Source of the DNA: Hydractinia symbiolongicarpus
Lineage: Eukaryota > Cnidaria > Hydrozoa > Anthoathecata > Hydractiniidae
Assembly (NCBI RefSeq): GCF_029227915.1
Contig: NC_079875.1
Coordinates: forward strand, 12,519,001-12,583,000
Direction: 5' to 3'
DNA: 64,000 bases
The notes under the pieces are model-generated. The model made no database searches, was not told the origin of the DNA, and saw nothing but the letters and a program-made list of their open reading frames with translations. Each line of letters opens with the position of its first letter. Position 1 is the stretch's first letter. This document shows positions 1-64,000 of this stretch, in pieces. The translations under genes were made by a program, and so were the position numbers.

Positions 1-839
1 TAATAGCTCCTTAATGCTATGTTTCAGGGCTACGATACATACTATGTTTCATTATTTATCTATTAGACACATTCATGCCGAATTTAGGTCTCATACCTTT
101 CAGAGGCTCTGATATTGACTAATACTTGAAACAACCCTAAACATCTCCACGAAACCTTTATAATGGGGAAAATATAATAACTCCTGTTACGATTACTCTT
201 AGAATTTAAAACTGAAAACACAACTTTGTTTCATGAAGAGGATTTACTTTGCATGTGTGGTACACGTGATTAGCTTTGAGAAACTTCAAACAGAATGCGC
301 AAATTCGGTCTAGAACTAAAGTAATTGAATTTTAAGCAGATAGCAGTATTTTGAACAAATTTCAAGCTTTTGATGACGTCACGGATAAATGTGCTAAGTT
401 TGATTTGGACAAGACTATGAAAAGTTATTAAGACGGGCGGATTCGGCCTCAATAGTTTTTCCCACTTTTTCCCACTTTAATTCAACATAAACAATATATC
501 GTATTTTGAGGTATTTTCCTAGTACTTATCCTTTCTTAGGTTAAAAAGCAGGAAGGTATGTTACGGTCAATTATTACTACTAACATAAAAATATGACGAA
601 AAATTAGTTAGAATGTTTTTAACGCTCTTTAGATAAGTAACAGTATTTTCATTAATTTTAAAATGACTAAAGACGTCACACAAAGAGGTTGAAGCCAGCT
701 CTAACTGATATACCTCTTTTGCCCCTTACAACAACTGTGATAAACGATAATATATATGTATGTACTATATATACTATATATACGATATAATATATTTTCA
801 GCAAAACAAATAAATACTATACTTATATTGCACACTTAC
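1..839. other. AT-rich sequence downstream of the copy-1 SH2 exon
   Basis: No coding exon, RNA gene or repeat family was recognised here. In the minus-strand direction this is the intron or downstream part of TRIM-SH2 copy 1. The 38-bp exon that follows the SH2 exon in copy 3 has no counterpart that I could see. Further exons of copy 1 may lie beyond the window edge. A short run of alternating TA/AT sits near 750-795. Confidence 0.5.
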
Positions 840-1104
840 TTTTATGCATGGCTCTCCTAGGGGCCAGTCACGCTTGCAATGATGTAGCAGTTCGTTTAAC
901 GAATTGCATTCCTGCATTTTTGAAAGGACGAACTTTCTTTTTATACTAAAATGGGACACAAAGTCCCCTTTCAACATGGATAATACGTACAATTGACCGT
1001 TGGATGGATTTTCACTTTTGCGAATTAAGAAAGCCCCAGATTTGTTTTCGGGATGTTTAAGATAGCGAATACTTTCTTCCCGAGTGATACAACCAAAATA
1101 CCAT
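840..1104 (-). CDS. SH2-domain exon of TRIM-SH2 copy 1
   Basis: A 265-bp exon between a polypyrimidine-AG acceptor and a GTAAGT donor. It opens with WYFGCITREES, very close to the start of Src-family SH2 domains. The phosphotyrosine-binding residues are present: the alphaA2 Arg (ITR), the betaB5 Arg in FLIRKSE and the betaD4 His in SHFSI. It ends in LGEPCIK. Compared with the copy-3 SH2 exon at 35575-35839 it has the same length and the same phase (one leading base), with only a few amino-acid changes. This is a complete single-exon SH2 domain. No kinase domain was found after it in the available 839 bases. Confidence 0.88.
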
Positions 1105-4020
1105 CTGAATAAGAAAAAAGTAGCGTAGTAAGGTAAATACAAAGAATGACAATAGATAATTATGAATTGCATTCAGCCTGTTACCACAATATGCTGCAAT
1201 TAAATAAACTTGAAGGATTCTTCGGGATATATTAAGAAAAAAAGAAAATAGAAAAATGAAATAGAACATATGCGATTAGATTCTTATTTTCACTACCCGC
1301 CTCTTTCTCGCCTTTTTTCTATTTATTGCCATCTCTATTTATACTTATATTTATATTTTTCCGATTCTATTTTTTATTTTTTATTTACCTTTAATGTGAC
1401 ATATAGGTTGACATATATGGTTTTATTAAAACTAGAGTACATCAGAAAGACTTTCCAATAAAATTTCAACGTTTTCCACTAGTGCAACCACTGAGAATGG
1501 ATTTCAAATGCTCTTTTAATGTTTATTGTTTTGGTCATGTATACACAACGTTTGTGGAAAAAAATGAATAACTTACCGTTCATTTTCTAAAGTCCTTACA
1601 GTCGTGGCAGCAGTCGTATCACAAGGATGGTAACCCTTTTCTGTGTTGAGAGGGATCTCGTCTAAAAGTGAGATAAATAACGATAACGCTCAATGCAAAG
1701 AAACATAGCGGAAGCCTTAACAGCTCATCAGAATAAATCTCCTAAATCGTCAAAAGGAAATGGTCTTTACAGTATACTAATCAGTGTCAAGGTCTACACA
1801 GTAAACATTACGGCCACACTAATTCCGAAAACATTCTTATATTGACTGGTAATTGACTGGCATCACCAGAATATTTGGAATGAATTTTCTTTTTCTATTG
1901 CACATCTGTGTAAAAAATTTCGGATTAACTTTTTCTTAATTAATTTTACTAAACTTAACTAGACCACAAGTGTAGCCAGTCCGACAAAACGTGCTTATGT
2001 TCTTTATCAATCCAGCATTTTCACATTTAAAATTTTCAAATCGATATGTGTTTTGGGAGTGCGTATAGATGCTAAAGTATTTTGCATATTCATAATCCGC
2101 TGAACATTTTTTTGTGCAAATATAACTCCTATAACTCCATAAAATTTTAACTGAACGTCTAATAAATTTTACGAGGAATAAGCTATACAGTGCATCAATG
2201 TAATGTTGAAGTCGCCTTAAAAATGAAATACATTCTACTGAAGGTGGAGTGTATTTCAAAACGCTCAAAGTTGGATTCTAAATTGACAAAGTAAAAGCAG
2301 CAGCAAGAAAAGGTACCTTGTAAACTTTCCATAATACGCAATAAATCAATTGCTAGTCGTGAGAAGTCGAAACATTTTTCAGATCCTTCAATCAGATTTT
2401 TACAAGGAGACGATGCGCCCGAAATGACAGTAGGTGACTTAACTTCATCAATGGAAATTTTTAATTTCCCTAGTGGGTTTCTTGATAACTTCTCCATATT
2501 TAGTTGTTGGAGGTGTGAATTAAATGTTGCAATACTGGGCGGTAAGGAAGAAAGATTTCGTAGTTTTCTTTCAACTTCCACCTTTTCAGCAATCAGTTCG
2601 AAATTGGACTTTAATTTAAAAGCCTTTATTTCATCTGTAAATTCTTTCATTTTAGTCCTATCTATGCAGCCAACACGCATTATCTCGGCTTTGAATTTTT
2701 CTGATTTTTCATCAAAATCCTTCAACATATTCTTTTCTTCTTCATTTAAAATGCTAAGATATCTTTCTATGCATTTCAGTTTTCTCATTTCCAGTTCTTG
2801 AACAAATACCTTTCTCTCACATTCGAGCTTCATCAAAGTTTTATGATATATTTCTGATAATTTTTCTAATTCAACTATTGTATCTTCAAATGTTTGAAAA
2901 TGCTTGTTTAATTCAATGCCATATTCAGTTATGCTTTTGGTGTTGTGACCTTTGTGTTCCCTGTGGACGCAATACACACACACAAACTGACTATCACATT
3001 CGATGCACACTTGCTTAGCCAGGGAGTTATGTTGACTGCATAAGGGATGAATTTCTTGTAACTTTTCGTTAAAACTAACAGTAACGAATGATTTGTTTTC
3101 ACAAGAATGTATTTTTTGGCATTTCTCACAGATCTTCGCAGCACAAATTCTGCAGAAGTAACGAACAGGCTGTTTGCAATTCTCAGTTTGTCTGCATAGG
3201 GCATTGCCTTTTCCATTTTCTTCTCTAGAAAATAATTTAGCGCATACACAAATGTAACCTAAGTATGACTCTCTTTTCTCTCATTACTAAAACAATTTGT
3301 CGTCTATTGTTGTTATATATTAGAAAAAATAACATTTGGTGCAAGGGATGGGTTTTAAAGGGAAGGGGGAATAATTTTCTTATTTTGAAAAAAACATTCT
3401 TAAAAAAATTTATTGCGTGGGCTAAGTTCACTTCTGCATCCCCCTGATCTCACGGCACTGGACTTAATTTACTTAAATATCACGGCATTATATGTTTCCG
3501 AACCAATTAAAAGGTTAGAAGAGTGGACAAAAAGCTAGTCTTACAACTGCTTAAAATGTGTAGAGTTTATCAGATAACAAATAAAAAACCAAAGTATAAA
3601 ACTGGAAATGTTAACGAGGATGTTTGAACAATAAAACTTTATTGTGTCCAAAAAATCAACATGGCGACTGCTGTTTTTTTATGATGGTAATAAGCTGACA
3701 AAATAGTGTAGAAACATCCAAATTTATTTAAAAAAAAAAACAATTTGCAAAAATAATACTTACACATTATTTAAAATGTCAGCAAGACAATAAGAAGTAG
3801 GTAAGTATGATGTCGTTTCGTGTTCATTTATTATTGTTTTGTTTGAACATCTAAGTGGGCAATTTAGTTCAGCACTTCCATCTTCATTAAATGACAAAAT
3901 GTCGTCTAAACAGCCGTGACAGTACGTGTGTCCACAGTTAAGATGTTTAGGCGTATTGTAAGTATCTAAGCAAATCTTGCATTCCAGCATCAGACTGATC
4001 CTGTCTGGCGACAACGCCAT
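840..4020 (-). CDS. TRIM-like RING/B-box/coiled-coil/SH2 gene, copy 1
   Basis: A minus-strand gene read from splice signals and phase. Exon 1 is 4020-3764 (RING; start MALSP, the start shared by the family, although an in-frame ATG lies further upstream at 4089). Exon 2 is 3224-2317 (two B-box-like zinc motifs, then a long charged coiled coil). Exon 3 is 2277-2232 (46 bp, the same length as in copy 3). Exon 5 is 1661-1577 and the SH2 exon is 1104-840. The RING shows CKICLDTY, CGHTYC and CPLRC. The product would be a cytoplasmic E3 ubiquitin ligase with a phosphotyrosine-binding module. One gap remains: the exon equivalent to copy-3 exon 4 was not found between 2231 and 1662, and joining exon 3 directly to exon 5 is out of phase. 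The gene is therefore either intact with an unseen short exon or recently damaged. Confidence 0.75.
1577..1661 (-). CDS. Linker exon before the SH2 exon, copy 1
   Basis: An 85-bp exon bounded by TTTTAG and GTAAGT. The peptide contains HPCDTTAATTVRTLENE, matching HPTCDTEASTTVRNLEDE in copy 3 (33302-33374). It is 12 bp longer, which keeps the frame. It ends two bases into a codon that is completed by the first base of the SH2 exon, giving R-WYFG. Conservation of this otherwise featureless linker in both copies is the main evidence that SH2 belongs to the TRIM transcript and not to a neighbouring gene. Confidence 0.72.
2317..3224 (-). CDS. B-box/coiled-coil exon, copy 1
   Basis: A 908-bp exon, 12 bp shorter than the 920-bp exons of copies 2 and 3, and in frame. 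It starts after TTTCTAG with EENGKGNALCRQTENC and contains two zinc motifs. The first runs over CRQTENC, CRIC and CEKC. The second is the B-box2 type over HPLCSQHNS, CIECD, CVYCVHREHKGH. A long Lys/Glu-rich heptad region follows (LEKLSEIYHKTLMKLECERK onward), the usual TRIM dimerisation coil. It ends at a GTACC donor. Confidence 0.85.
3764..4020 (-). CDS. RING-finger exon, copy 1
   Basis: 257 bp from the ATG to a GTAAGT donor, exactly the length of the RING exons at 23547-23803 and 28852-29108. The zinc ligands are C-x2-C, C-x-H-x2-C-x2-C and a final C-x3-C (CPLRC), where most RINGs have C-x2-C. A RING of this kind recruits an E2 ubiquitin-conjugating enzyme. The sequence is open, with no stop. 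Confidence 0.87.
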
Positions 4021-4089
4021 TTCAGTTATTCGGTTAAGCAAGTATCCTTTAAAATATTTCGCAGTGAGAAGCTTACCAGAGATCAACAC

Positions 4090-5399
4090 TCAGAATATAT
4101 GATACGTAATGATTCTATCAGCAATTATTTATGTCCTAAATAACAAAAATGTTAAGGCAAAAATTAGGGGATAATCGTTTCAATTATTGGCCATCATAGC
4201 TACGATACGATGCATTTTGATGTTTATTTTTCTTTAACCAAGTTAATTATTACTTCACCAAATAATTTTTTGGCACCTCTGCACTGTTTACAGGTGCCCG
4301 GAAATATGATCTAATCTTTTTATTTCAGTTTCATTGTTTTTTTTAACATTTTTTTTCTTTATTGAACACTGCTCATTCAAATATTCTACGATATTAAAAT
4401 CAAGAGAATTTCTGACTTGACGAAAAACTCTTTGACGAGCATTGATCTCTTTTTAGTTAATTAAAAGAGAGAAAAAAAAGTATCGAAACAAAAAAGGTAA
4501 AATAAATAAATCGCCAACATGTAGTCACGTGGTGTTAATTTTTGAAATGTATCTTTGACAGTGCATCCAATTCATAATTGCATTCAGAAGCATCAAGATG
4601 GCGCCCTCTTTACGTCATAGACTATGAAGACTAAACTTTATTTTTTCTTACACATAAAACAATTTTAAATGAGACAGAAAAGTCGTAATCTATCACCTTA
4701 GGTATCTATCTAAAATATCTACAAAAAGTAAACAAAGAATAATAACTAAAAAGGGAAAACCTTTATATTTTTGTGTTTAAAGTTGAAGCTCATACCAAGT
4801 AAAGTGATGAATTTGTTTGTTAGCTTTCTTGATCTGCTCACAAATAAAATTCTACCATACACCTAAAAAGACCATACGAGACAGTGAACATTTATGTTTT
4901 AAAACATAACAATTGACAAAGAAATGTTGAAGGTGTTGTTGCTTCAAATAACAATGATCTAGAATTTCAGCCATTTAGAATTGATATTTTGCAGACAAAA
5001 ACTGTATTACTTCCTTAGTTTGTGTTTATCTTTAAAAACATGCATTTTTACTGTATATACTTAAAAAAATGCTGCTATATTTTATCAAAGATATTTAAAA
5101 TTGAAAGTTGCATTTATTGGCGTTTGTCACAAGATATTTTTAAGCAGCCTTGTTTCATGGAAAATAATTCTTAAACTTGTCGATACAAGATCATGAAGTG
5201 TTTACGTAATCATTATTGTATTAACAGGAATAAATCAACCATAAATAGGGAAAACCAAAATCTTCATAGTTCTCAAAGTTGTAGGTTGTGAAAAAACGTA
5301 CTGGTTGAGGTGTTGTGGATTTTTTTTAATTGTATGATCAATGATCTCTGAAAATCTTTGTAAAAATGTCATGGGGGGAGTATTTTTGTTTGTTTCAGA
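4090..5399. other. AT-rich spacer, no feature seen
   Basis: Between the copy-1 start and the relic RING exon. It contains homopolymer A/T runs and no open frame with recognisable protein. The promoter of copy 1 should lie in its first part, but no convincing core element was seen. Confidence 0.4.
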
Positions 5400-5560
5400 G
5401 TATTTTCACTGCAACCCATATAAATGCCTTGACATATATTTTCAACAATCATTGTGCGTTCCATTTTCTGATAATTGGGTTTATAGTAAGTTTCTTAGCA
5501 AAATTTGCATTTCAGCATAGCACTCGCCATGTTCAGTGTGTGATGAAGTGACAAAGCCAT
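5400..5560 (-). pseudogene. Decayed RING exon of the TRIM-like family
   Basis: On the minus strand from an ATG at 5560 the sequence reads MALSLHHTLNMASAMLKCKFC, then a stop, then ETYYKP. Intact copies have MALSPSMISAMVECKICLETYHKP. At DNA level the match to the copy-3 exon start (28852 on) continues for about 75 bases with substitutions and small indels, and then fades through the CGHTYC region. This is a dead fourth member of the family in the same orientation as copy 1. No B-box or SH2 exon follows it. Confidence 0.72.
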
Positions 5561-6894
5561 TTCACGTTTTTAGTGTTTATCAGGTGTTCCATACATTAGA
5601 ACTTATTACATCGAGGTTTAAGTTAGGCAGCAACACGTACAATATATGCACGGTGGACCATATGTGACATTTTTAGCAACAAATGTAAATTTGTTTTTTT
5701 CAAAAAAAAATTACATTTTTTCGAGGTCTATATATTCGCCGTTTGTTTGTTATTTTGACGCTGATCTAAACATTTTATGAAAATTCTGACCATTTCTCTA
5801 TCAACTGTCACACCCAAATTGCGCGATTTTAAATGCATAGATCAATAGCCAACGCAATTCTTCAAACCGTGTCAGAAGTCCCTAACATTCTCTATCAGGA
5901 TATTCATAGGTGTTTTATTCTGTAGACGAAATAGAGATTCTTGTCGTAAAAGACGACGTAACTGTCGCAGACTTAGTGTGATTCCATGATAGTTCCCTAG
6001 AAAGTAAAGAATTTCTCTATCAGACAAGCCCGCGAGAAAGTAATCTCTATAATAATAGCCGTATTTTGTCTGTTCAAAAGGGTTACCAATCTTCCTTGGA
6101 TCTTTCCGCGAATATTTAGAAACCAGGGGATTGTTAAATTAGAAATCTTATGATTTATCAAAATAAATTACAGAAATTAATTTATTTCCTTACATAATTT
6201 AATTAATCTAATTAATAAACCTCCAATTTAAAAAACAAATTAAGTAATTAAAATGAATTCATTATTTAAATGCGCCATTTTTAATAATAATTTACCCCCG
6301 TGACCTTAATCGCCGATTTCGCCCAGGAGCCACAGAAAACAAATAGGATGGTTTTACCGACAGTTTAACTGACTTTGTTTTGACCGCTCGCACGTGTATA
6401 CCAATCAAAACGCCTAATTCTTTGAAAAACCAATCAAGACTAGACATGCCAACGAAGAAACATGATGGCCATTTTAGTTTTTAAAAAGTAATGGTGGTCA
6501 GTGTTGTTTCTAAGTCTGTTTCACCTTTCTGTCTTCTATAAGCTTTTTAGCTACGTGCATATCTTAAACGCACCAGTTTTAGGATATTTGGCTAGGAAGG
6601 AACATTTTGAAGGCTAGCTAGCTAATAGCCTTACTTTTTACTAATTTTGTTTGGTATAAGTTTTTCTCCAACCCAACATTTATTTTTATGTCGAGGATAT
6701 AGCCATTTAGCTATCTCATATATTTATCTAAAAAGTGAGAGTATAAAAATTCAGTTTGGCTATCAATATCGCAATATTCTTAGCAATAAATCTTATGCTA
6801 AATGCAGTTTAGCTAGGTAGCTACATCTTTAATTATTTTCCTTAAAAAATTTTTTGCAAATAAAATGGCTGAGCAATTGCTTTAGCTGGAGGGG

Positions 6895-7515
6895 TAACGA
6901 CAGGCTGTTTCCTGTGTTGTCATTTAAACCGAAGTTGTGATAAAGTTTTTTTGGAGAAGGGTACTGTTCACATCTGTTTAACTGTACTAAGCGGTCAGCT
7001 CAGTGTTAACAATAGCCTCTTTTTGGAAAAGGCTGTTACGGCTATGCGGATCAGCCCACAGTGCCAATTAATTTTTAAACTTTCTTGGGAATCACGCCTG
7101 TACGAATGTCCAACAATGTTTACCTGGACTAACCGCTTAGCCCTGTGCAAGAAGCGAAGGACTTTTTCTTGTGTTTTCATTTAAATAGAGTCTGCAAGAA
7201 AGTTTTTTTCAAAGGGTATTATCCCTGTGTAACACCGTTTAACTGTACTAAGCGCTCAGTCCGGTGTCACGATTAATTTTTTAATTTTTACAAAAACTTA
7301 TTCCGCAAAATAAAATAATATTGACCGATTGTTTTCCCTATGACAGAGTCACAACGGTTGTAAACTGTGTTTTTATCTCAGCCTTTGTTGCGGGAAAGTT
7401 ATTTTTTGAAAAATATGTTGCAGTCGCAACACTATAATGGTGTGCGCGCTTCACTTGATTTACGACATACTGCATACCTGTACTAAAGCGCTCCACCTGA
7501 CTGTGTCGCACAGTT
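6895..7515. repeat. Three diverged tandem units of about 250 bp
   Basis: A landmark, close to CTGTACTAAGCGCTCAG and followed by GTGTCAC or GTGTT, occurs near 6980, 7231 and 7480. The preceding segments (TGTGTTGTCATTTAAA near 6914, TGTGTTTTCATTTAAA near 7168) also line up. The units are imperfect. ORFs across them are incidental. Confidence 0.55.
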
Positions 7516-7745
7516 TGCAGTTCTTTTTAAGCGCTCCTTTGGGCGTTCAACAACAGTTACTTGTGGCTCATCCCGGCGATTCGACGCCGGGTTTCCCGGC
7601 TATCTCCTTAATAATACCCGTATTTTGTCTGTCTCTGCGCGGACCCCCCGCTGAGTTAGAAAATCGTGCTACGGAAACACAAATATCAAATGCGATATAT
7701 TTTTATCCACTTTGTTGCCACGGGTAAATTTAAAGGGCGGGCGAA

Positions 7746-7776
7746 CCCGTGGATTTTTTCACGGGCAACGACTAGT
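7746..7776 (+). mobile_element. Helitron-like 3' terminus (hairpin plus CTAGT)
   Basis: The inverted repeat CCCGTG (7746-7751) and CACGGG (7760-7765) forms a six-pair hairpin. Six bases later comes CTAG-T (7772-7776), the CTRR-T signature of Helitron 3' ends. Related hairpins lie at 15434-15453 and 24302-24331. Assignment to Helitrons rests on this end structure alone; no Rep/helicase is present. Confidence 0.45.
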
Positions 7777-9370
7777 GTTTTATAATTTCCTTGGTGTACA
7801 TCGTGATCAATAAGAATGGAAAAACCATATCCTAATAACAAAAGTTAGTTTTGTTTCAAGTAGACAAAGTATTGCATGCACTTCTCATAAAGAGAATTGT
7901 AAATGGGAAAAGCAAATCGTAGATACCTTTTGTCCTGTTGATACATGAAAACACTAATTTCTTAAGAACCGTTCTGCATCGTTCCATTAAAGCAAAAGGT
8001 TATTCGCATGACCGGCATGGACATTTCTATCGCCACCATGCACAATCAATCAACCAATACACCCCTGTTGCCGAGTTGTTTCGGTCCGAGATTCTCGTTA
8101 CTTAATTACTTAGTGGTGAATATGTCGCAAATATCACATCCAGTCGAGACATCCGCGACTTATTCATTACTTATTTCTTAGGTAGCGAATATATCGCGAA
8201 TATGTCAACTTCGAGATAATGTGAAATCATTTTTTTTTTGTTTTTTACCAGAGTTGTCCGTAAAAATGTCACATATGGGCCACCGTACATATGCCACGCT
8301 CTGATGCTTATTTTATCATTTTTTTGCCTTAAAATTGTAAATTAAATGCAAGTTTTTCTGTTTATCCATAAGTTATTTATTTATTTATAGCATAGATCAC
8401 TTACAAAGCGATTTTAAGTATTCAATGTTTACAAGATATTTTATATAGTAGAACTTCTGTGCACCGAGAATTCAGTAAGACAGCAATGCGTACAACAAAT
8501 GCCACGCTAAAATTAGTAGGGTGATGACACGCCAATATATGGCTTCAAACGACATTATTTTGTACTTTAGTAACATGTTTTCCAGTCAGCGGTAAGGTTT
8601 TTCGACATCGTTGCTGTGAGATATTGTGTATTTTTCGCATGTAGTGCTGCTGTTGCTATACAAAAGTTTATTAACGATATAGAAAACAGAAGGTATCGAA
8701 TTAGATGGTAGGAGTACTTTCCGGTTACCGTGCTAGATGTGATCCAAAAAACAACAACTCCCATATCAGGTATCTTTCCTGTAAAGGCTTGAGCACTACT
8801 TGTTAGTCACCGGTCACGCACAAGTAACACAAGTGACTCGCCATTTTTCAAGCTGTTGCTCTAATTTAACACGTTAAAAATTGTCTATATCCCCATCGCC
8901 CTTAAGATAAAAAATATATAGAATATTCCTTTATAGAATTATTTTGGATTTAAAATCAAATACCAAGTTTTAGTACAGCCAAAATCTGTAATCACTTCGA
9001 CACAAGTACAAACATTTTGACTTTTCTAAACACTGATGATCATCTAATTCGCGCTTTTTTAATTTTTTGTTCACAAAAATTATCCATAACAAAAAATGTT
9101 TCGTATTTAAGAAAATGATCACAAGGAACAAGAAATAGATAAGATAGGGTTTAACAAAATAAATAGATAAAGTAAAACTCGTCCTGGGTTTCACAACCTA
9201 TTGCCAGTTAAAAGTTAATAAAATAGCTATTATGCAATGAAGAAACCTTAACTATTTTGACAATGTGTACTGAGGATTATCAACCGTGATCAGCGTATCA
9301 GTCTGCAAACATCTAATATTATAACTTATCCATAATACAATTAATGCTTGTGAGACATCTCAATTTTTGT

Positions 9371-9470
9371 GTTAATAACTTTTGTTATAGCTAAAAATAA
9401 ATTTACAACTGAAAAATAATTTCACTCTACATTCTGTATGTAAAAGTTATAAAAAAAATCTTTAAAAATT
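9371..9470 (+). repeat. Dispersed repeat, member 1
   Basis: Starts TTAATAACTTTTGTTATA and contains CTACATTCTGTATGTAAA. It matches 9978-10085 over about 100 bases with many differences. Nothing shows its origin. Confidence 0.45.
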
Positions 9471-9977
9471 ACCAAAACCTTCTAACATCATGTGTTTACA
9501 GTTAATGTTTATGCAAACCAAGAATGTTTTTGTTAACGTACCTAGTTATACACAAAGATCATTTCAGACGTTGCGGTTAAATTGTGGTCATTAATTAAAT
9601 TGATTATTTTCACTATACCATCCATAGTTTTCACTTCATTTTGTATATTTAAAAACCTGTTTAGACCACTGTCTGTTTTGATGTCTCTTGTGTATCGAAG
9701 AAAAGCGATTATTAGAGTGATTAAGCCTCCTGTTGTATATCAGGCCTATGTTAGACCCACATTGATTTGGTGATCTGGTGTGAACATAATATTTTAAAGG
9801 GGGTGTCTGACGTCGTGATATCCACATAATGGGCAATATGTAATGAAATCATTTTATATGATTAGTAGTTCCTATATCCTTTTTAGAGCATGTGATTGTC
9901 AACTTATCACATTAACATTCATAGTAACATAATCTCAAATCACATGGTTGCGCAGAAAAAAGTCCTTTTGAAAAGCA

Positions 9978-10085
9978 ACATTTAATAACTTTTGTTATAT
10001 CTAAAAAAATAAATATCTGCCTAAAAACGTTCTTACCCTACATTCTGTAAATAAAGGTCAACAAATTGTTTTACAACCAAGTAAA
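9978..10085 (+). repeat. Dispersed repeat, member 2
   Basis: Starts TTTAATAACTTTTGTTATAT and contains CCCTACATTCTGTAAATAAA, paired with 9371-9470. Diverged direct copies about 600 bp apart. Confidence 0.45.
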
Positions 10086-10236
10086 AAGATTTCAATAGCC
10101 ATCCTTAAACCAATTGGACTAGATCCTATTATTGTACAACTATGACCTTTGGCAACGGTTCAGTTATTGTACTCTTTATGTACAAAAAACATAACGTACG
10201 AAAAACCGAAGGAAGTGGAAAATTACAGCTGCTAAT

Positions 10237-10306
10237 GGCTGTTAGCTTTGTGGTAAAGCGTTCGTTTCCAGTGCGGGAGGTCTTAGGTTCAAACTCCAGC
10301 TGAGTC
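10237..10306 (+). mobile_element. tRNA-derived SINE head, probable relic
   Basis: A B-box-like GGTTCAAACTCC lies 3' of GTGCGGGAGG. The arrangement parallels the tRNA-like head of the SINE at 62081 (GTGCGGGAGACC then GGTTCAATCCC). The acceptor and D arms do not fold well, so a functional tRNA is unlikely. Confidence 0.35.
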
Positions 10307-11142
10307 ATGCCAGAGACTATAAAAGTGTGAATCTGTCCTTTCTACTTAGCGCTCAGCATGGGAATAGAAATAAATATAATTATTCTACTACATTTAACAG
10401 TAACACAGAAGAAGAAAAGGGTGAAAAGTGAAAGCTAGAAAGAGAATAGCGGAAAAGTTGGACTCTCCACACAGGACTCGTTAATCAGGACCCACTGTTT
10501 GGGACCCACTAGTCGGGACTTTAATATCTATGACATGTAAAATATAGGCTGCACAATTTATTTTTTGCATTGTTACCAAGAAATGCCGTCTGAATTCGAA
10601 TCAAACTGCATATAAACAATCTAATTCAGCGGGAAGGTAAATTAACGGACACTAAATGGTATTTTAAAATTATCGACCATATTTAAATTGTTTTGTGCAG
10701 AGAATTATTGAAAAAACAACGGTGTTTGTTGTTGTTTGGCGAAGAAAATGATGTTTAACCGATATTTCAAGCCATGTCCTCCACAGTTCACCCTAGCATT
10801 GATAGATGTATACTCTACATCATTTCTTGATCAGCTTAGATTTCTTTTAATTTTATTCTTTGCAAATTTTTGGTATTTATAAAGAGCTTTCTCTCCAAAT
10901 CGGCGAGTTAACTCAGGTCCCAAGTCCTGCTTTTATCATATGACGCTTGAAGTTGAAATCATCACAACCATATTCGAAATTGGTTATTTTTGCCTTTTGA
11001 AACTGTCCCTATTAACAATAAAATTAAAAGGAACTGCTACGAAGAGCTAACAATGAAAACATCGTGTCAAATGTTGCCCCGGGCTTTAAAAAGATAGCCT
11101 TTAAAAAATGCTTGTCTATAAAGTTTATTTTTTCTTTTACAG

Positions 11143-14100
11143 CTTCCTCTAATGGAGTTGATATATATTTATCACTGGATGGTACAGACTCTCCTCGTTG
11201 TGAAAGCAAAACAACAATGTGTCAGGCACTGTTATGCAATTAACATGACCATTGTAGATGATGTCGTTGTGCATCTAGATGGAGGCAAGCAACAACAACC
11301 ATACTCCTACAATCAAACAGCGCCAATTCCATTTAACGGAAAATTGGTCTTGTTAATTTTGGATGATATACCCATTCGTCATAAGTCAGTTGTCAGTGGA
11401 AAATTTTTCACATTTCCTAATGTACCATTGTTTATCAGTGTTGAGAATATTGACTTCCAAGACATTTTTTTTATTCAATACAATGGAAATTCGGATATTT
11501 CAAAGAATAAAAGCAGCATATTTACATCAACCAAAGATTTGATGAATTTCAAATAAGGGTTAATATTACAAAGAAAATCCTTAACCTGTTTAATTGCACA
11601 TTTAAGTTTGGCGAATATTTCGTTGAAACATCTCTCATTTCAGCTTCCAACGTTCCATTAGACATTACTGTAAATGTTAGCAATGTTAATGTCTTAAATG
11701 GACAAGTATTTTTTATTTACTTAGATACAGTCAGTCAAGTTAATTTAACTATTAAGCATAGTTGGTTGGAATGTAAAGTCAGCTGTATCGGTATTTATGT
11801 GCAAAACGCAACTGTGACTTTGAAAAACATTACATTTTTAGGAAAATCATTTCGCGAAGATATTTATCTATTGCATTTTTTTTGGTGCAGAATCAATAAA
11901 AATGGATGTTGTTTCTTTTCCAAAGTATCGTTTAAATTATCGCGTAGAATCAAAAACAATTAAACTGAATTGGTGTACCAATTTCACCTTATCTGATGTG
12001 CACTCTGATTTAAATGCAGTAAACATTATCGCAAATTATGTCCAAAATATACATTTAAAAAATTGTCATTTTAACGGACTTCAAAAAAAAGATTTGCATT
12101 TCATTAGTATTCTGCAGCAACTTACAATTCATGACTGTACATTTACAAAACCGGAAACCCAATCAATTTACGTGATAGCCACAAGCAATGTTCAAATCCA
12201 TAATACTACAATACAGAATTGTGATTCAAATCCCTTGCAACTTGAAAACATACAGAAAGTTGACATTTCCAATTCTTTTTTTAAACGCTGTCCAAGGGGA
12301 CTGACATTGATGAATATAGCAGATACAAACCTCGACGGATGTCATTTCATTGAAAATAAGGAACTTAATTATGACTGTGGTGCTATTAACGGTATAGGCA
12401 GTGGAATGCAAATTCGCAACTGCAGATTTACTAAAAACAAAGCAAGAAAAGGTGGTACAATATCAGCTACTTTTACAAAGAACATAAATATAATATCTTC
12501 AATCTTCCATGAAAATACTTCTCTGTCAGCAGGGACGTTTTATTTTAGTGGGGATACCGCTGTATCGGTTTCATTTACCGACACAAGTATTACATCTCCA
12601 ATTGAAAATGTACTTTCTTATTCAACAGTAATGGAGAGCATTGGTGTATTGACAAAATTGTTTAATTTTGTCAACATTACAATCGAGAAAGCCGTAATTC
12701 CAATCGATTGTTTTTTAGAAGATGGAGTAAATCCCCCTGGTCCAAATTTTCGTTACACGTGTGCAGTTGGTAGCAATTTACTACCATTAAAATATTTCAT
12801 GATATTTGGTTGTGAAAATTGTCCTCCGGGATCATACAGTTTGGATCGAGGATTTGTTGTTACTAATTACGAAAAAACAATCGTCCATACCGCTAAATGC
12901 AAAAACTGTCCTTTTGGTGGAATTTGCGAGAAAGGCAATATTAAAAGCCGTGGAAGGTTCTGGGGTTACCATAGCGGAACTGATGTTAAGTTTATACCAT
13001 GTCCTGGAGGTTATTTCTGCGATTCTCTCAATCTATGTCATAAAATCGGTATGTGTGGGAATTGTAGAAAGAATTACTACGTTGATTATTTCTTCAATCA
13101 GTACCTTCACCAAAGCTAATGTAAACATTTAAAAGCGTTTTGGTCAGTTTTTTTTATTTACGCCTTAACCTACTTTGTAGTGTTTGCATATATCGATGAT
13201 GTAATTACAAAAATTAAGAGATTATGTAGCAGTAGAAATCATCAATCATATGCACGAAGGCAATCTTTGACTGAAACTTTGCTCCCAGAATCCTCATCTA
13301 CCACGGCTAAAGAACATAGTAACGAGGAATATAAAGAGGAAGGAAGTTCTTCCTCTGCAGTAGGTTACCTTAAAATCCTTATTAACTTCTACCAACTTAA
13401 TATGCTGATCCGTGTTGCTCTACCAAACCAAAGTCATGGTTATACGACCTCCATTCGAGTAGTAAAGCAACTTTTCGAGACATACTTTACCTTGGAAGTT
13501 TTTGCTAGTAATTTAACAAAAACGTTTTGTCTGATGAAGGAGGGAGGAGTTGTCTCGAAACTATTCATAAAAATGTTCTAATTGTCGCTGCACCATTTCT
13601 CATCGCACTGTTCTTCATGCTATGACGACAACAGCCAATGGAAAGTAAAAAAAGTTTTATGTGTCGCTGTAAGCATGTTTTGTTACAGGTGGCTTTATTT
13701 GGGTTCACAAATATATCCCTGTTCGAACTCACTATGCTCAATTGTATTGATATCAACGGAACACATCGTTTGTACGTGAATGGCAACATTCTTTGTTACA
13801 CCAGTTGGCAATATGTTGTGTGGTTATTGTTGTTTCTGTGGGTAATACCGTTCGCACCAGGACTGTATTACGGCACTAAGTTACTAAGATCGAACAAGAT
13901 TGGGGTGAACTTATTCTTAGGAGGTTTGCTATGCCCACCACTAACGTTGTTTCAGTACCTATATTATTATTATTACAATCTCCACCACTCGACTCAGTCC
14001 ACAAATGATGAAGTCAATGATGATGTCGATTATGGTAACAACTGCAATGATGATAAGACTAAGATTCTCTCCATATTGCAAGATTCGTTTAAGTTAAAAA

Positions 14101-14504
14101 AAGGTGAAGCAGTACTATGGAATCCGGTGATTATAGTCCGTCGATTGATCATTACAGCTCTCGTAACATACCTGATCAATCCCATCGCACGTCTTTTTTG
14201 TGTGTTTCCCTTTATGCTGGTGTTCTTATTCCACCATCGAAATACATTGCCTTATCGATCACAAGTGCTCAATCGTTTGGAAACGGTCTGTTTCTTTGCC
14301 TTGTGCATCTTGGTTTCGGGTAATTCGTTCAGGGCATTTGTTTTCGTTTATGGTGTACCATTGCAGTATCCTATTAACATCATCGATCAAGCGTTTAATT
14401 GGTTCGAATATGTGATGCTGAGCCTTCCGCTTATTATTTTGGTGTTTTACATTATAATTAAAATAACTTATAAGATTATAACTTTTATACGACGTAAATT
14501 TTAA
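11143..14504 (+). pseudogene. Beta-helix / Cys-rich / multi-transmembrane protein gene, frameshifted
   Basis: After a TTTTACAG acceptor the sequence encodes a long protein with breaks. It opens with SSNGVDIYLSLDGTDSPRC, then runs through a region of short repeats rich in Asn, Cys and beta-branched residues (INDC/NCxF-type ladders), typical of right-handed beta-helix folds. A Cys-rich block follows (CENCPPGSYSLD, CKNCPFGGICEKG, CPGGYFC, CGNC), then several hydrophobic helices (WSVFFIYALTYFVVFAYI; WQYVVWLLLFLWVIPF; LIITALVTYL; YVMLSLPLIILVFYIII) ending at 14504. The reading frame changes near 11234, 11545, 11880 (a run of eight T), 13100-13150 (another run of eight T) and 13570. Large intron-poor receptors of this plan are known to me as uncharacterised cnidarian proteins; the role is unknown. 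Either a pseudogene or an assembly with homopolymer errors. Confidence 0.68.
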
Positions 14505-14545
14505 TTGCACATTGTCGTGAAGTACGATAAAAATTCGCTGGGACA

Positions 14546-17120
14546 TTTACCAATGACACACAAGAAATAACCTACTAAAGTCCGCGAGGGGGAGAAGGGT
14601 ATGTCTTCCTTGCATTCTTTTTTGTTAAGTTTAAAAACCTTTCCCTAATGACCCCGAAACTTTTGGCAGCTAAGTTTTTATTATTTCGAAATGAAAGAGC
14701 TTTTCTGGATAATTTCAAAGAGTTGTTATGTCTTTTTTGATATATATTAGTGTGTTCTTATATTTAAATATTAGAATTGTTAGATCTTACGTTTTAAATA
14801 GTTTGAATAGTTTACATCTATATATGCACGAATACACTTTTCATTGATTTTGGTTTTTGACTGTTTGGCGCTCTATGAAATTACTTCGCCAAGTAACGAT
14901 GTGCCAACTTAACTGTGTGTCATTTTAAAAGGCATGTCAAAACTTTTTCTTGCTTTTTTGTCTATTTAGGTCCTGTATAAGTTGTTAGAGTAATGCTTAA
15001 TAGTGAGCATATCATTCAAAGTATCAAAATTATACATAATTTGAGTATTAAACAGAAATTGATTGAGGTTAGATCATATAATTAATTGACCAAGCTTGCA
15101 AATCTTTCTGCATTTTTCTCCATTTCTATTTACAACCACAAATAGAATATATCCCTCTGACTATTTTTTACGATATTCGAAAATAGTATGTTTTATAGGA
15201 TATGTTATACTGTCATTCTCATCTATTGATATTATTCAAAACAAAAGTTGTGCTTTTGCAAATGAAAGAGAAAAGCAGTGACAAATTTATTCAAACATTT
15301 AATTTTCATGTGACAGCCGTTATTTTTAGAGAATCGTATCTATATTATGATAACCGCATACGTCTGTCTGTCACGCAAAATGGTACCGCAAGTAGCGAAG
15401 CGCATGCAGTGCGGTATAGAAAGGACAGGTAAACCCGTGGATTTTTCCACGTGCCAGTGACATATAATTGACCAAAAGAGAGTCACTGTGGTAGCATATT
15501 TCGTGCTGATCTCACTTTCAGAGACTAGCATTTGCTTTATGTGCAACAGTCCAAATTATAAATTACTATTATTATTGAAGGTTGATCATATTTTGAACAT
15601 AACAGTTTTGTACACAATGTTCCAGGAGATCCTTTTCTCATCATCGGGCATGATTATGGGAGAAGGATCTCCCATCCTGAATACTGGACAAAAAGAACGA
15701 AATAGTATCTTAATAATAAAATACAAGTTTTGTTATTTTTACAAAAAACACGAGATAATTTCACAAAATTGCTTTGTATACAGAACAGCGGTGTATGTTA
15801 AAAACTTTGCATATGAATTCAGTTTTCAAAGTATGCTAATTTATGTTTCATGTAGAAAAAATGTTATTGTGTTTTTATACCATACGCATGATTGAGCAAG
15901 TTATCATTTTCGACAGGATAGTTAGTTCTTTCTTGTAAATGAATTGTTCCTAAACGAAAAAATATTCTACTACAAATCTCATCATGAATGATGAATTGCC
16001 TTTGGAGCATCGAAATTATATAAAAAAAAATAGAAGTCTATAAAGCCTGTGCAAATATTCACTAAGACAAAAAATAGGTGACGTTGACCTAATTTTGATC
16101 GCAAACCCAATTTGGTCGCCAGTCCCTGGTTACCCACACGGGAGATGACGTCAGTTATTTCCACCCGTTTTTAAGTTATTTTACCCTAAAATTATAAGTG
16201 CATTGTAATGGCTTCATTAATTGGCGTCTTGACATTTAATTTGTCGTTTAGTATTTGAGAGATGCATTTTTCGGCGACTTCAAAGAAAAACACACACATC
16301 TACTATGCTTGTCACAAATACAGCGTATTATTATATACCAGTCCATAAGGCCCATGGAAACATACACTTAGGCAGAAGAACAATAAAAAGATCCGTCAGT
16401 TGAATTTTGGACGTAAACAAATTTTTGATTGAAAAGTATCTCTTTTGGCTGTCACAGACACACGGAGACACCTAGCGTATTAGTACAAGGAATATAAGAA
16501 TGATAAATGTTACTCTTAAGCATTTTGAACTTACGGAAGTAAAAGATCTTCCGCACCAATGCAGCGGTCTGGTACCGGCTACAAAACTCTACGCCGGTTG
16601 TCTTGGTTAAGTATAGTTGAAAACTAAATAGTTACGTAGATTTGGACGCAGTTCACTCACTGCTAAGTATCTTACACAGGCTAGCATGGGAATCTCTCAA
16701 TAAAGTTTTACGACCTTACACCATTAGTTACATAACATGTTTGAAATTAATATTCGAAGAGGCTTTAGCCGGTGTTTCCAAAATAACAACAAAACAATAT
16801 GGATAACAATGCGGAAGTTATTGGATACTTTAGGCTGTGACTTCTAAATCAAACAGAACAAGAAGCCCTGGGGGCTCTAAGAATTTCCGCTCGCTACCAA
16901 AATATTTGATGACAACCTGCTAATTTGTTGTGTTATCATGTCAAACATTCGAAGAGGTTTGGTGCATGAAGCTCTGAAGATAAAGCACACCATTATATCT
17001 TACAACAAACGCAAAAAAAACGAAACGTGTCATAATAAACTCACATTTTAAAAGAAATTGCTAACAAAAAATACAGCCTATTATTTATGGTTGAAAGTCT
17101 CGCGATTGAAACGTTTATGG
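14546..17120. other. Non-coding stretch with one hairpin terminus
   Basis: No supported gene. Contains the hairpin near 15434 and AT-rich unique-looking sequence; short ORFs have no recognisable content. Confidence 0.4.
15434..15453 (+). repeat. Hairpin related to the Helitron-like terminus
   Basis: CCCGTGGATTTTTCCACGTG forms a stem with the same core as 7746. It lacks a CTRR-T downstream, so it is a decayed or different member. A TCTGTCTGTCACGC stretch sits about 70 bases upstream; a related GTCTGTCTCTGCGCGG lies upstream of the 7746 copy. Confidence 0.4.
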
Positions 17121-17127
17121 TCTTAAG

Positions 17128-17630
17128 CGGCATTTAGTTGACAAAAAATCAAAATGTTGATGTGACCATCATTTTCAGCATACTTTTTTTAATAACTGTG
17201 CCAATGTTTGTCGAAAATAAAGTAGTTTTAATTTTTGGACAAATTTTGGCCTAAAATGGCATTTAGGTGACAAAAATCAAAATTTTGATGTCACCATTAT
17301 GTTCAGCATACTTTATTTGTTTACTGTGCCAAATTTTGTTGAAAATAAAGTAGTTTTAATTTTTGGACCAATTTTGGCCTAAAATGACATTTAAGGTGGC
17401 AAAAAAACAAAATTTTGATGTCACCATCATGTTCAGCATACGTTAACTGTGTCAAATTTTGTTGAAAATAAAGTAGTTTTAATTTTTGGACCAATTTTGG
17501 CCTAAAATGACATTTAGGTGACAAAAATCAAAATTATGATGTCACCATTATGTTCAGCATACTTTTTTGTTAACTGTGCCAAATTTCGTCAAAAACAAAT
17601 ACCAATTTTGGCCTGAAACGTCATTTAGAT
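17128..17630 (+). repeat. Satellite-like array, four units of about 125 bp
   Basis: Units begin near 17128, 17257, 17385 and 17509 with (G/C)CATTTA.GTGACAAAAA. Each contains GTTCAGCATAC and AATAAAGTAGTTTTAATTTT, except the last, which is shortened. Differences between units are mostly substitutions and small indels. The open reading frame across it on the minus strand is a by-product of the repeat. Confidence 0.8.
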
Positions 17631-17639
17631 GACTTCCCA

Positions 17640-19185
17640 GTACTTAGGGAGCTTGGGTACGAAGTCTAAATCTGTGACGTTGCAATTGACCATTTGGGAC
17701 AGGGTTAGTTAGTTAGTCAGATATCTATCCTCCTCTCAGAGGAACAGGAAATCCCAGGGTCGATTTTTTCTCAAAAAATGCTCTGAAAGAAAAAACGACG
17801 GTTTTAAAGAATTTCCTACGCCTTCGGGCGCGGAAATTCAAAAAATTAATGTAATAACATCAGCGTAGTCACCAGGGGGAGGCTCAGGTCCTCCCAAACT
17901 ATTTTTTTTAAAAAAAGTGATTAATAAATCAATAAATAAATGTCAATAAAGATTAAACATTTTCGCAAATTTCAATCAATAGATCACTTTACGATGATTT
18001 AAGTCCACAAAGTTTAACCTCCGTAAAAGTTGTGAGAAAAAGGTCTAATCTGTGATATTTTGGGGGTTTTCTATTATCATGTTAGGAGGAAATTAATATG
18101 GAAAGGATTGCGGAGATGTTGCCAAGGCAAAAGCATAGCACGGCAAAGAGAAGCCACGGTAAAGGCAGGCATTAAAAAGAAAAGATCAAGGCAAGGCATT
18201 GGTTGGTCCCATCTTCTTATTGTTTTAAGAACACAAAGTAGATAGCTGGCCGGCTAAAGAACTGTGTGAAGATATTATATATTAAAATCATCTCCTCGTT
18301 GTTCTCACAAGTGTAAACAAATTAAAACGGACGAGTGTAATAAACAAAATGTCAATTGACAATTTCGCGAGAATTAATTTTGCGAAAATGACAAAAAATG
18401 GCGAAATTCGCGATATTAATTCTCTTAAGGTAGCTGTAAATTTAATGAAATGATCATATGATATCGAACAAAATAATATCGCAGGATCATTGTAGTCACA
18501 TTAGCGCCGCATAAAGTTTATTTCAACATACCAGTACATAAAAAAAGACGTTATAATGTAAATAGCTCTAGAGACAATACAAAATCTTCCTTGAAAAACA
18601 TAGTAAAGGATTCAGATTACATGTTATTAATGCGATAAAATAAAAGTAGACTTAGAAAACTATCGAGCTCAAATTGTTTACTAACTGCAATACTGGCAAA
18701 CTTTTAATGATTTTTCCCACTCTGCAAACTTGTCATCAGTAACAACTATGAAGAATCCTATAAAGATCGAACAGTCACTTGTTCCTGTTGTACAAAGGTT
18801 TATTTGGAAGTTAAATGTCCTTATTCTGTAATTTTTTTGGTACCTGAAGACTCCAAATTCTCCTCCCCTTCCTTAACCAAAGTTGATGGGGAAATTATGT
18901 TCAAGGAAAAAGTACTTCACTCGATTTCCAATTGAAAATGGGTGTTGCAGGTTGGCAACAATATTATTTTTTAACCGGACATCGCATCGATACATTGTGA
19001 ACAAACTGGTTTTTAATGAGGGGGATAGGAATGACTTAACATCTACATTCAGTGAATTTTATGATCAGTAATTAACCTCGTTTTACAGCACATAACTTGG
19101 CCGAAAAGAAAAAAAACAATAACGAGTATGTTTATAGCCACACATGTACAAATTATATTATTTTTGGCAAATGGCAATTGCTGAC
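17640..19185. other. Spacer, nothing supported
   Basis: AT-rich sequence without a recognised gene, RNA or repeat family. Confidence 0.35.
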
Positions 19186-19259
19186 ACTCCTGTGGTCTAA
19201 CGGTATGATACCTATGAAGAAATTTCATAGGAGATCCAGGTTCAAATCCTGGCAGGAGT
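19186..19259 (+). mobile_element. tRNA-like element with altered anticodon arm (plus copy)
   Basis: 74 nt. The acceptor strands ACTCCTG and CAGGAGT pair perfectly over seven bases. The T arm CCAGG-TTCAAAT-CCTGG is perfect. The internal Pol III boxes TGGTCTAACGG (A) and GGTTCAAATCC (B) fit consensus. In place of a standard anticodon arm there is an eight-pair hairpin, CCTATGAA/TTCATAGG, with a five-base loop, so no anticodon can be assigned. A related copy lies inverted at 21131-21207 and a shortened one at 52563-52622. Best read as a tRNA-derived element. Confidence 0.6.
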
Positions 19260-19589
19260 TTTGGAAATTTAATTGTAGAAAACAATCCAAGTGAAATTTA
19301 TTTTCTTTTTGGCGATTTTCCTCGCGTTGTTTTTTACAATTTCTTTGTTAAAGTATCCAAAAATGAGGAAAGTAAGCCTTGTTAATATTTTTTAACAATT
19401 AGCCCTTTTATTAAGTGTCCAAAATTATTGGTCTCTGTCTTCTCTTCTTCTTTTTGCTGATCAAAGAGGAGTGCTTTAACATTGCAAACTGGTGCACAGA
19501 TTCGAACAATATCAGCATGGTGCAGCTTGCGATTCGCAATAAACTCACTCTTATTAGTATAAATATTGGTGCAAAAAGTATTAAGGTCA

Positions 19590-20550
19590 CATAAACATCA
19601 CATTTTCGCTGCAAAAAACCGTTATTTATAGCAAAAAACTTGTTTAAACAGTATCTCGGATTATTTTTTCATTTAAAAACGCAAAAGCAGCTTAAGATAT
19701 TTAAGGTCGCAAAAACACCAATTTTTCACATTTTGTTGTTAAAACTTGCGTACATGACAAAACAACGTAAAAAACATTATTTGCAGCAAAAAAATCTATC
19801 TTAGCTGTATCTCTGAATATTTTTTCATTTAAGAACGCAAAAGCACCTTATGATATTTAATCTCGCAAAAACATCAATTTTTCATATTTTTGTTGTTAAA
19901 ACTTGCGTACATGACAAAACAACATAAAAAACATTATTTGCAGCAAAAAAAACGATTTTACCTGCATCTCGGATTATTTTTTCATTTAACGACGCAAAAG
20001 CACCAATAGTTTACATTTTTGTTGTGAAACTTGTGCTCATCACAAAAATAACTTAAAAACCATTAATTTGCAACAAAAAGCGGTATTTTGAAATCTTAGA
20101 ATTACTTTGGTGATTTAAGCTCGCAAAAGCACATTAAAATATTACAGCTCGCTAAAACACCAATAATTTACATTTTTTAAGGTAAAAAATGCCCCTCACA
20201 AAAAATAACATAGAAAATGATGATTTAAGGTCGCAAAAGCACATTAAAATATTTAAGCTCGCAAAAACACTTAATTATCACAGTTTTGTTGCGAAAACTT
20301 GCAAGCGTCACAAAACAACATTATTTGTAGTAAAAGCGGTACTTTGCAATCTTGGAATTAATTTTGTGATTTGAAGACGCAAAAGGACATAAAAATATTT
20401 AAGGTCGCATAAACACCAATATTTTACATTTTTGTTACATTTTTTTTTTTATTTACATTTTTTTACATAAAACTTGCCCTCATCACAAAAACAACATAAA
20501 ACGCCATTATTCACAGCGAAAGCGATATTAATAACAATTTAGAGTTAAGG
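19590..20550 (+). repeat. Tandem array of about six diverged units of 110-160 bp
   Basis: A recurring phrase, GGTCGCAAAAACACCAATTT or a variant followed by a TTTACAT-like stretch, occurs near 19703, 19861, 19992, 20147, 20257 and 20403. Between copies are GTTGTTAAAACTTGCGTACA, CAAAACAACATAAAAAACAT and GCAGCAAAAA. The most similar neighbours are the units at 19703 and 19861. No coding potential. Confidence 0.7.
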
Positions 20551-20559
20551 TCCTAAAAA

Positions 20560-21130
20560 AGTCTACTAGAGAGTAGCTGTCGATAATTTTTTTATTCCCA
20601 TTTTCAACAATTCAATATCTGGGAAGGTTGCAAAACTCTGTTTCAGTTTTGTTAACTCGATAGATATATTTTCATCGACTTCTACGTGAGTTTTTAGCCT
20701 TGATGTGTAGTGAAATCAACTTCAGTAACTGAGGAAGATGAAACTGTTGTATACGGTAGTACTTGGCTGGTTACATACTGTATACTCGTATTAGAAATTT
20801 AAACCTATTCCATGTCTGCAATGTCAAAGGAGCAAAATGTGAAAAGGAGCAGCCTTGACAGTAAAAATCGTGGAGGGCTTCGGAAAGTTAACCGAAGGGC
20901 ACATGGCATTTTCCATGTTTGCGAGACAGAGTTTTTGAATTGCACCCGACATTTTCAATATAAAACAGATAGCCTGTTGATGTTGAATAATATTGCCAAG
21001 TGTGTTCAAAGTGACTTCAATTATTTTTGCAATTCTGCTGCTATAAAACAGTTAGAAAATTTGATGAACATTTGAGTATGTGCCTCAGTGGGTTACCGTA
21101 TCCTTAATCATATAATAATGAGTATGCTAC
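20560..21130. other. Spacer between tandem array and inverted tRNA-like copy
   Basis: Contains an 87-codon open frame at 20812-21075 (MSAMSKEQNVKRSS start) with no recognisable domain or splice context. I do not support it as a gene. Confidence 0.35.
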
Positions 21131-21207
21131 ACTCCTGCCAGGACTTGAACCTGGATCTCTTACGGAAATAAATTTCCAGAAGAATCTTAACATTAGACCA
21201 CAGGAGT
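21131..21207 (-). mobile_element. tRNA-like element with altered anticodon arm (minus copy)
   Basis: 77 nt on the minus strand. It has the same ACTCCTG/CAGGAGT acceptor pairing, the same TGGTCTAA A-box start and a CCAGGTTCAAGTCCTGG T arm. The anticodon position again holds a long self-complementary hairpin (GGAAA..TTTCC), different in sequence from the 19186 copy. The two copies face each other about 2 kb apart. Confidence 0.58.
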
Positions 21208-22080
21208 TTGTCCAGTTATTTATAAAAAAATGAAAACCGAAGATCCTCAACTCCAATTGCATTAGTCAACATATATAGAGGTAGTCGTTAAGTTAACATT
21301 GGCTTTTCGAGAATTTTCACTTATGCTTGTCAAAACTTATCGTGGTTAAAAAAAAACAACTTTAATTTAGATGTGAAAAAAAAAAAAAAATGATAATACT
21401 TTTCACAAGATTCCTATACGTAATGAATTCTCGGTTGATCAGCTGGTTACAAAGCTTCAATCATTTGACAGAGGATTGTAAAGTTAACATAGGCCTCAGT
21501 TTGTTTCTAGTTATTCTACATAAAATGGATTTAAGGAATTAGCAAAATTGAAATGTGAGATATGGTTTCTTATCCTATACAAAATAATAAAATATAACAA
21601 AATAAATAAATAGCCGAAATGTTACCCACGCTACACCAGTTGTCTGATTTGGCGATACCCCCAACACTAGAGACTTGCATTCCTGAATAAAAGATGTACT
21701 TGATGTCATTAGTTCACCGGTACTCCTGAAGAGGACATCATCATTTACCACAGTTGTGTCAGTTTTGTCATCTGTAAAGCTTTACTCCAAACTAGGGTAA
21801 AAAAAACATATATATCTTGTTTCACTGGAATATACATTTGGTGTTTATAAGTTACAGGTTTATGGGCAACGTCAAATTGAGCATGTATTCTGAAAATTTT
21901 TTCCAATATTGCAACTGCTCGCCAAAATATAGGGAAAATTTGAAATGATGAAACTCCACTTGTAGCAAATATTGCAGAGGAATATGATAATGGATTTATA
22001 ACACTTCACTAGAAATATTAGCACATGGGTAGATCAACTTTTTCGAACGTAGCGTATAGTTCAAATCAATATCTCTAAGT

Positions 22081-22540
22081 TCAACAAAACCAATCAATTC
22101 TAAGTATTTTTATCCCACAGCAAATCATCTTGTATTTCCATTTCGTCGACGCCACAAATTTTTCAAGATCACTAAATTCTTTTGTTTTTTGAGTTAGTTC
22201 ATCAATAAGCTGGTCATTAAATCCTCTCTGAGGACGTATATAATTTTTAGAATCGCTCAAAGTTCTTTGAGATGGTAATACCAATACACCTGAGCTTTTT
22301 TCATTTAATTCCATTTATTCATAGACAGAAGGAGACCTTGCGTGTAATCCGAAACATTGGCATGTAAATTTGCATTTACATCACGGTCACAATTTTTATA
22401 ATCGACTTTATATTGATCTTTTAAACTTTCACTCACAGTTACACCAGCTTTCAAGATCTCCTGTAACTTTATATTTTTCTGTTTCAAAGTTTTATTTTCA
22501 ATTTCTTTGTCCACGGTGATTTTAACGATATTGGCGCATT
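22081..22540 (-). pseudogene. P-element/THAP9-like transposase relic
   Basis: Two minus-strand open pieces. The upstream one is helical (KEIENKTLKQKNIKLQEILK). The downstream one has SSGVLVLPSQRTLSDSKNYI, then GFNDQLIDELTQKTK and LEKFVAS. The VLVLPSQRTL...DELxxLT block is the conserved region before the catalytic core in P-element-type transposases. The expected continuation (a DE-containing core) is missing, and the pieces are in different frames. A dead fragment. Confidence 0.6.
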
Positions 22541-22559
22541 AATTTTCGCAGGTATTTTT

Positions 22560-23522
22560 AATAATAAACAGAAGTTGCAGTTTTTAAACAGTAAGCACAC
22601 TCATCTCCCTCAGGAGCATATTTAGACTTCGGCCAATTCGGCACTTGCCTAAGTACAATTTGCCAATGCGAAAATCCTGTGTATCTAAAACTACTGATTG
22701 GTCTAAAAGCAACGCATAATTTTATTATAGGCGTTTAATAACGTTCCTTTGCGCCCAGGGTCCAAGCTATTAATTTTATCTCCACTCAATAGTGCTCGCC
22801 GAGGGCTTGGCTCTCCTTTGATTGTGCTTTGTCGATTACATCATCCCAAATCTTATACAAGTGGGTTAGTGCTGATGGTTCTCCAATGTTTAACGTTGTG
22901 GTTATTGTCCTTGGAACTCTTAAGGCTAATGAATCATTTTCCTAAAATCATGCTAACCACGAGATTACTTCCACTAATTGATATGACGTAGATTTACCAA
23001 GTTATGTCTATTTTGTTTGCATGGAAATGCCTTAGTAAAAGTTTAAAACGACTGCAGTAAAGAGCTCATAAACAAATTTAATCTAAAACAAAAAGAAATT
23101 TGCATTTGAAAATGTACTTATTTTTGCTAGTTATATTATTTATTTGTATATTTTCGTGCTATTTCTTTGTCAGATATTTGTTTTTTTGTTTTATTTGTCT
23201 GAAATATTTTTTTTTGTTTTTTGTTTTACTAGCTTCTTGTTTGATATGTTTCTGTTTTGTTTTTTTTGAAAACAACTTTTACATGAATTTTGATGCTTGT
23301 GTATAAAAGACTCAGTGAAGTCAATAAGAAAACAATTTTTATAAGTGATTAAAACCTTCATGAAAAAAAGACTTTAACAGTATTAAGAAAAAAGTATCTG
23401 TCAATTATGTCGTTAAAAAGAATAAGTGATGTCTTGTTTTACGCTATTTAACACAACACAAATAGGTGTTCTCCTAAAGAATGAAAGAAAACCTATTTGT
23501 ATAGTAACTCTGTATTTTAGTT
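22560..23522. other. Spacer upstream of TRIM-like copy 2
   Basis: Short frames around 22749-22991 (for example DGSPMFNVVVIVLGTLKAN in one frame) look like debris of unknown origin. The region at 23100-23300 is T-rich. Copy 2's promoter should be near 23400-23500, but no clear element was seen. Confidence 0.35.
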
Positions 23523-23546
23523 TTGTATAATAAACTTGTAACCGAT

Positions 23547-23803
23547 ATGGATTTGTCACCAACCATGATCAGTACTATGTTGGAATGCAAGATCTGCTTA
23601 GAGACTTACCACAAGCCCAAACAACTTAATTGTGGACATACGTACTGTCAAGACTGTTTAGATGGCATTTTGATATTTAAAGAAAATGGAAGTGCTGAAC
23701 TGGTTTGTCCATTGAGATGTACAAAGAAGACTATAATAACAAAACTTGAGACAACATCTTCTTTAGCGACGACTTTTTGTTTGACCGACATTCTGGATAA
23801 GAT
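23547..23803 (+). CDS. RING-finger exon, copy 2
   Basis: 257 bp to a GTAAGT donor. Ligand spacing is the same as in copies 1 and 3, including the C-x3-C end. It has diverged more than those two in the tail (TKKTIITKLETTSSLATTFC). Confidence 0.86.
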
Positions 23804-26048
23804 GTAAGTTGTAGTCGTTGTCAATCATATTAACCTCATCTCTGGTTTTGGTTTGTAACGCCCACAACATTTTCAAACTAAACTCCTGTACAAAACTTTA
23901 ACGTTGACGTCATTGCGTTAGATAAGATTGGCGAAAACATTTTTTCACCAAATAGACTTAAAAAGTGCAATGCGCTTTTAAGCTTGAGACAAAGTAACTT
24001 AGAAACATTCAGAAATAACCGACGTCGTCAGGAATAAACTAAAACCCATTTTGTGAAGTTTGATCAATCAACCGTTTTGAAACAGACGGTTTAATGATGT
24101 AATCAAAAAAAATGTAAACATAGATATCTCCGTAACAGTTCATCAAAAGCACGCAATCTTATACAATTTCTTGCTCAGCTGTTAAAGTTTGACACAAAAA
24201 AAACAATCTATAACCAATTTTCCAAAAATATATTTGTCAGTTCACTGCTGATGACAGCAGAATTCAAATTCCGGACCTTTCTTTAATCGTTCATTCGCCT
24301 ATGTGGATTTTTCCACAAGTTTATCAACTAGTTGTACAAGTATCATATTTGCCATTCCAATATGTAATTTGAATATGGCTGCTTTAACCGGAGCGAAACA
24401 TAAAAGATCTCCAGCATAAAAAAATTTGTTCAACAAAGCCTTGGAGCAAGCCGGCTCATTGAGCGCTGCTTTTCACCCCACTGTGCCACAACGCAATCAC
24501 TCTTGATATGCTCTGATTATGAGTTATATGCAAACGGATTTCTGCTTATGGTTGTGAGCTTAATATTTACACCTCTTTTGAAAAATTGATGTCCTCGATT
24601 GAGGGTATTCCCGTATAGTTATGCAATTCATAATTTTTGCTGATGTCATCATGTATGGTCAGTTTAGAAAAGACGTTTATGTGTAGGATTCCTTGCTTAA
24701 AAGTTTTGCAGTAATTTCACAAAGCAGTTTCTGCAAAGTACATCAAAATTCCGATTTTGTAAAAGCGCTCTGGAAATAAGGCTGAATTATAGCTATAAAC
24801 AGGTATAAAAAAAGAAGGTCTTGTAGGTTTATTGAGTAATATTGTAGTAAAATTGGTGTTCGTCCACTCGTCCATTGGTGAACGCTAAACGAAAAAGTTT
24901 TTTTCAAAGACAGCAATTATGGCATGTAGATGAAAGAAAATTTAACGAAGTTAAACATTTGAAATAATAGTAGTACATTATTTTTAGGTCAAATTGTGGA
25001 AAAGGTATTAAGCTGTGCCAGGAGGCTGAAAATTGCAAACAGCCTATCTGTATTTCCTGCATATCATGTAGTGCAAAGATGTGTGAGAAATGTCAACGCT
25101 TGCATTCATGTGAAAACAAATCTTATGCTGTAGTAACATTTGATGAAAAGATCCAAGAGGTCCAACCCTTTTGCAAAAAGCACAGTTCTCTAGCTAAAAA
25201 TGTCTGCATCGAATGTGAAGAGAAGTTCACTTGTGTTTTTTGTATAAACAGAGAACACAAAAACCATACAAAGAAAACAGTTGAAGAAATGGGTTTGGAA
25301 ATAAAGAAGTGGTTCCAGTCCTTTGTGACATCATTTGAGGACAGAAAGGTTTTGTTGGAATCCTTATCAGGAAAGTATAATGAAGCTTTGATGAACCTTA
25401 AGAGTCAGAGAGAATTGTTTGTTCATGAATTAGAAGTAAGAAAATTAAAACGCATGGAGGAGTATCTGCAGCTGTTAAAGGCAGAGGAAAAGAAATTGCT
25501 GAAGGACTTTGATGAAAAAACAGAAGAATTCAAAGCAAAAGTGATTAGCGGTGGTTACTCAGAAAATGCTAAAATGAAAAAATTTTCTAGTTACATAGAG
25601 CTCCTTAACTCGAAGTCTCATTTTGAACTAGTTGCCGAAAAGAAAGAAATTAAAAAAAACATTAGTGATCTATCTTCTTTACCTGAAACGTTTCCAAATT
25701 TAAACTTACATCTTCCTCAAATAAATGATAACGAATTACTTAAAAATCCATTGGGTGAATTGAAAATTACTTTTTATCCTGCTTACATTGGAGACGTAAG
25801 TTCATCTGAATGGTCTGCATGCAACAACACCATTGGGGAAACTGAAGGAAATTTTGACTATCCACAACTAACAAAGGATTTGATGAACCTTGTAAAAAGT
25901 CTGAAAGGTACGTTGGCTTGCCCAGTTTTTCATAATTGAGCATTGAACAAAATATTATTATGCGTTTCTGATTGCTGAAATAATTTTTTGTAGGATATGA
26001 AAAGTCTCAAGGAAGTACGAGTCTTGTCAATGCAGACACAGTGAAAAG
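23547..26048 (+). CDS. TRIM-like RING/B-box/coiled-coil gene, copy 2
   Basis: Exon 1 is 23547-23803 (start MDLSPTMIS; an in-frame ATG lies eight codons upstream). Exon 2 is 24988-25907 and exon 3 is 25994-26048 (55 bp, nine longer than in copies 1 and 3). Phases join without stops: exon 1 ends two bases into a codon, exon 2 ends one base in, exon 3 two bases in. Zinc ligands are CKICLETY, CGHTYC and CPLRC for the RING; CQEAENC, CISC, CEKC and FCKKHSS, CIECE, CVFCINREHKNH for the B-boxes. A coiled coil follows. No linker or SH2 exons like those of copies 1 and 3 were found downstream; an ankyrin segment comes instead at 26947. Likely a ubiquitin ligase; its C-terminus is unresolved. Confidence 0.78.
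24302..24331 (+). mobile_element. Helitron-like 3' terminus inside copy-2 intron 1
   Basis: The stem TGTGG (24302-24306) with CCACA (24313-24317) is followed after ten bases by CTAG-T (24328-24332). This is the spacing described for Helitron 3' ends. The loop ATTTTT is shared with the hairpins at 7746 and 15434. No other part of an element was found. Confidence 0.45.
24988..25907 (+). CDS. B-box/coiled-coil exon, copy 2
   Basis: 920 bp between TTTTTAG and a GTACG donor, the same length as in copy 3. It encodes two zinc-binding motifs, then about 150 residues rich in Lys, Glu and Leu that would form a coiled coil, then a less ordered tail with LKNPLGELKITF. That last block is shared with copy 1 (LSRNPLGKLKISI) and copy 3 (LPNNPLGELKVFI), so it is a conserved family motif. 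Confidence 0.86.
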
Positions 26049-26946
26049 GTGTTTTTATACTTTTCGTTAATGTTAGTTATTATAAGTAGTTGACTGTTGT
26101 CAGTCTTGGTACTGCTTTTTGGGACCACAAATATACGACTTTAAAAAGGGCGCTCTTTTTAAATTTGGCTTTCTGTTTTTACGGAATGTAACCAAAATGT
26201 AGCATAAAAATTTGTTTAAGAAGAATTGTTAAAAAAAACTCCGAGTGTTAGCTCTTGGAACATCCTGATAGTGTTGTTGTCTGTTTTAGAGATGTTAATT
26301 TAAAAAGTGCACAACCGGCAGTAGAGACTTGCAAATTTAACGGTATGAAATTTTTAACGTTAATTCCCCAAAAGTACCCAAATTTTTATGAAAATTTGTG
26401 GTTAAGAACAGCCACTTTGCGACTTTATTTAAAAATACTTAACAGAAATGGATAGAATGTTTAAACGTAACTCTTTTTTATTTTTTTTGAACACGACTAC
26501 AAATATCCTGTTACCTATTTTTAATACTTCATACTAAATTGGAATACGAAAATGTTTTAATACAATGTCTTAAAAAAGGTTTCATTTATTATATCATATG
26601 AAATACGTTTTTAAATTAGCGCCAAAACTTTTGCAGGCAGATTTTTTTCTCTCGCAAATTCTGCTAATAAATTTGTTTAAAAGACTTTAGTTTACAATAA
26701 GTAAAATACGGAGTGAGCGAATTAGTGGAAATCATACTATGAGCTAGAAAACAAAACGACCACTGCCGGTATTAACGACTTACGAGAGGGAATTTGATTT
26801 AAATTGAATTGCATCGTTCCAAGCATTCTAGTATTACTCAATTGTTCTGTTAATTCCTCGTAGTTACAAAAATAATATCGGGGAAAATTACCAAGAAATT
26901 TTGTTACGTAAGTAATACACACTATAACGTACAAATTTTTCTTCAG

Positions 26947-27268
26947 AAATTGTGAAAATCATTCTCGATGGTGATGTCGAAATGTTGAAATCGATTATAT
27001 CCAGCGATCCAAATATTGCAAAGATGAGAGATGATGATGGAGAAACGCTGCTAATGATAGCAACAAGGAATACCATCGATGGTACAGGTTTTGATTGATG
27101 CTGGAAGTGATGTACATGCTGTTAATAGAACTAACTTGAATGCATATGAAATTAGTGCATTTCTAGATTATTCAGACGTTTTTTAATATGCTGACAGAAC
27201 ACGACAGCACGGGTTGCAAACACGTACGCGACATCAGTCTTTTAAAGTTAAAGATGGCATTTTCTTAA
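26947..27268 (+). pseudogene. Ankyrin-repeat segment with a frameshift
   Basis: After TTCTTCAG the frame reads EIVKIILDGDVEMLKSIIS...DDDGETLLMIATRN, one ankyrin-like repeat. It then continues in another frame as SMVQVLIDAGSDVHAVNRTN and AYEISAFLDYSDVF...MLTEH. The switch occurs near 27075-27090. The segment lies 0.9 kb after the last seen exon of copy 2 on the same strand, so it could be that gene's damaged C-terminus or a separate relic. Confidence 0.6.
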
Positions 27269-27269
27269 G

Positions 27270-28840
27270 GTCATACTAAATGTTTTAAATTAGCTGCTGT
27301 CTCAGGACTGTTGCAGATTATTTTTTGGAGGGGGGGGGATGGCTGACCTTGAGATTCTAACCTTCTAAGTTAAGTAAAAAGGCACCCTATGCTGAAGTTT
27401 CTCACATATCAACCCCAGTCAACAGACTTTATTAGGGATTAGGGTACAGTCCTGTGTCTATGCTACATTTGACATATTGACAAAACTGTTTCACATTATC
27501 TTAACTATATTAATGTAAGTTTAAAATTGATTTAAATTCCGTCGGTGGTAGTTCTAATGTTATTAAATGTTAATGCTAAGAACATTACAGAACGTGAGGT
27601 CGTTGAATTGTTTTGGTTTCATTCTAAAACTTATTATTTTGTAATTCTTTGAATAAATTTTTGGCCCACATGAATACTGATAAAGATAAAAAAGAATAAA
27701 AAAAATCCCAATCTTTTAACTATGTAAAATGGAAGAAAATTTGAATTGTTGTCATACGTATCTAAAAGGAAGAAAAAAAAGCAAAGTGGAAGACAGTGCT
27801 ATGTTGGCTGGAACTATTACGTCATGCAAAGTTACTGGAATGTAAAAAACAAAACAAGCATTGGATAGGAAAGTGCCGTGTCTTTACACAATAACGAATT
27901 CATATTATATGACGACGAAAACAGAGGCAGGTTTTATTGAATTACATTAAAAGAACAAAGTAATATAGATGGAATTTTTTGTACCCTTTGATTCCCGATT
28001 TGTGTTATTGATGTAATTTTATCGGGGCAGAGGTGCTTTTTAATCGGAGTTAGTTTAGTTACAAAAATGTTGATACGACATCAGCAAAAGCTTTGTAAAT
28101 GGTTTTTACCCTTTTAAAAAGAGTTTTCAAAGAATAAAATGGCAATAGGATTCGACTGCTCTGCATCTCTCAAACACTTCTGGACAGTTAACAACTTTTG
28201 AAATCTCGAGTTCTAATTAGATTTGAAAAATTAGATTTGACAAAGAACGTCGAGTATCGCACGCTTAATCCTATTTTAGGGAGAGGGGGTACTTTGCGTC
28301 TCGTTTTTATGGTAGGATGGTAATTTAAGCATTATAAACACAACAATCGAGAGTGGTCGTTCAGCTAAATTTAATAGATTTCTGCATAGTTACTAGAGAA
28401 GCGTGTAATTACATTCTTGTGAAAAAAGATGTATTTGAAGGAGCATTTTCCTTGCATTAAAAGCTTAGTAAGCTTTCTATTGAACTGACTTAATTAAATC
28501 TTCCTTGCATTTTTATAATCATTTTATACTCATGTTGTATAAATGCCTTTCATATCTGTATTTATAAACAACCGTAATTTTGTATGAAATAAATTAGATA
28601 CGTGGCATTTTACTTAACTTGATATAGCAACATTACTTTCTAAGGTAATTTCTGTTTCAATGCTTTTTCTCGTTAGTGTCAATTATCATTAGGCCTATAA
28701 TTTCGTTTGCCTTAAATTCGTACCTGTTTAATATTTTGTTAAATAGCACTGGTCAAGGTCATATAAGCATCAAAATACAGTATATTTTGTACGTGTTCTC
28801 TGTGCAAAAAAAGGTTTAATTTGTAGAATACTTGAAATTA
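27270..28840. other. Spacer between copies 2 and 3
   Basis: AT-rich, with a G run at 27330-27340. No SH2, linker or other coding exon was seen on either strand. Confidence 0.4.
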
Positions 28841-28851
28841 GAATACTTGAA

Positions 28852-29108
28852 ATGGCTTTGTCACCATCCATGATCAGTGCTATGGTGGAATGCAAGATTT
28901 GCTTAGAGACTTACCACAAGCCCAAACATCTTAACTGTGGACATACGTACTGTCAAGACTGTTTAGACGACATGTTGTCATTTAATGAAGATGGAAGTGC
29001 AGAACTGAATTGTCCACTTAGGTGTCCAAACAAAACGATAATAAATGAGCATGATACAACATCATCCTTGGCTAACTCTTATTGCCTTTCTGAAATTTTA
29101 GATACAGT
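28852..29108 (+). CDS. RING-finger exon, copy 3
   Basis: 257 bp, ATG to GTAAGT donor, with start MALSPSMIS. Spacing is C-x2-C-x11-C-x-H-x2-C-x2-C-x16-C-x3-C. It is closest to the copy-1 exon: both share LSFNEDGSAELNCPLRC and the NKTIINEH run. Confidence 0.88.
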
Positions 29109-32100
29109 GTAAGTAATGATTTCTTTTTCATCTTACTGTTTTCATGTAAGAGTTATGTATGGACACCTTGCTTCTTATACCTAAACTTGTTTTTTTGACG
29201 CTGGCAAGCAATAAATAAGACGTGTACAAATTTAGAAAGGAATCAAAGGAAATATGGTTTGCATCCTGTGCGTTTTAAATAAGTAAATATTTTCTAAAAT
29301 TATATACTAAAATTAATTTTATTTTTTTAAAGCTGATTTTAAAAAAGGGAATATTACAAACTATGACTTTTTTAGCTCTGTTTAATGCAACAACCGAACG
29401 GCAAATTAATCTGTAGTTTATAAGAGACGTTGTGTGAAAAATAGCGCACTATCTTTCCATTATAAGAATTATTGTGATTTGTTGTTTTGTTAGATCAAAA
29501 AGTGGAACAAGTAATGGTCTATGTCAACAAACCGAGAATTGTAAACAGCCTATCTGTTATTCTTGCAGTACTTGTGGTACAAAGATCTGTGAGAAATGCC
29601 AACATATGCATTCATGTGAAAACAAAGCATATACTACTGTACGTTTTAACGGAAAGACAGGACAACTCCAACCATTATGCAGTCAACATAATTCGCTGGC
29701 TAAACGAGTTTGCATCCAATGTGACAATAAATTTGTGTGTGTGTTTTGCGTTCACAGGGAACACAAAAATCATAGACTGAAAAGTGTAACTGAATTTGGC
29801 ATGGAAGCGAAGAATTGGTTCCAATCATTTATTACGTCATTTGAAAACACAAGAAAGGACTCTGAAAGATTATCCAAAATATACCATGAAACCTTGATGA
29901 AGCTCGAGAGGGAAAGGGAAATATTTGCACAGGAATTAAAAATGAGAAAATTAAAATGTATAGAAAGGTATCTTACTATTTTGAATGCTGAGGAGGAACG
30001 TTTCTTAAAAGAATTTGATGATAAAAGAGAAATGTTTAGAACAGAAATAATCAACGTTAACTGCATGGATCACACTAGCATGAAAGAATATAGGGATTAC
30101 ATAAATGCGTTTAATTTAAAATCCAACTTCGAGCTTATTGCTGAAAAAGTGGAAATTGAAAAAACACTTCGAAATCTCACTTCTTTATCAGCCAGTATGC
30201 CAATATTCAAATCACATCTCCGCCAAATTAATGACCAAGAGTTACCAAACAATCCGCTTGGGGAATTAAAAGTTTTTATTGATAAAGTTGAAACAGATAG
30301 TCTCGTTCTTGGCACTAGTTCTGCTTGCCAAAATTTGATTAAGGGATCTGAAAAGCTGACTAACTTTTCTCAATTAGCTATTAAACTATCGTACATTGTG
30401 GAAAGTATAAATGGTAGGTTTCCCGTTATGAGTGCTACCTCTGATTCATTGATTCAAAATTTAACATTAAGTCGTGTGTTTGTTAACGCTTCTAATTTTT
30501 AGGTAACAGAAATGTTACAAATTTTGTTGCTGAAAACAAAACTAAAAGGTTTGGTTATTATATTATTATTTTTGATGGTTAGTTAACGTGTTTGAACACT
30601 CTTTTAAAATAATACATCGCCAATGGTGTAGCTCTCTACGAAGAGCTTTGCTGAAAATTGTATTTTGAAATACATTGTTTCTTCTGCATTACTGGTACAC
30701 TTAATATCGAGTTAGCATAGGAAACGATGTATCAAAATGATGTAATGTCGTCACTACGATCATAAGTGACATTTATCAATGACTCATTTTCATATTTGAT
30801 CAACTATATACACCAGACACAACATTTACTGGGATTTCTCATAAATAAATTACAAATATTTCACGAATTGGCAAAAAAAGTTTAAGGATTATATTTTAAG
30901 ACATCGTGTGCTTCTTAGTTTTACTTCTTATTACCTACAGCTTTTAATCTAGTCGTGTTTTTTTAAAGTGTAATTCGCAAGGGCTTTGAAAAACGCAGAC
31001 TAGTTTTAAATCCAGCCTTATTTCATGTGAAATCTTGTCATCACAATTGGTTTAATAAATTTTCATTTTAGTGACGCCACGCCTACAAATGCAGAACCTG
31101 AGACTTACTCGGATGCAGGTAAAAGATCCAGGGTTTTTATTCTATAGTCATCTCAAAAACCAAACGTGCTTGAGGGGGAAACTCCCTCAGGATTTCTTTT
31201 CTTGCAATATTTAAAGCATTTGAAAATAAATTAAATCAGTTGATAAGATTGTATCGTGAGATTCAAAAATACCCATATTGGGCAAGCCAATCAATTACCA
31301 TGGTTACTGTCCAAGATAATGAAAAGCCCTAAAAATTTACCTTCCGCTGGCCATAAAATCTGAAATTTAACAGAGAGTTAGAACTTGAGATTCTAAGAAA
31401 TGATTAACACGTCTTTCTGTGATATGACGAGAAAGAATAGTCGCAAGTTGTGTACTTCCGAAAATAGCTTTTAAGTTTGGCGGATTTTAAATTTACAATA
31501 TGTCTGACTGAAAAGCGTCGTTACATTGAGATTATACTACCACTATTCTTGAAGGTCATGTCATAGTACTCATTACCTAATCAATAGAAGTGAAGTTTTC
31601 GAGTTATCATGATTAGGAACGTAGAAATGCAATCCCAAGAAAAACGCAAATCAACATTTTAAAGATATTACTTCCGATTGAACGACTTGTTACGCCTAAA
31701 TTTGACTACCGTTGAAACTTTGACCTAAGATTCTAAGTCTTAAGCCTGCTAAGCTGACAAGTAAACTCTGCTAAACTGACGAGTAAAATCCGACAATTAA
31801 TCCCTGACGAGTAAACCCGACTAGCAAAATCAGACAATAAATCACCGACGAGTAAGCTCCGACTAGTAAACTCCGACAAGTAAACATCGACGAGTAAGCC
31901 TCGATTAGTAAACTCCGACAAGTAATCCCTGACGAATAAACCGGAATGATTAAACCCCGACAAGTAAACAACGACGAATAAACTCCGGCAAGTAAACAGT
32001 GATGAGTAGACCCAGACTAGTAAACTCCGCCAAGTAAACCACGACGAGTAAACCCGAATGATTAAACCCCGACAAGTAAACCCCAACAAGTAAACCCCGA

Positions 32101-35100
32101 CGAGTAAACTCCGACAAGTAAACCCCGACGAGTAAATTTCGAATGATTAAACCCCGAAAAGTAATGTTCCAATTAAGTTCTGGTTTACTCTATAAATCAT
32201 CAAGCTCTCCTTAATTTCTGAAAAAAAATTCGTGAGGTCTGATGTGACGATACTAAAATTATTAAAGAAAGCTAAACCGCAGAGGAAAAGACGTTCTTTG
32301 ACGGCAAATAACTGACCACTTGTAACAAACTTACCAGTCAGAGTTGACTGGTGTAACCTGAAAACGACCACCTGAGTGAATATTTTTTAAACAGGCATTA
32401 TGTCAACATATCTTGGACATTTGAAACCGAAAGAAATGATATTTTACCCTTTGGTGTTAATGTTAACCGTTGCATTAATTGTTTTTGGCGTCACTTCAAA
32501 AAAACTCAAAGTTTAGTGGCGTTTACTGTACCTTTAATACTTTTATTGCTGTTGAATGCGGCCATAACATTGTTTTTACGCCATTAAATCGTGTATAGTA
32601 AATTTATAGATAGATGTATTGAAACGTTTCAAGATTTGTTAGGTGTTTTGTTAGGCTTTTGTTAGGTAAAAAAGAATCCGGTGTATATATTTTTTGCTAC
32701 TTTTGGAAACTTTGACTTTGCAACTACGCACTAGACTAGTCAACTCCGTTTATTTTACGGCCTGCTGTCGCAAATTCGGGTTTTTCTCACCTGTTTGTTT
32801 TTCATCAAATTGAATTTCAGGTCCGTGTTCAAAAGGCTTTGCTTTCAAATGCGTTATGTCAATTTAACAGAAGTGTAATGCCACGTATTTTGAAAAATCT
32901 AACCGACATTTTAAAGCTAGGGCTTTCGACATCTGGGATTTTTACCTATGATTGCTATGCTTAATAAGAGCTGCCGTCAAAAAACATATTTTTTTTCTCC
33001 GGTTCAACTTCCTTCGATGATTTAATTGTCTTCCTGATGACGGTCTCAAAAACGACCAAAAATTTCAAATAAAAGTTATGACCAAGTCGGTATTTTATTT
33101 TCTGTTGTTTCGTTAATCTATCAATTCAAGAAATCTTCTATAGATTTCATATTGCTTACAAGCATTCTCAGTACAAAGAACTTTTAGCAGGCATTTTAGA
33201 CAGATAAGATACATCTATTATTAATACAGAGATTTTAATTTTTCTATAAGAAACATTGTTTTTGTCTGTTACTATTGACGACCATTCTTTCTTTATGCCA
33301 GATAACAAAAGGAGGAATCACCCTACTTGTGACACTGAAGCTTCTACTACTGTTAGGAATTTAGAAGATGAACCGTGAGTATATAACAGTGTTTCAAACT
33401 TGTATTTTTAATACTGCGCGCAGAAGCAGTTGTTCTTTTTATCTTCATTGCAGATGCTATTGCTTTAGTTTTAGTTTTGTCCTTGTTGTTGTTATTGTTG
33501 TTGTTTTTGTTATTGTTATTGTTGATTTTGATGGTGTTATTGTTGCCTTATGATCAAGTTATATCTAGTCAAGTTATATCTGATCAAGTCATATCTGGTC
33601 AAGTTATATCTGGTCATGTTATATCTGGTCATGTTATATCTGGTCATGTTATATCTGGTCAAGTTATATCTGGTCAAATGATATCTGGTCAAGTCAAACC
33701 TTGTTAAGTTATATCTGGTCAAGTTATATTGGGTCAAGTCATATCTAGCCAAGTTATATCTGGTCAACTTATATGGTCAACTTATATCTGGCCATGTTAT
33801 ATCTGGCAAAGTTATGTCTGGTCAAGTTATGTCTGCTTAAACTTTTACGTATGATTCGCTTTTATCAAAAATGTAGATCTTGATAACAAAGCTAAATGCT
33901 TTAAATCTTATCTGTATCGCAATAATACAGAATCCTGAGCATCCTGACTTGGAAGTAATTGTGCTCCAGTTAAACATAACACAGAAAATTAATTTATTAT
34001 TATTATCTGGAGCAATATATTTTGCATGACGTGATAATTACATGTGTTTAACAGTACAATGGTCAATGCTTCATCAGATAAAATACATATATCTTGCAGT
34101 GGGCGAAAGCTACTTTTCTTTTTAAGTTGGTCATACTCAGCAGGAACATAGCAATCACACCTAATAGCACTTTCATTAAATTTAGCAGTCAAAAAACATC
34201 AAGGACGTTATTCTGCTTAGGGCTATATTTAGTTGACCATTGTTAAATGAACATTGCTTCATTAAATGAAATCTAATGTCAAAATGTTGCCGCGTTAAAT
34301 ATTAAACTGTGTGAATAGTACATGCCCAAGATAACATTAAAGGAAACTGTCTACGCAGAAGTACAGATGATGTTTCTTGGTTAACTCTGTATCTAATTAT
34401 CAAATTAAATCAAATCAAATGATTATCAAATTCTACATATATTCTAAATACCATTGTGTTGTCTATATGTAACATATTCTTCAATGTCCGTCTAGGTTTG
34501 ACCCCTCCGCTCAAAAGAAAACATGTAGGCTACCACGTATTTGATATTCAACATATAATGCATGGTATATAACCGTATCAAGAGGCCAATCTCTTTGAAA
34601 AAAATATTTACATGGTATCGAAAAAGTAATACTGCATTCAAGTTCAAGAATTTAAATTGCTCAAAGTATGTCAAATTGATTATGTCTTCATGGAATAGAG
34701 TTCGGCCATTTATTTTTGCAATTATTAGACCAGATCCAAACTCACCGTATGCCAACGCAACCTAATTTCCTGAAAAAATTCAGAGGGGAAAGTTGTTTAT
34801 CCTTTGTTCCACAACTTCTGAAAGAATAAATTTAAAAGGCAGGCGTTTCTTTAACAGAATTCATGATTTCAAGGTTTTATCAGCACCAATAAAAGATTTG
34901 ACGGGTTTACAGTGATACGCTGATAATTATTATAATCAAAGGGCACAGTTTTATGTCACGATCAACTTTTTCACCAAATTCGCTAGTTGGGAAAATAATG
35001 ATGCGTTAACTCTTAACAAAAATTGATCAGTTATCAAAGACGTTGGTCTCTCGTTTCCTCCTAGGGTGTACTGATATCTGTTGATTGTAAAATGTCAAAC

Positions 35101-36377
35101 AACATTATGTTGTTTATCACCGTTAATAATAATTTGGATTGGTAACGTCTATGTCATATTTATTTGTAGTAGAGAAATCTACAAGTCTTTATGGTGACAG
35201 CAATCACAAGTGAATACTGGACCATCAGTTTTCAAATCCACAAGTTCTTGCCCCATTCCCACATTTGTTTCTGTAGCTCTCATGCTTTCTCTGAAGCATG
35301 GTTTGATGTTCAATCAATCATCATGCGTTGTTGTTTATCGCGTTTTTGCTTTAAAAATGTTCTTTTCTCTGAGAATTATTTTTTATAAATACTACACTTC
35401 CGTCGTAACAATAATTCAGGCTCCTGACTGATTCTCTTTTAATCCTATATTCCATTTAATAAAAGGAAAGAGGTTTCAAATGTTTCAAAACAGTACTTAC
35501 TGCATGGATATCAGAAGAAGAAGAATGTGTATTTTGTGTATTCTTTAACATTCCACATATTTTTTTCTATCTAGCTGGTACTTTGGTTGTATCACTCGGG
35601 ATGAAAGTATTCGCTATCTTAAACATCCCGAAAACAAATCTGGGGCTTTCTTAATTCGCAAAAGTGAAAATCCATCCAGTGGCCAATTGTACGTATTATC
35701 CATGTTGAAAGGGAACTTTGTGCAACATTTTAGTATCAAAAGAAAGTTCGTCCTTTCAAAAATTCAGGAATGTAATTCGTTAAACGAACTGCTACATCAT
35801 TGCAAAAGTGACTGGCCCCTTGGAGAGCCATGCATAAAAGTAAGTATGAAGAATTAGTCTGGTAGTCTTTTGCTTCTTCACGTTTTATCAAGCACTTTTT
35901 TTTATCTGTTTTCATTAACGCAATGCAAGAGGCTTCGACTGAGACTTAAAACATTTTCGTTGCAGGGATTGACGCAAGTGTTGAAATTCCTTTTTTTTCA
36001 AATTCTATCCTTTTCTTCTGAGTTATGCTATTGCTTAGCAGACACTTATTTTATTTATTCTGTAGTACAAGACCCAGGAATAAAATTGGTAGTCACATAT
36101 AGCTATATGACCTAACAATGTCTCGTTTCGAAACAAAATTTGTGGATTTAGAAGTGATTGCCAACTTGCATGTTTAAAACTCCACAAAAACGATTTAAAA
36201 TTGAAATGAAATTATCCAAAATTAATTATTAAAGATTCAGGAAGAACTTTTTTGTCTCTGCGAAAAAATTCGTCACTTCTTTCTGTAAAAGGTTTCTGTG
36301 AAAAGTCATTTTAAACCACATTACATAATTTACTTTTAGAATCCTAAGTCATCACTAATTGGGAAATTCAAAACGCT
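28852..36377 (+). CDS. TRIM-like RING/B-box/coiled-coil/SH2 gene, copy 3 (most complete)
   Basis: Exons by splice signal and phase: 28852-29108, 29494-30413, 30503-30548, 31072-31118, 33302-33374, 35575-35839 and probably 36340-36377. All joins keep one open frame of at least 548 residues. The RING ligands are C14, C17, C29, H31, C34, C37, C54 and C58. Two B-box motifs follow, then a coiled coil, an acidic, Thr/Ser-rich linker (TPTNAEPETYSDAG, then TEASTTVRNLEDE) and an SH2 domain from about residue 449, with the phosphotyrosine-binding Arg near 476. The linker-SH2 junction reads DEP-WYFG. The expected role is ubiquitination of tyrosine-phosphorylated partners in the cytoplasm. No tyrosine-kinase motifs were seen downstream. 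The true C-terminus is not identified. Introns 4 and 5 hold minisatellites. Confidence 0.8.
29494..30413 (+). CDS. B-box/coiled-coil exon, copy 3
   Basis: 920 bp between TTGTTAG and a GTAGGT donor. It opens SKSGTSNGLCQQTENCKQ. Zinc motifs: C..C, CSTCGTKICEKC and PLCSQHNS, CIQCD, CVFCVHREHKNH. The coiled coil runs over roughly residues 190-300 (RLSKIYHETLMKLEREREIF and onward). NPLGELKVFI closes the ordered part. Confidence 0.88.
31745..32165 (+). repeat. Minisatellite, unit about 15-16 bp, in copy-3 intron 4
   Basis: Many variants of CGACAAGTAAACCC and CGACGAGTAAACTC in tandem for about 420 bases. Every unit keeps GTAA or TAAAC. The minus-strand open frames of repeated FTCRSLLVGVYSS type are a consequence of the unit length, not a gene. 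Confidence 0.85.
33302..33374 (+). CDS. Linker exon before SH2, copy 3
   Basis: 73 bp from TATGCCAG to a GTGAGT donor. It encodes DNKRRNHPTCDTEASTTVRN and LEDE plus the start of a Pro codon. That codon is completed by the first base of the SH2 exon 2.2 kb downstream. The homologous copy-1 exon (1577-1661) shows the same relation to its SH2 exon. Confidence 0.72.
33545..33838 (+). repeat. Minisatellite, 15-bp unit GTTATATCTGGTCAA, in copy-3 intron 5
   Basis: About nineteen near-identical units, with CAA/CAT variants at the unit end. It is preceded at 33470-33545 by a TTG/TTA-rich microsatellite. The period is a multiple of three, so frames stay open; the apparent ORFs are artefacts. Confidence 0.9.
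35575..35839 (+). CDS. SH2-domain exon of TRIM-SH2 copy 3
   Basis: 265 bp from TTTTTTTCTATCTAG to GTAAGT. It encodes one leading base, then WYFGCITRDES, GAFLIRKSENP, VLSMLKGNFVQHFSIK and NSLNELLHHCKSDWPLGEPC. The alphaA2 Arg, betaB5 Arg and betaD4 His are all present, so phosphotyrosine binding should be intact. It is nearly identical to 840-1104 on the other strand, pointing to recent duplication or conversion. Confidence 0.9.
36340..36377 (+). CDS. Possible short exon after SH2, copy 3
   Basis: After TACTTTTAG and before GTAAGT there are 38 open bases encoding NPKSSLIGKFKTL. The phase follows correctly from the SH2 exon. The peptide has no recognisable domain and no counterpart found in copy 1. 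Supported by splice signals only. Confidence 0.4.
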
Positions 36378-37152
36378 GTAAGTATTTACAAAGAATGATT
36401 GAATTATCGTCATATTTAAAGAGTGCGCTGGATAAAGTTTGCAAGTCTTCAAGAAATATGGGTCGAGTTAACGACTGTGCAAGTTATCCGAGGTTTAAGT
36501 TATTCGGAGTGTTTTGTTAAAAAGAATTAACGAAACTTAAAAGGGACCCAAGAAAATGGTTCGAGATAAAAAAAAAAGAGTTATCCGGTGACCAAGTTAC
36601 CAGGAGCTAACTGTGACTATAAAAGGAAACATCTATCATCGAGATTTTCATCAAAAAGAAAACACAGTTGGTACTAGAGGATGTAAACAACGTAACCAGC
36701 AAGCGCTTTGATACTGCACATTGTTTTAGATCTGTGATTCATATGCCTATGTAAACCAACGAAAAATTTATATTACAATAGCCTATGACAATGTTTGTAA
36801 TCAAACTTCTAAATTTTAGTAAGTGAAATTAATAAAATCAAATGAATAATAGTTTGTTAATTCGTCATGTTTTAGTTATAACTATATTTGCGTGCTTTTC
36901 GAGGCTTTCTGTTTCGTGATGAGGATTATACGAAAAGTGAACGAGAAATATTTGCCAATGCAACTAAATGAACGAAAATTACAGCGTGATCAGTGGTAGC
37001 AAATTCAAACATAATTTAAATATTGTTTTCTTATTTGAAAGAAAAAATTTTTTTATGGCTTCATTAATTGACAGCGTATTATGTTTCATATATGAAGCAT
37101 GTGATGCATTAGAATTAATTATCAAAATCCACGACGCACTTAACTTTTATTG

Positions 37153-37290
37153 GGCTCTAATTGGGTCTGCGTAGATCAAAATGAGCATTAAATACTCTAG
37201 GACTCTCCATCTACGCCATGGCCCCTCCTGGAAATAATAGACAGGGTATATCCCTCGATATTTGTGAGGCTAGCCATGTAAAATATGCAC
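37153..37290 (+). mobile_element. 5'-truncated SINE, 3' half
   Basis: Matches 62278-62418 with about two differences over 138 bases (shared GGCTCTAATTGGGTCTGCGT through GCTAGCCATGTAAAATATGC). It lacks the tRNA-like head. Its ATCT tail is continuous with the tetranucleotide array that follows. Confidence 0.85.
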
Positions 37291-37940
<650 letters not shown>

Positions 37941-38219
37941 TGTTCGTATGTTGACAACATTATACACATTTTCCGAATTGCATGTTTTTTATAATTTTAT
38001 AATTTTGATGTATCGACTTTAGGATCATATTCAGCATCAGTAAATTGGTGTGTGTATATAAATTTTTAACTTAATCCGGCATGTAAAATGCTATTTTGGT
38101 GGAATTAATGTTACAGTTAAAGTCTTCTTCATTTTTGATTTGTACTTATAAGCTTCTTCTGAAACCCTGTTGTAACAGGTTGTTTTCTTGTAGTATGAAT
38201 CTGAAGATTTCACATTTTA

Positions 38220-38500
38220 TTCAATGTGACGGTTTTGGGAAAAAACGGTAACAACCTATAATATCGGTAATTATTTTATCGGTAGTATTGATAATGAAAC
38301 AAAAGAAATAACGATAGTATTGTAATCAAAAATTAAAAGTATCGTTACATTTTTAACAAGTATCGATAGTGCTAATAATATTATCGATACTTCTCTTATG
38401 ATTGTATTGGTATTATCAATACCAATCTATTATCGATACTAAAGGTATCGGTAATTACTTCTAATATTACCGATACCAATTTATTACCAATACTAGTGCT
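38220..38500. repeat. Degenerate palindromic repeat of TATCGATA/GGTAT words
   Basis: Dense, both-strand words such as ATCGATAC, GGTATCGGTAAT, TATCAATACC and ATTACCGATACC. The block looks like a decayed palindromic satellite or a transposon end. No flanking inverted ends were identified. Confidence 0.55.
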
Positions 38501-39411
38501 CATGATAGTGGCCGTAGACTGAATATGGCTACCTGACAATAAAAAAGATTACTGATGCACGTGCGTTTATGAGTGAAAAAAGCAGGACCGTTCAAGACGA
38601 CCTGCCTTTTAATAAAATTTATAAAGTTTTAAAAAAGATACCATGCAAAGAACCCTAAAATGCTTCTGTAACCACGCTTTTCTTTTTGAGAATAAATAGT
38701 TTAACCAACTTTGGTAAACACTTTATGGTTTAGCTTTTAGTATTTTATTAAGGTGGTCTGTTGTTTAATAAATTCGTAACACACGGCACACAGTAAGTCA
38801 TCCCTCTGCGAAAAAAACTACGATGTTTCGATAATAAAACTGTAGCTTTTTACTTTTGCCAAAGTTCCTGCTATTTTTTTCTATTTTTTGGGGTGGAGGA
38901 GGGGGTGGGGATAAAATTTCAAAAAAGGAACGGGGATTAAAATCTCTGTGCTGTCGGTCGGTTTTAAATTCTGGTTCTGTAAATTAGATATTCTTCACTG
39001 AGGTGTTTTTCACGTGGTAGCGTGGGGATTTTCTCTCTTTTCTGAATTGCCATTGAGTCAGGTGGTTGGGCAGAGAAACGGAAAACAATATAGGTAGCTA
39101 ACTAAATGTATTTATTTTTAACATTTTATTTATATATTCACTAAAAACTTACAAGCAATATAGTTCTCTGTTTACAAAAAAATATAGTTAAAGATTTCAA
39201 ACCAAAATACACTTCTTTACCAGTTTAGCTAAGTTTTTCACTTATTTTAAAACTTAAAATGATATATAAATCAGAAGTTATCCATCTCCACCCAGTAATA
39301 TTTAAAGCTTCAAGCATGTTTCCGTATAAAGAAATAGACTGAAAAATGCCTTTCTTCAGCAAGCTCCTGCATCTTTCTGCCTGTCATGCAGTTGTTAGAG
39401 CTAAAAATGGC

Positions 39412-39783
39412 TTACTGTGGAAAATAAGTATTCAAAAGGTCTATATGCATATTCTTATCTTTAATTAACTGTGAAGAAAAAAAACTGTCAACCTCGTCCC
39501 CAGAACTTTTTATATTCAGGCCGTCAAATATAAAAAACTGGCAAGTCTTCGGGGAGTAGAACTTACCTTTAATTGCTAAAATTTCGATCATGTACATGTC
39601 GCTTCGGTGTCTGTATCTACACCGTTTCCCTTCCGCAATATCGTCCTCCAATTTTTCCAAATAAGCCGTCTTAACAATTGCCGTTGAATTGTCGCACTCA
39701 AAAAAAAACAAGACTGTATTTTTTATACCCTGTGTTTTGACTACAAATTCCAGCCATTTTCGTGTCTTGTTGCAAAGAAACAA
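39412..39783 (-). CDS. Unassigned 123-residue open frame
   Basis: Reads MFLCNKTRKWLEFVVKTQGI, FFECDNSTAIVKTAYLEKLE, EGKRCRYRHRSDMYMIEILA and ends NTYFPQ. Composition is protein-like, with charged and aromatic residues spaced as in a folded domain. I do not recognise the family. It may be a separate piece of the minus-strand remnants at 41140-42061. The gene structure around it was not resolved; it could also be a mobile-element remnant. Confidence 0.35.
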   Translation of the reverse strand: MFLCNKTRKWLEFVVKTQGIKNTVLFFFECDNSTAIVKTAYLEKLEDDIAEGKRCRYRHRSDMYMIEILAIKGKFYSPKTCQFFIFDGLNIKSSGDEVDSFFSSQLIKDKNMHIDLLNTYFPQ

Positions 39784-39959
39784 AAGTTTGGTGGGGTAAA
39801 TTAGAATGCTGCAGTATTATTTCGATTACTTTGACCAATGGCTGAACGGTTCCCGAAAAAGGGCCGGTAAAAAAACGGACTTTCGTCTTAGGGGGTTAAA
39901 ACATAATGCGTATGTCACATGGTGCCTACCAACTGCGATATCACGTGTCGCACAGACAT

Positions 39960-41150
39960 CTGCTACGGAAATTTAAGTGCTTGCAACTTTGTAACCAATA
40001 TGGCTCTTTCATTAAAAAGACCAGCTATTATTTATGAAAAGGAGGAACATATGGAGGCCGCAGAGTTAAGTACAATAAGTGATTTTTTAGCGAAGGGGTG
40101 TGGGTGTAACCTGGGAAGTACTAGTACTAATTGTATTAGGCATTTCACTACAGAAGAGGTAGAGTTTTTTAAAAAATTCTGTGGCTGAGTTGTCAAGGGA
40201 GAAAAAGACATTTTTGTATTAATTTATTACAAATTTCTAGGCTACCCAAATTTTTATCTACAAGTTCAGGACATATAAATTTCTTTATGTATAGGCGTAA
40301 AATTTGCAGAAAGACTTTCCTTTTCTTACTAGATATATCCTTGCAAACTTTTGCTCGTTTATGCAAACATTTTGATGAGGAGGGTGCAAAACCAAGAAAA
40401 CATGGTAATAACAAAAGGCTCCCATCTAATGCCCATACATACGAAACAAATTGCCATGTAAAAGGGTTTATTGAAAATTATGCAGAATAGCATGCTGTTT
40501 TATTGCCTGGTCGGATACCAGGTTGCAGGGATGAATCAATTTCATTAATTCCATCATCAGATACAAAACAAATATATGGCACTACTACAGAGAAAGTTGT
40601 ATAAAATCTGTTATTCCATATGTAAGCTACAGTCAGTTTACAGTGTTGTGGAATGAGCTCAACCCATGGGTGGTAGTTGCCAAACCACTAACGGATATAT
40701 GTGTGACTTGTCAATCAAATAATAATGTCATTTTTTCGCAGCATTGATAAATCCGAACAGGAAAAATCAAATCTTCTTAGGGAGCAAATTGACCACCTGA
40801 AAAAAGCACAAGAAGAGCTTGATTATTATAAGCAGCAATGTCGTCAGGCAGTGGAAGATTTAAAACGTATCCACAATATGATCCTAATGCATTAAATGAG
40901 TCATGTTCGTTTAATGGAACAGCTCATTACACATGGGACTATGCACAACAGCTACATTACCCACAGGATCCTTTTCAGCCTGGTCCAATATATTTCGAAA
41001 CACCAAGAATATGCAATATATTTGGAGTGTGTAATGATATCCCTCATTGTAGTCTACCTGAAGCATGTAGTCACCTGTTTTCAAACCATGTTTTAAGTTA
41101 TTGTAGTATTCAACCTAAGAGGCAAAAAGTAAGAAAAAAACTCCAAATCT
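39960..41150 (+). pseudogene. Broken transposon-type ORF (CGC / RRKICRKTF / HYPQDPFQPGPIYF family)
   Basis: Successive plus-strand pieces: LAKGCGCNLGSTSTNC with EEVEFFKKFCG; MYRRKICRKTFLFLLDISLQ with GAKPRKHGNNKRLPSNA and IENYAE-stop-HAVLLPGRIPG; a Cys/helix piece EQIDHLKKAQEELDYYKQQC; then, after a frame change near 40860, AHYTWDYAQQLHYPQDPFQP with GPIYFETPRICNIFGVCND. This order of motifs recalls a repeated family of long uncharacterised proteins, probably transposon-encoded, in cnidarian genomes (recollection, not a search). At least three stops or frame changes make it dead. Confidence 0.5.
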
Positions 41151-42061
41151 ACATTCTAAGCACAATGAAGCGAAATACTTCTATCTACCTGTTTCCTCTT
41201 TCGATGCATATGAGATTTAAGATCTTTAATGACCTCACGCCATGTTTCCCATGCCTGATTTTTGAGTCCTTTCATCCTTTCCCCATCGATAAAGGTCACA
41301 CCTTTTTCCACTGATTCTTCACCTCTGTCGTCAGAGGATGTGTCATTGCATTCCGTTTCATTATTGACATTTTTTTGTCATTTAGAAACACCACATTCAA
41401 TACAATCATTATTCATACAGGAAGTTTCTCTACGGCATGAATACCTAACACAACTAAATCGTGTGGGTTAGTAGAAAGCTTTAGCTTTAAGCTTTTGTTT
41501 ATGCCTTTCGCGAGCAAACAAGCATTCTCGCGCACTTCGCACAAGCTCGACGATTCAGGAATGTTTTTATTCCATATATACTTCTTGTGAGCTTTGAAAA
41601 AATTATAGAGCCTGCCAAATGAAAGTTTTTGTCAAAGCTTTCTGGGAAGCTGTCGCCGTTGTTTGAAAGCCCAAGAATTTCACTTCTGTTTAAAATGTCA
41701 TGTGCGTCTCTAAGTGTCCACAACAAGTATTGTTTTTGCATATATTGAGACATCCCATCAATTTTCCCAATATAAACATTGTCCTTTTTGCCAGGGCTTA
41801 TGTAAGTCATTTCTGGTCTGTCCAAATATTTCTTTATCTATTGGACCAGTTTCTCGCTCAAGTACTCGTATTTTCGTCCTTTTTTTCGATAACCCAATCA
41901 ATTTTATACTTTTTAGCAAGGGATTCAATAACCTCACTTTTTCCTGTTTGGCAAGCCTTCTTCTGCACGGTTTTGACTGCGATAGTAAAAGTAATATAGA
42001 AAAGGCATGTCAAGATAAGTAGAATGAACAATATATGGGTTTGTGGATGATAGATTAACAA
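41140..42061 (-). pseudogene. Unassigned minus-strand coding remnants
   Basis: Pieces in different frames: KKACQTGKSEVIESLAKKYK and IDWVIEKKDENTST (up to 42061); TYISPGKKDNVYIGKIDGMS with LRDAHDILNRSEILGLSNNG, DSFPESFDKNFHLAG and FSKLTRSIYGIKTF (41825-41499); and VEKGVTFIDGERMKGLKNQA further down. The middle piece looks like a real globular domain. Family not recognised with confidence. The frame breaks suggest a relic that overlaps the plus-strand transposon debris. Confidence 0.4.
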
Positions 42062-42069
42062 ATGAATCT

Positions 42070-43180
42070 GTGCATCCGATTGACAAGAACAACATAAAAG
42101 TTAACCTTCCAATGTTCGAGAATCCATAATACCCTAAAATTATGTGCCCATATTAGTAAAAACAAGTCATTTAAATATTTGAGTATTTAGTTTAGTTCGA
42201 GAATAACATCTATATTCTAAATTTTAAAATTTCCCACAAAGGTTACCAATAAAAAAATAGCTCTCATGATCTTTGAAAACCATTTTAAAGGTAAAAAATC
42301 AGCGTCAAGCTCTATGCTAAACCCAGAAATGATTCTTTTAAAAAAAAAATGTGTAGATGTTTTTTGTAAGCAATGAGAAATTAAAAATCCGGCTAGGATA
42401 TGCTTGGGCGTGCGTCATGCTTTTTAAAGATATAAATAAAAAACTAAAATGTGTCCCATTGGGTTGTGTGAGTAAAATGAAATGGTCCTGTATTTAGTTT
42501 TAAAAGAACAGCCACAAAACTAAAGGTGAAATTGAGCTTTAAAAACTGGCTAATAAAACAAATCAGAGAAGGATTCAAAAAAGAAGCAAACAACAAGGCG
42601 AAAGAAACGGCTAGTGAATGATTTTGCGTCTGTAACTTTCAGAACCGCAAAAATATATGTTTTTTTCAGTTGACATGCATTGACGTTTCTGTTGTTGGTG
42701 GGTGGGTTTGAAAAAGAAACGTCAAATTGACGTCATTTCTCGTGGCAACTATACTCAGGTGTTGTTCTTCATTAAATATTCCAGTTAGTGAAGCAAAAAA
42801 TGAAAAAAATAAAACTGTTGCAGGGTCGTGAAAGCACAGATTTCATCATAAAAACAAAGCAGCTTTCAGGCGAGATACGCAATAAAAATTCAGTTGTCAT
42901 TAACAGGACCAGGACGAAGAAGAAAGCAAAACAAATATCTCTCTGCTATCACTTCATGTGCAACTAAAATTTTTAATAACTTTATGAATATAGTTACCAT
43001 AAAAATAAGATATGTATTGTTTTTACCGATTAAAAAATGTAAGGCATATTTTAGATCTGCAAAATATCATAGTCCCGAGAGAGTAATTTTCACGGTCACC
43101 GTTCTACATTCTTGATAACTTTTACGCATTTTTTTCTCTTTCGTTGTTAGAAAATTTGTAAGATCCCGTGCATGACGTTA
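42070..43180. other. Spacer, nothing supported
   Basis: AT-rich, with short unassigned frames only. Confidence 0.35.
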
Positions 43181-43184
43181 CTGA

Positions 43185-43625
43185 AATCTTACACTTCAGC
43201 GGGCCGTTGCGTTGATTGATCCGTAATGCAATGATTGATCCGTATTACACATCGTCCAAAACACTTTTACAGCCTGCTGATTGCTAATATTTGGCAAGTT
43301 CATTTTGTTCTGTTATTTCGTAAAATAACCTTTTAAAAATCGACCTTTGCAACAAAAACTATGTTCGTTTTTTCTGTTCTCAGCATGTCCCGTTTTTAAA
43401 ATTTTTGAATTTTAGCAGGCCACCGTTCGTGTTGATTGATCCATAAGGCAGGTTTGGCAGAAGTAGCATTTCCCTGATCTACACATCTCTAAGAGAAAAG
43501 CTTTCGCAGCCTACATGCTGCAGAGTTTTGACCAGTTGATTTTGTTCGGTCGTTTCGTGAAATAGCCTTTCAAATATCGGACTTTTGCGACAAAAACTAA
43601 GTTCGGGATTGCAGAATGTTTCAAC
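43185..43625 (+). repeat. Two diverged tandem units of about 235 bp
   Basis: Unit 1 starts GCGGGCCGTTGCGTTGATTG and unit 2 (near 43415) GCAGGCCACCGTTCGTGTTG. Both continue with TTGATTGATCC, CAGCCT.C.TG, TTGATTTTGTTC.GT-like stretches, and end GCGACAAAAACTA.GTTCG (GCAACAAAAACTATGTTCG in unit 1). Indels separate them; no coding role seen. Confidence 0.6.
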
Positions 43626-43948
43626 TAGTATTTTGAAGAACATACAGAAGGTAAAACCCTTGGCTATAGTGAAAAGTTTCATAAGGTTTCATCAAGTCTT
43701 TTATGGAACTGTTTTTTATTGACTGTAGAAAAACTAAATAGTTTTTTTGCCTTTGCTGCGCAACCAATGGAATGCAGGTTTAATGCGCGGTTACCATGAC
43801 GCAATTGCGCCATCTTTTAAATTTTCATATTAGAGTGTTTTAAACTCTTTCTACATTTGAGACGATTTTGACATAAGTAAAAAAATAAAAATTATCTGTT
43901 GTGTTTTATGATATTGTTTATAAAATAAATTGGAAAAACATTTAACAA

Positions 43949-46900
43949 ATGGCGTTTGGTAAAGCAATAGCCGCTTTGTTTTCAAAAAAGAAAACTTGAA
44001 GGAGGAAGAACAATTATTCAAGATCATTTTCTCGTGCATCTGCGACATACAGTTTAGAAGATCGATCAAGTGCTTCAAGTTGCAGCGATATACCGAAAGA
44101 TGATATTAAAGCAACTCTAGTGGAAATCATGGATGAAAATACATCGCATGCAGACTGCGCTACTGTTGTAAGGGAAGATAACTCCGTTTACGCCTTCTCA
44201 GAAGACTCACAAGTGTTAGTTCGAAACAGAGTAATCCGGAATGTAGATTATGTAGACGGACAAGAGTTAGATGCAGAAAATGAGTTGATTGATGATGGTG
44301 ATGATGACGATGATGAAGTTGACAAAAATAGGCATAAGGATGACAGTGAGAGCGAAGGTGATGATGTCTCGGTGACCCAATTATATATGGGTTCTTCAAG
44401 AGATTCTTCTGATCCCAATGAAAGGTATGCACAGGAAAGCAATAACTACGACAGGGAGAATGCGGTTGCCACCGCAGAAATAAAGAAATCTTCATTGGTG
44501 CAAAATTGAAGAACAAGATAAAGAAGCTCAGCAATGAAGAGAGAGTAAAACCAAAAAAGGACAAAGATTGGGTACAGAGAAAAATGGGAGAGGCTGAGAA
44601 GATAAGAAAGGAAAAAAGAGCTGTGTTAAAACGTTTAAATAAAAGAAATGCAGAAGAGGTAAGTCTTTTGTTTATTTGTTTGTTTGTTTTCTTGTTGGTT
44701 TGTTTGTTTGTTTTCGAAACAAAAAGAATTAATAATCAAGCGATCGAATTCCTGTGTGCTGCTAAAGATGAAAGAAACACGCTATATTAAATGAGGAAGC
44801 AGGTCAACCTCATCCCAAGGGCATCTTGTATGTTTTCTGGTACCCCGTGACGGCGATTCTTCGTCCCGATATAAAAAAAGAACAGGCGCTGGGAACAAGG
44901 TTGTAACCAGATGTAAGTTTTGTTCCAAATGGAAAACAAAGATTACTGTATTGTATGTTATGTGTTGTATGTTATTGATGCATTAATGCAACTTGAATGA
45001 ACATGCGAAAAAAGATTTGCCTGAATAAGCTCGTAAGGTTTAGGAATGTTTTCTAGCAGGCACTTAAGTGACAATGCGTGCTGAATCTGTTATTTACACC
45101 CAAGTTGAATGAATATATTAAGCATATATTTTTTTGTCTCAGACACTCTTTCTCTAAATCAGTAAGCATAAATACATAGGAGTTTGAGGAAGAAGAGTCA
45201 TAATAATTTTCAATACTCAAAGGTTCAGAGAAATAAGTGCATATAAACAAAATTACATCAACCTAAAATAGTATAAAAATATTTCGCGAAAGGAATAAGA
45301 GAGACTGAGAAAGCTGAATAGATCTACGTGCAGTTGTAATGAAGTTGCATCTATTCATTCTCCTTCGCCAAGTAATCGTTCAGTTTACAGTCCAGTAAAA
45401 ATCTTCCATTCCACGATGGAGATCACGTAGCGTTTCACCACTTAGTGGCGTTGTTCAATCCATGATCATAGATGAGGAGTGTCAGGGGCTTCTTCCAGAA
45501 CAATGTTTTCCGCCACCACCAAAACCAGAACCAAAATGGGTGCCACCGAAGAAAGCAACACAGCCGACTCCCACTCCTCCACTGACAGCACCACCAATAT
45601 CTCCTGGTTTACCATTCAGTGTTGCCTCCTTTTGGATTGATTTTGATACATTAAGACCTGATACAAGGTCAAGAGAACTAAAGACTGCTGCTAAAAGAAG
45701 GCTTTATGACAGTTTGCAGTATCCATAACTTTATCTGCTGCTAATGGAGCTCTCTTTACGTAAGTTGTGATCATAAAACAAGCAAAATGTAAAAATAATG
45801 CTACAGATTCAAGTTCGATACATGCCTGAGTAAAACTTTATTAGCAGGCTTTGGTAGGTATGGTTGATTAAGTCTTATTAGTCTCGCATATCATCTTTTT
45901 TTGTTTTTATTTTTCAAGGTATGTGTGGAAAGGTAAATTGAAGAAAGTAGAAAAATATTTAGCAGACAAACGTATTCATGGTAAAATCAACAAACGAGAT
46001 CATAGAGGAAGGTAATTTAAACGTAGAAGCTTTGCCGTATGACAAACAGTATGCTGGACGACGCTAGTTTGCCGTACGACGCTAAATTGCTGTAATGCTT
46101 AGAAAAAACGGCTTCCGCTTTTTATGATTACTTTCTGGGAAACGCCCCTTTATTATTTCCGCCCTTTATTAAACACCACTTTTATAGATGCGTTAATTTA
46201 AAACATAATGCAGTTGTTAAATTTCACCATCAAGGATATCTTAATAAAAAAAGATATGGTCAATACTGCACCAGTTTCTAATATCATTGATAGTTCTTAT
46301 TGATGATGATGTAGATATTATGTGAAATAATAAGCTAACCGTTAAAGTACTATAATTTACTTGATGTCGCTACAACTATTTTGGGTCACAGACAGAAAGA
46401 CGGTGAGTATTTTGGCAAAAGGAAAGAAAAAGTTTCAAAAGTTTTTTTAACGCCCGCTATAAACTGTTTTATATCACTCAGAGCTTGATTTTTTTAAGTG
46501 TTTAACATTGTCCAAAGGGCTTTCTACCAACAAGAAAATTTTTTATCTCGTGTTTCGAGATTGTTATACGGAAAAAGCCATGGGGGCGAAGTTAATATCC
46601 ATTATCACTTCACCCTTCGTGTAACAATGAAATATCTATAACCTGCTTTTTTATTTTGGTTGTAGGTCAGCTGTTGGAAGTACCTGGTATAAGTTTGAAT
46701 GGAAGAGGCAAAGATGGAAAAACACCTCTGTATAAGGTATTAAATTAGGCACGCACTGGAAAAAGGATAGTGGAAGATTTTTAACCGTCCGTACAGCTTA
46801 CATAGACAAGAGACTATTTATATTTTAGTGCTCTCCGTGTGCTGTCAGTCCATGAGCCAAATATGGTAACCGCTAAAAGCGACACGCGAATTTGTGTAGG

Positions 46901-47248
46901 TTTCAGACAGACGTATATCGCTAGTTTTGCAAAGTTTATTCCCGCAAGTGTTCAACCAATGTGTTTTTAATATATCAAATATATTGCATTGTTAAGATTT
47001 GATGTACCTGTTTAACTATATTCCTGCCACGTAGTATTTTGACAAAGATTGTGTTTCAATTATTCGAAAATGTCGGATTTTGTTTTGAGGCTGTGGAAAT
47101 TCGCAGTAACAACGCTGTAAAAATGTTGCTACAAAAGGGCGCAAACTTGCTCATGAAAGCGCGTGATGGTCGAAACGCCTTCAACTACGCCCTTCAAGAC
47201 CTGGGTGACAATAATATTCAGATGATCAAGCATTTATACAACGATTGA
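43949..47248 (+). pseudogene. Acidic/proline-rich ankyrin-repeat gene, damaged
   Basis: Starts MAFGKAIAALFSKKKT then TGA at 43997, and continues in the same frame through an acidic stretch (DDGDDDDDEVDKN) to 44509. A frame change near 44490 leads to IGAKLKNKIKKLSNEERVKP..RNAEE at a GTAAGT donor (44658). A proline-rich exon around 45462-45759 (PPPPKPEPKWVPPKKA, then FSVASFWIDFDTLRPD) shifts frame near 45727 into LSAANGALFT at a GTAAGT donor. That joins in phase to YVWKGKLKKVEKYLADKRI (45919-46011), an ankyrin half-repeat. Further ankyrin exons are QLLEVPGISLNGRGKDGKTP (46665-46737) and AVEIRSNNAVKMLLQKGANL to a stop at 47248. One ankyrin exon appears to be missing. Function unknown. Confidence 0.55.
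44804..44906. mobile_element. Short inverted-end element (CAACCTCRTYCCMAG family)
   Basis: CAACCTCATCCCAAGGGC at the left end is answered by GCGCTGGGAACAAGGTTG at the right end, about 100 bp in all. The same terminal word recurs across 48-49 kb and at 63165. A MITE-like element within an intron of the ankyrin gene. Confidence 0.5.
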
Positions 47249-47519
47249 GGAATGAAAGACTTGAGGAAGGAGAGAGGAAAAATGAGGGATTTCCGTGAAG
47301 TTCCACAACGGATGAATTTTAACGTATTTTATTCACGGGCTTATAACTAGTTGATGTTGTTTCTCCAACACCTCTTCGTTATGAAAAAGTACTGGACTGC
47401 CTTAGAGTGTTCTCAGATGCAAAACTATGTAATATCTAGAAAGTTTATACCGGAATGGTATGAGGGACTCTATCTGGATGATTAGTTATTGTCCCCTCCG
47501 ATTACTTTTTCTACTATAG

Positions 47520-48281
47520 AATTGCATTAATGCTTGTCCCACGAACAAATCGTCCGGTCATTGTTCAGCTTTTACTTCAGCCTCAACCCGATGTTATGCA
47601 TTTGGATATGAGACTTACCACAGCGAAAGGTTATGCTGAGCCTGACTCAAGGTAAGTAACCACTTTTTTTTGGAAGAATATTTGTCTTTGTAGGCAAAAT
47701 ACTAAGTTAATAAACGAGTCAAAATTTAAAATCTGAACATTTATTGTTTTGGGGTGCTGTAATCACTTATTTTATAAGGAATATTTTTATGACGTACCGA
47801 GGCTTAGCTTGAAGTTTTTAAAGAAGTATTAAGGACGTCGAGACTGTAAAGAAAATTTAACTTTACCTTGCTTAACCATTAACAAAAATTTATAGAACTC
47901 TCTTATTCTATCTTTCTCATATAGAAGTTATAACATGTTGGAGCTTCGGGAAAGGTACTGACCTTTTTTCATCCTAAATTTCGATTAGTTCTAGACGAAA
48001 AAGTTTTTCTTTTATTTGTGGTTAAAGCTTAAACACCTTCGTACCCAGGGTTTTTGCTTAATGTGCCTAACAGCAAACGCCTAAAAAGTCTTTACAGCTT
48101 GAAATTTGTATTTTATTTTTTCATTAATTCAGTATTATTTACATCCTAAGAATTTTTACTTTTTGCTTTTAGAAAACTCGTGCTACAGAAACTGAGAAAG
48201 AAGTTGCTGAGCAGTTGAAAAAACAACAATTAAAATATAAAGATTCATCTAAGATAGTCAAGACTGCTAAAGATGTCGAGT
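47520..48281 (+). CDS. Ankyrin-like and coiled-coil exons, possibly a further part of the same locus
   Basis: Three candidate exons. The first, 47520-47652 (TACTATAG to GTAAGT), contains NRPVIVQLLLQPQPDVMHLD, ankyrin-like, and ends TTAKGYAEPDS. A 28-bp exon near 47927 encodes YNMLELRE. The third, near 48174-48279, encodes KTRATETEKEVAEQLKKQQL, then KYKDSSKIVKTAKDVE. Splice signals are good, but they follow a stop at 47248, so their link to the upstream exons is unclear. Confidence 0.4.
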
Positions 48282-48719
48282 AAGCCAATCTTATTTACTT
48301 ATTTATTTATGGTTTATTACTGTGAGAACTCAAACTCATTCCCAGGATTCATTCCAACCCGTGAATGCCAGATTAGTCTCCTTCCCAATCTCGTTCCCAG
48401 TGCGTCTATTTCGCATTCTAATATGTAGCAGGCTTGTGTTCTGTGTCAATACTAACACAGAAAAAGTGAACATTTTCACCAATTAGAAATTAATGACATG
48501 ACTGAATTATATATTTTTTATTTCGTTTAGGGTAAAAGTCAAAAATTCATTCGGTAAACACCAGACCAGGATTTTACCTACGACATATTTTTTTAAAATA
48601 ATTTTTCACAATAAATTTTATATTATTATTATTAATGTTATTTTTATTTAATATAATTATTTTTATGCTGTATATCCGTGTAAATAATGTTTATGCCAAT
48701 GGTTAATGTATGATTGAAT

Positions 48720-48788
48720 ACCGATTGTTTAGTGGGTAGAACTTGACACTGTCAAACGTGAGCTCGAGTCTCACCCGGTTGACGCAAA
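48720..48788 (+). mobile_element. tRNA-like relic
   Basis: ACCGATTGTTTAGTGGGTAG resembles a D arm, CTGTCAA sits where an anticodon loop would be, and CTCGAGTCTCACC resembles a T arm, but the stems pair poorly. Probably a decayed tRNA-derived repeat. Confidence 0.3.
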
Positions 48789-48867
48789 TACTAAATAAAT
48801 AAAAAACAATCTAGTAAAAATTGTGTATTTTTGGTCCAACTCTAGATCTCATATTAGCGATTCCTAA

Positions 48868-48931
48868 TCTCGTACCCAGGGTCTTGTTGTCCCTGAGCTG
48901 TTAATACGGAGTTGCCCTAGGAACGAGGTTG
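48868..48931. mobile_element. Short inverted-end element, second copy
   Basis: AATCTCGTACCCAGGGTC at the left is mirrored by GCCCTAGGAACGAGGTTGA at the right, with about 28 bases between. Same family as 44804-44906. Solo terminal words of the same kind lie at 48390-48407, 49050-49066 and 63165-63180. Confidence 0.5.
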
Positions 48932-49389
48932 AGCGATTCCAGGAATTAACAACAATGAAAAGAAGCTTCCAATAGTTATTGTTTTTTACTATTGCAATCT
49001 TCGAATAGCCTCCAAATTCCTATGGATACTCTAATCGATGATGGTTCTGCGTATTCTCGTCCCCAGAGCTCTTACAACAAATTAAAACCACGGCGGGTTG
49101 ATTCACCTTTTTATAGACTATAAAAGGTGAATGAACCCTGGTGGTAAGGGGGAGGAGTTGGTAAGGAGGGAGGGGGTGGTAAGGGGGCGGGGTGAGGAGT
49201 GGTGGAGAGAGTCTTATTAGCCTCACCCCTACACCGGTTTTTCAGAGCCCCTAGGCCCTAAAAACCCGACTTGCAAAGGATGCAACCAGTACAACAGCGT
49301 TGGTGGTGGGAGAGTAGAAAGGCAAGCGCACAAAGCTAAGAAAAGAAAACAGTACAGGGTATAAATTAATTTCTAATTCGCATCTAATT

Positions 49390-52300
49390 TTACATGAAGT
49401 CTTCGTACTCATCATAATAATCGTCTTCAAAATCCATATCATTGCGAACAGCCTTCCCAGTAGATAACGTCTTTTTTCCAGCTGCTTTTTTCTTGCCAGC
49501 CTTACCACCCTAAAGCACAACAAAAACTATTAAAAAAAAAATAGAAACGCAAAAGATATACTGCGGAAAATATATACAAAAAAAGACAGTAAAAAGTTAT
49601 TAAATCTTAGATCAGTTATTTTTTGCCACAAATTCTTTTCGTGTTTGCTTGTCTTTCTTCAATGCATTAAGAATCAAAATGTTTGAAAATTAGAATATAT
49701 GGAGGCTTTTATTTTCAGTGTCCATGTTAGTAAATATTTATAAAAATATTTATATACAAAGCAGAATTTGTCGAATTCCTTTGCATTTATGAATGTTTAT
49801 TATCCATAGCTATTTCAAATAGTGGGCAAGTGAAAAGTAAAATTTACCCACAAAATTAAACCAGTTATTACCAGTCTGTTTTATCAATAAGGTACCTCAT
49901 GGAAAGTAAATTTAAAGTAACTGTCTGTGTCTTTCGTCTGTCTGTCTGTCTGAAAACTTATCAGGAAGCACACTTACTTTCGATAATTTTTGTTTCTCAT
50001 TAGCCAGTACGGTTAAGCTGTTCGATATTCTTTTGATGTCTTCGGCATTCACTAAATAAAAAAAATAATATATTTTCGCACTGTCAACAACTGCAAATGC
50101 CATGCATAGAGCTTAACTGGTTATTAAAGCTTAACCGGGTATTAATCATTCAGGTTCATATGAATTAGTAGGTGAATGCTTGTTCACAGTTATTTCAAGA
50201 CTTTTTCCTGATCCTGATAATTCAAATGTGGGAAAAGCTAGCTATTTACCAATAAAGCATACCAAAAATTTATAGATTTATTATGTACCACTATCAGAGA
50301 CTAAGTAGCTAAGAAGCAAACATATTTGAAAAATTAATTTTTGTGTGGCCTTTTTCTTAGGCTATGTGGGCAAGAAACTATGGGGGACAAATCTCCATGT
50401 GGCTACAAGTCAAGATGGAGATTTTTTTCTTAACAACTTTTTCGTGTGCAGAATATTACCCAGTTTTCTATTCCTCAAGTAATGTTACCCTAAGTATAAT
50501 TTTTCCCCAGAATGTAATATACACTAACATGTTTAGAAATGTTTGAGTTGAGTAGAATTTTTTGAATTTTAGATTTTACTTTCACATTTTAAATTTGGAT
50601 ATTTTTCAAGTCCAGAGGAGCGACCGAATCGAAGGATAGTGCAGTAAGCAGGGTAGTTGGCAATGAATGACAAAACAGTGTTGTATAGGGATAATTATCT
50701 TAGTCCAAGAAAAGGGGAGCACACATTAGACTAAAGGGGGCTGAAGTTTTCCAAAAGGGGACTAGCCTCCCAGGACACCATGCTTTCTCCAATGATGTTG
50801 ACAGTTTGCGAATCTTACCGATCCCCATCCACATGGCTGATAGTTTTAAAAATTTAAATTAATTGGAAATCGTTGTTTATGGTCCGGATTGTCCAATTAT
50901 TCCAGTAGCCTTTCCAATAAAACAACAACGATCACGAATGATGAAAATACAATGAATAAATAAATGCAATCTCACCTCCGGCGCAACAGTCGCGAAATAG
51001 ATTTTCTAGAAATGTCGTATATTCAGATTTGTTCTAAATAAGAAATGCAAAAAAAAGTTTATGCAACGACGAAGCAAAAAAATGGGAAAAAAGCGGAAAT
51101 AAACTAGGTGAAGATGACATGAATTTATTTTACTTCGTGTGCCGTAAGTTTTTGACTGATCATTGTAGAGAGTTCATTAAATTCTTCTTTACTCGTAGGG
51201 TTAAAATTTTCAAATGTCTTTTGTCCCGGTAACACATCTGCGACACCTAAAAAGATATCAATCATATAATCAGGGCGTTATTCTAGATAATAACGAGATT
51301 CATCATTATTTGCCGTTTCCTAACCGATTATAATGGTACACGGCCGCCTTATTCGTACACATTCAAGATAAAAGAAAATCCCCGATTTAAACAACAATTA
51401 TAAATACACCTGGAAAGAAAAAAACAAAAATTGATAGCTCAGTGGATTACAACAGCGGGTCAACGAAACAGATAAAGTAAACAACAACTGGTCTAATACA
51501 CGAGTGCATTCATTAATTTTCAATGCCTTTTAGGTGATTTCTGACTTGTTTTAGCCGAAACAAATGTTCAAAACTGAACGGAAATTTACTTGATTGCGGC
51601 CAGATGAAGGAGGGCAGGGAAATGTTTAAAATTTAGCAACATAGCAAAACATTGTACAGCCTAAAGACGTCACATCAGATCACATTACAACAAGACAACA
51701 ATCAATTGAATCAAGAATAGTTAAGAGAGAACATCATTATGGAGAGCAAAATAGTCTAAAAATAGCGAGTAATCATGGTATCTTTGTCACATATGTTTGA
51801 GTTGAGCATCTAAAGTTTTACATGAATTGCAACTTACCAAATGCTTCTTTTGCTAATTCTAAATCAGATTCTTCCTGTAGCCTGAAACAAAAATATCAAT
51901 TGTCCTGCAATACTGTGCTAAATTCAAAAGAGCAAATACACCGATATGTATGTTTATACGCAGAAAAAACGAATGTAAAGCCTACTGTTAGACCAAGCTA
52001 AACTTTATCCTGATATTCTCATATTCTGATATTTTCAAATACACAAGGCTTGGTATGTAACAAGGAAATACGTTACAGTAATTGTATAGGGCTCATAACT
52101 TGATTGAAAAGGAATGCAAAATGTTGAGCTATATTATATATTCTATAATTATTATATAATTCCTGATAAGAAACGTTTTGTATCCCGTGACTAATTTTGT
52201 GTCAAACATATTGTAACAGTATTTTTTATGTGAACAGAGTACAAACTGAGACACATTTTGGTGATTTCAATTTGTTCTTTGGTCATGTGGTCAATTTTAG

Positions 52301-55300
52301 GGAACCCATTTCTTTTCTGGTGTTTTGAGTGAATAACTTGATCACCGAAACAAGCAAGCATTATAAATTTCAGGGCTATTTAAGAGGAAAAGATGTGGCC
52401 CTACCAGCTTTCTCATTCTCTGTCAATTTGAATTCAATTTCAGATTTAAGGCATCAGAAAAATTAAAAAATTGAATTTTGACATCCTCAAAAAAAGTTTA
52501 GTTAGTTAGGCTATGCTGTAAATTCCTTAGTGTATATACTTTGCACCTGTAAAGTTTTGTATGCTCAGTTGGTCTAATGGCTACGACACATGGGAGATCC
52601 AGGTTCAAATCCTGGACAGGGCTAGGAAAAACATAATTATCTTGCACCTACAACAACAAGGTAATCATGATATAGCTCTATTGAGGATAATAGGTAGACA
52701 TTTTGATGACATTTTAGAAACTAGTCATGGAAAATCCACGGAAATTCATACGTCACAACAAAGTCGATAAAAATATATCATTTTTTTGTGCATGATTTAG
52801 CTGACACGATTGGTACCAAAAGACGGACGAAGTATTAGAAGTTTCTGACAATTCCTGATTTTCATTATTAAGTGCACAACCTGTTAACAGACTTTGAATG
52901 TATAAAGTCATCTTGGTTAGGCTCAAACAACCTGAGTTAAAAAAAGAAAAAACAACCTGAGTTAAAAAAAGAAAAAACAAACATTTAGATAAATCTTTTT
53001 GAAATGTTTTGAGGTCTAATAACATATAACTCTCAAAACCGGACTTCAAAAAATTATGATTAAAAAATTCCTATACTCTCTTCTTTTTTGTTTTGAACCT
53101 ATACCTTATTCCATGAAATTAACGAGTCAAGAAATTAACGCAAATTAAATTAACGGTCATGAATTTAATGCACTTTAATAATGTTATTTTGAAAAAGGCA
53201 TTTAATTAAGGCGGTTGAGCAAGGTTGTTTTCAAAAATGCATTTAATTAACGCGAATTTGAAAATATGCGCTATCACACAAAGCAAAACTTATGGCAACA
53301 GTCGAATCCACGGTAGTTAAGCGGTCTTCTCTATTTAAAGCCGGTTTGGAAATCTAAATAAAAGTTTTCGTTGTATCAAAAGGCAATGTTAAAAATTTAA
53401 AGAAAATGTGCATTTAGTTAATTTTCCACTTGGATCAGAGTATGAAATTATACAAAAGCTATTTTAAAGAAAACCCTGAAAAAGAGAGAACCATTGAGCT
53501 ATCGTCCAATGAGGAGGAAATAGTAGAAAATTTGTAAAAAAAGGTAAACAACATTTATCAATCTTACCTTTGGTTCTTAAGTTGTTCGGCTAACTGTTCT
53601 TCAGGCGTTAGTAATTTTTGTGCTTCTTCTTCTAGTTTCATTTGCTGTGAAAAGAATGAAAAATAAGGTCAGCAAAATATTTCTTCAACGGTTTTGAGAA
53701 ATTAACCTTACTTTGTGTTTCAGTAGCTTTAGAAATTTATCTGGTGATGAATCAAAAGGAGGGAAAGGAGACTTTCTTAGAACTGATTTTCGCAATAATT
53801 GAATTTTAAGGTGGCTATTTTTTAATAGATCCTAAGAGTTATATTTTCAGACTATAACATCCATATTTTTTCTGTTATAGCACTCTTTTATCGATTTTAT
53901 AGCTAAATACTATTATCTTTTACCAAAAATATCCATCCAACAATTTAAACTTAAACGTTGTGGATAATTAATTATTCTGCTGAATATAGTTCCAGTGCTA
54001 CGCCCTTTTATATTATGCAGAAAGAAATGATGTAATTATTACAGAGAATTGTTAATAACAACAAAGATGGAATATAGAGAATTTTATGATGATCTTTATA
54101 ATACTGAACTGCTTGAGCGTCACATCCAAGAGCATTTTTCTTTTTCTTTAAATTGTTTAGACATATTTTAACTTTTTTTGCTTTCCTTTAACAGTGTCTT
54201 ATGCAGCAGAGTGTGTTACCCAAGAATCTTTTAAAATATACAAAATCCTGTTGTTTGAAAAATAAGAATAAACATCTGCTAGTCAACAAAGGAAGTAACT
54301 CTCTGGAACTTCTTCCAAGTGTTCTGACATCACATTTTTCACATCTGGGATGATGATGTGGAATGATGAGGAATATTTTCACATCATATCTGCCTCCACT
54401 ACCTTTTGGCATATTAAGAGTAAAAAAAAAACGTTGTTAACTTTTCTTTTAAACCTTCATTTTTAAAATGTGTTCTTTTTTACTCCCACTGACTATACAT
54501 AATTTAACGAAACAGCGTGTAATGTCATCAATTTTTGGCCAATGCAAACCATAGTTTTAATTAGAACTCTATATTTAAAACAAAATTCTTATATATAGAT
54601 GTTCCCTTACCTCTTGTCTTGCAAGTTGTTCCTGCCGTCTTTTCTCTTGTTTTTCTTTTATTCTTTCTGCAAGGGGTTTTTTCTTTTTCGGTTGGCTAGA
54701 AGGTGTGGCTATAAAATCAAATTTGAATTTTGTCAGTAAATTCCCGGCTATTGTCATTTCTAAATCAGAACTTTTTTAAAAAAGCAGGACATATATTCAA
54801 TAAAGCAAGTGTGTATATGACGTTTTTCTCACATGCAAATACATTAGATAAAATTTTAGTGACATTTCACATATATAAAACATACTTTGTGTCTTGTCTA
54901 TTCCTTCTTCACCATCATCATCATCATCCCAATTGTCCTATAACAATGTAAAAAATGACAATTGAATAAAAAGATCTCCCAGCAACTTCACCAAGGCTTA
55001 TGTATGTGAAAAATAATCAGCTTCATGCAGGGTTTAAATGAGAATTATATAAAGTCAGTAGTGAAGAATAAAACTATTATTTATCAGCATTATGCAGGGT
55101 TTAAATTGGAATTATATAAAGTCGGCCATAAAGTCTATAACTGCGACAATCTGAGACAAGACAATCATTATAACATAATGATCACTATAAAAATTTCCTT
55201 ATCAAATGATTCGCAAAGATGCCATTATGATTAGAAAATTGCGAATTGCAACTGTTTGAACCCTTATATATTTTAATTTTTCTGGATAACCTGCAATATG

Positions 55301-55555
55301 GCAAAAATCAATTAAAATTTTTTGTATCATTTTATACCTTGACATCATCGTCCTCATCTTCACCTTCCCATTTGTCTGTTATTACTTCTTCTGTTGAAAC
55401 TTCAGGCACAAAATCCTCATCATCTGAAAATAAAATTTCTTTCTATATATGCAAAAATTATAAAATTGTCTGTTTCAGATACATGATTCAAATTACGACT
55501 AAAAACTACATTCACCTCCTCCCTTTAGAGGTGGTAACAATGTTGAAGTAATGTT
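49390..55555 (-). CDS. EIF3J: Eukaryotic translation initiation factor 3 subunit J
   Basis: Ten minus-strand exons with consistent phases: 55555-55516 (tentative), 55423-55338, 54937-54886, 54708-54611, 53644-53568, 51881-51838, 51246-51134, 51033-50976, 50051-49978 and 49509-49390. The protein shows the acidic N-terminal block (TDKWEGEDEDDDVK, DNWDDDDDGEEG), the basic helix PLAERIKEKQEKRRQEQ, LTPEEQLAEQL, LQEESDLELAKEAFGV, FLENLFRDCC, ISNSLTVLANEKQK and the diagnostic acidic/aromatic end YEDFM. At least 253 residues are accounted for; human eIF3j has 258. It associates with eIF3 and the 40S decoding centre during translation initiation. The first exon with the start Met was not found. No stops or frameshifts, so this is a live housekeeping gene. 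Confidence 0.9.
52563..52622 (+). mobile_element. tRNA-like element, shortened copy
   Basis: 60 nt: GCTCAGT..ACAGGGC acceptor-like ends with one mismatch, the A-box TGGTCTAATGG and the T arm CCAGGTTCAAATCCTGG identical to 19186. The anticodon-arm region is largely missing. It lies in an intron of eIF3j. Confidence 0.5.
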
Positions 55556-58150
55556 CTAAAGTAATCTTGACTGGATTGTAAATATGTAATTTGCATATAT
55601 TATAAAAATGTGTATAGCCACAAATTTATTTTCTTCATAAGGCATCTACAAGTTTGAAATATCAGGGTTCGAATTAGCAGTTGGCGATTCACGAATCGAA
55701 ATTCCATTTTTGCGAAACACTTTTCGAAGAAAATGATAAAATTTCGAATGGGACATTCTTGTGTCACTTCGTGTCTTTTTGCGATATTAAAAATCGTTCA
55801 TTCCTTCTTTTTGTTTGTTATGCTTCCATTTAATTATCATGTTTTGCTTGATTATTTTATGCCAGGAGAAGAAATTATTACCCTTTTTGTTAGCATATTT
55901 CACTAGTACACATTTAATAAAGTAAAGACTAAAAATATGTGAGCAAGTTTCGTAAGGAAAAAAAAAATAGAATAGAACAGGTATAGTTCGAATGTGTTAC
56001 TTTAGATATCATGAAATATACTCTTTCAGACTTAGAAGACGAATCATCAGAATCGATATCTAATTATTTTTGAACCAATGTTTATTTTTTTAATATATCT
56101 TTTTGTACCTATGGACATAGTTTTTTTTGTTTTTTTTCAGACAAGCACACACTTGCAATCAGCATTCTTTCTGAACGATATCAATAACCAGCTAGTGTTG
56201 TTTTGATTAAAATTTCTCTCATTGCATCTTTTTTAAACAAACTTTGTTTTCCTTAAACTTTGTTTTCATCACATTGAAACAAAGAAAATAAAAAACAGCA
56301 TTTTACTAAAGGACTCATGTTTAAAACAAACATATTTTTTGTTAAAACAACTTTAATCAGCATACTGTATTTAACTTGCATTGTAATGTTTACAAAAACT
56401 GGTAAAGAACCTCTGAAACAATAATTACATTTGAATATTTTTTTACAGCATGCTATAAAAATAAACTTATTTTATTTTTGCAACATTATTTTGGCTATTG
56501 GAGACAAGAAAGTTAAAACTGATAAAGTCGCTAGCTCAGATGCTCAGTACTCATGTTTGGGGTTCACAAGTTTAAACGTCCCCACTTGTCCCAATATAAA
56601 AATAATAAAACGCAGGAAAAAGTCACAGGTCACAAAAAAATACAAATATATACTCGTCGAAAAACAAGTAGATACCGATAAACAAGCCAATGGTAATTGA
56701 TCTCAGTGTTCCCAGGACACATCTAAATGGTGGTTTACTTTATTACAAAGTGCTAAAATTTTTGCCGCTCAACTTCACTTTTCTAATTCGAACCCTGAAT
56801 ATGTTCTATTTAAGTAGAGCCAAGTTAGTATATTTACACATTCAATTTACAAAAACAATTGTGATCTGTACTTAGCCAGTCAGGAAATATAAATACCACT
56901 CAATCTAACTTTAAAAAATACGAAAATTTTCTGATAATGAAAAATTCTTTTCACTAATTTCCCCCAATAATGATGTCGTTAGACCAAAAGGACTTTTTGC
57001 TTGCTTTATATGTGGAAAAAAGAAGATTAAAATTGCTTCATGCAGTTGTTCCAGAATATTAAAAACAAAACATTGTATAGCATTTTTAATGAATATGATT
57101 GTGTAAGCTCATCAGGGTAGAATCTAAAAATTCTGAACCATAGCTGTTTGGGTCCCATTGTGAATTTGGTAATGAATCTTCTGTAGGGAAAATTGAGCTT
57201 TCATGTCTTCTTTCATTACTGTCAATAATGCATATATTCCTGCTGAACTGGGAAATTTAAGTTGAAATTCTAATTGGGAAGTAGCCTTCTAACATTTACT
57301 GAGAACACATGGATTACACCATGCTTATATATAACTCCTTTACATTTTTCTGTTTCACAGATGTACACAAATGTATATATATATATACCTATACCGCACA
57401 ACTGAAATTTCTTAATGTAACATCTTATTTTTTGGTTCTATACACTTTTATTTTACTATAATTTTATATTACTATATACCTTTTTACTTTTTCCCTAATT
57501 GCCAATAATATTAATCTGTTGAGCCAAAAATACGATTATATATTATATATAATATTATATATAGTCAAGTCTCCGAAAATATACGCATCAATGTAAACCA
57601 TAAAAAAATACTCACTCAAGAAAAAGTAGAAAAGAACATAAAAACACTGCGTTTTGTTATTTTTTATCACTTTTGATAATAATACATGCAAGTGACAGTT
57701 TATTAATTACTTATTCTTGAATCATTAACCACTAACCTTTTTGTAATTCAATATGTAAAAACATCTGATTCTGCCACAAAGAAATACGCACAGCATGGCT
57801 AAACACAAGTAGCGTGTAAGCACAGCTAAGCAGTACCATTTTAAAAACTAAATTTTTTTCTTACCCGCAGAGATTTTATATTTGACTATTTTAAGAAAAC
57901 AAACCCTACCCCGCATTGGCTTTTTGAAAAATAGATGCGTATTTTTAAATGGGCGATTTTTTTTAAAAATACGCACCCAGAAGCGCTATATGCGCCATGA
58001 ATATTTTATTAGTCTTTTCTTCATTTAATCAAAAGGACAACACTGATTCTTTTGTTTTAGAGCCTGGGATCTAAATTTACCATAGATTTGCTCACATGCA
58101 TTCAAAAAACATTTTCTTTTTCTTTTAAACGCGAACGAAACAAGATCAAA
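55556..58150. other. Spacer upstream of eIF3j
   Basis: No exon confidently recognised. The eIF3j first exon should lie here or further up. Contains TA-rich microsatellites (57375-57390, 57535-57565) and short frames with no known content. Confidence 0.4.
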
Positions 58151-61100
58151 ATGTCAAAGACAGTAAGTAATTCGAAAACATGTTTGCCTACTATAGAAGC
58201 AACCACCGTGATTAAAATTTAAAATTGTCAAACACTTTAAAACTAACTTACAAGTGTCGTTTCTGAATTTTCTTTTACATTCATTACAGCAATGCTAGAA
58301 GTCGTGTCAGGATTAACGATTCACTTAGTGATGAATTTAGTGTAAATGTTGGTGTACATCAGTGTTCTGTACTAAGTCCTTTGTTGTTTATTCTAGTCTT
58401 AGAACACTGTCGATGGAGTTCAGAACAGGTTGCCCATGGGAGTTATTGTATGCAGATGATTTGGTTCTCATAGCAGAGTCGATGGAAGAATTAGTTGAAA
58501 AGTTTGAGAAGTGGAAGAAAGGACTAGAAGAGAAAGGGCTGAAGGTAAACACAGCAAAGTCTAAAGTCATGATAAGTAGCATTGCAGCCAAGTGTGACCT
58601 TGTAGTTGGAAAGTGGCCTTGTGGAGTTTGCAGGAAAGGGGTTGGTAGTAACTCAATTTTTTGTCAGACTTGCAAGCATTGGGTACATAAGAAGTGCAGT
58701 AGTATTAGTGGAAGGTTAAGAGCTGGCATACAGTTTGTATGCAAGCGTTGCAAAGGTGAGATTATAGAGAATGAAGTATTTTCAGCTTTAATGATGTACA
58801 ACAGTGGCTCGTTAGAGATAGTTAAGAACTTCTGTTACTTAGGTGATATGTTGGGCAGTGAAGGGGGTGTTGGAAGAAGTGTTACTTGCAGGATAGGTTC
58901 TGCTTGGAAAAAGTTTAGAGAGTTACTTCCTTTGTTGACTAGCAGAGTCCTGTCAATTGAGGTAAAAGGTAGGTTGTATGAGGCCTGTGTAAGAAGTGTT
59001 ATGTTGTATGGTAGTGAGACATGGGCAGTAAAGCAGGAAGATCTTGACCGTTTAGAAAGGAATGATATGAGAATGGTTAGGTGGATGTGTAATGCCAGTC
59101 TGAGAGACAGAAAGAGTTCAGATGAGCTAAGAAGCAGGCTAAGTCTCTGTAGAATTAAAGATGTTATCCAGATAAGAAGATTGAATTGGCTGGGGCACTT
59201 GGAAAGAATGGAGGAGGATAATTGGGTAAGAAAGTGTAGAGACTTGATAGTTCCTGGGGCAAAGCCCAGAGGCAGACCGAGAAAGACTTGGAAGGAGGTT
59301 ATAAGGACAGACTTGATAGAGAGGAAGTTGAGTTTAGATCTAACACAGTCTAGATCAGATTGGAAGAGGGTCATTAATATACCCCGTCCAACCCATGCTA
59401 GCATGGAAAACGGACGTTAAGCCGAGAATGATGATGATGATGATTCATTAGGCTAAAAAATCGATCAAAAAGTGGACTGAGGAAGACCTGGCAAGTGCGT
59501 TATCTGAGGTCGAAAACGGAATCTCGTCTATCCGAGCAACAGCTAAAAAATACGGAGTAAACGAAGCCACAATTCGCCTAAGAATGAGAAATAAAAAGGA
59601 AAATAAACAATTTGTACGGTCTGGCCGAAAACCCACCCTTACTGAAGCAACTGAATCAGAATTAGCTGAAGTAATCCGCGTCCTATGCTGCCTCGGATTT
59701 AGTCCTACACGAGACCAAGTCAAAAATCTTGTCAAAGAATATGTGGAGGCAAGAAAAATGAAAACCCCTTTCGCTGAAAACCGCCCTGGGAAGGAATGGC
59801 TAAGATTGTTTATGGAAAGAAACAACCTTTTCCTAAAAAAGGCAACAATGAGCTGCAGTGCGCGTAAGGCCATGACAGCAAATCCTTTCGTTGTGCATGA
59901 CTTTTACGACATGCTTGAAAAAATCGTTGAAGAAAAAAAATTTACACCCAACCAAATCTGGAACTGTGACGAATCTGGATTTCCAACAGATCCGAAAAGG
60001 TGCAAAGTGGTCAGCAGAAGTGGCGAAGTCGCATATCGAGTAACACCAGGTGCTGGTCGGGAAAATACAACAACCGTGAACGCAGCTGGACAAGCATTAC
60101 CACCACTTGTTGTTTTCCCAGGAAAAAATCATCAGGAGTCTTGGTTCCACCTGAAAGTAAGTCCCAGTAAATACAATTCTTAATTGTCACCCAATCTTCT
60201 GCTCCCCTTTCCCTCCTACACTATTTTTTATGTATCCGCTGTATAAAACATTATTTGGATCTTGTTAGGTATGCCAGGTACACTGTATGGTTGCTCAGAT
60301 AATGGTTGGATGACCACTGATGTGTTTGGCGAATGGTTTAAACACTTTTGCAGAGTAGTAACAGATCGGCCACTTTTGCTTCTCTTTGACGGCCATTTGT
60401 CGCATGTGTCTGCAAGCCTTATCTTAAAAGCTATGGAGGAAGATGTGACAATCATGAAATTTCCACCGCATGTGACAGATATTTTACAACCGTTAGATGT
60501 AGCATGTTTTGGTCCCCTGAAGAGAGAATGGGAACGTGTCTTAAATGAATGGTGTGTTTCTTACGGTGGTAAGCGTCCTCTTCGAAAAGCTGACTTTGTG
60601 GAGAAACTTGGACAGTGTTGGCAAACCGCACTTACTGAAGATAACATAAAAGCAGGATTTAGACGAACAGGTATTAAGAATACATATTTTATTTTACAAA
60701 AACGTCATTAAGTGAAACTGCTTCTCCTCTTGTGAAATGTGGAAAAGTACATTCAACTTGTTTTTAATCTAGGTATATTTCCGATCGACAGAACGAAGTA
60801 CCCGGAGAAAAGATTTGACCCACGGTTACTTAAAAGATATAGAAGATGGTGCGAAATGGGAAAACCAGAGGACGTTATGGAAGAACTTGCTCGCGCTTTA
60901 AATACGCCGAAAAAAATAAAAGAGCCAACGAATAAAAATGCCGCGACAACGCCAACGCAATCAATCGACACCACACAATCGCCGCTTCTTGCTAACGCTT
61001 CTTCAGCATCCTTTATTGATGCTCCTTCAACTGCAAGCACCAATCAATCGATGCCAATACTTCCTGCATTTGATAATCACTGTTGCGAAGTATCGAAGTT

Positions 61101-61374
61101 AATTGGGCCTAAGCCTTTGCCCTACCCTGGAAAGGTTTGGGTGCCCAAATGGGTACTGGATGATCCTCCATCAACATTTGAAGAAAAGCTGCTATCTTCA
61201 ATTAAGGGTCCAGTTGAGAAGACACAGCCAGTTCGCCGAAAAGTTGATTGGAAAACAAAAGTGATGTCCACCAATGATTATTTGCAAAAGTTGGTCGAGA
61301 AAAAAGAAACTAAAAAACCAACCCTGAAGCGTCGAAAGATCGAAGAAAAGGATAAAGAGGATAGTGACATATAA
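58151..61374 (+). CDS. Pogo/Tigger-like DDE transposase gene
   Basis: Exon 1, 58151-58162, encodes MSKT before GTAAGT. Exon 2, 59452-60156, follows a CATTAG acceptor in the same phase: KKSIKKWTEEDLASALSEVE begins a Psq-type helix-turn-helix, a CENP-B-like DNA-binding part follows (PTRDQVKNLVKEYVE, PGKEWLRLFMERN), then the first catalytic Asp in WNCDESGF. Exon 3, 60269-60670, carries the second Asp in LLFDGHLSHVS and the third in LQPLDVACFGPLK. Exon 4, 60773-61374, is a variable tail. The exon 2/3 junction is one base out of phase at the sites I see, which hints at damage; exons 3/4 join properly. No terminal inverted repeats were found. Could be a decaying transposon or a domesticated derivative. 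Confidence 0.7.
58291..59446 (+). mobile_element. 5'-truncated non-LTR retrotransposon (RT C-terminal part)
   Basis: Encodes the end of a reverse transcriptase: VGVHQCSVLSPLLFILVLE, then after a frame change near 58402 EFRTGCPWELLYADDLVLIA with the YADD catalytic box, a thumb region, and a PHD-like Cys motif (CGVCRKG, FCQTCKHWVHKKCS, CKRCKGE). The end is VRKCRDLIVPGAKPRGRPRK and then CCATGCTAGCATGGAAAACG and a short (ATG)n tail at 59430-59445. A hairpin plus microsatellite tail is typical of such LINEs. It is inserted in intron 1 of the pogo-like gene, same strand. Dead through truncation and frameshift. Confidence 0.88.
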
Positions 61375-61875
61375 TCTGTAACCGATGAGGAGATAGTTGA
61401 GGACGAGGATGAAGATACAGATAAGGAAGAAGATTATGCTGACGAGGAAGAAGACGAAGCAAGACTTGTTAAATTATGGAAGTGGTTATCACCACCAACT
61501 CAGGAGGAAGAGATTGTTGGGAAATGGTTTGCTGTCGTCTTTAAACCCGAGTCAGCAAATGTAAAGAAAAGAACGCCAGCCGCTTCTCTTTACATTGGAA
61601 AAGCCACCACTCGATTCCTTTTAGACGCAGATGGTCCAGCATGTATTATTGAATTCGACTGTCTGAAGCCACATGTTGGGAACGGTACAATATTAGAGTC
61701 GTATACAGGAACCATGCGGGATATTTCACTTTCTAAGGTCCACGATGTAATAGCTGGTCCTTTGGAGGTGTATCCAGAGCGAGCAAACAAATGGAGTGTT
61801 CCTGGTTATCCAAGCATCGAAATGTTTTTTAATAGAGTGAAAAATATAGACAGAAAACAATTGATTATGATATGA
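61375..61875 (+). pseudogene. In-frame extension after the transposase stop
   Basis: After the TAA at 61372-61374 the same frame stays open for 166 codons: EEIVEDEDEDTDKEEDYADE, then KWLSPPTQEEEIVGKWFAVV, TPAASLYIGKATTRFL, FDCLKPHVGNG and YPSIEMFFNRVKNIDRK to TGA at 61873. The globular character suggests a C-terminal domain cut off by one nonsense change. It might be rejoined by an unseen small intron. Confidence 0.55.
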
Positions 61876-62080
61876 ACAGTTTCTGGGGCACGGTTATATG
61901 GTAAACTGCTTAATTCACATTAAAGGTTTGAAAGCTTACAGGTTCAATCCCTACATAAGGACCCTTGTTTTGTTTGGCAGTAATTTTAAAAAGGTTTTTG
62001 TAGCTCAAAAAGGAGCCTAAGACACTCTAAAACCATGGTTTTGTTACTTTTTCTTACTCCTTTTTTGTTACTCCTTATGT

Positions 62081-62424
62081 GGCGCCGTAGATTAGTGGTT
62101 ATAGCTCTCGTACTTTGTGCGGGAGACCGGGGGTTCAATCCCTCTTGACGGCGATTCAACATGGGCGAGTGAATGTTACCATAGCCCCGGGTTAACCCAA
62201 GCCATGTGAGGAAAATTGGGAAGATGGCACACTGTGTGGGCCGTTGGATGTTGCCGGGAGTTGTCTAGTAGAGCGCAGGCTCTAATTGGGTCTGCGTAGC
62301 TCAAAATGAGCATTAAATACTCTAGGACTCTCCATCTACGCCATGGCCCCTCCTGGAAATAATAGACAGGGTATATCCCTTGATATTTGTGAGGCTAGCC
62401 ATGTAAAATATGCACATCTATCTC
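62081..62424 (+). mobile_element. Full-length tRNA-derived SINE
   Basis: The head 62081-62154 folds tRNA-like: CGCCGT pairs with ACGGCG, the T arm GGGGGTTCAATCCCTCT holds a good B box, and the arm CTCGT/GCGGG surrounds the anticodon position. The body runs to GTAAAATATGCAC and ends in a short ATCT tail. The 3' half is repeated at 37153-37290. Presumably mobilised by a LINE with a matching 3' end. Confidence 0.8.
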
Positions 62425-62886
62425 CTTCCTGGAAACAATTGGGGACCACAGTCACACCTTAAATTTTCACTAAACTTACCCCCTATGTATTTTTTACTTC
62501 TTTAATCGAATGAAGTATTTTATATCTAAAACGAGCATTTGCATTATGATCAGCACAATTAGGTTGTGTAAAAAAAATAAAAAAATGAAAGTCTCACCCC
62601 AAGAAGACATCCTTTCTTTTTTATTCAACCTTACTTGCAGATTATTTTGTTAAATTTAAAGACCAGACTTTAACGCCATTGCGATTTAAATTCCGACAAA
62701 AGGGTCTATTCATTTTTTGAGTCCGTAAACTTTATCTCATCTAGAAATTTTTAGTTTAACTGGTCCGTAAATTACTTGCTTGCCATCAGAAATTAAAAAT
62801 GACATAAGTGCACCGGCATTGAATATATTTGAACATAAAACACATCGATCCGGGTTAATGAGCGTAGAACACGTGCCTGCAGTCCT

Positions 62887-63963
62887 CTGTTCCGTACGAT
62901 GTCATTCACTGTACGATGTTGGGCTTTTTTGCCGTAGCGCTGAGAGTGACCATCCTCGTACAAAACTGACCATCTTCGTACAGCGGCGAATATCGTCAAA
63001 ATATAAAACTTTTATAATAAAATAATAACTTTTTTAAAATATCTTCTTTTCTTTTATTTCGTTTTCAAAAAGAATACATTCGTTTTACGATCTAGATGCC
63101 TATTTGAAAAAATACTAATAAGGCGAGCAGGTTAGACTCCTATCTGGATCTCATCAACCTCGTCCCCAGGACCTATTAGGCTTTTCATGGTTTTTATGGT
63201 AGTGACTTTTGAATTTTATGCTATATTGAATTTTCGTGCAAAAAAACTGTAAATCACCCTTGTCTCCAGTGCCTTTGCGTGGCACGTACGAAACTGTTTT
63301 TGTAAGCATGGTTTTGTTAATAATTGAGTGAGAACGGAGAAGAACGCAAAAACTTTCAATATATTATTTTTTCTAACCTTTTAAGTTATTACGATAGGAA
63401 AAGGTAGGTAAATATCGACCTTTTCGAGTACTTTTTCGAACGCACATTTTTAAATTTATATAAAAACTTTTAACGCGTGTTTTTATGTTCAGCACAATGA
63501 AGACTGAAAAGAGGTACATGGAAGAAAAATTTTAGGAATGACTAAACGGAAACAATGATGGATTTTTATGTGGAAGAATAGACAACGTTCTACGTGCTAT
63601 GAAACGAAAACTTTGCAGAAAAAAATTCCAAATTGTACAAAGTTAGTATTGTTAAAAAAAATTCAACTTAAGTAGAAGAAGTGAAGTAGGCCCAGCCTCG
63701 TACACAGTTATTTAAGTTGTACGAAGTTGGTACAATCGTTAGATAATAATGGTCAAAAATTAACGTTCAGAGAATATTTAAGATATTATAATGTTTACTG
63801 AATGTATTTAGCAATGCTTAGATATTCATTTCTAAACCAAATTATTCGTTGCATAATTTTTGTACAGCAATTGCAATGCCCATCTTCGTACAAAATTGCC
63901 CATCTTTGTACAAGTGCGAAAAATGACCAACCTCGTACAACGGGTCAATTTCGTACGGAACAG
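62887..63963. mobile_element. DNA element with long imperfect inverted ends
   Basis: The left end CTGTTCCGTACGAT is matched in inverse at 63951-63963 (TCGTACGGAACAG). Similarity continues inward for about 50 bases on both sides, with repeated words such as TCGTACAAAACTG(A/C)CC and GTACGA.GTTGG. No target-site duplication was obvious and no transposase is encoded in its 1.08 kb. Non-autonomous. Confidence 0.65.
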
Positions 63964-64000
63964 TGAGTTTAATCCCCAGAAAAGGCTAACTAACCACTAT

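Follow-up and report, generated by a model that had tools for sequence, protein, structure and literature searches.

A TRIM-type gene of Hydractinia predicted to end in an SH2 domain of Src/FRK-like kinase origin

To our knowledge, phosphotyrosine-based substrate choice by RING ligases is known in few architectures. CBL is a RING ligase that selects tyrosine-phosphorylated targets via an SH2-type fold, with a four-helix bundle, an EF hand and the SH2 module preceding the RING. SOCS proteins couple an SH2 domain to ubiquitination via a cullin complex and a SOCS box located after the SH2, while TRIM subfamilies end in MATH, COS, NHL, ARF, PHD-bromo or PRY-SPRY modules. Here we compare these systems with two predicted paralogous genes, C and A, located in a 64,000-nt stretch (the window) of chromosome 1 (C1) of the colonial hydroid Hydractinia. 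As in CBL, a RING is coupled with a predicted phosphotyrosine reader; the difference is that a stand-alone Src/FRK-like SH2 comes after the RING, B-box and helical region, with the RING placed first and no Pfam match to the four-helix bundle or EF hand of CBL in genes C and A. The likeness to SOCS proteins is the occurrence of an SH2 in a ubiquitination context, although the route there is via cullin and here would be via the protein's own RING; no Pfam match to a SOCS box was found in the translated frames of C and A, which may stop short of the true gene end. With the TRIM subfamilies both genes have the RING and B-box N-terminus in common, whereas the SH2 C-terminus differs.

Other associations of SH2 domains with protein turnover have been described. 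In C. elegans, TRIM-21 is reported to be brought to an SRC-1-phosphorylated receptor by the SH2 adaptor NCK-1 (PMC9388098), a system of two proteins, whereas in genes C and A the TRIM and SH2 modules occur in one predicted polypeptide. The Dictyostelium SH2 proteins FbxB and CblA, assumed in PMC3085826 to send other proteins to degradation, are amoebozoan and have an F-box or CBL architecture, unlike the TRIM-type genes C and A. An earlier note on this DNA had proposed that the C-terminus is new for a TRIM-type protein, and this is consistent with the main text of a review of TRIM origins (PMC3503706), where SH2, like ankyrin, is mentioned 0 times, and with the openly accessible literature searched, where we found no report of a TRIM-SH2 protein among the papers listed.

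Gene C (28852-35839, plus strand) has six exons with AG/GT borders, compatible phases (2, 1, 2, 1, 2 and 0 out of exons 1-6) and a frame that is open throughout, and the encoded order is RING, B-box, helical-looking region, short linker and SH2 (Table 1). At the level of sequence this six-exon architecture is confirmed. Exons 3 and 4 together measure 93 nt, so the frame survives the skipping of both; their counterparts were looked for in gene A and not found, and the frame of gene A does not need them. The earlier note had counted seven exons, of which the last is doubtful: it lacks a stop, both of the 2 sites at which the near-identical gene C copies differ here alter the amino acid, and no counterpart was found in gene A, a weak test given only 12 residues. 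By comparing genes A and C, no conserved exon was found 3' of the SH2. Unspliced read-through past the SH2 exon would reach a stop after 5 more residues in gene C and 13 in gene A; an AATAAA lies 239 nt past the SH2-exon donor in gene C, and none lies within 900 nt in gene A.

Table 1 Predicted exons of genes C and A and of the neighbouring relative copy B (window positions).
Feature	Position	Strand	Content
Gene C exon 1	28852..29108	+	C3HC4 RING with the start codon; leaves in phase 2 at donor gtaagt
Gene C exon 2	29494..30413	+	B-box region rich in Cys/His, and helical-looking region; exon shared across the family; leaves in phase 1
Gene C exon 3	30503..30548	+	Small exon; 3-nt deletion in second copy, frame preserved
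Gene C exon 4	31072..31118	+	Small exon
Gene C exon 5	33302..33374	+	Linker derived from the 3' SH3 exon of a Src/FRK-like kinase, now decayed; enters in phase 1, leaves in phase 2
Gene C exon 6	35575..35839	+	SH2 domain; enters in phase 2, leaves in phase 0
Gene C putative exon 7	36340..36377	+	Doubtful; in frame, ends phase 2, no stop
Gene A exon 1	3764..4020	-	RING
Gene A exon 2	2317..3224	-	Helical-looking region and a B-box that clears the cut-off (25.3 bits)
Gene A exon 5	1577..1661	-	SH3-derived linker; KGYxPC of kinase SH3 retained
Gene A exon 6	840..1104	-	SH2; 93% identity with gene C
Copy B exon 1	23547..23803	+	RING of neighbouring TRIM relative; end set by homology
Copy B exon 2	24989..25907	+	B-box region and helical-looking region; start set by homology
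Copy B ankyrin exon remnant	26947..27200	+	Frame disrupted; end approximate

Gene A (4020-840, minus strand) is a diverged paralogue of gene C, with four exons in an open frame and matching order and phases; it is absent from the earlier note. The same RING-to-SH2 arrangement in this paralogue makes chance adjacency unlikely. Downstream of copy B, a third TRIM relative in the window, no SH2 match was found as far as gene C.

The RING claimed for gene C was recovered with the Pfam RING_UBOX profile (gene C: 35.5 bits, E 9.6e-9; gene A: 37.0 bits; cut-off 25.2). The claim of two B-boxes held in part, as Pfam sees a single B-box stretch, above the cut-off of 24.1 in gene A and below it in gene C (19.4 bits), and the further, first B-box is a Cys/His motif and spacing judged by eye. 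Among five relatives, copy B counted, the Pfam B-box is above the cut-off in three. The region after the B-box is a charged, helical-looking stretch, likewise judged by eye.

The SH2 with its phosphotyrosine-binding Arg and His was borne out. The Pfam match in gene C covers profile positions 1-76 of 77 (E 5.1e-13); R28, which we take to be the phosphotyrosine-binding Arg beta-B5, is invariant across 8 aligned SH2s, R8 is present in both C and A, and the His, presumably beta-D4, is kept in both. A structural model from one sequence was poor (pLDDT 44.7), and the model predicted from the 8-sequence alignment was used instead; it has a pLDDT of 85.3 and resembles SH2 structures, and of the 50 structural matches listed, those named as Src or Lck have TMq values of 0.82-0.88. 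The dN/dS ratios are below 1 (SH2: 0.16-0.25; RING between A and C: 0.25), with the kinase SH2 comparisons near saturation (dS 1.2-1.7). Between A and C, dS is 0.16 in the SH2 versus 0.89 in exon 2, which points to gene conversion, and A-C identity alone therefore overstates constraint. Relative to the kinase SH2, the captured one lacks 10 residues (gaps of 2, 4 and 4), and its ligand preference may therefore have changed or disappeared.

The closest other SH2 found in the genome belongs to a Src/FRK-like kinase on scaffold 8 (C8:29798850-29801526; 55-61% by method), and the next three SH2 loci reach 36-45%. In this kinase a 5' and a 3' SH3 exon, the latter of 124 nt, precede an SH2 exon of 295 nt, after which come the kinase exons; the linker and SH2 exons of genes A and C have the same borders and phases (gene A: 85 and 265 nt; gene C: 73 and 265 nt). 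Alignment of the gene A linker with the kinase SH3 exon scored 51, reached by 0 of 20000 shuffles, and that of the gene C linker scored 30, reached by 13 of 20000, which is far weaker. Among the peptides between exon 2 and the SH2 (987 in A and 4421 in C), the linker was top-scoring against SH3 in both genes. Judged from these predicted exons, what had been called a Thr-rich linker is a decayed 3' SH3 exon of Src/FRK-like kinase type, and two adjacent kinase exons are joined to the phase-1 donor of TRIM exon 2. The C8 kinase keeps its SH3 and kinase domains and has no RING, whereas genes A and C have a RING and, in the 74 kb and 70 kb searched, no kinase match above chance level.

Genes C and A are probably single TRIM-type genes, as predicted from their exons, in which the ankyrin C-terminus was replaced by two Src/FRK-like kinase exons. 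This follows from the exon order and phases common to two diverged paralogues, from the derivation of the linker from the kinase exon that precedes the SH2, from the exon-2 donor position, which is identical among the relatives listed (9 of 20 loci, gene C and its copy included), and from tblastn of the C8 kinase exons, where matches to kinase or SH3-start exons in regions of 74 kb and 70 kb were at chance level only. The earlier note had also considered two adjacent genes, TRIM and SH2, in which case a short TRIM gene would stop behind the helical region and the SH2 protein would have a promoter of its own. An in-frame ATG just 5' of exon 5 in gene C would suit that arrangement, as would the exon-2 ORF, which continues past the donor to a stop in three window copies; however, the frame upstream of exon 5 in gene A is closed and without a Met, the phases of linker and SH2 match the TRIM donor in both paralogues, and with the shared donor position and the SH3-derived linker this makes two genes quite improbable. 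That the SH2 exons belong to a Src-like kinase gene which was duplicated locally and lies by chance beside TRIM genes is scarcely credible: SH2 and linker do come from a kinase-type gene, but the chance-level tblastn result for the 74 kb and 70 kb regions extends to the SH3 5' exon, no kinase lies within 0.7 Mb of C1:12.55 among the matches listed (138 of 646 candidates scored), and the arrangement is common to two paralogues in opposite orientation.

A further explanation concerns function only and is compatible with the single-gene architecture, namely that the exons were once joined and that the fusion is now dead or dying, with no working SH2 ligase. In the near-identical second copy of gene C (C1:16.16 Mb) the frame of the SH2 exon is broken by an additional base at a homopolymer, which may be genuine or an assembly error, the ankyrin exon of the neighbouring copy B is broken in both copies, and the SH2 loops are shortened, all as expected of decay. 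We consider this unlikely, since both copies of gene A are free of stops and frame breaks and show no difference in their SH2, linker or RING exons, the window copy of gene C is open, and the dN/dS values of SH2 and RING are low.

Our best reading of the single TRIM-SH2 gene is a phosphotyrosine-directed TRIM-type ligase, CBL-like in action and independently built. The ankyrin C-terminus that is usual in relatives would have been exchanged for consecutive kinase exons, encoding the 3' part of an SH3 and the SH2, of which the former would have decayed to a linker and the latter been retained. The protein would most likely dimerise via the helical region, the RING would recruit ubiquitin-loaded E2, and the SH2 would pick tyrosine-phosphorylated partners and so mark them for ubiquitination. 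We infer that the exons are spliced in vivo and that the protein dimerises, acts as a ligase, binds phosphotyrosine and takes part in feedback, in the case of ubiquitination from intact motifs, and hold phosphotyrosine-directed ubiquitination to be somewhat favoured as the mechanism. As the SH2 is of kinase origin, the first targets may be proteins bound by the source kinase itself, which would amount to negative feedback.

If expressed, TRIM-SH2 would be an independently built enzyme that tags tyrosine-phosphorylated proteins, a solution whose kinase source type can be followed through the individual exons within one genome, and gene removal should be possible in this laboratory hydroid. The above analyses suggest that the TRIM array may exchange the reader at its C-terminus by way of a single common intron phase, by which the evolution of TRIM specificity becomes testable. 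More tentatively, the locus could represent a third animal route from phosphotyrosine to ubiquitin beside CBL and SOCS, independently assembled, in which a Src/FRK-like SH2 exon aims a TRIM-type ligase at the kinase's own phosphorylated partners, within a C1 TRIM array that exchanges C-terminal modules (ankyrin, SH2) at a common phase-1 donor, C1 probably being the Hydractinia sex chromosome. Among the 65 best-matching C1 rows for TRIM exon 2, 56 are followed on their own strand by an ankyrin match within 10 kb (controls: 9/65 and 1/65), and the 4 SH2-bearing loci fall among the 9 rows without ankyrin.

Gene C, the plus-strand TRIM-type gene ending in an SH2 domain, carries Pfam matches to RING, B-box (below its cut-off) and SH2 in the order proposed by the earlier note. 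That note had also claimed seven linked exons. Six of these are joined in one open frame with compatible phases (2, 1, 2, 1, 2, 0), and the seventh is doubtful: it keeps the frame and ends in phase 2 without a stop, its two near-identical genome copies have 2 differences, both amino-acid changing, and no counterpart was found in the minus-strand paralogue (gene A), although the shortness of this exon makes that a weak test. A search of gene A for exons 3 and 4 likewise found neither; together they measure 93 nt, and the frame survives skipping of both.

Features of the window (positions of exons and elements; residues for domains)
Feature	Position	Strand	Comment
Gene C exons	28852-29108, 29494-30413, 30503-30548, 31072-31118, 33302-33374, 35575-35839	+	one open frame
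Gene C RING	residues 14-55		Pfam
Gene C B-box	residues 146-183		Pfam, score below its cut-off
Gene C SH2	residues 449-523		Pfam
Gene A exons	4020-3764, 3224-2317, 1661-1577, 1104-840	-	open frame of 505 residues
RING-start remnant	5471-5560	-	weak (53%, E 0.006), internal stop
Gene B	23547-25907		
Gene B ankyrin remnant	~26947-27200		
Beta-helix and hydrophobic ORFs	11122-14504	+	
Transposon-like ORFs	58341-61875		
14-nt repeats	31776-32167		
TATATCTGGTCAAGT-like array	33560-33840		by eye
Long ATCT array	37290-37960		
146-nt repeat	37153-37298, 62278-62423		99% identical

The phases of gene A equal those of gene C at matching exons. Its translation, queried with one surplus Gly at an exon join, gave Pfam matches to RING (E 3.5e-9), B-box (25.3 bits versus a cut-off of 24.1) and SH2 (E 2.2e-13). 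Exon 2, the B-box/helical-looking exon, is 59–61% identical between A and C, versus at most 52% for the next relatives of C. Against the single-gene reading, an in-frame ATG upstream of exon 5, the linker exon, would allow a separate SH2 protein to start within gene C; gene A lacks this ATG. Judged from sequence, a real single-gene architecture joining TRIM-type and SH2 parts is very likely.

CBL and SOCS are known parallels. In C. elegans, TRIM-21 reaches SRC-1-phosphorylated CED-1 via the SH2 adaptor NCK-1 (PMC9388098); the logic matches that of the mechanism we infer for the TRIM-SH2 genes but is split over two proteins. No report of a TRIM with an SH2 C-terminus was found in the literature searched; by word search, SH2 and ankyrin were absent from the available text of a TRIM review (PMC3503706), and TRIM and ankyrin from that of the Hydractinia genome paper (PMC10411563).

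The origin of the TRIM-SH2 architecture can be traced. Searching the genome (480.9 Mb, 76 contigs) with SH2 yielded 9 matching rows from 13 candidates: C, A, three rows for the near-identical copies at 16.1 Mb of contig C1, one locus on contig C8 (61% identity; 56% and 55% by other methods) and three other C8 loci (36–45%). The top C8 locus is a Src/FRK-like kinase with an MGNC start followed by SH3, SH2 and kinase domains (Pfam on joined exons), and the border codons and phases of its SH2 exon are identical to those in both TRIM-type genes. The 3' SH3 exon preceding it (124 nt) and the linker exons of A (85 nt) and C (73 nt) are all 1 modulo 3, with phase 1 in and 2 out. The gene A linker peptide NTEKGYHPCDTTAATTVRTLENE aligns to the peptide of that kinase SH3 exon, NGQKGYIPCNYIAAVKSLEAE; shuffling reached the A score in 0/20000 and the C score in 13/20000 trials, and the linker was the best-scoring peptide between exon 2 and SH2 in both genes (987 scanned in A, 4421 in C). 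These results suggest that two adjacent kinase exons were captured together, with SH3 then decaying and SH2 being retained.

Exon 2 gave 115 match rows in the genome, and we took as the family the 65 C1 rows among the best 66 (E up to 4.4e-53), leaving out one C3 row and 49 weaker rows; distinct intact genes are fewer than 65, since some of the rows form near-identical pairs and some carry stops. Among the ankyrin matches listed (80 C1 rows; 150/413 candidates scored), at least 56/65 exon-2 rows are followed by one on the same strand within 10 kb, versus 9/65 preceded by one on that strand and 1/65 followed by one on the other strand. The nine rows without ankyrin among these matches comprise the four loci that bear SH2, gene B (a neighbouring TRIM relative) in both its copies, and three others. 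The ankyrin remnant of gene B is broken in the same way in both copies. In B and in L045, the one ankyrin relative inspected, a phase-1 acceptor lies ahead of the ankyrin frame (by eye). This is the phase of the captured SH3 exon, so a common exon-2 donor would suffice for a swap. Of 20 loci, the donor position was read in the 9 that lie on one strand, among them gene C and its copy, and it is the same in all 9.

Nei-Gojobori dN/dS between A and C is 0.25 for RING, 0.28 for exon 2 and 0.22 for SH2; against the kinase, SH2 gives 0.25 (C) and 0.16 (A), at dS of 1.2–1.7, near saturation. Between A and C, dS is only 0.16 for SH2 but 0.89 for exon 2. In the second copy of the gene C SH2 exon (C1:16160596-16160860), an A run is one base longer, which counts against the TRIM-SH2 reading, and some variants are in common with gene A. 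The low dS and these common variants point to gene conversion of the SH2 exon, by which the 93% SH2 identity of A and C alone would be no measure of constraint. The top-scoring solved chains for the gene C SH2 part were PTK6, FRK, SYK and Src. An alignment-based SH2 model (pLDDT 85.3) matched SH2 structures (best 50 at E 1.1e-6 to 1.2e-5), R28 is invariant across 8 aligned SH2s, and the TRIM-borne SH2 is 10 residues shorter than that of the kinase.

PMC10411563 describes the Hydractinia symbiolongicarpus assembly HSymV2.0 (482.9 Mb, 84 sequences, 15 chromosomes) and names chromosome 1 as most likely being the sex chromosome. C1 (42,572,105 bases; the window spans 12519001-12583000), taken as chromosome 1 and the probable sex chromosome, holds 65/66 of the best exon-2 rows, a large RING/B-box-type set with ankyrin C-termini. 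Its segments at 12.5 and 16.1 Mb are colinear and near-identical, ~3.6 Mb apart (99.6% identity over 30 kb, then mostly 96–98%, as around gene C, and 88–93% in some pieces); the 16.1 Mb segment probably reflects either a haplotype left uncollapsed or a duplication of recent date. More pairs of exon-2 rows with similar scores lie ~3.6 and 2.2 Mb apart, by row position rather than alignment.

Elsewhere in the window, large ORFs in which Pfam finds a beta-helix (E 8.6e-14) precede an ORF that is hydrophobic and membrane-like by eye, with no Pfam match. The transposon-like ORFs resemble, by eye, part of a LINE reverse transcriptase that has a PHD-like finger, along with a transposase of the pogo/Tigger type; Pfam gave only a Psq match, below cut-off. 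The 14-nt repeats and the two arrays lie in gene C introns or just 3' of the gene, and one copy of the 146-nt repeat lies directly beyond it.
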